This document shows positions 1 to 32,391 of a DNA stretch of 32,391 nucleotides, in pieces (the stretch's first letter is position 1; every line of letters starts with the position of its first letter). The DNA is from Flavobacteriales bacterium (GTDB lineage: Bacteria > Bacteroidota > Bacteroidia > Flavobacteriales_D > Sanyastnellaceae): assembly GCA_947488195.1 (NCBI GenBank), contig CANKYR010000014.1, positions 1-32,391 on the forward strand, written 5' to 3'. The translations under genes were made by a program, and so were the position numbers. Under the pieces are notes generated by a model. The model made no database searches. It saw only the letters and a list, made by a program, of their open reading frames with translations, and was not told the DNA's origin.

Positions 1-571
1 CTTCGAACCAAGCGGTTTCCATTTCATCTAATGAATATTCAAATTGAAAATGCGAAAGCATTTTTTTGTGCTTTTCAACAAGCGTATTATACTTCTCAAT
101 GAAATTTTCAGAAAGAATGTCTCCAATTCGTAAACCGTTACGACCGGTTTTGTCCATATAAGTTGGGCCAATTCCTTTCAGGGTAGATCCAATTTTCGAT
201 TTTCCTTTTTCAGCTTCTGACGCTGCATCTAGAAGTTTGTGTGTTGGGAGAATGAGATGCGCTTTTTTCGAAATAAGAAGTCGCGCAGCTACATCAACAT
301 TTTTTGCTTTGAGTTTTTCGATTTCCGTAGCGAAAACGATAGGGTCAATAACAACTCCGTTTCCAACGATATTAGTCACATGCTCGTGAAAAATTCCACT
401 AGGAATGGTGTGAAGAACGTGTTTTGTTCCATTGAATTCAAGTGTATGGCCGGCGTTTGGTCCACCTTGAAATCTGGCTACGATGTCATATTTCGGAGTT
501 AATACATCGACAATTTTTCCTTTTCCTTCGTCGCCCCATTGAAGGCCTAACAATACGTCTACTTTGGTCAT
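1..571 (-). CDS. purA: Adenylosuccinate synthase, N-terminal part (cut by the window edge)
   Basis: PurA joins IMP and aspartate using GTP to make adenylosuccinate, the first committed step from IMP to AMP, in the cytoplasm. About 190 N-terminal residues are visible. The start reads MTKVDVLLGLQWGDEGKGK, the glycine-rich GTP-binding loop, with the family's catalytic Asp at residue 14. GGPNAGHT follows with the catalytic His at 42, and KGIGPTYMDK occurs further on. The ATG at 571-569 gives the normal PurA beginning. The C-terminal half lies beyond the left edge. A -7-like element (588-595) sits just upstream and overlaps the end of the next gene, so purA probably has its own promoter. Identification is essentially certain. 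Confidence 0.97.
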   Translation of the reverse strand, partial: MTKVDVLLGLQWGDEGKGKIVDVLTPKYDIVARFQGGPNAGHTLEFNGTKHVLHTIPSGIFHEHVTNIVGNGVVIDPIVFATEIEKLKAKNVDVAARLLISKKAHLILPTHKLLDAASEAEKGKSKIGSTLKGIGPTYMDKTGRNGLRIGDILSENFIEKYNTLVEKHKKMLSHFQFEYSLDEMETAWFE

Positions 572-587
572 TCTGATTTGTAAAGAG

Positions 588-595
588 CAAAAGTA
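588..595 (-). promoter_or_regulatory. Probable -7 element of the purA promoter
   Basis: On the minus strand this reads TACTTTTG, a full match to the Bacteroidota -7 consensus TAnnTTTG. It lies 16 bases before the purA ATG, which would leave a very short leader. No clear -33 TTG is seen at the expected distance, so only the -7 half is supported. Confidence 0.5.
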
Positions 596-600
596 ATGGG

Positions 601-1947
601 TTATTTAAAATAAGCCTTATTTTCTTCAAGGAAATTTTCCAACTTACTTCTCATAATGAGTCTGCTCACGACTTTCATGTTGGAATCAAGTGCAATTAAT
701 GTTGGTGTAGATGGGGAGGGATAGTGCTTAGCGAGAAACGGACGCTTGTCCATTGGAGGAAGAACGTTAATCCAGGGCTGCTGATGTGTTGCAAGATGAT
801 TTTTCCAGGGGGCTTCTTCTTTATCAATGGAAATGGCATAGACTTCCAAGCCCTTATCGTGGTATTTCTTGTAAATTTCTAAGAGTTGTGGGTGAAATTC
901 TTCGCAATGCGAGCAATTGCTTCTCCAAAACATGACTAGCGTAATTTTATTCTTCTTGCAGGTTTCTTCCAACGAAATTATTTTACCATCTGGGTTGGGG
1001 TATTTCAGTTCAGCGGCTTTTTTGCCGGGAGCGCAATTCTTTAACGATTCAATGAGGTTCTTCGTATTCACATTGAACGAAGCATTGTCGGAACACCCGT
1101 CTGCATAGTTATTCAAGTAATAGCTAAGTCCGTCTTCGTTTTTATAATCCAACATTTTGTTCAAAATGAAAGAATGCAAATACTGATTCACGGCTTCGTT
1201 TTCACCCATTCTGCCTAGAAGTTCATCGGTGAATTTCTGAGCATATTCTTTCGGATAAGCTTTGTATAGTTGATTGAAGTATTGGTTTAGTCCACGAACG
1301 AAGGCGTAATGGAAAAGAATAATTTCGTTGTTGTAATCAACGTTTCCGAGAAAATGCTTGAAATAAATGGTGCTGTCAAATTGCATGAAATCATGGGGAA
1401 GTCTTCTTGAGAAAAGCGGAGCAATGTTCGGGAAAACTTCCGATTGAACACCTCCTTTTCCCTTCTCGATAATTCTATTGTTGATGATTTTTTGCTTGTT
1501 AAGAAAAGCAGGATGCGAGATAGATTTATAGGCGTCGTATTCGAGTTGAAGGGCCGAATAGAGGTTAGCCAGTTCAACATAATCTGTTTGCTCTGTTGAA
1601 TTATATAACGAAGAGGGTAGACCGTTTAGTTTTGAAAAATCGAGCGTTATCTCAATTGACTTCGGAAGTGTTTTCGGGTTCACATAGAAATCAGTCCAGG
1701 CCTTTCCTGTTCCTGAAAATCGCAAGCGGCACTGACCAGCATGGGAAGGTGAAAATGTAAGGGAAACGTTATTGGCAACATCTAAATCGGCATTGGCAAG
1801 AATTTGCCATTGATCTTTTTCAAAAGCTTCCAAAAATACTTTTTTCGAATTCTGTGCAGGAATGTTTTCCACATGAAGTTTCAGATTGGTTTGTGCAAAA
1901 CCAATCGAAAAAGCGAATGCTAGAATTATGCTAAAAAGTGATTTCAT
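601..1947 (-). CDS. Exported TlpA/ResA-type thioredoxin-fold protein with long N-terminal region
   Basis: The protein has 448 residues. A signal peptide (about 1-18, ending GFAQ) is followed by a beta-rich N-terminal region (20-105) resembling the DUF4369-type domains often fused to Bacteroidota thioredoxins. A helical middle region (about 120-300) precedes a C-terminal TlpA-like thioredoxin domain (about 308-448). The redox site is WRSNCSHC (Cys345 and Cys348), and a later TPTL supplies the cis-proline. The spacer Ser-His differs from the Gly-Pro or x-Pro common in TlpA proteins, so the redox potential may differ (inference). It probably acts in the periplasm as a thiol-disulfide oxidoreductase; its client is unknown. 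It is the last gene downstream of the lipoprotein operon, behind a strong terminator that ends four bases before its ATG. Confidence 0.85.
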   Translation of the reverse strand: MKSLFSIILAFAFSIGFAQTNLKLHVENIPAQNSKKVFLEAFEKDQWQILANADLDVANNVSLTFSPSHAGQCRLRFSGTGKAWTDFYVNPKTLPKSIEITLDFSKLNGLPSSLYNSTEQTDYVELANLYSALQLEYDAYKSISHPAFLNKQKIINNRIIEKGKGGVQSEVFPNIAPLFSRRLPHDFMQFDSTIYFKHFLGNVDYNNEIILFHYAFVRGLNQYFNQLYKAYPKEYAQKFTDELLGRMGENEAVNQYLHSFILNKMLDYKNEDGLSYYLNNYADGCSDNASFNVNTKNLIESLKNCAPGKKAAELKYPNPDGKIISLEETCKKNKITLVMFWRSNCSHCEEFHPQLLEIYKKYHDKGLEVYAISIDKEEAPWKNHLATHQQPWINVLPPMDKRPFLAKHYPSPSTPTLIALDSNMKVVSRLIMRSKLENFLEENKAYFK

Positions 1948-1951
1948 AGTG

Positions 1952-1981
1952 AAAAAAAAAGGTCACCGAAGTGACCTTTTT
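1952..1981 (-). terminator. Strong intrinsic terminator with UUCG loop
   Basis: A six-base stem GGTCAC/GTGACC (1961-1966 with 1971-1976) closes, on the minus strand, a TTCG tetraloop with a C-G closing pair. It is flanked by an A run and a nine-T run. It follows the stop of the 1996-2577 lipoprotein gene and the T run stops four bases before the ATG of the TlpA gene (1947). The A/T flanks make it potentially active in both directions. Confidence 0.85.
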
Positions 1982-1995
1982 GAAGAGGTTAAAGA

Positions 1996-2577
1996 TTATT
2001 TACCTTGAGAAAGTTTCTCCATTTCTTTGTCGAAAGTCTCTTTGAATTTCTCGTAGTTGTAGTCTGCTTTCAATTTGTCGTTTTTAGACAAACCGCTTTG
2101 GTAAGCATCTGCAATTGAGTTCCCGCTTAATTCAAGAGCAACATAACTTACATATGTTCCGTCAGGACGTTGAGTTAATCTCTCACAGATTTCGATACAA
2201 CCGCGAAGCTCTTGGTCAACTACTGTGCGAGCCATTTCGTTGAAAGACTCAGTAACTTCCTCTTTGTTATTGACTTCAGTTGAGTTAACGTAGTTGTCTC
2301 CAACAATTTTCATTGTAGCGTTAATTGTTTTTGCCATTTCAGACATAGAGTTTGAACGAGCTTTTTTCTTAGCCGTTTCACGATCCATGCTCTCGCCGGT
2401 AGCAGTTGAACGGAAAGCTTCTTTGGTGCTTTTGTATTCAGAACCCGAGCAATACTCGTTGATGATTACTTCTCCTTTTGGATCTGGAGTTTTTACTTCG
2501 TCTTTGTTCTTTTTGCAAGATGGGATAGCAATCATTGTCACTGCAGCAATTGCTAAAAGGGTAATACGTGTTTTCAT
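1996..2577 (-). CDS. Small LPP20-like lipoprotein
   Basis: The protein has 193 residues with a lipoprotein signal whose lipobox ends IPSC (Cys21), followed by a Lys/Asp/Glu-rich stretch. The core (about 60-160) has the pattern of LPP20/FlgP-type domains: a helix rich in Ala, Lys and Arg (AKKKARSNSMSEMAK), then an alternating strand-helix segment, then a strand pair ending YVSYVALELSG. The neighbouring LPP20 protein shows the same pattern (AKKLALNDLATEI, then EMYAIYYKLNK), so the two may be diverged paralogues (inference). It follows that gene by 48 bases and ends in a strong terminator. Function is unknown; it is probably an envelope lipoprotein acting with the two upstream lipoproteins. Confidence 0.7.
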   Translation of the reverse strand: MKTRITLLAIAAVTMIAIPSCKKNKDEVKTPDPKGEVIINEYCSGSEYKSTKEAFRSTATGESMDRETAKKKARSNSMSEMAKTINATMKIVGDNYVNSTEVNNKEEVTESFNEMARTVVDQELRGCIEICERLTQRPDGTYVSYVALELSGNSIADAYQSGLSKNDKLKADYNYEKFKETFDKEMEKLSQGK

Positions 2578-2625
2578 TATGTCAAGATATTAGTTGAATT
2601 GTTGTTTTCAGTTATTATGCCAAAC

Positions 2626-4008
2626 TTACAAAATTATTTTAATTATTTCGTTAATCAGCGTCGTTTCAATATTTTCTCTTTCTTTTTTGTATGCTTCTAA
2701 GACTGCGTTTTCGTGAGAAAGTTGTACTCCCTTCACTCCATTGATGCTTTTTTCGAAAATAGCAGAGCTTGTTTTTGTGTCGTTAACTGTAATCTTTCCA
2801 TCGATATAAGCCACCTTAAATCCCTGAATGTCTTCGCCGGCTCTAGGGTTTATGTTTATATAAATTACAAAGTCTGCAGAAGTTTCGCTCGTTGCTATTC
2901 TCATTCCTTTGCTTATTAAAGTGTTTCGCGCAGATTCAGCAAGAGTAGAGGTTTTCGTTCCATCTAATTTGAATTCATTAGATGTGACAAAAAAACTAGG
3001 AGCAAGAACTTCAATAGGTATTTTTCTTTGGTCGGTATTAATTCCAGCAACGAGTGCCAATGCCAGGTCTGAATCTAAATCTTGTGGAACTAATGCGTCA
3101 ATGACTAGACTTAACTCGAGTGCATTGTTTTTGGTCTTCAGGCTAATGTTATCGATATCGGCGAGAATAATTCCATCATTATCCGACATTGCTGTTTTTG
3201 GGTTCATGTAGTTGTCCCGCTGATAAACATACTTTACATTGATTCCGCGAACGCCAACGCCTTTGTAGGTTACCATTACAGGCACTTGCGTTTTGAAAGA
3301 GTTAGAAGAGGAAAGTACAATGTTCTTCAAAGGTGTTTCGAATCGGAGATCTGCAAGAACTGCTCGGATTTCAGAAAATAGTTCGTTGTCAATGAAGATG
3401 TCCTTTCCGCTCTCATCTTTCATTTGGTTTACTTCTGTCCAATAGGGCTTCAGAGAAAAAAGACCGTGGTAGAAAAGATCAATGGCGGAAGGGATATTGC
3501 CCAATTTCTTAGCCTCTCTTCCTTTAATTAAATAATCAAAAGCAGCTTTTAAAGTATTCTCTTTTTTCTGAGCTTTTTTACTTTGATAGTCGAATTTGTT
3601 CAGCTTATAATAAATGGCGTACATCTCTTTGTCTTCCCAGATGCCGGCGACTTCGAAGTCTTCGAGCATTTCAGAAGAAGAGGTAGTTACATTTGAACTA
3701 AAACTTTCATTGAAGGCCTTATTTACTTCCATGGTGTTGAAAAATGTTTGTCCTTCCACCTTAACAGAAATTTCTGTTGCAAGATCATTCAGCGCGAGCT
3801 TTTTAGCGATGGCCTGAAAATCTGCGGGCTGTGTGGTTTTCGAGCAAGTGGCAATTCCAATGTAATAAGAGGAGTTTACAGGTCGCGCAGAAACCCATTC
3901 TGGCTTTGGTTGTGGAGGAGGAACAACTGTTTTAACAGTTTCTTTTCCTCTGCAGGCGTTCAGCAGAATGACTACGAGAAACAGGAAGTATTTAAAAAAT
4001 AATTTCAT
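2626..4008 (-). CDS. LPP20-family lipoprotein
   Basis: The protein has 460 residues. The signal ends LLNAC (lipid-anchored Cys19). The domain at about 34-150 begins PEWVSARP and runs through GIATCSKT to MYAIYYKLNK, the layout of LPP20-type lipoproteins, the family that includes flagellar FlgP of Vibrio and Campylobacter. Residues 170-460 hold a helical segment, a beta domain with an extracellular-repeat look (QVPVMVTYKGVGVRGINVKY), and a C-terminal alpha/beta portion. The ATG overlaps the CsgG gene's TAA by one base (TAATG), so translation is probably coupled. It is likely an envelope partner of the CsgG-like protein. LPP20 membership is from pattern reading only. Confidence 0.72.
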   Translation of the reverse strand: MKLFFKYFLFLVVILLNACRGKETVKTVVPPPQPKPEWVSARPVNSSYYIGIATCSKTTQPADFQAIAKKLALNDLATEISVKVEGQTFFNTMEVNKAFNESFSSNVTTSSSEMLEDFEVAGIWEDKEMYAIYYKLNKFDYQSKKAQKKENTLKAAFDYLIKGREAKKLGNIPSAIDLFYHGLFSLKPYWTEVNQMKDESGKDIFIDNELFSEIRAVLADLRFETPLKNIVLSSSNSFKTQVPVMVTYKGVGVRGINVKYVYQRDNYMNPKTAMSDNDGIILADIDNISLKTKNNALELSLVIDALVPQDLDSDLALALVAGINTDQRKIPIEVLAPSFFVTSNEFKLDGTKTSTLAESARNTLISKGMRIATSETSADFVIYININPRAGEDIQGFKVAYIDGKITVNDTKTSSAIFEKSINGVKGVQLSHENAVLEAYKKERENIETTLINEIIKIIL

Positions 4009-5378
4009 TAAGGAACTAGCGTTTGCATTTGTGTTTTGACGTTTTCTGCAATTTTCTTGGCAATTTCAATGTACAGTTCATTCGCAATGTCATTTCCATC
4101 GCGAACATTTCTGCGAGCGTTCAACATGTCTTTTAAAGCGTTTCTATCGCGATTGTTAGTGTTTACAACATTTCCATTTGCTGGAAATAAATTGTTCGTG
4201 TTTCCTCCGTAAATGGCATAAATAACCTCGTCCTTATTCTTCTCGGTGAAGATGTCGTTCTTTATTAAAGAAGCCGTTTCAATTGACGTCATTTTATATT
4301 GAATGGAAACATTTGATTCTGAGTAATTGTAGTATTCGTCGAATTGAACAGACTTGTATTCGGTGTCGTAGAATGTCTTTCCTTCTGCGTTTACCTTTTT
4401 GACTTGATACGATTCAAAACCGTTTCGGGTAACTTTTCTCAATTGTCCATTTTGCACCGTGTGATTCAATACAGTCCCGGTAATAAGTGCCCTAGCTCCT
4501 GAAATTTTACCGATTTCAACAGCATTTGATTCAGAAAAAATACCGCTCATTTGAATGCGCTGTTCAGCAAGAATGTTGTTCAAATTTTCTCTATCGATCA
4601 CGTGAAGAAACGGGTCGTTAATTTGAGTTAACGCATTAAGTATATAGGCGGTTGCTTTTGTGTCGCTTCCCTGCATATTGGTGCCGTTGGTAAAAGGAAG
4701 AAGGGCCACAGTGTATTTGCCTTTTTCCAGACATTTGTTCTTGAGGTCAGCAGATTCTTTGTAGCCCAATTTACGTTCTTCAACTTTAATGAAACCATTG
4801 TATGCAGCGCGGTAATGCTTCGCTTCGAATTCGGTTTTTGCTTTTTGATAGATGGGTTCGAGATAGGCGATATCTTTTAAATCTCCGGCATCTTTAAAGT
4901 TAGGATCCAATCTTCCAATCTCGTTGAAGTTGTTTTCAGCATCTGCGAATTTATTGTCCTCCAACATTTTTGTGCCTTGCTCATAAAGTTCTGTGAGATA
5001 CGATTTTTTTACTTTTTCAAAATCGCCAAGATAAAATTCAGGTATCTGCAGTTCAACGCCAACGCCTTTGATTTTTGCTTGGTATTCTCGCACCGAAATG
5101 AACGTGTAAACAGCTTCCTTTTTATTTCCAAAACTACTTTTTTGGCTAAATTCACTGAGCAAGCCATTTAACACAGTTTGCCCCGTTTTTTTCATTCCAA
5201 TCTGGGCATCAATATTCGCGCGCTTCTTCCATAAAGCGGTATAATAACTTTCTGAGGCTTCTTTGTTCAGTCCAGCAGCTTCTTGTTTTTGTGCAAGCTT
5301 CGTGTAATGCTTGCTGTTTTGACAAGCCTGTGTGCAAAGGAGCAGAGTTACTGCAAAAAGGTAGAGCCAGTGTTTCAT
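4008..5378 (-). CDS. CsgG-like lipoprotein with N-terminal helical repeats
   Basis: The protein has 456 residues. The lipobox ends TQAC (Cys19). Residues 25-215 form TPR-like helical repeats (for example 132-172 and 177-216, with ADAENNFNEIGRLDP and HYRAAYNGFIKVE). The C-terminal half (about 221-456) is CsgG/LpoB/FlgO-like: KYTVALLPFTNG, then HVIDRENLNNILAEQ, GARALITGTV and VSIQYKMTSIETASLI, a strand order typical of this fold. CsgG itself is the outer-membrane curli secretion pore; other members are periplasmic adaptor proteins. Residues 300-360 form a longer loop than in LpoB-like proteins, but I cannot tell whether it spans the membrane. The start lies two bases after the stop of the DUF4476 gene. 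No curli subunit genes are nearby, so I do not call it csgG. Confidence 0.78.
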   Translation of the reverse strand: MKHWLYLFAVTLLLCTQACQNSKHYTKLAQKQEAAGLNKEASESYYTALWKKRANIDAQIGMKKTGQTVLNGLLSEFSQKSSFGNKKEAVYTFISVREYQAKIKGVGVELQIPEFYLGDFEKVKKSYLTELYEQGTKMLEDNKFADAENNFNEIGRLDPNFKDAGDLKDIAYLEPIYQKAKTEFEAKHYRAAYNGFIKVEERKLGYKESADLKNKCLEKGKYTVALLPFTNGTNMQGSDTKATAYILNALTQINDPFLHVIDRENLNNILAEQRIQMSGIFSESNAVEIGKISGARALITGTVLNHTVQNGQLRKVTRNGFESYQVKKVNAEGKTFYDTEYKSVQFDEYYNYSESNVSIQYKMTSIETASLIKNDIFTEKNKDEVIYAIYGGNTNNLFPANGNVVNTNNRDRNALKDMLNARRNVRDGNDIANELYIEIAKKIAENVKTQMQTLVP

Positions 5379-5380
5379 AC

Positions 5381-6496
5381 TTATTTCGTTTCAATATATT
5401 CATTCAGCTCTTCGGTGCTAGAGTCGAAACTAAAACCTTCACTTACGTTATAGTAGTTATTCTGATCGAAGCAATAATCGTAAGCGTATTTCGCGAATTC
5501 TAAGCGGCTGTCTTCAAATCCGAAAATTTTCATTACTACAAGGATTTGATCTGTTGTGAGGCAATTAGCTTTTGCCACTTGTTTTGCTGTTGAAAGCTTT
5601 GTGTCGTCGAATCCTTTACTTTCAATCGTCTGTTTTGCTTTGCCGAAGCTTGCAGCATCCATTGAACGTGTGCAATTTCCGTTTCCAACAATGGTTGAGT
5701 TGGTTGGTTGGCTGTTTGAAGGTTCGCTTGGACGAGTAGTGTGTGCTGGAACTGTTGAATTACTTGAGGAAGACGATGACGAAGTCGTAGTTCTAGTCGT
5801 TGTTGTGGTCGTTCCTGAAGTTTGAACATCCATGTTAGGAACGTTCACGTTAATGCCCATGTTCATGCCGTCAACATTAATATTCATCCCTACATTTCCA
5901 CCAGTGTTTGTGGAATTGGGTTCGTTGATGTTAACGTTCATTCCCATGTTTACGCCGTCAACATTGATGTTCATACCAATGTTTCCTCCAGTATTGGGTT
6001 TGGTATTCGTTCCAGTTACGGTTGTCGTGGTTGTGGTATTGGAATTTCCGCCAATTGCTGTTCCGGTGTTGTTGGGAGTCTGGGTGGTGCTAGCAGGAGC
6101 ATCGTCTACAACAGCGAAATCTTTCACATTGCTAGTGCTAGGCGAATTAGCTGTTGAATTTGAAGAAATTGGGTTTTCTGTGTAATAGCGAAGAACATAT
6201 TCTCCTTTTTTGTTTTTCTTCACTTGGTAAGTCACCTCCATTCCAGGGTGCAAAGCGAAGTTGTTGTTTGAGAAATCCGGAAGTGTAGCATCTTGAAAAT
6301 CTACACGAGCTTGATAAAACTCAGAGGTTAGATTTTGAAGCTTTAAGTTGGATTGAGGCGCGCTGCTCATGGCTTCACCATTGAGGTAAAGGGTGAATTT
6401 TTCTCCCGATTCAGAGTAAATAACAGCATTCATCTGTGCGAAAACACTTGAAAAGGTTACTATACTTATGGCAACAAGGGTCATTTTTTTCATCAT
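5381..6496 (-). CDS. Exported DUF4476 protein with Gly/Asn repeats and Thr/Ser-rich linker
   Basis: The protein has 371 residues. After a signal peptide (1-20, ending SVFAQ) comes a small beta domain (about 21-110), then a low-complexity region (115-270). That region is rich in Thr, Ser, Asn and Gly and contains two 29-residue copies of a GMNINVDGxNMG-type repeat. The C-terminal part (about 272-367) matches DUF4476, a helical domain common in Bacteroidota exported proteins, with two conserved Cys. The first of two adjacent ATG codons was kept. An 8-base TAAATTTA (6518-6525) is a weak -7 candidate upstream. This is the first gene of the lipoprotein operon. The architecture suggests an exported protein with a flexible spacer; its job is unknown. 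Confidence 0.78.
   Translation of the reverse strand: MMKKMTLVAISIVTFSSVFAQMNAVIYSESGEKFTLYLNGEAMSSAPQSNLKLQNLTSEFYQARVDFQDATLPDFSNNNFALHPGMEVTYQVKKNKKGEYVLRYYTENPISSNSTANSPSTSNVKDFAVVDDAPASTTQTPNNTGTAIGGNSNTTTTTTVTGTNTKPNTGGNIGMNINVDGVNMGMNVNINEPNSTNTGGNVGMNINVDGMNMGINVNVPNMDVQTSGTTTTTTRTTTSSSSSSSNSTVPAHTTRPSEPSNSQPTNSTIVGNGNCTRSMDAASFGKAKQTIESKGFDDTKLSTAKQVAKANCLTTDQILVVMKIFGFEDSRLEFAKYAYDYCFDQNNYYNVSEGFSFDSSTEELNEYIETK
5841..5992 (-). repeat. Two direct copies of a 65-bp coding repeat
   Basis: Copies at 5841-5905 and 5928-5992 are 87 bases apart (29 codons). They encode near-identical peptides built on GGNxGMNINVDGxNMGxNVN. Differences are mostly synonymous or conservative, suggesting an older in-frame duplication kept by selection at protein level. 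Confidence 0.8.
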
Positions 6497-6598
6497 TCTT
6501 TTTAAGCTTTTGGTTTGTAAATTTAGTTATGTTTTTACCTGTATAAAAGTTTATGCCAAAAAATAAAGTCTTAGGAAACAGATGCTAATTGTATTTGC

Positions 6599-6606
6599 TA
6601 ACTTTG
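6599..6606 (+). promoter_or_regulatory. Probable -7 element for the saccharopine dehydrogenase-like gene
   Basis: TAACTTTG matches TAnnTTTG. It lies 6 bases before the ATG at 6613 and 12 before the ATG at 6619. It overlaps an upstream in-frame TTG (6589), which argues against that TTG as a start. No -33 TTG at standard spacing is clear. The rest of the 6497-6612 divergent intergenic stretch shows nothing else definite. Confidence 0.5.
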
Positions 6607-6612
6607 TTTTCG

Positions 6613-7923
6613 ATGGAAATGAAGAAAATTATACTATTCGGTGCTGGGAGAAGCGCACGCCATTTGGTTTCTTTTTTGGTTGAAGGAGCCCTATCTGGGA
6701 AGTGGAATGTTATTGTCGCAGACACAAATGTTACACATTGGATTGAAGAATATGGCGATTTGCAGCAAGTTAAATTTATATCAGGCGATGCAAGCGATGC
6801 GAAGTTTCGACATAAATTAATTGCTCATTCATCACTTGTTATATCTATGCTTCCAGCCTTTATGCATGCGGAAGTTGTTCGCGATTGCATAAATTTTCAT
6901 GTTCACGTTTTTACTCCAAGTTATGTGAATCCTGAGGTAAATGCGATGCATGATCGTGCTGTGCAAGAGGGTGTTTTGGTGTTGAATGAGATGGGGGTAG
7001 ATCCTGGAATAGATCACATTTCTGCCATGGAGATTATTCATCGTTTGAAAGAAAAAGGTGCTGAAATTACTTCATTCGAATCATACACGGGTGGACTAGT
7101 TGCGCCAGAAAGTGATGATAATCTTTGGGGATATAAAATTTCATGGAATCCAAGAAACATCATTCTAGCAGGCAGCTCAGGACACGCGATGTACAGAGAT
7201 GACAACAAACTTCGAATGGTTCCTTATTACAATTTATTCGATGAGGTCGATACAATCGTTGCTTGTGACGGCGTTCGATATGATGCTTATGCCAATAGAA
7301 ATTCTATTCATTATTTGGAATTATACGGATTAGAAAAAGTTCAAAAATTAGTAAGGGGCACACTCAGAAAGCAAGGATATTGCAGAGGTTGGGCTTTTTT
7401 AGTTAAGAATGGATTCACGAACGACGACACGAAAATTCCCGCTGGATCTTTTTCAACATGGTCTGACTTGTCTCAATCGTTATTGGGTGTCAACTTCAAC
7501 ATAAAAAATGTAAGTCAGGAAATAGCTGCAATGCTTAATGAGATTGGTATTTTTAATGATGAATCTCTGTTGAATGTTGAGCAAACCTGTGCTCAGCATT
7601 TGCAACAATTACTCGAGAAGAAATGGGTGTTGAAGGAAGGTGATCGTGATATGATTGTAATGGTTCATAAATTTGGATATTCGCTGAATGGAAAGAAATT
7701 CATGCTGAATTCATCCATGGTTTTGGAGGGAGATGATGAATTTAAAACAGCAATGTCGAAGACAGTGGGTATGCCTATTGCTTTTGCTGTTGAACGGTTA
7801 TTCAACGGAGATTTTTCTTCACGAGGGGTGCAAATTCCTGTCCTTCGAGAATTCTACGAACCTTTACTTAACGATTTAAAGAATATTGGAATTTCATTTG
7901 TTGAAACAGTTGAAGAAGTATGA
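6613..7923 (+). CDS. Saccharopine dehydrogenase family oxidoreductase (LYS9-like)
   Basis: The protein has about 436 residues. The N-terminal Rossmann motif KKIILFGAGRSARHLV (about 4-19) binds NAD(P). The conserved NEMGVDPGIDHISAME segment and the following SYTGGLVAPESDDNLWGYK region are the catalytic/C-terminal signature of saccharopine dehydrogenases and reductases. These enzymes interconvert saccharopine with 2-aminoadipate semialdehyde plus glutamate, or with lysine plus 2-oxoglutarate. Bacteroidota members are probably lysine-catabolic, but the exact reaction cannot be read from sequence. The start is ATG 6613 (or 6619); an upstream TTG at 6589 would place the -7 box inside the gene. The stop overlaps the next ATG (ATGA), so it is the first gene of a three-gene operon with an unknown exported protein and ispH. 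Confidence 0.87.
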   Translation: MEMKKIILFGAGRSARHLVSFLVEGALSGKWNVIVADTNVTHWIEEYGDLQQVKFISGDASDAKFRHKLIAHSSLVISMLPAFMHAEVVRDCINFHVHVFTPSYVNPEVNAMHDRAVQEGVLVLNEMGVDPGIDHISAMEIIHRLKEKGAEITSFESYTGGLVAPESDDNLWGYKISWNPRNIILAGSSGHAMYRDDNKLRMVPYYNLFDEVDTIVACDGVRYDAYANRNSIHYLELYGLEKVQKLVRGTLRKQGYCRGWAFLVKNGFTNDDTKIPAGSFSTWSDLSQSLLGVNFNIKNVSQEIAAMLNEIGIFNDESLLNVEQTCAQHLQQLLEKKWVLKEGDRDMIVMVHKFGYSLNGKKFMLNSSMVLEGDDEFKTAMSKTVGMPIAFAVERLFNGDFSSRGVQIPVLREFYEPLLNDLKNIGISFVETVEEV

Positions 7924-8468
7924 AGCAACTGATTTTTCTACTTTCTTTTATCCCGCTCAGCATATGGAGTCAGGAGTATCGGAAATGCCCGAGTTTTAAT
8001 TCGGAAGAAAAGTGGGGAAATTTGGATGCATTTGCTGAAAATGAAAAGGTTGTTTTAAATCTTTTGGAGTGGTTGACTTCGACACCACCAACAGAGCAGT
8101 TGATAGAGCGAAGCTCGGCAAGCATTTTTGTCATGGAGTGGGTCACAAAGAATCCAAATTTTAAAGTAAATGTTGAAGTAGGACCTTATTCAGAATATTT
8201 TTTTACAGAGGATCTGATGTTAGGTTATTTGTTTGGCAATGTCCTTTTTGCGTTAAAGCATGAAAGTAAAGTAAAGCCTGAAGTTCAGCGTTTGGCAGGA
8301 TTGAAAACATTTTTGTTCGTGGTAGAACATTCAGAATTGTATTCGAAGAATAGAATTTTTAAGGCGTTGCTTCGAGCAAATAGAAAAGGCGAGTTGATAG
8401 AATTTGATAATCAGATGTGGTTGAACTATAAGTCACACGCATTGTTATCACAAGAGAAATTAAATTAG
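7920..8468 (+). CDS. Exported protein of unknown function
   Basis: The protein has 182 residues. A short signal peptide (1-17, ending IWSQ) is followed by a single Cys (YRKCPSF) and a mostly helical body with no motif I recognise (NLLEWLTSTPPTEQL, MLGYLFGNVLFALKHE, ELIEFDNQMWLNYKSH). It could be a small helical-repeat or adaptor domain in the periplasm. The ATG overlaps the upstream stop by four bases (ATGA), and ispH starts one base after its stop, so it is expressed with two metabolic enzymes. The Gln just after the signal suggests signal peptidase I cleavage rather than lipidation. Reality of the gene is well supported by frame, length and overlap; function is not. Confidence 0.75.
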   Translation: MKQLIFLLSFIPLSIWSQEYRKCPSFNSEEKWGNLDAFAENEKVVLNLLEWLTSTPPTEQLIERSSASIFVMEWVTKNPNFKVNVEVGPYSEYFFTEDLMLGYLFGNVLFALKHESKVKPEVQRLAGLKTFLFVVEHSELYSKNRIFKALLRANRKGELIEFDNQMWLNYKSHALLSQEKLN

Positions 8469-8469
8469 A

Positions 8470-9678
8470 ATGAAGAAGTTCGAGGTTCCAGCCCATTATA
8501 GATCAACCATTCTTGGACGAATAAAAGAAATTCGTAAAGTGAATGATCCACGCAAGAAAGATCATTCACCCTTTGTCTTCCAAATTGGAAAAACAGAAAT
8601 CGTAATACCTCGTCATTTTGGATTTTGTTACGGTGTGGAAAACGCTATCGAAATTGCCTTTCGAACAGTTGCAGAAAATCCGAATAAAAGAATTTTTCTT
8701 TTGGGTGAAATGATACACAACCCTCAGGTAAATGAAGATTTATTGGCGGAAGGAATTCAATTTTTAGTGGATAATCAGGGGAATAGATTGATTGATTTTT
8801 CAACCTTGAATTCAGATGATATTGTAATAACTCCGGCTTTCGGAACTACAGTGGAAATGGCAGCGGAACTGGCTCAGTTGGGAGTGCATCTTGAAAGATA
8901 CAATACAACTTGTCCGTTCGTTGAAAAGGTTTGGAAGCGCTCTGCGGAATTAGGAAATCGCGGCTATACCCTTGTTGTTCATGGAAAGTATTTGCATGAA
9001 GAAACGCGCGCGACGTTTTCGCATGCAGCAGAAACAGGTCCCGTTGTTGTTGTTCGAAACAAGAAGGAAGCTGAATTGCTGGCTAAATACATCCGTAGAG
9101 AATTGAGCGAAGAGCAGTTTGAAATAGATTTCGCAAATAAATATTCAAAGGGATTCTCGGTTTCAAGAGATTTGCAAAAAATAGGAGTGGTGAATCAAAC
9201 CACAATGCTCGCGACGGAGACGCAAGAAATAGCAGCATATCTCAGAGATGTTGTTGTTGAAATGTATGGAGAAGATGCGACTACCGACACACGCGACACA
9301 CTTTGTTACGCGACCAACGACAATCAGAATGCAACATTGGGAGTGCTGGAAAGTGGAGCACAGTTGGCAATAGTGGTGGGTGGTTTCAATTCTTCAAACA
9401 CGATACAAATTGCCACGATTTTGGGCGAGAAGATGGCGGTTTATTTTGTGCGAAATGTGGATGATCTTGTTTCGAGACAGAAAGCAATAGTTTTCAATTA
9501 TTCAAATTTGAAGGAAGAGGAGATTGTTCCTTCCCTTCTTTTTGAAGAAAATTTAAAGCTAATCGTAACGAGTGGTGCGTCTTGTCCAGACAGAACTGTC
9601 GATCTTGTTATTCAAAAAATTGTCGATTGGCGTGGGGAATCCGAGTCCATAGAAGCCGTCCTCGAAGGGCGCATATAA
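8470..9678 (+). CDS. ispH: 4-hydroxy-3-methylbut-2-enyl diphosphate reductase
   Basis: IspH is the last enzyme of the MEP pathway. It uses a [4Fe-4S] cluster to reduce HMBPP to IPP and DMAPP in the cytoplasm. The protein has 402 residues. Three cluster-ligand Cys are visible: Cys53 in RHFGFCYGVENA, Cys148 in TTCPFVEKVW and Cys279 in DTLCYATNDNQ. Substrate-binding signatures HNPQVNED, GGFNSSNT and a late SGASCPD also occur. It is longer than the roughly 316-residue E. coli enzyme because of an N-terminal stretch of about 45 residues and an insertion near 200-235, a form I associate with Bacteroidota and plant or cyanobacterial enzymes. It supplies precursors used by the carotenoid operon nearby, though it is in a different transcription unit. 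Confidence 0.96.
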   Translation: MKKFEVPAHYRSTILGRIKEIRKVNDPRKKDHSPFVFQIGKTEIVIPRHFGFCYGVENAIEIAFRTVAENPNKRIFLLGEMIHNPQVNEDLLAEGIQFLVDNQGNRLIDFSTLNSDDIVITPAFGTTVEMAAELAQLGVHLERYNTTCPFVEKVWKRSAELGNRGYTLVVHGKYLHEETRATFSHAAETGPVVVVRNKKEAELLAKYIRRELSEEQFEIDFANKYSKGFSVSRDLQKIGVVNQTTMLATETQEIAAYLRDVVVEMYGEDATTDTRDTLCYATNDNQNATLGVLESGAQLAIVVGGFNSSNTIQIATILGEKMAVYFVRNVDDLVSRQKAIVFNYSNLKEEEIVPSLLFEENLKLIVTSGASCPDRTVDLVIQKIVDWRGESESIEAVLEGRI

Positions 9679-9717
9679 AGTGAATAATTCAAGGCACTCA
9701 TTCGGTGCGTTCTGTTG

Positions 9718-9725
9718 TAAATTTG
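9718..9725 (+). promoter_or_regulatory. Possible -7 element just ahead of mutL
   Basis: TAAATTTG is a full TAnnTTTG match, ending four bases before the mutL ATG. A -33 element is not evident. If used, the mRNA would begin at or almost at the start codon. It could also be chance in a 51-base AT-rich gap. Confidence 0.35.
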
Positions 9726-9729
9726 AAAG

Positions 9730-11511
9730 ATGAATAGTTCGGGTGTCATACAATTACTGTCTGATCAAGTTTCCAATCAAATTGCTGCTGGGGAAGTGGT
9801 TCAGCGTCCTTCGTCTGTTGTGAAGGAATTGGTAGAGAATGCGGTAGATGCTGAAGCGACTCAAGTGCGTGTTGTGATAAAAGATTCCGGAAAGACGCTC
9901 ATTCAAGTGGTTGATGATGGAAAAGGAATGAGTGAAGTAGATGCGCAGCTTTGTTTTGAGCGTCATGCAACTTCAAAAATTCGAAAGGCAGAAGATCTTT
10001 TCAATATTACTACAAAAGGATTCCGTGGTGAGGCCTTAGCAAGTATTGCTTCTGTTGCGCAGGTTGAGTTGATTACCAAGCGCGAAGAAGATGAGAAAGG
10101 TGTACGTATTGAAATTGATGGTGGAAAGTTGCTGGCGAATGAATCTGTTGAAGCGTCGAAAGGATCTGTTTTTTCGGTTCGAAATTTATTCTTCAATATA
10201 CCCGCACGACGATATTTTTTGAAAACCGATGCGATTGAGTTTCGTCATATTATTGACGAATTTGAACGCGTAGCTCTGACACATCCCGATGTTCATTTTG
10301 TCCTAACGCACAATGGAAATGTTGTTTTCGATTTGCCTAAATCAAATTTGAAACAGCGATTGGTTCATGTGTTTGGAAGCAAATACAACGATCAGCTTAT
10401 TCAGTTAGATGAAGACACGGAGATTGTTCGTATTTCTGGTTTTGTTGGAAGGCCGGAGATAGCTAAGCGAACTCGAGGAGATCAATATTTTTTTGTAAAT
10501 CAACGCTTCATTAAAAGTCCTTTTTTGAATCATGCGGTTCAACAGGCTTACGATCAAATTCTTCCTTCGGGAAGTTTCCCTTTTTATTTAATTGCTCTAG
10601 ACGTTCCTCCCTCATCCATAGATATTAATATTCATCCGACGAAGACTGAAATTAAGTTTCAAGATGAACGTAGCATTCACGCCTTGTTGCATGCCGCTGT
10701 GAGAAGGGGATTGGGAAAAAATCAGGTTGCACCTTCGCTCGATTTCGAGCAAGAAAATATTCCATTGACACAAGCGAGTCCGGGGTCTGTGCGCATTCCT
10801 CAGGTAGATGTGGATCACGATTTCAATCCGTTTCAAAAAACAGATTCTTGGCAACAGAAGTCCCGCAATTGGATGGAGCAATTTGCGCAGGCTGGATTCG
10901 GATTCGAAAAGGAGAGTGAAGTTCAGCAAGAGCAAATCGAATTCGATTCAGATGATTGGGAAGGTGGTGTGCCGTTTCAAATTGGAAGAGTTATTATTGG
11001 TTGCGAGATAAATTCCGAGTTAAAGATGTTTCATCAAACTCGCCTACATTGGCAAGTGTTGTTTGAAGAACATTCGAATCAGAATAGTCATTCATTTGTG
11101 GCGCAGCAGTTGTTGTTCCCCATTCAATTGCATGTCCAGCCAAAGGATATTTCCTTGCTTCAAACTCACGATGTATTATTGGCCTCGTTCGGATTTGAAT
11201 TGAATTTGGAAGGGGAGCCTGAGATTATTGCTGCTCCTGAAAGCCTAGATGAGCAAGCGGCTTTGAATTTTATTGAATTGGTTTTGGAGAGTTTAAGAAT
11301 GGGCATTGAAGGACCAGATTTGCGAATGAATTTATTGAAAGATTATACGCGCAGATTGTCTGTGCGGAAAGGCCAAATGTTAACGTTGCCAGAGATGATA
11401 GATATGTTGGTTCGCTGGAACGCATGCGAGAATAAAAATTTCGCGCCCGATGGAAAGTCCATCGCCTTGACATTTGGAATAGATTATTTAGAAGATCAAT
11501 TAGGAAAATAA
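9730..11511 (+). CDS. mutL: DNA mismatch repair protein MutL
   Basis: MutL couples mismatch recognition by MutS to strand removal. The protein has 593 residues. The N-terminal GHKL ATPase shows all motifs: IAAGEVVQRPSSVVKELVEN (18-37, catalytic Glu near 36), DDGKGM (62-67), RHATSKI (79-85) and GFRGEAL (98-104). The transducer domain ends near SSIDINIHPTKTEIKF (295-310). A linker (330-410) leads to the dimerisation domain (about 415-593). There the usual endonuclease motif DQHA(x)2E(x)4E is replaced by HQTRLHWQVLFE (435-446), so nicking activity is doubtful. The start MNSSGVIQLLSDQVSNQIAAGE is typical. It is followed after six bases by a rhomboid gene, so it probably heads a four-gene operon. 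Confidence 0.96.
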   Translation: MNSSGVIQLLSDQVSNQIAAGEVVQRPSSVVKELVENAVDAEATQVRVVIKDSGKTLIQVVDDGKGMSEVDAQLCFERHATSKIRKAEDLFNITTKGFRGEALASIASVAQVELITKREEDEKGVRIEIDGGKLLANESVEASKGSVFSVRNLFFNIPARRYFLKTDAIEFRHIIDEFERVALTHPDVHFVLTHNGNVVFDLPKSNLKQRLVHVFGSKYNDQLIQLDEDTEIVRISGFVGRPEIAKRTRGDQYFFVNQRFIKSPFLNHAVQQAYDQILPSGSFPFYLIALDVPPSSIDINIHPTKTEIKFQDERSIHALLHAAVRRGLGKNQVAPSLDFEQENIPLTQASPGSVRIPQVDVDHDFNPFQKTDSWQQKSRNWMEQFAQAGFGFEKESEVQQEQIEFDSDDWEGGVPFQIGRVIIGCEINSELKMFHQTRLHWQVLFEEHSNQNSHSFVAQQLLFPIQLHVQPKDISLLQTHDVLLASFGFELNLEGEPEIIAAPESLDEQAALNFIELVLESLRMGIEGPDLRMNLLKDYTRRLSVRKGQMLTLPEMIDMLVRWNACENKNFAPDGKSIALTFGIDYLEDQLGK

Positions 11512-11517
11512 AGCTCT

Positions 11518-12222
11518 ATGAGAATGAATCTTACTCCGGCGGTTAAGAACATAATAATTATTAATGTTCTCATTTACCTAGCCTGTTTCGTTGTCCCTGG
11601 ATTGAACGACGCTTTAACCGGCTACTATTTCGCGAGTCCGAATTTCCGTCCATGGCAGATTGTTACGCATATGTTCATGCATTCGCAATATGACTTCACC
11701 CACATTTTTTTTAATATGTACGCGTTGTATTTATTTGGAACGGCGCTTGAAAATTATTGGGGCACGAAGAAATTTATTATCTATTACATGACCTGCGGAG
11801 TGGGAGCATTTTTCTTGCACATGGGCGTGAGTTATTTGGAAATTCAGAAGATGATGCAAGTCCTTTCTGATAAAGAAATTTATCAGGTAATGATTACTGG
11901 TTTGGAAGAAGGAAGAGCATACAAAGTTCAAATGGTTGAATTGTATTCCGCCATAAATACGGGCGTGGTGGGTGCTTCAGGGGCTGTATTCGGCGTTTTG
12001 TTGGGATTCGGAATGTTATTCCCGAATACAGAGTTGATGTTGTTGTTTCCACCTATTCCGCTTAAAGCGAAATACTTCGTGATGATCTACGGTGCCATCG
12101 AATTCTATTTGGCTATGAGACAAACTACTGGCGACAACGTGGCGCATTATGCGCATTTAGGTGGTATGCTTTTCGGTTATCTTCTGCTTAAATATTGGCA
12201 GAAAAATTCGAAAGCATGGTAA
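11518..12222 (+). CDS. Rhomboid family intramembrane serine protease
   Basis: The protein has 234 residues with about six membrane segments. Rhomboid hallmarks are present: HIFFNMY (His62, Asn66; HxxxN), the catalytic serine in VGASGAVFG (Ser154) and the catalytic histidine in YAHLGGMLFG (His213). A 45-residue loop (103-148) between membrane segments is longer than in E. coli GlpG. Rhomboids cleave single-pass membrane proteins within the bilayer; the substrate is not known. It starts six bases after mutL and its stop overlaps the second rhomboid gene by one base, indicating joint expression. Catalytic residues are intact, so activity is expected. Confidence 0.93.
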   Translation: MRMNLTPAVKNIIIINVLIYLACFVVPGLNDALTGYYFASPNFRPWQIVTHMFMHSQYDFTHIFFNMYALYLFGTALENYWGTKKFIIYYMTCGVGAFFLHMGVSYLEIQKMMQVLSDKEIYQVMITGLEEGRAYKVQMVELYSAINTGVVGASGAVFGVLLGFGMLFPNTELMLLFPPIPLKAKYFVMIYGAIEFYLAMRQTTGDNVAHYAHLGGMLFGYLLLKYWQKNSKAW

Positions 12223-13037
12223 TGCGTTTTCGCGCGACTTCTATTGGATTGAAATTATTGTCCGCTGTGTTGGCATTTGGTTTTATCGTGCGCTTAGTGG
12301 TTGTTCTACTTTCAGTTAGTTCTGCCGGCGCTGCGGATGTAGCAACATTTGATTCTTACGTTGGTTTTTCGACGAAAAGTGATTCTGTATCTTGGTTTTG
12401 GACTTGGCTTACGTACAGCTTTTTTCATGCCGAGGTTAGTCATTTCATTTGGAATTATCTCTTGTTGTTGCTCTTAATTTTTTGGTCCAAGGAACGCTAT
12501 ACCGGATTTAGTGCATTGAAATATTGGATAGCGGGTGCAGCGGGCGGACTAGTCTTTCTTTTGTGCATTGAAAAGGAGGTGTCGCTCATTGGAGCTTCTT
12601 CGGGAATAACCGCCCTATGGGTGGGTTGGTTATTTTTCAATTTTGGAAAGAATGGAGAAAGAGGCTTGTCTTTTTGGTTAGGATGCGCTGTCTTTTTATT
12701 TTTGGAGGTCATTGACATTGCGAATTATGAAGCTCGGAACTTGTCGCTGTTTGCACATATTGGCGGAGCGCTTGGCGGAATGTTAGTGGCAGTGTCGGAA
12801 AAATATAATTGGGTTGAAATGAATTGGATTGAAAAAATATTCTCGTGGTTTAAACCTTCACCGAACCTTACGGTTAAACGCAGCAACAAACGATTTCAAA
12901 CAGATGATGAGTTTAATGCAGAACGTAAACTAAAAGAAGATTATTTGAACTCAATTTTAGACAAAATTTCACGTTCGGGATTCGAGAGTCTATCAGCTAA
13001 AGAAAAACAGTTTCTAGAGCAACATAAAGAGAAATAA
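12222..13037 (+). CDS. Second rhomboid protease with DUF6576-like C-terminal tail
   Basis: The protein has 271 residues from ATG 12222, which overlaps the previous TAA by one base (TAATG); ATG 12216 is an alternative. Membrane segments surround HFIWN (HxxxN), the catalytic serine in LIGASSGITALW and the histidine in FAHIGGALGGM. The cytosolic tail (last about 55 residues) carries QTDDEFNAERK and SGFESLSAKEKQFLEQH, resembling the short tail domain often found on Bacteroidota rhomboids. The pair of adjacent rhomboids is diverged, not a recent duplication. It probably shares or complements the substrate range of its neighbour. The following nuclease-fold gene begins on the last base of its stop. 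Confidence 0.9.
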   Translation: MRFRATSIGLKLLSAVLAFGFIVRLVVVLLSVSSAGAADVATFDSYVGFSTKSDSVSWFWTWLTYSFFHAEVSHFIWNYLLLLLLIFWSKERYTGFSALKYWIAGAAGGLVFLLCIEKEVSLIGASSGITALWVGWLFFNFGKNGERGLSFWLGCAVFLFLEVIDIANYEARNLSLFAHIGGALGGMLVAVSEKYNWVEMNWIEKIFSWFKPSPNLTVKRSNKRFQTDDEFNAERKLKEDYLNSILDKISRSGFESLSAKEKQFLEQHKEK

Positions 13038-14158
13038 TGGAATCGCCGGCGAAAGAAATAAAGAAGTTGAGTCATTGGAGTAAGTTGGTGCGATTTGTTT
13101 TTCGCCTTCTTAGCCTTGTGATCATTTCCTTTTATTTGTTGTCTTATACCTCGGCGCATTTTACGCCAAGTGTTTTTATGTTCTTTAGTGTGTTGGGGTT
13201 GTTTTTTTTACCACTTTTAATGGTCTTTGTTTTAGCGGCAATTGTTATGGCCTTTCGAAAAGAATGGAAGTGGCTTATAGCTTTTGGTGTTTGCTTTGTT
13301 TTTTCACTCCCAGATCTACTCTCTTTTTTTAATTTTAGTTCCGCGAAGGATCAGCAAGCGAAAGAATTGGGGATGACTGTAATGACGCACAACACCCATC
13401 TCATGGGTTATTACGATGGTGTGAATGCGAAAAGAAATAGAGATGCAATACTGAATGAAATACAAAATGTAAAACCCAATATTCTTTGCTTGCAAGAATG
13501 TTATTGGAACACCAATGGAGGCGATTTTCTATCAGAACAATCACGTAATGAAATTCTAAAAGGATACTCAGTCCATGAGAGATCTACTCATGTGCTATCG
13601 GATGGAGGCAGATTCGGATTGGTTATTTTTTCCAACTATCCGGTTGTCAATCAAGGGCAAGTTCCGTTTGAAAATGAAGTGAATAATTTTTGTATTTATT
13701 TAGATGTTTTAGTAGGAAGTGATACCGTGCGCGTATACAATGCACACTTGCAAAGTTTTCGATTGAAGAAAAAGTATCTTGATCTTTTCGATGAGAACAT
13801 TGATATGAATGAAATTCAAAATGAGAGCAAACCTCTCTTTATTCAATTATATCGTTCTTCATTGAAACGTTCACGGCAAGCGAATATTCTTGCAGCACAT
13901 GTAGAGTTATGTTCGTATAAAGTGATTTTAACAGGTGATTTTAACGACACACCAATTTCATATACCTACAATCGATTAACGAAAAAGTTGTTGGATAGCT
14001 TCAAAGATGCAGGGAAGGGAATCGGAAGCACTTACCGAGGACCTCTTCTCGGGCTACGTATAGACTACGTTTTACATAGTGAGAGCCTGAAAGCTCGAAG
14101 TTATATAACCAGTGAAGCGGGATTCTCTGACCATCATCCAGTGATTGTCAAGTTCTAG
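13037..14158 (+). CDS. Membrane-anchored endonuclease/exonuclease/phosphatase family protein
   Basis: The protein has 373 residues. Three hydrophobic segments in the first 110 residues anchor it, and the catalytic domain follows from about 115 to the end. Metal and active-site signatures of the EEP fold are visible: MTHNTHLMGYYDG, LCLQECYW (metal-binding Glu), IFSNYPV, YNAHLQSF, TGDFNDTP and the terminal FSDHHPVIV (catalytic Asp-His). Members hydrolyse phosphodiester or phosphomonoester bonds in DNA, phospholipids or inositol phosphates; with this membrane layout a lipid or extracellular substrate is more likely than DNA repair (inference). The ATG overlaps the rhomboid stop (TAATG). Its 3' end overlaps the convergent lycopene cyclase gene by 11 bases. 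Confidence 0.88.
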   Translation: MESPAKEIKKLSHWSKLVRFVFRLLSLVIISFYLLSYTSAHFTPSVFMFFSVLGLFFLPLLMVFVLAAIVMAFRKEWKWLIAFGVCFVFSLPDLLSFFNFSSAKDQQAKELGMTVMTHNTHLMGYYDGVNAKRNRDAILNEIQNVKPNILCLQECYWNTNGGDFLSEQSRNEILKGYSVHERSTHVLSDGGRFGLVIFSNYPVVNQGQVPFENEVNNFCIYLDVLVGSDTVRVYNAHLQSFRLKKKYLDLFDENIDMNEIQNESKPLFIQLYRSSLKRSRQANILAAHVELCSYKVILTGDFNDTPISYTYNRLTKKLLDSFKDAGKGIGSTYRGPLLGLRIDYVLHSESLKARSYITSEAGFSDHHPVIVKF

Positions 14159-14891
14159 ATTTCCACTTCTCACGGAAATACTCGTATGGCGTAAGTACAA
14201 GAAGAATCATAGCAAGTCCATAGAAAAAATCTTCTAACGGAACACTCCAAATTCGAATGCCTAAATTGAATTGATTGTTGTATCGAACAATAGCTTCCGT
14301 AATGTTCACCTGACTGGTGTTTATTAGAGGGAAATCATAAAAATGAAGCCCTGTTAGTATGCCATTCGACATGTAAAAAGGAATAAGCAGAATGAACCAT
14401 GCAAAAAGGAAGTAACCAAGGAATTCCGATCGGCGTTGAATGTGGAAGAGCAGTAATGCGCTGCAAAGAAGTGTTGCGCTGAAGGTATACCACAGTTCTT
14501 TTACTCCTGAGTAAACGCAAAGGCATGCGGAAATTAACACAATGGTTGTTCCGGAAATTGTTGTAAATCTTTTTGAAGGAGCCGATTTTTTAAAGTATCG
14601 AACACATTCGAAAGTGAATACACAAGCAAAAGGAACGGCAATGAAAAAGAGCCATTCTTCAACGGGCAGGAGAAACCAGCGAGTGGTTAGTGTGTATGTT
14701 GAATTGAAATTCCAGATACCCCAATGGGTAAATAGGATATCCCAAGGAATGTAAATGGCGATCATGGCTAGAAGCCCAACAAACAAAGGCTTGAAGTTTT
14801 TGTAAAAGGCAACACTTTTGTGAAAGCTCAAAAAGAATGGGCCAGAGAGGCAAAAGAGATCAACCAAAAGGTAAGCGTATTTCGGATTCAT
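14148..14891 (-). CDS. crtY: Lycopene beta-cyclase, fused CrtYc-CrtYd type
   Basis: The enzyme cyclises both ends of lycopene to give beta-carotene in the inner membrane. The 247-residue protein is nearly all membrane helices and shows the two-fold repeat of the CrtYc/CrtYd (CarR-like) family. The first half has LPVEEWLFF (75-83, PxE(E/D) motif) and the second has VPLEDFFYG (217-225). This differs from the FAD-type CrtY of Proteobacteria. It is the last gene of the carotenoid operon, starting by a four-base ATGA overlap with crtZ. Its end overlaps the convergent EEP gene. The length fits a complete fusion of the two subunits. The assignment is firm at family level. Confidence 0.93.
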   Translation of the reverse strand: MNPKYAYLLVDLFCLSGPFFLSFHKSVAFYKNFKPLFVGLLAMIAIYIPWDILFTHWGIWNFNSTYTLTTRWFLLPVEEWLFFIAVPFACVFTFECVRYFKKSAPSKRFTTISGTTIVLISACLCVYSGVKELWYTFSATLLCSALLLFHIQRRSEFLGYFLFAWFILLIPFYMSNGILTGLHFYDFPLINTSQVNITEAIVRYNNQFNLGIRIWSVPLEDFFYGLAMILLVLTPYEYFREKWKSRT

Positions 14892-15361
14892 TTGGAAGCC
14901 TTTGCTTGTTTGAATCTCTGTTCAGCTTTGAAATATTTGAATGGAACGATAAGCATTCCGAAACATTCTGCTTCTTCTTTGAATTGATTCTTGTGATGAA
15001 CCTTGTGCGCTTTGCGAATGGCTCTGAAGTATAGATTGTCGGTCTTGTCGAACCAATGAAATCTTCGGTGAATAAGCACTTCGTGAACCAAGAAGTAACC
15101 AATACCATAGGCTAAAATTCCGAAACCAATGAAGGTGCGAAAGTCGTTGCCGTTCATCATTCCAAACATAATAAGCAGCCAACTAGGAACCGCGTAGATT
15201 AAAAAGAATACATCGTTCTTTTCAAAAAATCCCGGCGTGGGTTGGTGGTGATCTTCGTGGAAGTACCACATGAATCCGTGCATCACGAATTTGTGCGTAA
15301 GCCATGCCATTCCTTCCATAATGAGAAACGTGATAATTACTAGGGCAATGTTCAGTGTCAT
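14888..15361 (-). CDS. crtZ: Beta-carotene hydroxylase
   Basis: CrtZ adds hydroxyls at C3 and C3' of beta-carotene, giving cryptoxanthin and then zeaxanthin. The 157-residue membrane protein has the full di-iron histidine set of the fatty-acid hydroxylase superfamily: HKFVMH (23-28), HEDHH (35-39), HEVLIH (93-98) and HKVHH (119-123). The length is usual for bacterial CrtZ. It overlaps idi (ATGA, four bases) and crtY (ATGA, four bases), so translation in this operon is probably coupled. No ketolase (crtW) is present beside it, which points to zeaxanthin rather than astaxanthin as the product (inference). Confidence 0.96.
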   Translation of the reverse strand: MTLNIALVIITFLIMEGMAWLTHKFVMHGFMWYFHEDHHQPTPGFFEKNDVFFLIYAVPSWLLIMFGMMNGNDFRTFIGFGILAYGIGYFLVHEVLIHRRFHWFDKTDNLYFRAIRKAHKVHHKNQFKEEAECFGMLIVPFKYFKAEQRFKQAKASK

Positions 15362-15876
15362 GATTGAAGGGCATTAAATTCATTTACTCGGTCTAGTGCT
15401 ATAAGGAACCACGGAGTGAAGTTCTGCGGCGTTTTTTTTATTTCGAGTTGAAGTTCTTCTATTCCAATGAATCGAAAATCTTCAACTTCCTCAAGATTGA
15501 TGGAAGGCATTTGATTCGATGAACCGAAAAAAACATGGTCGAATTCGTGCTCCGTTAATCCGTTTGCAAATTCTGCCTTGTACACAAATGTGAAGATAGG
15601 CATTAGCAAACACTGCATTCCCATTTCTTCTTGTAATCTCCTATTCGCTGCATCTAAAACATTTTCGTTTTCTCTTGGATGAGAGCAACAGCTGTTGGTC
15701 CAGAGTCCGCCACAATGATATTTTGACGAGGCTCTTTTTTGAAGAAGTAATTTTTTTTCTGAATTGAAAATGAAAATTGAAAATGCACGATGCAGGACTC
15801 CTTCAACATGGGCTTGTTGTTTTTCCATTGTTCCAATGGCGTTGTCTTGCTCGTCGACAAGGACTACAAATTCCAT
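15358..15876 (-). CDS. idi: Isopentenyl-diphosphate delta-isomerase, type 1
   Basis: Idi interconverts IPP and DMAPP, balancing precursors for carotenoid synthesis. It has 172 residues with a Nudix-like fold. Key features are LLLQKRAS, WTNSCCSHPRENE (catalytic Cys63 and metal-binding His66), RLQEEMG (Nudix helix) and TEHEFDHVFFG (catalytic Glu near 111). The ATG at 15876 overlaps the TGA of the upstream unknown gene by one base (TGATG); an adjoining upstream GTG is less likely. Its place in the crt operon, while IspH already makes both isomers, suggests flux tuning toward IPP/DMAPP demand for GGPP. No GGPP synthase gene is present in the window. Confidence 0.95.
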   Translation of the reverse strand: MEFVVLVDEQDNAIGTMEKQQAHVEGVLHRAFSIFIFNSEKKLLLQKRASSKYHCGGLWTNSCCSHPRENENVLDAANRRLQEEMGMQCLLMPIFTFVYKAEFANGLTEHEFDHVFFGSSNQMPSINLEEVEDFRFIGIEELQLEIKKTPQNFTPWFLIALDRVNEFNALQS

Positions 15877-16391
15877 CACAATTGACTGTATTTAGCTTTG
15901 AGGTCTGCACTTATGTTTTCACTGTGAATCATGAACTGAATCACGATTCTCCAAAAGGCTTTAGTCTTGTTCATCTTCCCTGAAGAAAGGGATTGATAAA
16001 TGTAATACGAATCTTCGTCTAGTTTGTCGTGATATTGCAACATCCAAGGTGCCTTGTCTTGAACAGAATATCGTAGAAAGCGCAACTCTTCATTCCAATA
16101 ATCATTGGCTATCGCTTTTTCTAGCAGATCTTTTCCACGACTGAAATAACTGAGTTTATCCGCTGGGTTTGAAACAAGTTCAGCGTACATGGCTGTGGCT
16201 ACTCCGAAGTATGCTTGTTGCGTATTATTCCTATTTGACAGGTTTCCGCAGTAATTGTAGAACTCCTGTTTAGCAGGTTCATTTTGCGCTGCAATAAATA
16301 ATTTCTGACATTGAATTTCTTGCCCAAGTGTTGTTTGGTAAATACAAAGAAATAGAATCACTGCGAATGATTTTGCAACCACCAATTTCAT
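15876..16391 (-). CDS. Unknown exported protein inside the carotenoid operon
   Basis: The protein has 171 residues. A clear signal peptide (1-23, ending TTLGQ) is followed by a helical body. The segments NNTQQAYFGVATAMYAEL and YFSRGKDLLEKAIANDYWNEEL look like one or two TPR-like helical hairpins. The C-terminal part has WMLQYHDKLDEDSYYIYQ and KAFWRIVIQFM. Two Cys lie near residues 28 and 48. I do not recognise a named family. It is translationally locked between crtB (TAATG overlap) and idi (TGATG overlap), so it is made together with the carotenoid enzymes, yet predicted to lie outside the cytoplasm. A scaffold, carotenoid-binding or pigment-transport accessory role is speculation. Confidence 0.78.
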   Translation of the reverse strand: MKLVVAKSFAVILFLCIYQTTLGQEIQCQKLFIAAQNEPAKQEFYNYCGNLSNRNNTQQAYFGVATAMYAELVSNPADKLSYFSRGKDLLEKAIANDYWNEELRFLRYSVQDKAPWMLQYHDKLDEDSYYIYQSLSSGKMNKTKAFWRIVIQFMIHSENISADLKAKYSQL

Positions 16392-17233
16392 TAGAGTAAA
16401 TTTAAATTGTGCTGTAAATAGGTTTTTGCAAGAAGTGCAATTTTCTTTGGATTCGCCACGCGAATGCGCTCCTTTAAAATTCTTTCGCAGGGTAGTGCTT
16501 GTATTTTAAGAAACAATTTGTAATAATATTTGAATGCAATGAGTACACCGAACCTGGCTTCTTTCGGAAGTTGAAGTACCCCAATGTAGGCAAGTCTAAA
16601 ATCTTCTTTAATTTCTTTTTCAATAGCCTTTTTCGTGGGTTCATCGAAATGTGTCATATCTACATTAGGAAAATATACTCTACCTAAGGCGTTGTAATCT
16701 GCATGTAAATCGCGCAGGAAGTTAATCTTCTGAAATGCTGCTCCAAGCTTCATGGCGGAAGGTTTTAACTTCTCATATTCCGACTGATTTCCATTTACAA
16801 AAACGTGCAAGCACATTAATCCAACCACTTCCGCAGATCCAAGAATATAGGTTTCGTATGAATCACGGTCATGTTCCATTTGGTGAAGATCCATTTCCAT
16901 ACTCTTCAAAAAAGTGTCTACAAGTTCCCATTCCAAATTGTACTTGTGGAAGGTGTTTTGAAAGGCATTCAAAATAGGGTTCAATGAAATACGCTCTTCA
17001 ATAGCAAGCACAGTGTCTTTGCGGAAGCGTTCCATGAGCTCGTGCTTTTCAAAGTCGTGAAAAGTATCTACAATTTCATCTGCGAAACGCACGAAGCCGT
17101 ATATCGCATAGATAGGATTTCTGATTTCTTTTCCAAGTGTACGAATGCCAAGGCTAAAGCTGGTGCTGTAGGCATGGGTGGTTAGCTTACTGCAATCGAA
17201 GGAAACGCTGTCGAATAGTGGTTTTCCTGTCAT
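16391..17233 (-). CDS. crtB: Phytoene synthase
   Basis: CrtB condenses two GGPP molecules into phytoene at the membrane surface. It has 280 residues and carries the two Asp-rich motifs of squalene/phytoene synthases: ADEIVDTFHD (first, Asp52 and Asp56) and NFLRDLHADYNALGRVYFP (second, Asp175 and Asp179). AYSTSFSLGIR occurs near the N-terminus and IYAIYGFVRFAD in front of the first motif. The start ATG lies four bases after the crtI stop. It overlaps the unknown exported gene downstream by one base. Length and motifs fit a complete enzyme. Confidence 0.96.
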   Translation of the reverse strand: MTGKPLFDSVSFDCSKLTTHAYSTSFSLGIRTLGKEIRNPIYAIYGFVRFADEIVDTFHDFEKHELMERFRKDTVLAIEERISLNPILNAFQNTFHKYNLEWELVDTFLKSMEMDLHQMEHDRDSYETYILGSAEVVGLMCLHVFVNGNQSEYEKLKPSAMKLGAAFQKINFLRDLHADYNALGRVYFPNVDMTHFDEPTKKAIEKEIKEDFRLAYIGVLQLPKEARFGVLIAFKYYYKLFLKIQALPCERILKERIRVANPKKIALLAKTYLQHNLNLL

Positions 17234-17237
17234 GATA

Positions 17238-18713
17238 TTATGATTGAAAAAGAAGTTTGTTCATGGTCTCTGCAGCAAGTTGTCCGCTAATAATGCTTGG
17301 AGGCATACCAGGGCCAGGGACAGTAAGTTGTCCGGCATAGAATAAGTTGCTTAATTTCTTACTTCGCATGGAAGGTTTTAGGATTGCCGTTTGTTTCAAT
17401 GTGTTGGCTAGTCCATAGGCATTGCCTTTGAAACTGTTGTATTCAGATATAAACTCTTCGTGAGCAAAGCTTCTTTTGTAAACAATATTTTCACGAATGG
17501 ACTCTCCTGTTCTTTTTTCAATACGGTCGAACATGTTTTGAAGGTACTTGTCTCTTAGCGATTCATCACTTGTCAAATCAGGAGCAACAGGAACCAATAA
17601 AAAAATGTTTTCACAGTTTTCAGGAGCTAAAGTTTTATCGGTAATCGAAGGCACACAAGCATAAAATAATGGCTGTGTGGGCCATTGCGGATTGTCGTAA
17701 ATTTCTCTAGCGTGTTGATCGAAGGGCTCATCGAAAAACAAATTATGATGAAGTAGATTCTTCACACGCTTATTCACCCCGAGATAAAATAGTAAGGAAG
17801 ATGGCGACATCGTCCGTGAATTCCAGTAATCTTCAGAGTATGTGCGGTCGGCTGGAGCGAGCATTTTCGTTTCCACATGATGGTAATCTGCCCCGGCAAT
17901 GATAGCGTCAATTTCGAAATTTCCTGACGAAGTAATGAGTCGCTTGGCCTTACCATGGATCGATTCAATTTGAGTGACAGTGTTGTTGTAGTGAAATGTT
18001 ACGCCAAGTTTTTTCGCCACTTTTTCCATGGCTTTGGGAATTTCTCCCATTCCCTTCATGGGATACCAAGTGCCCAATTCAATATCGGCGTAGTTCATTA
18101 AACTATAGAGAGCCGGAGTCTTATCTGGCTTAGCTCCAAGGAATAAAACGGGAAATTCTAGCAATTGAATAATTTCCGGATGCTTGAAATATTTCCGAAT
18201 GTGCGAAGAAATTGAATTGAAGAGGTGAATGCGCACCGCCGCTTTGAGAAGCTTCAGGTCTAAAAATTCTGTTGCTGAAAGGGAGGGCTTCCAAACGAAT
18301 TCACCCATTCCCGTGTCGTATTTGTATTTGGCTTCAGCAAGAAACTTTTTGAGATTTTCTTTACTGCCTGCTTCAATGACTTCTAGCTTATCACCGAGCT
18401 CATTGACTGAGGCGGGGATATCTAAAATTTTGTTTGAAAAGTACACGCGATACGAAGGGTCTAATCTCTCTAATGAGTAGTAATCGCTTCTTTTTTCACC
18501 ATATTGCTCAAAAAACTGATCGAAAATTTCAGGCATCCAGTACCAACTTGGACCCATATCGAAGGTAAATCCGTCTTTTTCAAAAACCCTACATCTTCCG
18601 CCCGGTGTTGAATGTTTCTCAAACACATGTGTTTCGTAGCCCAGTTGAGCCAATCTGCATGCAGCGGATAATCCAGCGAATCCAGCACCTATTACGGCAA
18701 CTCGTTTACTCAT
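17238..18713 (-). CDS. crtI: Phytoene desaturase
   Basis: CrtI oxidises phytoene stepwise to lycopene with FAD. It has 491 residues. The N-terminal dinucleotide-binding motif VAVIGAGFAGLSAACRLA is followed by HVFEKHSTPGGR. The CrtI C-terminal signature occurs as LFYAGQLTVPGPGMPPS and ISGQLAAE. It is the first gene of the crt operon. The 81-base upstream gap holds only weak -7 candidates on the minus strand (TATATTTA at 18777-18784 and an imperfect match near 18728-18736). No MerR/CarH-type regulator, often found next to crtI in flavobacteria, is adjacent. The gene order crtI-crtB-...-crtZ-crtY is typical of zeaxanthin-producing Bacteroidota. Confidence 0.96.
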   Translation of the reverse strand: MSKRVAVIGAGFAGLSAACRLAQLGYETHVFEKHSTPGGRCRVFEKDGFTFDMGPSWYWMPEIFDQFFEQYGEKRSDYYSLERLDPSYRVYFSNKILDIPASVNELGDKLEVIEAGSKENLKKFLAEAKYKYDTGMGEFVWKPSLSATEFLDLKLLKAAVRIHLFNSISSHIRKYFKHPEIIQLLEFPVLFLGAKPDKTPALYSLMNYADIELGTWYPMKGMGEIPKAMEKVAKKLGVTFHYNNTVTQIESIHGKAKRLITSSGNFEIDAIIAGADYHHVETKMLAPADRTYSEDYWNSRTMSPSSLLFYLGVNKRVKNLLHHNLFFDEPFDQHAREIYDNPQWPTQPLFYACVPSITDKTLAPENCENIFLLVPVAPDLTSDESLRDKYLQNMFDRIEKRTGESIRENIVYKRSFAHEEFISEYNSFKGNAYGLANTLKQTAILKPSMRSKKLSNLFYAGQLTVPGPGMPPSIISGQLAAETMNKLLFQS

Positions 18714-18794
18714 AATTTATAAAACATCAAATTCTACTTTTTGTTCTAGGTTAAACGGAAATAGAGGAGTCGAGGGTAAATATAAGTCGAAGAT

Positions 18795-19760
18795 TTATCG
18801 GACTTTAATTTTCTGCCCAATTTTTAAATTGGTCGTAGCCTTGATTTTATTCAGTTTACACAGTTTAGACACCGTAGTTCTGTTCTTAGCTGCAATAGAG
18901 GAAAGGGTGTCGCCGCGCTTAACGGTGTGATATTTATTTCCTGAATTTCCTTTCGAGTTGTTATTTGCTGTTGGACCAGCTGGTGGGTTTGTTGGAGCGC
19001 TGAGTTTCTTTTTTGTAAGCTCGAAGACAGTTGATTTCAACGCCTTTTGATTCGGGGTAATCAGATAAGCCGGATCAAAGGGATTTCCTAGATAACGTGT
19101 TTCGAAATGGAGATGAGCCCCGTATGATCTCCCGGTATTTCCGCCCAATCCAAGCATATTCCCTGCTTGAACGTATTGCCCAGGCACTACCATTCTTGCC
19201 GACATATGGGCGTACAGTGTTTCGAGACCGTTAGGGTGACGCACAACTACAACATTGCCATAAGTGTCGCTAAACTGAGAAATGCGGACGAGTCCTTCAA
19301 ACATACTATAAACAGGATCGCCCGTGTCTAAATCCAAATCCAAACCCGCATGCAGTCGACCCCATCTCGGCCCGAATGGCGATGTCTGTCTTCCGATGTC
19401 TGTTGGAAATGCGAAGTCACATGAATCAACGATTAGCCGAAAAATGAGCGTTGAATCGTTTTGGAAATTAACATTACGCTTCTTGTGCCAAATGTTTTGT
19501 GTATCCCAATTTTGGTAATTGGCGTAACTCGGAATGGTGGACAGCGAATCTGAAAGTCCTTTTAAATCAAGGTTAATGTCCGGTAAATTCGGAGTAGGGT
19601 AAATAGTAACTTTTTTAGTCTTGAGGTATTCTACAGCATTTGACCAAGAGGTTGTATCTGCCATCATCTCTAATGCAGATTCTAAATAGCCCGATGGCTG
19701 GGCATAGGAAATAGTGCTGGCAAGCACAGCGATTAATGTGAAAAAAAGTCTCCTAAACAT
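18795..19760 (-). CDS. M23 family metallopeptidase with C-terminal LysM domain
   Basis: The protein has 321 residues. A signal peptide (1-20) is followed by an unassigned region (21-120) and a LytM/M23 peptidase domain (about 122-240). Zinc and catalytic residues are visible in HAGLDLD (His137, Asp141), YAHMS (His185) and HLHFE (His216, His218). An Asn/Gly-rich linker (260-275) leads to a LysM peptidoglycan-binding domain (277-321: YHTVKRGDTLSSIA to IGQKIKV). All catalytic positions are present, so it should be an active peptidoglycan endopeptidase or a regulator of cell-wall hydrolysis in the periplasm. It lies upstream of crtI with an 81-base gap and divergent from bshB1. Confidence 0.93.
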   Translation of the reverse strand: MFRRLFFTLIAVLASTISYAQPSGYLESALEMMADTTSWSNAVEYLKTKKVTIYPTPNLPDINLDLKGLSDSLSTIPSYANYQNWDTQNIWHKKRNVNFQNDSTLIFRLIVDSCDFAFPTDIGRQTSPFGPRWGRLHAGLDLDLDTGDPVYSMFEGLVRISQFSDTYGNVVVVRHPNGLETLYAHMSARMVVPGQYVQAGNMLGLGGNTGRSYGAHLHFETRYLGNPFDPAYLITPNQKALKSTVFELTKKKLSAPTNPPAGPTANNNSKGNSGNKYHTVKRGDTLSSIAAKNRTTVSKLCKLNKIKATTNLKIGQKIKVR

Positions 19761-19824
19761 CTGTTGTAAAAATAAGGATTAATTTCTTAACTCGATTTGG
19801 ATTAAATTTTCGGAGATTTGCAAA

Positions 19825-20529
19825 ATGAATAAAGTTGATTTACTTGTCATTTCTGCGCATCCAGACGACGCTGAAATTAGTGCGGCCGGAACAATTATTA
19901 AATCTGTTAAGGAAGGCAAAACTGTGGCGTTGGTAGATCTCACACAAGGTGAGCTTGGTACAAGGGGTAATGCTGAATTACGAATGGCTGAAGCAGAGAA
20001 TGCTTCTCGAATTATGGGAACTCATTTTAGAGAAAATTTGAAAATGTCAGATTGCTTTTTCACAGATACTCCTGAAAACAAAATGCTGGTGATTGACGCT
20101 ATTCGAAAGTACAGACCTGAAATAGTTTTCACGAACTCACTGCGTGATCGTCACCCAGATCATGCGCGAGCTGCCAAATTAGTTGCGGATTGTTGCTTTT
20201 ATGCAGGACTTCCGAAAATTGTAACGAATCACGAAGCATGGCGTCCACGTGCATTGTATCATTTCAATCAGGATTATTACAACACCCCTGATTTCGTCGT
20301 TGACATTACGGAACACATGGATCAGAAAATCGAAGCTCTGAAGGCTTTTTCGAGTCAGTTTTTCGATCCGAATGTGGAAGAGCCGAAGACACCCATTTCA
20401 GGAAAGGAGTTCTTCGATTTCGTAAAAGGCAGAGCCATGGATTTTGGGCGTTTTGCCGGATACGAATACGGCGAGGGATTTGTTGCATCGCGACCAATTG
20501 GAATGCGCGATGTTTTCAACTTAGACTGA
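19825..20529 (+). CDS. bshB1: Bacillithiol biosynthesis deacetylase BshB1
   Basis: BshB1 removes the acetyl group from GlcNAc-malate to give GlcN-malate, the second step in bacillithiol synthesis. The protein has 234 residues of the LmbE/PIG-L fold. The zinc-binding AHPDDAE (His12, Asp15) and DRHPDHARAA (His113) motifs are present, as are the subgroup signatures LTQGELGTRG and ASRIMGTHFRENL. It stands alone in a divergent arrangement with the M23 gene; bshA and bshC are not in the window. A GAGATTTG (19813-19820) four bases before the ATG is a weak -7 candidate. Its last nine bases overlap the convergent flippase gene. Confidence 0.93.
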   Translation: MNKVDLLVISAHPDDAEISAAGTIIKSVKEGKTVALVDLTQGELGTRGNAELRMAEAENASRIMGTHFRENLKMSDCFFTDTPENKMLVIDAIRKYRPEIVFTNSLRDRHPDHARAAKLVADCCFYAGLPKIVTNHEAWRPRALYHFNQDYYNTPDFVVDITEHMDQKIEALKAFSSQFFDPNVEEPKTPISGKEFFDFVKGRAMDFGRFAGYEYGEGFVASRPIGMRDVFNLD

Positions 20530-21717
20530 GAATTCTTTTTTCTTCAATCTAAAGAAAAGAAAAATCTGTACGAGACTCTGTGAAATAAAGGCAGTCGATG
20601 CCGCTATACACGCGCCGTTTAAATGATCGGTTGGAATGAGCAAAGAGGAGCAAAGTATCGCAACAGCGAACCCTGTTAATGCAGAGTAAAAGTTGTATTG
20701 ATGAAGGCCTCTTCCAGAAAATAAATGTGCAAATGAAACAGTAATCGTGTTCGCAACAATTCCGGGTATTAGAAAGAAAAAACCTTCTTTAATAAACGCG
20801 ATGTCGAAGTCAACGAATGGAGCCAGCCAGCTGTTAGGAATAACCAAAAAGCAAAGTGTGCCGAAGACAGTTGTTGTTATTCCAAGCACTAAATAGCGTT
20901 TGGTTAGCAAAAGGTGTTCGCTGAAGTCTGACGATTGCGCTACGCGAGATGCAAGAATGGAAGATAAGCTTTTCACGACTGACCATAGCGCTTCGGCTAC
21001 ATACATAAGAATGGAAAAAACGCCAGTGAAAATTTTTCCTTCGGCGCCGAGATTTTCTAGAAAATACAGGTAAGATCGTTGATTTCCTAAATGGAAAATA
21101 TTCCCCAATTGTGCATAGCCACCAAGCTTTGCTGTTTGCTGTAAATCGTTTTTCGATAAATCGAAACGCATCTTTTTCCAGACTTGTGGAGTGTGATAAA
21201 ATCCCACAGAAGCAGTGACAATAAATGAAAGAAGTTGTCCGGAAATGAAGGCCATTATTCCCCAATCAGTGGTGAAATAAAAACACGTAACGAAGAACAA
21301 TGAAGAACCAGATTGAGTGAAAAGTAGAATTTGATAAGACCCTATTTTTTCTTTTCCAAGTAAGATCATTTGTTGCAATACGAAGAGAGATTGTAAGATT
21401 CCAAGGAGTAGCGTAAATCCGATGAAAGGAGCACCTAAGGCGAGCAATAAAACAAAGGTTATACTGGCGCTTATAACGATCCAAATAATAGACGGCAATG
21501 CAATTTTGTTTTCACCAATTCGCGGGATTAAATAGATGAGCGCTCCTCCGCCTATAAACTGACTCAGAGTTGCAACGATAAGAATTCCGAAATTGATTAA
21601 CGCAATAGTTCCCTGTCCTTCAACTTGAACGAAATGCAAATTCAATAGCACTAAGAGCAAGGCCGAAATCATTCCAAACGCGCGATTCAATATGGAAAGA
21701 AATTCTACTTTCTTCAT
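20521..21717 (-). CDS. Polysaccharide flippase-like membrane protein (Wzx/MATE superfamily)
   Basis: The protein has 398 residues and is almost entirely hydrophobic, with about 10-12 membrane helices separated by short charged loops. The N-terminal LSILNRAFGMISALLLVLL and LSQFIGGGALIYLIPRIGE segments resemble O-antigen and polysaccharide exporters. It is somewhat shorter than typical Wzx (about 420-480). It probably translocates an undecaprenyl-linked glycan or another glycolipid across the inner membrane (inference). Its ATG overlaps the stop of the GT4 gene (ATGA), so the two form a pair for surface glycan synthesis. No polymerase or other glycan genes are adjacent. Confidence 0.75.
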   Translation of the reverse strand: MKKVEFLSILNRAFGMISALLLVLLNLHFVQVEGQGTIALINFGILIVATLSQFIGGGALIYLIPRIGENKIALPSIIWIVISASITFVLLLALGAPFIGFTLLLGILQSLFVLQQMILLGKEKIGSYQILLFTQSGSSLFFVTCFYFTTDWGIMAFISGQLLSFIVTASVGFYHTPQVWKKMRFDLSKNDLQQTAKLGGYAQLGNIFHLGNQRSYLYFLENLGAEGKIFTGVFSILMYVAEALWSVVKSLSSILASRVAQSSDFSEHLLLTKRYLVLGITTTVFGTLCFLVIPNSWLAPFVDFDIAFIKEGFFFLIPGIVANTITVSFAHLFSGRGLHQYNFYSALTGFAVAILCSSLLIPTDHLNGACIAASTAFISQSLVQIFLFFRLKKKEFSV

Positions 21718-22850
21718 ATGTGCAGTGCTTGATCGTAGGCATTCATGAATTGTTTTCCAACCGATTCGTATGAAAAATAATTCGTTGCATAATAAGAAAT
21801 TTCTTCGCGATTTACCTCATTCATTTCCCTGTGAGATTCACTCAGTGCATTTAAGAGTTGCTCTTCATTTTTCGCATCAATGAGTTTGTTCCATTTACAA
21901 AAGCCCATGTGCTCTGCAATTCCTCCAACACGTGTTGCAATAACATTCATTCCGCTGGCCATTGCTTCAATCATGACCAAAGGTAAATTTTCGTAGTTAC
22001 TGAAAAGCACAAAGGTGTGCGAAGCATTCATTTTTTCTGCAACTTCCTGTTGATTCAACGTTCCGAAAAAAGCTATGCTGTTTTCACGTATACCTATTTC
22101 CACACTTCTTTTTTTCCAATGTTGAATATCACCGTCGCCGCCAAGTTCTAAGATAACGTCTTCCGTTTGGTCAGAGAATATTTTCCAAGTTCTAAGAATG
22201 CCTTCAATGTTTTTATGGTCGTTGTCGAGATGAGAAAGATGCACATACGTATGCACCAAATTCTTCTTTTCAATCTTAAAATATGCTGTGTTTACCACGT
22301 TTGGAACAATGACCGCAGGCCTGTTGAATCCCAAAGTGCGCATGGCTTTTTCGAGTTGAAACGTCACAGGTAAGAGAAGTTTCGATCTGTTCGCAATGAA
22401 ACGTATGTAGCTTTTTATGCGGAAGGAAAGGGGCGAACGTTCATTCGGGTGGTAGCCTGTCCAGTTGTCTGAAATGACAAACGGTATCTTCCATTTTTGT
22501 CGAATGAAAAGTGCTTGCCATCCTTCAGGCCAAACCATGTTCAATTGCACGATATCTGGTTTGTTTTGGTTGAAGTTGATGTGAGCGATTCCTTTTTTTA
22601 AGGCTTGAATTCTGTTTCGGAAAAGCATACCGTTTGAACGATAGTAAACCCGAACGATGCGCACATTTCCTTCTATCTCGTCTTCAATCTCGAAAGCGCT
22701 AGTCTTATTGTTTTTTGAAAGGTAAAGCACAGTGACCTTTGCAAAGAGCGCGACAGCCTCGGCATGACGCTGAACAAAATTCCCAAGGGTAGGGTGGGTT
22801 TTACTCGGAAACCAACTGCTTAGAAAAAGGACATGAAGCTTTTTTTTCAC
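21714..22850 (-). CDS. GT4-family glycosyltransferase
   Basis: The protein has about 378 residues of GT-B fold. The N-terminal KKKLHVLFLSSWFPSKTHPTL and GNFVQRHAEAVA are typical of GT4 enzymes. The C-terminal donor site has FFGTLNQQEV and the retaining-GT EX7E motif ENLPLVMIE, followed by AMASGMNVIATRVGGI. It transfers a sugar from a nucleotide donor; donor and acceptor cannot be read. There is no in-frame ATG at the N-terminus. GTG at 22850 gives the usual family start, and upstream TTG codons (22871, 22865) are less likely. It is paired with the flippase by overlap. It does not resemble BshA at its N-terminus despite lying close to bshB1. Confidence 0.85.
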   Translation of the reverse strand: MKKKLHVLFLSSWFPSKTHPTLGNFVQRHAEAVALFAKVTVLYLSKNNKTSAFEIEDEIEGNVRIVRVYYRSNGMLFRNRIQALKKGIAHINFNQNKPDIVQLNMVWPEGWQALFIRQKWKIPFVISDNWTGYHPNERSPLSFRIKSYIRFIANRSKLLLPVTFQLEKAMRTLGFNRPAVIVPNVVNTAYFKIEKKNLVHTYVHLSHLDNDHKNIEGILRTWKIFSDQTEDVILELGGDGDIQHWKKRSVEIGIRENSIAFFGTLNQQEVAEKMNASHTFVLFSNYENLPLVMIEAMASGMNVIATRVGGIAEHMGFCKWNKLIDAKNEEQLLNALSESHREMNEVNREEISYYATNYFSYESVGKQFMNAYDQALHI

Positions 22851-22889
22851 TGCTGCAAGATACAAATTCAAAAAAATACTCAGGGGTAT

Positions 22890-22921
22890 TTGTTCAAATA
22901 GAAGTTATGTGTTTATCTTTA
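22890..22921 (+). promoter_or_regulatory. Probable promoter of tRNA-His
   Basis: TTG at 22890-22892 and TATCTTTA at 22914-22921 resemble the TTG / TAnnTTTG pair, with a 21-base spacer and one mismatch. The tRNA begins 13 bases further on. Confidence 0.5.
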
Positions 22922-22934
22922 CGCCCTCTTAGAC

Positions 22935-23012
22935 GGTGGTTTTAGCTCAGTCGGTTAGAGCATCAGTTTGTGGTTCTGAGGGTCGTGGGTTCGAATCCCA
23001 TAAGCCACCCCA
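22935..23012 (+). tRNA. tRNA-His (anticodon GTG)
   Basis: The cloverleaf folds fully by eye. The acceptor is 22936-22942 with 23002-23008, and the D stem GCTC/GAGC is 22945-22948 with 22958-22961. The anticodon stem is 22963-22967 with 22975-22979, and the T stem GTGGG/CCCAT is 22985-22989 with 22997-23001. The anticodon is GTG (22970-22972), and CCA is encoded (23010-23012). The extra 5' G at 22935 opposite discriminator C (23009) is the diagnostic G-1:C73 of tRNA-His. Pair 31-39 is U-U, a mismatch at the bottom of the anticodon stem. Confidence 0.97.
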
Positions 23013-23016
23013 TTAG

Positions 23017-23048
23017 AAAAAAAAAGGTCGACATCGTCGACCTTTTTT
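23017..23048 (+). terminator. Bidirectional intrinsic terminator between tRNA-His and trxB
   Basis: GGTCGAC (23026-23032), loop ATC, and GTCGACC (23036-23042) form a perfect stem, flanked by an A run (23017-23025) and a T run (23043-23048). It serves the tRNA on the plus strand and the convergent trxB on the minus strand. Confidence 0.9.
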
Positions 23049-23064
23049 ATTGACATAAGGTTTC

Positions 23065-24015
23065 TTAGTGAATTCCTTTCGAAGCCAAATAACGTTCCGC
23101 GTCTAACGCAGCCACACAACCTGTTCCAGCAGCAGTTACTGCCTGACGGTAAGTTTTGTCAGCGGCATCTCCTGCAACGAATACCCCTTCAACATTGGTC
23201 TTCGAAGATCCTGGAGTGTTTATGATATAGCCGGTTTCATCTGTGGTTATGAATTCTTTGAATACACCTGTGTTGGGATTGTGTCCGATAGCCACGAAGA
23301 ACCCTGTAATATCAACTGTGCGATTTTCGCCTGTAGCAGAGTTTTTGAAGATAGCGGCTTCAACCGCGTCTTTTCCTAAAATATCTTCTGTGGTTGAATT
23401 CCATAGAATTTCAATATTAGGTGTTTCAAGAACACGGTTCTGCATGGCTCTAGAAGCACGCATTTTATCGCTTCTTACAATCATATATACTTTCCTGCAA
23501 AGCTTAGCCAAATAGGTAGCTTCCTCAGCCGCTGTATCTCCGGCTCCTACAATAGCAACATCTTGATTGCGGTAGAAGAATCCATCACATACAGCACAGG
23601 CACTTACTCCGCCGCCTAAATTACGAAGTCGGATTTCATTGTCAAGACCCAACCATTTGGCTGAAGCACCTGTTGCAATAATTACAGAGTCGGCGCTTAT
23701 AATGTGTTTTCCGTTGTCTATTTCAATGAGATGTTTGCTTCCTGAAAAATCTACTTTAGTCACCCATCCGTTACGAATGTCGGTGCCGAAGCGCTTGGCT
23801 TGATTTTCCATATCGGCCATCATTTCAGGACCTTTTACTCCCAAAGGATATCCCGGGAAATTGTCTACTTCTGTAGTGTCCATCAATTGTCCACCGGGTT
23901 GCTGTCCTTGGTAGATGACAGGCTTCATGTCTGCACGTGCAGCGTATATCGCTGCTGTATATCCTGCTGGTCCGCTGCCGAGGATGAGGCATTTAATGTG
24001 TTCGTTCGCTTCCAT
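23065..24015 (-). CDS. trxB: Thioredoxin-disulfide reductase
   Basis: TrxB passes electrons from NADPH through FAD to thioredoxin in the cytoplasm. The protein has 316 residues, the usual size for the low-molecular-weight type. FAD binding is shown by LILGSGPAGYTAAIYAARA and QPGGQLMDTTEVDNFPG. The redox pair is SACAVCDGFF (Cys140 and Cys143). NADPH binding is shown by IVGAGDTAAEEATYLA, and the C-terminal FAD motif is GVFVAGDAADKTYRQ. It is a single-gene unit with a good promoter upstream (24038-24065) and a bidirectional terminator downstream. It supports the thiol theme of the window along with bshB1 and two TlpA proteins. Confidence 0.97.
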   Translation of the reverse strand: MEANEHIKCLILGSGPAGYTAAIYAARADMKPVIYQGQQPGGQLMDTTEVDNFPGYPLGVKGPEMMADMENQAKRFGTDIRNGWVTKVDFSGSKHLIEIDNGKHIISADSVIIATGASAKWLGLDNEIRLRNLGGGVSACAVCDGFFYRNQDVAIVGAGDTAAEEATYLAKLCRKVYMIVRSDKMRASRAMQNRVLETPNIEILWNSTTEDILGKDAVEAAIFKNSATGENRTVDITGFFVAIGHNPNTGVFKEFITTDETGYIINTPGSSKTNVEGVFVAGDAADKTYRQAVTAAGTGCVAALDAERYLASKGIH

Positions 24016-24037
24016 TTTCTTCTAATTTTTGAGAGCA

Positions 24038-24065
24038 CAAATATAGTGTGAGTGTTGCTACACAA
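24038..24065 (-). promoter_or_regulatory. trxB promoter
   Basis: On the minus strand a TTG (24065-24063) is followed after 17 bases by TATATTTG (24045-24038), a full match to the Bacteroidota consensus. The start codon lies 22 bases downstream of the box. This is one of the two best promoter matches in the window. Confidence 0.7.
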
Positions 24066-24085
24066 TATGTGATTTTACGCACAGG

Positions 24086-24838
24086 TTATTCAAAGGCTTG
24101 AATCAAGAATGCATCCCAAAGGGGATCTTCCGGCGGTGGGGCCGAAATTACGACAGGAGTCTTTTTTACAGGGTGTGTAAATTCAATTTTTCTCGCATGG
24201 AGATGAATACTAGCGTTGTCGTTGGTTCTCTTGCTTCCGTATTTAATGTCTCCTTTAATCGGACAGCCCAATTGCGAAAGTGTTGCTCGAATTTGATGAT
24301 GTCTTCCTGTTTTCGGATATACTTCTACAAACGTGTAATGATCACCTTTTCCGAGGACTTTGTAGGTCAGTTCAGATTCTTTTCTATCGGCAGCCGGTTC
24401 GTTATAAAAGAAAGATTTGTTTTGCTTTTCATCTTTCCACAAGTAATTAATTACATGCCCTTCCATCTTTGGCGGCGCATCTTGCACGACAGCCCAGTAG
24501 GTTTTGAATACATCACGTGTTTTGAAGTCGATGGTAAGTCTCGAAAGAGCCTTACTTGTTTTAGCGAATACCACAACGCCGCTTACTGGTCGGTCTATGC
24601 GGTGAACAGTTCCGCAAAAAACTTCACCGGGTTTATTGTAGGTTATCTTAAGGTATTGTTTAATAATGTCGCTTAGAACCACGTCTCCTGTTTTATCTCC
24701 TTGAACAATATCGGAATTGCGTTTGTTAACGGCAATAATGTGGTTGTCTTCGTAGAGAATGCGAAGGTTTTCAAGGGTTGTTACTTCAAGCGGTTTTTTT
24801 GGTGCTCTATCCCAAACTTTGGGCGCGTGTTTTTTCAT
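24086..24838 (-). CDS. RluA-family RNA pseudouridine synthase
   Basis: The enzyme isomerises uridine to pseudouridine in rRNA or tRNA. It has 250 residues. The RluA catalytic motif is HRIDRPVSGVVVFAKTS (catalytic Asp near residue 82), followed by the YxxF/Y-type strand TFVEVYPKTGRHHQIR and GCPIKGDIKYG. An S4 domain is absent. The target site cannot be read from sequence. The ATG at 24838 overlaps the panB TGA by one base (TGATG), whereas an adjacent upstream TTG is unlikely to be the start. Co-transcription with panB is expected, although no functional link between the two is known to me. Confidence 0.92.
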   Translation of the reverse strand: MKKHAPKVWDRAPKKPLEVTTLENLRILYEDNHIIAVNKRNSDIVQGDKTGDVVLSDIIKQYLKITYNKPGEVFCGTVHRIDRPVSGVVVFAKTSKALSRLTIDFKTRDVFKTYWAVVQDAPPKMEGHVINYLWKDEKQNKSFFYNEPAADRKESELTYKVLGKGDHYTFVEVYPKTGRHHQIRATLSQLGCPIKGDIKYGSKRTNDNASIHLHARKIEFTHPVKKTPVVISAPPPEDPLWDAFLIQAFE

Positions 24839-25653
24839 CAATACTGCTCTTTGTTATTCGGGAAATCTGCGCTTCTTACATCACTAACATATTGCTCTAA
24901 CGCACCGCGCATTTGTTCTCCCATGTTCAAATATTTTCTCAAAAAGCGAGGGGTGAATCCTTCAGTAATTCCAAGCATATCGTGCAGCACCAATACTTGT
25001 CCATCAACGTCACCACCAGCACCAATTCCAATAATTGGAACATGAACTTCTTGAGCGACGCGCTTGGCAAGTGCGGCCGGAATTTTTTCTAAGACAATAG
25101 CGAAACAACCACTTTCTGCTAAAAGTTTCGCATCGTGAATCAAACGTTCGGCTTCAACTTCTTCCTTAGCACGAACTTGATAGGTTCCGAATTTATAAAT
25201 ACTCTGAGGTGTTAATCCAAGATGACCCATTACTGGAATACCCGCCGTTAAAATGCGTTTTACACTTTCAACAATTTCTTCTCCTCCTTCAAGTTTAACA
25301 GCGTGCCCACCTGTTTCTTTCATAATACGAATGGCAGAATTCAAAGCCTCTTTCGAATTTCCTTGATACGATCCAAAGGGCATATCTACAACTACGAGAG
25401 AGCGATTGCAAGCTCGAACCACACTGGCCGCGTGATAGATCATTTGGTCCAATGTAATAGGCAGTGTGGTTTCATGTCCAGCCATTACATTCGACGCCGA
25501 GTCACCAACAAGAATAACGTCAATTCCAGATTGGTCAACAATGAGAGCCATGGAATAGTCGTACGCGGTGAGCATAGCAATCTTCTCTCCCTTGTTCTTC
25601 ATTTCTTGAAGGGTATGGGTGGTGACTCTTCGAACTACTTTGTTTACTGACAT
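24838..25653 (-). CDS. panB: 3-methyl-2-oxobutanoate hydroxymethyltransferase
   Basis: PanB transfers a hydroxymethyl group from methylene-tetrahydrofolate to 2-oxoisovalerate to give ketopantoate, the first step of pantothenate and CoA synthesis. It has 271 residues, the usual length. Visible signatures are [27 protein letters not shown] (metal ligand Asp51), [11 protein letters not shown] (Asp90), [14 protein letters not shown] and the catalytic Glu in VLEKIPAAL (Glu189). It is first in a two-gene unit with the RluA-family gene. A partial promoter match lies just upstream within the end of the CotH gene. Confidence 0.97.
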
Positions 25654-25672
25654 GATTTGTTTTTTAGAGCGG

Positions 25673-25698
25673 CAAAAGTGGGGATTATTCCTTTACAA
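25673..25698 (-). promoter_or_regulatory. Possible panB promoter
   Basis: The minus strand reads TTG (25698-25696), a 15-base spacer and CACTTTTG (25680-25673), one mismatch from TAnnTTTG. It overlaps the end of the upstream CotH gene and leaves about 20 bases to the panB ATG. Spacer and mismatch make it a weak call. Confidence 0.35.
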
Positions 25699-28675
25699 AT
25701 ATTTTTTTCGCGACAATTCCTTTTGAGCTATCTGAAATTTGAATGGCATACATTCCAAAGCTGAATTGCGAAACATCGATTCGAGTGGAACCTTGATTTT
25801 GCATATTTCCGGTGTGTACCAATTTTCCTTGGATATCAAAGATCGAATAAGTCAGTCCTCTGAATTGGGCTTCGGTAACAACCTGAATGTAGTCTTGTGC
25901 AGGTGAAGGGTATATTTTAAATACAGTGTCCTCCTCTTCATTTACATTCACATTCGATTGGAAATGCGCTGTGAATTGCGCAGTATTCAATGAGATATTT
26001 CCTTCCCAAACAGAATCTAAAATATCATTGATTAAACTGCTGCTATCCCAATAAGCGAATTCATAGCCTGGATTGGCAATGGCTTCAATTTTCACAGGAA
26101 CACCATCGAAATAAACTCCAGTCCAAGGATATTCTGTAGGTTGAATGGTGCTGATATGAATTTTCCCAGAACCAAGAGGCAACACATCTAGGGTTACATC
26201 GACTTGCTGCGGTAATGCAAATCTGTTTTGAATGTGATCGCGAACTTGTTCCGTTCTGCACAACAACTCCGATTGGAATGTGAGGTGATTGTTGTAGAAA
26301 TAATCCATTTGTCCGGGTAAGTTGTTCGGATCCCCCCAGCGCTGATATTCATTTGGCATTTCGGGCGCATTGAGATTGAAGTATCTGTTTTCAACAGCAA
26401 TTAATCTTTCAGGTCGGTAGTTTGTGTTCATTAAATCGGCGAATCGATTGATGAAGTAGTGTTTGTATTGGGTGTTTTGAATGCTTTGTAACCAAATATT
26501 GATATACGGATTGTCTGTGCTTTGTCCAGACATGTAATCGATGTGATTAAAGTAGCAATCTGTCCAAGCATTTGGATTTAGGGCAAGCTCCATGTCAATA
26601 GTTGCGAATCTCCATCTATTGTCTGTTACATTGGATCTATAAATCTTAATGTTATTTCCCGGCCAATCGACGTTACCCATCCACGATTCCGAAATAATAT
26701 AATCGGCGTAATACTTCATGTCGAAATGTTGATCGGCTTCGCTCCAATATGTCGGGCTTGCTTCGTTCAATGCATTGAAAGCACTGTATGAATTCCAAAA
26801 ATTATCAGCAGAACCTTCCACCGCGCGCAGCATTCCTCCGTACCAATAACTCAACGACAGAATTTCAACGGAGTCTTTGTTTGCGCCTTCGTTTTCTTTA
26901 AACATTTCAGAATTGTACTTTTCACGAAGCTCGTAGAGTCCAAAGTATTGTCCGTTGATATAAACTGTTGCCGGGCGATAAGCGCTGTAATAGGCGTTGG
27001 CGCCACGACACATAAGTTCAGCTTGACAAGCTTCTTTGTATGGAAGAGCCAAATATTGATTACTTCCATTGCGAAGATAAAAATCAGAGTACTTATTTCT
27101 ATTTGGTCTTCCTGGAATGATCACTTCATTTACTGCGGTTTCACCCAAAACGCTATGGGCAAGTTCCAACCGGAAAGAGTGCTGCGGTTGAGAGCGGCTT
27201 CCACCCGCGCCACCGTCGATTTGCATTCCTGTGTTTTGAGAAAACACCAGCGGATGCCCAGGAATAGAATCGAAATAATCTACATGCGCATTACGCAACC
27301 AATCCTGATCCCAATGATCAAATATTCCATCGTTACCATACAAATTCGCATTGTCTGTTGTGATCGAAAGGATGGGAGTGGTGTGACTAATGTTGAAAAG
27401 GAAAGATGCTGAGGTTATATTGCTTGGAATGTAATTGGGTTTAAAAGCACGTGCCTTTAATATTTTCGATTGGAAGAAAAATATGGGCGTACCATCATAG
27501 ATAGGAGAGTTAAAATCAGGATCGCTTCCGTCTGTCGTGTATCGAATGGTGGAAGGAGCCGTGTTTAAGTCTAGAATGGAAACAGAAAATGGCGCAGCGT
27601 ATATACCAGGGTTGTGGTCGAACAAAGGAGCAATTGCATTCCCCAATGAAGGCGCTCCGTTGTTGCTTGCTTCAGGTGTTGGAGTATTGAAAAGAGAGTT
27701 TGAGTTGGATCCGTTGGGGTAGCGGCCAATGCTCATGTCTACAGTTTGACATTTTATAATTAAACTGTTTTCAAGGTTTTGAGCAGGATTGAATAAAAAC
27801 AACGTGTCGCCGGATCCTGAAATTTTGAAATTCGTATGAAATTGATTTCCAGCGCTTGTAATAAAGTCAGAACTCATGGCCGTTTCCGAAACATTTTTCA
27901 ATGCTAATTCCACATAAGTATAATTCACTGCCTCTGTAGCCGCTACCTGAAAACCAAGAGAAGTAATAGGTCCAGCTGAAAGCCCAGCGGCAGTTAGCTC
28001 AACTGCGGGAATAAGCATTTGATTGCGAGCGCTCCAATACCAATTTCCATAAGGCGCAGGGTAGTCGGTATAGCCATTTTGAATGGTTCCGGTGCCTATG
28101 GTTATGCCATTTAATTTCATGTTCGGCCGTTGGAACGCAAGAGTTCCTTGACTGTATGAACATGAGCCCTCGCTCCCGTCGTTAAAGCTGTAGGTGGTTG
28201 AGCCGTATGCCGTAGCTGTTTGCATGAAAGAGGAGTTGGAAATGTATCCCGTGTTGCTGTATGAACAAACATTAATGGCAATACTCGAAAGGCCATCCCA
28301 TTGAAATGGGGTAGTGAAAATGTGGGTGTTCCAGCCGACTACCGGAGTGAAAGACCCCGAATTTATTGCAGTGGTGAAAGGGGTCGTTGTAAATCTATTT
28401 TTATCGCTGCAGAACACAATTAAAAATGCACCAGGATTTAAGTTGTAATGTGGGAAAACCCATTGTGCGGGTTCGTTGGAATTGTCTGTTAAGGAATATC
28501 CGAACAAATCAACTGCTGATGTTCCTGCGTTATACAACTCAATCCAATCTTCGTATTCACCGTCTTCATCGGCAATGGTTTGATAGTTCTTGTTGCTGCC
28601 TTCATTGATGACGATTTGCGACCAAGTGAAATTTGAAATGAAGAAGGTTGTGAAAATTAAAGCTATTTCTTTCAT
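25685..28675 (-). CDS. Large secreted CotH-kinase/lamin-tail protein with type IX sorting domain
   Basis: The protein has 996 residues. Domains in order: signal peptide (1-20); lamin-tail domain, first part (20-94: [26 protein letters not shown]); an inserted beta-sandwich (about 95-273); lamin-tail, second part (about 276-340: [24 protein letters not shown]). A chitobiase C-terminal-like domain follows (about 344-428: [12 protein letters not shown]). Then come a CotH-like kinase domain (about 430-820: [29 protein letters not shown]), an InlB-repeat-like domain (825-905) and a type IX secretion C-terminal sorting domain (918-996: [19 protein letters not shown]). It should cross the outer membrane by T9SS and end on the surface or outside. 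CotH folds phosphorylate proteins; the substrate here is unknown. It lies 12 bases behind the GDSL hydrolase gene. Confidence 0.88.
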
Positions 28676-28687
28676 TTTATAAAGATA

Positions 28688-29386
28688 CTAATTCTGTTTG
28701 CTTTTAATTTTTTGAAGTTCTGCAGCGATAGCCGCTTCAATTAAAGGTTCCATTAAGAGATATCCTGCAACATTCGGATGCACACCGTCTTCGCCCAATT
28801 CAATGCGCAATCCATTGCGTTCATCTTTCATGGGTGTGTGAAAATCCACGAAGGTTACATCATGTGTTTCTGCATAGAATTTAAGGGCATTGTTCAACTC
28901 AATAATTTTTTCTGCGGGTTCTTTGCCTGGGCTCCAAGGGTAATCGAAAACAGGCAGAACAGAGCATAAGATAACCGAGATGTCATTCAACTTGGCCAAT
29001 TCAATCATGGAGAAAATATTATCTTCAATCATATCGAGTGACACTTTGCCCGTATTTCCTGCAATGTCATTGGTTCCGCCGAGAAACACCACCACTTTTG
29101 GGTGAAGGTTAACAACATCTGCACGAAAACGAAGAAGCATTTGAGAAGTGGTTTGTCCACCAATTCCTCTATTCACGTATGTTTTTCCAACAAAAAATTC
29201 GGGGTGAACATCTTTCCAAAACTCAGTAATGGAATTCCCCATGAATACCACACGGTCTTCATTTTCTAAAGGGTTTTCAAGCAATGTATTAGCATCTCTA
29301 TAATAGTTGAGATTGGCCCAGTCTTGAGCGTTAGTCAGTTGGTTAAGGGCCATAAGTATGCAAAGGGCGAAAATTCTTCTGATCAT
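28688..29386 (-). CDS. Exported SGNH/GDSL hydrolase
   Basis: The protein has 232 residues with a signal peptide (1-20, ending LTNAQ). The four SGNH blocks are all present: VVFMGNSITEFW (Ser52), RGIGGQT (Gly near 75), FLGGTNDIAG (Asn106) and DGVHPN (Asp200, His203). Such enzymes remove acyl or acetyl groups from glycans, lipids or other esters in the periplasm or outside; the PAF-acetylhydrolase-like subgroup is closest by eye. It is probably the first gene of a two-gene unit with the CotH/T9SS protein 12 bases downstream. The -7-like box sits nine bases before its ATG. Confidence 0.92.
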   Translation of the reverse strand: MIRRIFALCILMALNQLTNAQDWANLNYYRDANTLLENPLENEDRVVFMGNSITEFWKDVHPEFFVGKTYVNRGIGGQTTSQMLLRFRADVVNLHPKVVVFLGGTNDIAGNTGKVSLDMIEDNIFSMIELAKLNDISVILCSVLPVFDYPWSPGKEPAEKIIELNNALKFYAETHDVTFVDFHTPMKDERNGLRIELGEDGVHPNVAGYLLMEPLIEAAIAAELQKIKSKQN

Positions 29387-29395
29387 AAGTCATTT

Positions 29396-29403
29396 CAAAA
29401 ATA
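29396..29403 (-). promoter_or_regulatory. Possible -7 element of the GDSL hydrolase gene
   Basis: The minus strand reads TATTTTTG, a full TAnnTTTG match nine bases before the ATG. No -33 TTG at standard distance is seen. Confidence 0.45.
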
Positions 29404-29438
29404 GACTACACTTTGCGTAATCCATTGTCCTACGTTGA

Positions 29439-29446
29439 TAATTTTG
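29439..29446 (+). promoter_or_regulatory. Possible -7 element of the murA promoter
   Basis: TAATTTTG matches TAnnTTTG. A TTTG at 29412-29415 gives a 23-base spacer, somewhat long. The leader to the murA ATG would be about 50 bases. Confidence 0.45.
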
Positions 29447-29503
29447 AATTTCAGGCTTCGGGAATAGGGAGTTTCGCGTTTTCTTCGAAGAAAATTAAGA
29501 GAT

Positions 29504-30811
29504 ATGTCGGCTTTTGAAATTGTTGGGGGCAATGCCCTAAAAGGAACTGTAATTCCGCAAGGCGCGAAGAATGAGGCTTTACAGATAATATCTGCTGTTC
29601 TGCTTACTGCGGAGCCTGTAATTATTCGCAATATCCCAGAAATTATTGATGTGTTGAAGTTGATTGATTTGCTTCAAGACATTGGAGTGAAGGTGGAAAA
29701 GTTGGCAAAAGGCGAATTTAAATTCATTTCCGACGATGTAAATCTCGAGTATTTAACAACAGAGGATTACAAGAAGAAGGCTGCTGCTCTTCGCGGTTCA
29801 ATCATGCTGGTGGGTCCAATGCTTGGAAGATTTGGACAGGGTTATATACCGAAACCAGGCGGAGATAAAATTGGTAGACGTCGATTAGACACTCACTTTA
29901 CAGGATTCCAGAATTTGGGTGCAACATTCGTTTATGATGCGGTGAATCATTTTTATTCAGTTACTTCAAACCGATTGAAGGGCGCGTACATGCTGCTCGA
30001 TGAGGCTTCAGTAACAGGAACTGCGAACATTGTTATGGCTGCGGCTTTAGCAGAGGGAACAACTTCAATTTACAATGCCGCTTGCGAACCTTATTTGCAG
30101 CAGCTGTGCAAGATGATCAATCGTATGGGCGGAAAAATTTCGGGTATTGGTTCGAACTTACTCATCATTGAAGGGGTTGAAAAATTAGGAGGAACCGAGC
30201 ACAGATGTCTTCCAGATATGATTGAAATAGGTTCTTTCATTGGAATGGCGGCTATGACGAAGGGAGACATTTTGATTAAAGATGTTTCATACAACGATTT
30301 GGGAATTATTCCTGAAATGTTCCGTCGCATGGGTATTCAAGTTGATCTGGTGAATGGAGATGATCTTCACATTCCAGCGCAAGACTCGTATGAGATTGAT
30401 ACGTTTATCGATGGTTCAATCATGACCATCAGCGATGCGCCTTGGCCGGGATTCACGCCTGACTTAATTTCTATCGCTCTGGTAACAGCTACTCAGGCGA
30501 GAGGTTCTGTTCTTATTCATCAGAAAATGTTCGAAAGCCGCTTGTTCTTCGTGGACAAGCTCATTGATATGGGTGCGCAAATTATTTTATGCGATCCCCA
30601 CAGAGCGACTGTTATTGGATTAGATCGTAAGTCTTCATTGAAAGGCGTAACCATGTCTTCTCCCGATATTCGAGCGGGGGTTTCCTTGCTAATTGCAGCT
30701 TTGAGCGCGAAAGGAAAGTCAACGATTCAGAACATTGAGCAGATCGATCGCGGTTATCAGGACATTGAAGCACGTCTTCAAGCATTGGGCGCCGATATCA
30801 AAAGAGTGTAA
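29504..30811 (+). CDS. murA: UDP-N-acetylglucosamine 1-carboxyvinyltransferase
   Basis: MurA adds enolpyruvate from PEP to UDP-GlcNAc, the first committed step of peptidoglycan synthesis. It has 435 residues of the EPSP-synthase fold. The N-terminal GGNALKGTVIPQGAKNEALQ is the conserved Lys/Asn substrate site, followed by ALRGSIMLVGPMLGRFG. The active-site loop reads KPGGDKIGRRRLDTH: the catalytic Cys of E. coli (Cys115) is replaced by Asp121 here (codon GAT, 29864-29866). Asp at this position retains activity in other bacteria and removes the residue alkylated by fosfomycin. The start ATG 29504 gives a normal N-terminus. It is transcribed alone or with the TlpA gene downstream, which has its own strong promoter. 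Confidence 0.97.
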   Translation: MSAFEIVGGNALKGTVIPQGAKNEALQIISAVLLTAEPVIIRNIPEIIDVLKLIDLLQDIGVKVEKLAKGEFKFISDDVNLEYLTTEDYKKKAAALRGSIMLVGPMLGRFGQGYIPKPGGDKIGRRRLDTHFTGFQNLGATFVYDAVNHFYSVTSNRLKGAYMLLDEASVTGTANIVMAAALAEGTTSIYNAACEPYLQQLCKMINRMGGKISGIGSNLLIIEGVEKLGGTEHRCLPDMIEIGSFIGMAAMTKGDILIKDVSYNDLGIIPEMFRRMGIQVDLVNGDDLHIPAQDSYEIDTFIDGSIMTISDAPWPGFTPDLISIALVTATQARGSVLIHQKMFESRLFFVDKLIDMGAQIILCDPHRATVIGLDRKSSLKGVTMSSPDIRAGVSLLIAALSAKGKSTIQNIEQIDRGYQDIEARLQALGADIKRV

Positions 30812-30836
30812 AAAACTCTTTGGCAAGAACTTTGGC

Positions 30837-30864
30837 TTGTGTGTGACATACTGATTTATATTTG
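30837..30864 (+). promoter_or_regulatory. Promoter of the downstream TlpA-like gene
   Basis: TTG (30837-30839), 17-base spacer and TATATTTG (30857-30864) match the Bacteroidota consensus fully, with the same spacing as the trxB promoter. It lies three bases upstream of one in-frame ATG (30867), which makes the later ATG (30882) the more credible start. Confidence 0.7.
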
Positions 30865-30881
30865 AAATGAATTCAACAACT

Positions 30882-31439
30882 ATGAAAAAAAATCTTGTCC
30901 CTTTCACCTTGCTTCTTATGGTCGCAGTGATGTTCAGTTTTACTTCGGTAAACGATAAAAATGCAGTTCCAACAACTGCTAAAATTGGTTTGGAAATCGG
31001 CGACGAGGCTCCAAACATTGTTATGAAAGGAGTTGACGGAAAAGACTTGAAGCTTTCTTCTCTAAGAGGAAAATTGGTTTTAATCGATTTTTGGGCTTCT
31101 TGGTGCGGACCTTGCCGAAGAGAAAATCCGAATGTTGTAGCTGCCTACAACAAATACAGTAAGGCTAAATTTAAAACAGCAAAAGGTTTCGAAATCTTTT
31201 CAGTTAGCTTCGATCAAAACAAGACTGCTTGGGAAGAGGCCATTGCAAAAGACGGATTGTTGTGGAAGAACCACGTGTGTGATATGAAAGGCTGGGCCAA
31301 TGCTGCCGGACAACTTTACGGAATCTCAAGCATTCCTTCAAGTGTGTTAATTGATGAAAATGGAATTATTGTCGCGAAAAACCTTCGCGGACCAGCTTTA
31401 GACATGGAATTGGACAAGTACGTTTCTTCGTTCAATTGA
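30882..31439 (+). CDS. TlpA/ResA-like exported thioredoxin
   Basis: The protein has 185 residues from ATG 30882. An upstream in-frame ATG (30867) adds five residues, but would lie at or before the likely transcription start. A signal or anchor segment (about 4-22) is followed by a thioredoxin domain (about 40-185). Redox motif WASWCGPCRRE holds Cys75 and Cys78, and SSIPSSVLID holds the cis-proline. It probably acts in the periplasm as a reductant, for example in cytochrome maturation or disulfide correction; the client is unknown. It is followed by a strong terminator (31463-31489). It differs clearly from the larger TlpA protein at 601-1947. Confidence 0.9.
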   Translation: MKKNLVPFTLLLMVAVMFSFTSVNDKNAVPTTAKIGLEIGDEAPNIVMKGVDGKDLKLSSLRGKLVLIDFWASWCGPCRRENPNVVAAYNKYSKAKFKTAKGFEIFSVSFDQNKTAWEEAIAKDGLLWKNHVCDMKGWANAAGQLYGISSIPSSVLIDENGIIVAKNLRGPALDMELDKYVSSFN

Positions 31440-31462
31440 TCTAACGATATAAGTTATCTTTG
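31436..31462 (+). promoter_or_regulatory. Probable grpE-dnaJ promoter
   Basis: TTG (31436-31438), a 16-base spacer and TATCTTTG (31455-31462) match the consensus. The TTG overlaps the end of the TlpA gene. The -7 box directly abuts the left arm of the terminator hairpin. Confidence 0.6.
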
Positions 31463-31489
31463 CGGGCCGAATGACATTCGGCCCGTTTT
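31463..31489 (+). terminator. Strong intrinsic terminator after the TlpA-like gene
   Basis: CGGGCCGAAT (31463-31472), loop GAC, and ATTCGGCCCG (31476-31485) form a perfect 10-bp GC-rich stem, followed by TTTTGTTTT. It ends the TlpA-like transcript. A second small palindrome, GACAG-C-CTGTC (31497-31507), lies just beyond. Confidence 0.88.
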
Positions 31490-31564
31490 GTTTTCTGACA
31501 GCCTGTCGCTCTTTTTGGCTTGGCTCAACGATTGTCAAAAGGTGAATACATAAAATTTTAGGCT

Positions 31565-32116
31565 ATGACAGAAGAATTGAATGACAATCAGTCACAAGAA
31601 TTGGATAATAACGAAGTGAACGAGGCTCCTGTTGAGGAGACTGCAGCGGAGACAACTTCAGAGAATCCAGCAGAACCGACAGCAGAACAAGTAACAGCAG
31701 AGTGGAAGGACAAGTATATGCGCTTAACCGCCGATTTCGATAATTTCAGAAAACAAAAGAATCGTGAAAGAATTGAATTGCTCAGCAACGCTTCGCGCGA
31801 TGTCATAAGTGGTTTACTTCCAGTATTAGATGTTTTCGAATTGGCCATGAAGGCGAATGAGACGAGTGAAGATATGACTGCAGTTAAGGAAGGATTTTCC
31901 TTAATCTACGGAAAGCTTGTTGGTGAATTGGAGAAGAAAGGACTGAAGCCGATGGAAAGCAACGGTCTTCCTTTCAATGTCGATTTTCATGAGGCTATTA
32001 CAGAGTTTCCTGCTCCTACGGAAGAGCAAAAGAACACAGTAATAGACACCATGGAGAAGGGCTATTTGTTAAACGATAATGTAATACGCTACGCCAAAGT
32101 AGTGGTAGGAAAATAA
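31565..32116 (+). CDS. grpE: GrpE nucleotide exchange factor
   Basis: GrpE releases ADP from DnaK so that the chaperone can cycle. It has 183 residues. An acidic, Glu/Thr-rich N-terminus (1-45) precedes a long coiled-coil helix beginning [20 protein letters not shown] (47-66). The beta domain follows, with [16 protein letters not shown] and FDFHEAI-type segments, ending in [18 protein letters not shown], the usual GrpE C-terminus. The start codon is about 100 bases after the promoter box. I see no CIRCE inverted repeat in the leader, so HrcA control is unlikely here. dnaJ begins two bases after its stop, forming the common grpE-dnaJ pair. Confidence 0.96.
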
Positions 32117-32118
32117 TT

Positions 32119-32391
32119 ATGGCTAAGAAAGATTTCTACGACGTATTGGGTATTGCACGAAGTGCGAACGAGGCTGATATTAAAAAGGCCTATCGCAAAT
32201 TGGCTATTCAATTCCACCCCGATAAAAACCCTGACGACAGTTCGGCGGAAGAGAAATTCAAAGAAGCTGCCGAGGCTTATGAGGTGTTAAGTGATAATCA
32301 AAAACGTCAGCGCTATGATCAGTTCGGTCACGCCGGAATGGGCGGAGATGGAGGTGGACAAGGCTATGGCGGAGGAATGAATATGGACGAT
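32119..32391 (+). CDS. dnaJ: DnaJ chaperone, N-terminal part (cut by the window edge)
   Basis: DnaJ delivers substrates to DnaK and stimulates its ATPase. About 91 residues are visible. The J domain starts [18 protein letters not shown] and contains the essential HPD in [11 protein letters not shown]. It ends [19 protein letters not shown] and then enters a Gly-rich linker. The zinc-finger and C-terminal domains lie past the right edge. The start is two bases after the grpE stop, so the two genes form one unit. The Gly-rich part after the J domain supports full DnaJ rather than a J-only protein. Confidence 0.95.

Follow-up and report, generated by a model that had tools for sequence, protein, structure and literature searches.

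A CsgG-type lipoprotein, an LPP20-type lipoprotein and a small LPP20-like lipoprotein are encoded by a three-gene unit, hereafter the trio, that is conserved in one family of Bacteroidota and in part of its class. Our main reading, to which we give a probability of about one half, is that the trio forms a non-pore, periplasm-facing ring or scaffold of outer-membrane lipoproteins that docks another envelope machine. The trio belongs to neither the curli nor the flagellar system.

Organization of the locus

The window, i.e. the whole stretch of 32,391 nucleotides that was analysed, belongs to a 2.19 Mb assembly (159 contigs, 85% complete). The locus contains the following features.

5381–6496, minus strand: DUF4476 protein, 371 aa (PF14771, 74.9 bits, above the cut-off of 22.5)
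4008–5378, minus strand: core gene 1, CsgG-type lipoprotein, 456 aa, predicted TPR part and CsgG/PelC/FlgT-M/TolB-N-type domain
2626–4008, minus strand: core gene 2, LPP20-type lipoprotein, 460 aa, LPP20 domain, predicted macroglobulin-like beta domain and TolB-N/PelC-type C-terminal domain
2621–2628, minus strand: candidate Bacteroidota-type −7 box TAAGTTTG, overlapping the stop codon of core gene 2
1996–2577, minus strand: core gene 3, small LPP20-like lipoprotein, 193 aa
1956–1981, minus strand: terminator-like hairpin closing the unit, 3' of core gene 3 (11-pair stem and T-tract)
601–1947: TlpA/thioredoxin-type gene beyond the terminator-like hairpin, a separate transcription unit

The earlier note described four tightly packed genes, and the list of open reading frames gives the same order from 6496 to 1996 on the minus strand, with neighbouring genes spaced by 2, −1 and 48 bases. 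The four-gene unit does lie within the interval 601–6496 assigned to it, but the TlpA-like fifth gene, past the terminator and not conserved, lies inside the same interval. As a possible unit member this gene was rejected: it adjoins one of the 18 other family trio loci, the one from the same genus. The lipobox reported for three of the four proteins was confirmed, and the lipid cysteine is invariant in the alignments of the CsgG-type (53/53 rows), LPP20-type (51/51) and small (19/19) proteins.

In Bacteroidota, −7 boxes of this type act as promoters. The TAAGTTTG box is invariant in all six aligned members of the genus and is possibly core gene 3's own promoter. Terminator-like sites are about equally frequent in the DNA and in shuffled sequences (7 found, 5.7 expected); the hairpin at 1981–1956 is the longest site found and is located at a gene end.

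Distribution of the trio in the family, class and phylum

A CsgG-type match was found in 60 of the 61 genomes of the window's family, and so was an LPP20-type match. The two best matches lie on one strand within 300 bp of each other, our criterion of adjacency, in 56 genomes; four others have the matches on different contigs (mostly fragments or weak matches), and one has neither. Among 20 family regions that were fetched, the trio is intact in 18; of the other two, L048 is truncated at a contig end and L051 is a paralog locus.

The class sample comprised 159 genomes, and matches with E < 1e-20 were counted. This threshold dropped weak matches in 15 of 44 CsgG-positive, 1 of 30 LPP20-positive and 1 of 35 small-gene-positive genomes. 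The CsgG-type gene remained in 29 genomes, the LPP20-type gene in 29 and the small gene in 34; CsgG-type and LPP20-type genes occur together in 27, CsgG-type and small genes in 27, and every one of the 29 genomes with the LPP20-type gene has the small gene. The exceptions are two genomes with LPP20-type and small genes and no CsgG-type match (G074 and G217 of family f16), two with a CsgG-type gene and no LPP20-type gene, and five with the small gene only. Conserved co-occurrence in other genomes, on which the earlier note had staked its reading beforehand, was thus found, with the CsgG-type and LPP20-type genes adjacent throughout most of the family and both present in 27 class genomes.

The association of the CsgG-type with the LPP20-type gene gives a Fisher p of 7e-26, a value that overstates the certainty because the genomes are related and hence not independent. 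More telling is the joint variation of the genes inside individual families. They are present in G064 and G180 and absent from G111 and G147 in f6; present in G167 and absent from G093, G133 and G199 in f34; present in G101, G140 and G174 and absent from G205 in f42. Four genomes of f12 have the genes, and a fifth, G215, has nothing but a stop-containing CsgG-type fragment. The pattern mostly holds in f29, where G088 and G164 have the genes and G197 lacks them; G129, with the CsgG-type gene only, is a counter-case. The CsgG-type and LPP20-type genes are neighbours in 23 of the 27 class genomes with both (counted by eye), and the other four are those of f12, in which the LPP20-type gene adjoins the small gene instead.

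Gene order was compared in 100 loci, namely the 80 of 194 relatives kept in the alignment search with the small protein together with 20 regions from further class members; many of the loci are cut by contig ends. The order CsgG-LPP20-small is found in 66 loci, six have the three genes in another arrangement, and the remaining 28 contain just one or two. All 75 CsgG-LPP20 pairs have a gap of at most 20 bp between the two genes (median −4, with starts taken from the longest ORF).

In the phylum sample, 14 of 198 genomes gave an LPP20-type match. Strong matches (E < 1e-20) outside the class are limited to G291, G295 and G332, and beside these genes only a weak CsgG-type match (19 bits, L154) and a weak small-gene match (46 bits, L153) were found; therefore, no full trio was found outside the class in this sample. 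Plasmids gave no match. A divergent saccharopine-dehydrogenase-like gene adjoins the trio in f1 and f10, and the 20 compared class regions show no other recurrent neighbour outside these two families. Since the neighbouring genes differ between families, the trio stands alone. The unit consists of the CsgG-type, LPP20-type and small LPP20-like genes. A link to type IX secretion by co-occurrence was rejected as uninformative, GldM being present in 152 of 159 class genomes. A role in anti-phage defence was also rejected; the sole PADLOC match, of the small protein to SduA, is weak (E 0.002).

The DUF4476 protein has a signal peptide, a conserved N-terminal part of about 90 aa, a Thr/Asn/Gly-rich repeat linker and the C-terminal DUF4476 domain. 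The earlier note had made its gene the defining lead gene, a role that did not survive comparison: the gene is a direct neighbour in 32 of the 66 CsgG-LPP20-small loci and, within the class sample, in two families only. It was rejected as a core member as well, since it occurs in 104 of 159 class genomes yet is trio-adjacent only in f1 and f10. It precedes the trio in 11 of the 18 other family trio loci and is a lineage-specific accessory. The protein, often encoded ahead of the trio in the window's family, would probably act as an accessory or a client. In the open-licence literature, DUF4476 is named in one paper, on animal ciliary bands.

Domain composition and predicted folds

The CsgG-type protein matches Pfam CsgG with 35.2 bits (cut-off 20.8), the match covering positions 6–104 of the 210 in the profile. 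Pfam CsgG is found in all 53 of its relatives, and TPR models in up to 35 of them. The LPP20-type protein matches LPP20 (PF02169) with 28.6 bits, above the cut-off of 25.9, and a match to this family is found in all 51 of its relatives. The small protein scores 18.4 bits with PF02169, below the cut-off, and four of its 19 relatives match at E 0.01; its alignment with the LPP20 domain of core gene 2 has an hhalign probability of 95.6 (E 1.2e-8). Compared with one another, the alignments of the CsgG-type and LPP20-type proteins match near the signal peptides only, so no relation is claimed from that match. The LPP20 domain has a weak profile match (E 0.017) to the LPP20-family lipoprotein 4KZS, a protein of 285 aa with a different domain composition.

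The AlphaFold2 model of the CsgG-type protein (mean pLDDT 89.2, 53-row alignment) has TPR-like helices up to residue 219, followed by a domain at residues 220–456. The best structural match of this domain is PelC (Z 15.0, 126 aligned residues, rmsd 2.2 Å, VIA-align). It is followed by FlgT (Z 13.7, 144 residues, 3.0 Å, VIA-align), CsgG (Z 12.8, 171 aligned, rmsd 6.3), 2IQI of the DUF330/PqiC type (Z 12.3), TolB (Z 11.8, 120 residues, 3.0 Å), 4uv3 (Z 10.9, 166 aligned, rmsd 4.1) and LpoB (Z 10.4, 107 residues, 2.3 Å). Foldseek ranks CsgG first. The expectation of a CsgG/FlgO fold for the 4008–5378 protein was borne out, the model showing a CsgG/FlgT-superfamily fold. Folds of the TolB-N type also occur in LptE, TolB and LpoB, which form no known rings, and hence the fold alone proves no ring.

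In the model of the LPP20-type protein (pLDDT 84.5), the LPP20 region has low confidence at residues 82–112 and is followed by helices at 138–185. A beta domain (219–335) resembles macroglobulin MG domains with Z about 10, and the C-terminal domain (335–460) is of the HpaA/PelC/TolB-N type (HpaA, Z 11.2, 125 residues, 2.7 Å). FlgT matches residues 47–460 with Z 10.8 over 188 aligned residues; the rmsd of 27.3 Å, presumably caused by a different placement of the two domains, means that this match supports domain order only. The models thus suggest a FlgT-like order of domains in the LPP20-type protein.

The trio might also be what is left of a flagellar H-ring (FlgO/FlgP/FlgT) in cells that have lost the flagellum. 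Given the folds of FlgO and FlgP, a set of one PelC/FlgT-M-type, one LPP20 plus TolB-N-type and one LPP20-only protein mirrors FlgO/FlgT/FlgP, and FlgT is among the top structural matches. Like the Vibrio H-ring, the trio combines outer-membrane lipoproteins and putative ring proteins of the periplasm, with predicted TolB-N-type folds. In contrast to it, the trio has additional TPR and macroglobulin-like domains, and neither a FlgO nor a FlgT Pfam family is matched at E up to 1. A profile search of PDB retrieved no sequence relative other than TPRs, one LPP20 protein and unrelated weak matches. The flagellin N domain was not found in the window's genome (85% complete), and 60 of the 61 family genomes lack it. 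That the trio is retained almost universally in such a family speaks for a function today rather than a leftover, and we regard a remnant as highly improbable.

Pore formation and membrane side

The CsgG-type protein could alternatively be a CsgG-like secretion pore, a transmembrane channel exporting the repeat-rich DUF4476 protein as a fibre. The Pfam family, the fold and the lipid cysteine are shared with the curli channel, the best Foldseek matches are to CsgG, and the DUF4476 gene heads the operon here. Moreover, a conserved long beta-hairpin (residues about 311–352) sits at what we take to be the first membrane hairpin of CsgG. A profile alignment with E. coli CsgG extends through the region of the hairpin, where the CsgG-type protein carries a longer insertion (probability 3.4, E 0.013, hence used for position only).

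The hairpin columns are conserved, but they are rich in Lys, Arg, Glu and Tyr. A membrane-type non-polar face is present on strand 1 of the hairpin in 1 of 53 relatives and on strand 2 in 10 of 53. This strand-face test is a simple one with a single positive control, E. coli CsgG, whose four presumed membrane strands, at hairpin places that we assume, all pass. The model has no second hairpin at the CsgG TM2 position, though a non-polar face is found there in 40 of 53 rows. With hairpin columns that are charged and strand faces that are mostly not non-polar, a membrane pore is unlikely, and there is no support in the CsgG-type protein for membrane hairpins like those of the CsgG pore. CsgF is absent from the window's genome (85% complete) and occurs in 1 of the 159 class genomes, one that lacks the trio; the search detected E. 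coli CsgF as a control. The trio also differs from the curli channel by its TPR N-terminus, and DUF4476 is not trio-adjacent in most other families. Taken as a whole, a secretion pore seems distinctly unlikely. No curlin subunits or CsgE were seen in the window, and neither CsgF nor flagellin was found in the 85% complete genome. The claim of a lipoprotein unit of the envelope that is unaccompanied by curli or flagellar genes is supported.

A surface-export signal is present in 0 of 53 CsgG-type, 0 of 51 LPP20-type and 1 of 19 small-protein rows, and the net charge after the lipid cysteine is positive. Both features suggest that the CsgG-type and LPP20-type lipoproteins may face the periplasm. 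The signal was defined as in a study of other genera (PMC5080379).

An LpoB-like activator of a peptidoglycan synthase would also be an outer-membrane lipoprotein with such a fold. The LpoB model matches 27 of the 53 CsgG-type relatives, about half, at E 0.01 or better, but the window protein scores 19.4 bits, under the LpoB cut-off of 22.3. UB2H, the LpoB docking domain of the PBP1b type, is over its cut-off in none of the 61 family genomes, where nine weak sub-threshold matches lie in ORFs of more than 1000 aa. An LpoB role would also leave the two LPP20-type partners without a function, and we consider it very unlikely.

Proposed function and significance

Several proteins with folds like those of the trio proteins form rings. 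According to the respective papers, PelC is a ring of twelve lipoproteins on PelB at the outer membrane, where PelB docks PelC through its TPRs (PMC12141448), PqiC is an octameric toroid at the inner leaflet of the outer membrane (PMC10897342), CsgG is a nonamer (PMC4389571), and FlgO, FlgP and FlgT form the H-ring (PMC6375700, PMC7990780).

The closest structural match, the lipid anchor and the TPR-like helices that the CsgG-type protein itself carries are compatible with a PelC-like collar seated on a TPR-barrel exporter, encoded elsewhere, for polysaccharide or protein. In contrast to the PelC ring and the PqiC toroid, the trio has a TPR arm fused to the putative ring domain itself and two LPP20-type partners, and no recurrent exporter gene adjoins it. 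In those families that were annotated, the trio has no conserved polysaccharide or barrel gene next to it, and a collar of this kind appears unlikely.

Since the trio reuses the folds of PelC, PqiC, CsgG and the H-ring proteins, a ring or scaffold is the best-supported reading. Three lipid anchors would hold the scaffold at the inner face of the outer membrane, facing the periplasm. The CsgG-type protein would most likely assemble as a lipoprotein ring via its PelC/CsgG/TolB-N-type domain, its TPR arms potentially serving as a docking platform. The small LPP20 protein, which resembles FlgP, and the LPP20-MG-TolB-N protein, whose domain order is FlgT-like, could bind to the ring and decorate or close it. 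The assembly may work as a non-pore collar, similar to the Vibrio H-ring or the PelC and PqiC toroids, that anchors or positions another machine. The linkage of the genes, their joint inheritance, the lipid cysteines and the predicted folds are results, whereas ring assembly, binding among the three proteins, placement at the inner leaflet and a partner machine are inferences. A more specific and tentative version, which we hold to be possible though doubtful, makes the trio a dedicated, flagellum-independent counterpart of the H-ring. It would be a collar of three lipoproteins, core to a Bacteroidota family and inherited jointly across the class, on which a trans-envelope machine not yet described is seated in cells that have neither flagella nor curli.

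The open-licence literature held no paper joining CsgG and LPP20, in Bacteroidetes or elsewhere, and none on 'LPP20 family lipoprotein'. CsgG and Flavobacteriales occur together in a review on Elizabethkingia.

As no flagellum or curli genes go with the trio, it is probably a still unnamed envelope ring or anchor. Proteins of the H-ring, PelC and CsgG types each serve a known machine, and the trio, with the same folds, is near-universal in its family and inherited jointly in others without such a machine beside it. The trio thereby suggests that Bacteroidota have an envelope structure not yet recognised, and it is relevant to the origin of the parts of the flagellar H-ring.

A gap within the trio, and the wider neighbourhood

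The 48-base gap ahead of the small LPP20-like lipoprotein gene (start at 2577) is almost unchanged across the genus. Since this near-invariant gap also contains a TAAGTTTG box, the small lipoprotein gene may have a promoter of its own. Divergent from the CsgG/LPP20 trio lies a saccharopine-dehydrogenase-like gene, which is found in the same arrangement at most loci of family f1 of the class sample and also in family f10. Features noted in the window, with the three gene assignments made by eye, are as follows.

2621-2628, TAAGTTTG box in the gap upstream of the small lipoprotein gene
6589-7923, (+), saccharopine-dehydrogenase-like gene
11518-13037, (+), tandem pair of rhomboid-like membrane protein genes
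14148-18713, (-), genes resembling those for lycopene cyclase, a hydroxylase, IPP isomerase, phytoene synthase and a desaturase, which appear to form a carotenoid cluster

Related genes in other genomes

Weaker second CsgG-type matches are present in many genomes of the family, as at the relative's locus L051. The gene there (7421-8752) encodes an orphan second TPR and CsgG-type lipoprotein with no LPP20 partners, and adjoins a coaE-like gene (assigned by eye).

Several trio-bearing contigs are titled "Euryarchaeota archaeon" or "Chryseobacterium gleum" (locus L121 and several C. gleum-titled loci); these look like mislabelled metagenome assemblies.

Flagellin-domain genes were found in one of the 61 family genomes (G057, contigs C9 and C187). 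They point either to contamination of this assembly or to a genuine flagellum, in an otherwise flagellum-free group.

Follow-up and report, generated by a model that had tools for sequence, protein, structure and literature searches.

Circular permutation, domain insertion, and proteins that join a lamin tail domain (LTD) to a CotH domain are each already known. Natural circular permutations have mostly come to light in scattered protein pairs. A C-terminal sorting tail marks proteins for T9SS export. In Bacillus subtilis, CotH acts as a kinase and phosphorylates CotB, a coat protein (PMC7821199). An LTD is combined with CotH in Cthe_0239 of Clostridium thermocellum, in which LTD, LTD, Fn3, and CotH domains follow one another (PMC6083626).

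The window analyzed here is a stretch of 32,391 nucleotides from a Flavobacteriales bacterium (contig CANKYR010000014.1), and its minus strand encodes a CotH protein of 996 amino acids (25685..28675). The protein is very probably a T9SS-secreted CotH-type protein in which a loop of the LTD, just before the strand HTNFKIS, holds a complete β-sandwich of an unnamed Bacteroidota domain family in circularly permuted form. We refer to this sandwich by its motifs as the YPAPYG/GWNTH domain, to its two halves as A and B, and to copies with the order A-B as canonical.

Domain architecture of the CotH protein

The open reading frame and its translation, together with Pfam matches, delimit the following features, all on the minus strand. 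A putative N-terminal signal peptide is followed by an LTD in two parts, residues 19–94 (28394..28621) and residues 279–340 (HTNFKIS..., 27656..27841), which are separated by a β-sandwich of 184 residues (residues 95–278, 27842..28393). Next come a CHB_HEX_C_1/Fn3_assoc region (residues 356–424, 27404..27610; Pfam E 7.6e-12 and 9.3e-12) and a CotH kinase-like domain (residues 492–818, 26222..27202; E 7.6e-21) that scores 75.4 bits with PF08757 against a gathering cut-off of 23.8. The protein ends with a T9SS C-terminal sorting domain (residues 921–994, 25694..25915; Pfam E 1.2e-13), which scores 51.6 bits with PF18962 and 34.7 bits with TIGR04183 (cut-off 23). Residues 102–355 are without any match in the Pfam scan.

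In an alignment of CotH proteins, D670 (in DWPxNN) and D694 (in IDxE) of the CotH domain are conserved. The IDxE motif (window 26588–26596, residues 694–696), near the presumed metal site, characterizes the CotH clade with the permuted sandwich, and most other CotHs of the set have DxD. Five orthologues of 1300–1365 amino acids (L083, L086, L094, L104, L107) carry two extra LTDs C-terminal to the CotH domain. The neighboring genes (GDSL, panB, rlu, trxB, aroA) give no functional clue, being conserved in close relatives only. Amid better-known genes of the window there is also an ORF of 398 amino acids without a Pfam match (20521–21717, minus strand).

The interrupted lamin tail domain

In the intact protein the Pfam LTD profile (PF00932) matches residues 32–101 over positions 22–74 of its 109, with 43.0 bits, and the match ends in the middle of the profile. 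When residues 95–278 are excised, the match runs from position 22 to 101 with 54.6 bits; the gathering cut-off of 34.3 bits is exceeded with and without the insert. Since the match extends and its score rises upon excision, the flanks are one LTD interrupted by 184 residues.

An AlphaFold2 model of residues 18–346, based on an alignment with 71 orthologues, has a pLDDT of 93.0 and a pTM of 0.78. In it, one loop of a lamin-like LTD carries a jelly-roll-like sandwich. Lamin A/C (1ifr) aligns to the model over its residues 1..291 (VIA-align; Z 8.9, rmsd 3.0, 98 of 113 residues), and because the first flank has just 77 residues against 98 aligned, this match requires both flanks. The flanks are thus predicted to form a lamin-type Ig fold jointly, and profile and model both support an insertion into a loop of the LTD. 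The original prediction, that the two flanks make one lamin tail domain, is borne out by the continuity of the profile after excision and by their common alignment to lamin A/C. It had placed the insert at 27857–28393, which is the correct place but falls five residues short at one end (27842–28393 as measured).

The structure 4q1z (BT_1938, DUF4876) also resembles the model of residues 18–346, with 129 residues aligned at Z 8.7. The aligned residues are spread over positions 105..389 of its chain, so in this Bacteroides protein, too, an LTD-like domain may be interrupted by a large insert.

Order of the two halves in the insert

A search with half-profiles divides the insert into a B half (residues 95–188, ending in RPNMKL; 28112..28393), which is the C-terminal half in all canonical copies, and an A half (residues 189–278, NGITIGTG...ELTAAG...; 27842..28111), which is the N-terminal half in all canonical copies. 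The order was measured against a canonical profile made from 30 free-standing family copies (alignment A2). Read linearly, the insert matches profile positions 98–192 first, at insert residues 2–95 with 77.7 bits, and profile positions 17–100 second, at insert residues 97–179 with 85.1 bits. The insert doubled head-to-tail gives a single unbroken match over positions 17–191 with 157.7 bits, close to the two half scores added together, and none of the doubled controls (three shuffles and the reversal) exceeds 1.4 bits against the same profile. Doubling gains at least 55 bits in 92/92 aligned orthologous inserts. These comparisons support a circular permutation of the insert relative to its family. 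The permutation had been proposed from an assumed family order, with a head-to-tail alignment to the family as the check; the swap of the halves is now measured, and the check yields one continuous match.

The swapped order taken alone would also allow two half-domains of different source, joined by chance and without a common fold. This is very improbable: the doubled insert joins in register, with no break in the profile between positions 17 and 191, 72 orthologues conserve the two halves jointly and keep the canonical cysteine pair, and the model folds with high confidence. The pair in question, Cys137 and Cys172, is invariant in permuted and canonical forms and may form a disulfide.

Distribution of the two orders

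The 92 orthologous rows served to build half-profiles for B (residues 95–188) and A (residues 189–278), which were then used to scan the fetched loci in every reading frame. All orthologous CotHs have the arrangement N-terminal LTD part, B, A, C-terminal LTD part (100 loci in plain form, five with further LTDs behind CotH, and one frame-split). Because the locus sets overlap in part, the distinct permuted genes number closer to 90 than to 100 (92 distinct rows). In the remaining frames with the domain the order is A-B without exception (43/43), with the halves directly adjacent or sharing a few residues. A phylum-wide sample likewise contains A-B only, apart from three orthologues, and some of its proteins have two or three copies. 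There are 59 non-redundant copies outside an LTD and every one is A-B, which agrees with the order given in the original prediction (YPAPYG half first, GWNTH half second); no A-B copy lies inside an LTD among the fetched loci. Other members of the family do share the linear order of the insert, which had been named as an observation against a permutation, yet all of them are orthologues with the same nested insert, as befits a fixed permutation.

A misassembly, or a local rearrangement in a single genome, had also been considered as the cause of the swapped order, and the genome of the window is indeed fragmented (159 contigs). However, the identical order is found in eight other genomes of the genus and in many genes of other families and orders, with open frames and 42–100% identity. 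As the order recurs in many separately assembled genomes, this explanation is rejected, and its residual probability is negligible.

Several loci found in the scans deserve mention. Three very large secreted proteins (L227, L228, L212) each contain the canonical A-B domain two or three times and are possible sources of duplications. Scans of viral contigs for canonical copies found one locus (L149:1054-6252), which encodes a surface-type protein of 1732 amino acids with a canonical A-B domain; the contig, filed as viral in IMG/VR, is either host DNA or carries a phage-borne surface gene. In three MAG records titled Chryseobacterium gleum (L031, L032, L033) there are copies 80–100% identical to the insert described here, and the titles look wrong.

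Predicted structure of the permuted sandwich

In the model, DSSP assigns one strand to residues 186–188, the last of B, and another to residues 191–193, the first of A (E169–171 and E174–176 in model numbering), and the two are joined by a turn of N189 and G190. The stretch around this joint (residues 183–193, 28097..28129) is where the native ends appear to be fused: residues 186–193 would correspond to the two ends of canonical copies, closed by a two-residue turn. A canonical copy (L149) gave a weak model (pLDDT 62) that has the same strand and helix elements in rotated order. In this weak model E39–45, H47–52, E58–67, and E77–85 correspond to E198–205, H207–212, E218–229, and E237–245 of the permuted form, and E109–121 and E126–134 correspond to E97–109 and E114–122.

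The motif PAPYGNWYW (residues 206–214, 28034..28060) falls in invariant columns of alignment A1, being identical in 72/72 aligned orthologues, and is a candidate functional surface.

A Foldseek search of the PDB with the model finds nothing at E 0.001 or better, and neither the profile of the insert nor that of the LTD plus insert detects a solved relative in the PDB by sequence. The canonical profile has two PDB matches, both to IcmE/DotG; they cover 16 residues only and were rejected as spurious.

Origin of the permutation

A domain tree was built from 32 permuted domains, re-ordered in silico, and 59 canonical ones; it is midpoint-rooted and has no outgroup. The permuted domains form one clade (100/100), which under midpoint rooting lies inside the canonical ones. 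The CotH-domain tree likewise unites the hosts of the permuted domain in one clade (100/100). The single clade in both trees supports one permutation, followed by descent or by transfer along with the CotH gene. With midpoint rooting only, A-B and B-A may also be a sister split.

It is conceivable, though improbable, that the B-A order came first and A-B was derived from it. Such a polarity would suit a tree without an outgroup in which the permuted copies occupy one side of one branch, and it is the B-A form that aligns in sequence with CBM35/CBM6 modules. On the other hand, the A-B copies show far greater diversity and are spread over many families and protein contexts, those with B-A are confined to one CotH clade, and midpoint rooting places B-A among A-B. 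Starting from an A-B ancestor, the permutation could have arisen if an A-B copy was duplicated and then partly lost. Profile columns 98–100 are matched at both ends of the insert, and there are about nine extra residues at the joint, features that are suggestive of duplication and subsequent trimming.

Occupants of the LTD loop

The CotH paralogues in related genomes show three states of the LTD, namely a plain LTD with 6–16 residues between the parts, an LTD with a domain that we call G, and an LTD with the permuted domain; a few are without an N-terminal LTD. Domain G has about 185 residues and is placed between the same residues as the permuted domain (SGKNR ... HTNF). Its carriers are L181, L190, L192, and L233–L238, and further matches to the G profile lie outside LTDs (L165, L170, L188). 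No Pfam model covers this domain (YDDGFVAYLNGVEIAR ... GENVLAIQVHN). Homology of G to the A-B domain was considered and rejected, since profile-profile comparison gives it a probability of 0.1 (with a G profile of three rows). As the same slot of the LTD holds either G or the permuted domain and these are unrelated, the loop is, as judged from sequence comparison, a socket that members of two domain families occupy.

The CotH tree groups the carriers of G with those of the permuted domain in one clade (100/99). Within it the permuted CotHs are nested among G carriers with weak support (80/42), and the residues of the slot are identical. There is thus about an even chance that the insert replaced an older domain G rather than entering an empty loop, a reading that refines the one preferred here; the nesting on which it draws is weak, and the G carriers themselves form one group in 20% of bootstrap trees. 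A broader proposal, which we hold to be evenly balanced between true and false, is that the loop is an exchangeable socket, that the sandwich could enter it only after a one-time permutation fitted its ends, and that permutation and nesting were one coupled event. If this is true, the LTD is a natural display scaffold.

Proposed function

Under the preferred reading, a permuted A-B sandwich nested in the LTD, the native ends would be closed by the two-residue turn, and the FETGL|TTVF loop would be the site of the new ends, which lead into the LTD. The permuted form may have been kept because it presents two neighboring ends to the LTD loop and exposes a different face of the sandwich. Attached via a loop on another side, the sandwich would leave the face of its native ends free. 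The LTD may act as a scaffold, and the nested sandwich may be a module that binds a ligand or a surface, perhaps glycans, and positions the CotH domain to act on a bound extracellular substrate. We infer a binding role from a weak fold resemblance of the model (Z 5–6) and from the conservation of the motif.

Comparison with known systems

The fold resemblance is to CBM35/CBM6 modules (2w47, 4qb2, 1uxz), which are two-sheet sandwiches like the insert and align with it end-to-end (VIA-align; Z 5.2–5.9 for such modules overall, and Z 5.5–5.8 over 103–109 aligned residues for these three). They differ from it in sequence, with 9–14% identity, and their Z values are in the range in which unrelated sandwiches score, so that the resemblance is too weak to fix a function. 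The LTD of the CotH protein has the profile match and the fold of the lamin tail domain (PF00932; 1ifr) and differs from it by a domain of 184 residues in one loop, where the plain LTDs of CotH paralogues have 6–16 residues. Domain annotation overlooks this nesting: Pfam gives a truncated LTD only and leaves the insert blank.

Cthe_0239 (PMC6083626) has an LTD, an Fn3-like domain, and CotH in one protein, as does the protein described here. In contrast, it is cellulosomal rather than a T9SS protein, and the nested domain is absent from its listed architecture. The G-type CotH paralogues share the slot and the host protein family with the permuted CotHs but fill the slot with a domain for which no homology with the A-B domain was detected. 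The findings point to the LTD loop as a site that may accept grafts of whole domains.

The closest relatives of the insert itself are the canonical YPAPYG/GWNTH domains of secreted Bacteroidota proteins, which have both halves, the motifs, and the cysteine pair in common with it, as reflected in the 157.7 bits of the doubled insert. They are A-B and free-standing and adjoin PKD, GEVED, Laminin_G_3, and Ig_7 domains, whereas the insert is B-A and nested in an LTD. The YPAPYG/GWNTH domain has no model in Pfam or NCBIfam, and the present work defines it as an unannotated but widespread secreted domain of the Bacteroidota. The literature searched on LTD nesting or on Bacteroidota CotH proteins does not describe the nested permuted form, and the conserved combination of permutation and nesting seems to be undescribed. 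Here a single family provides about 100 sequences in permuted form and dozens in the unpermuted one, a clean rule by which the domain is permuted only when nested, one clade of permuted copies, and a sister group with another domain in the socket. This makes it directly testable why permutations become fixed.
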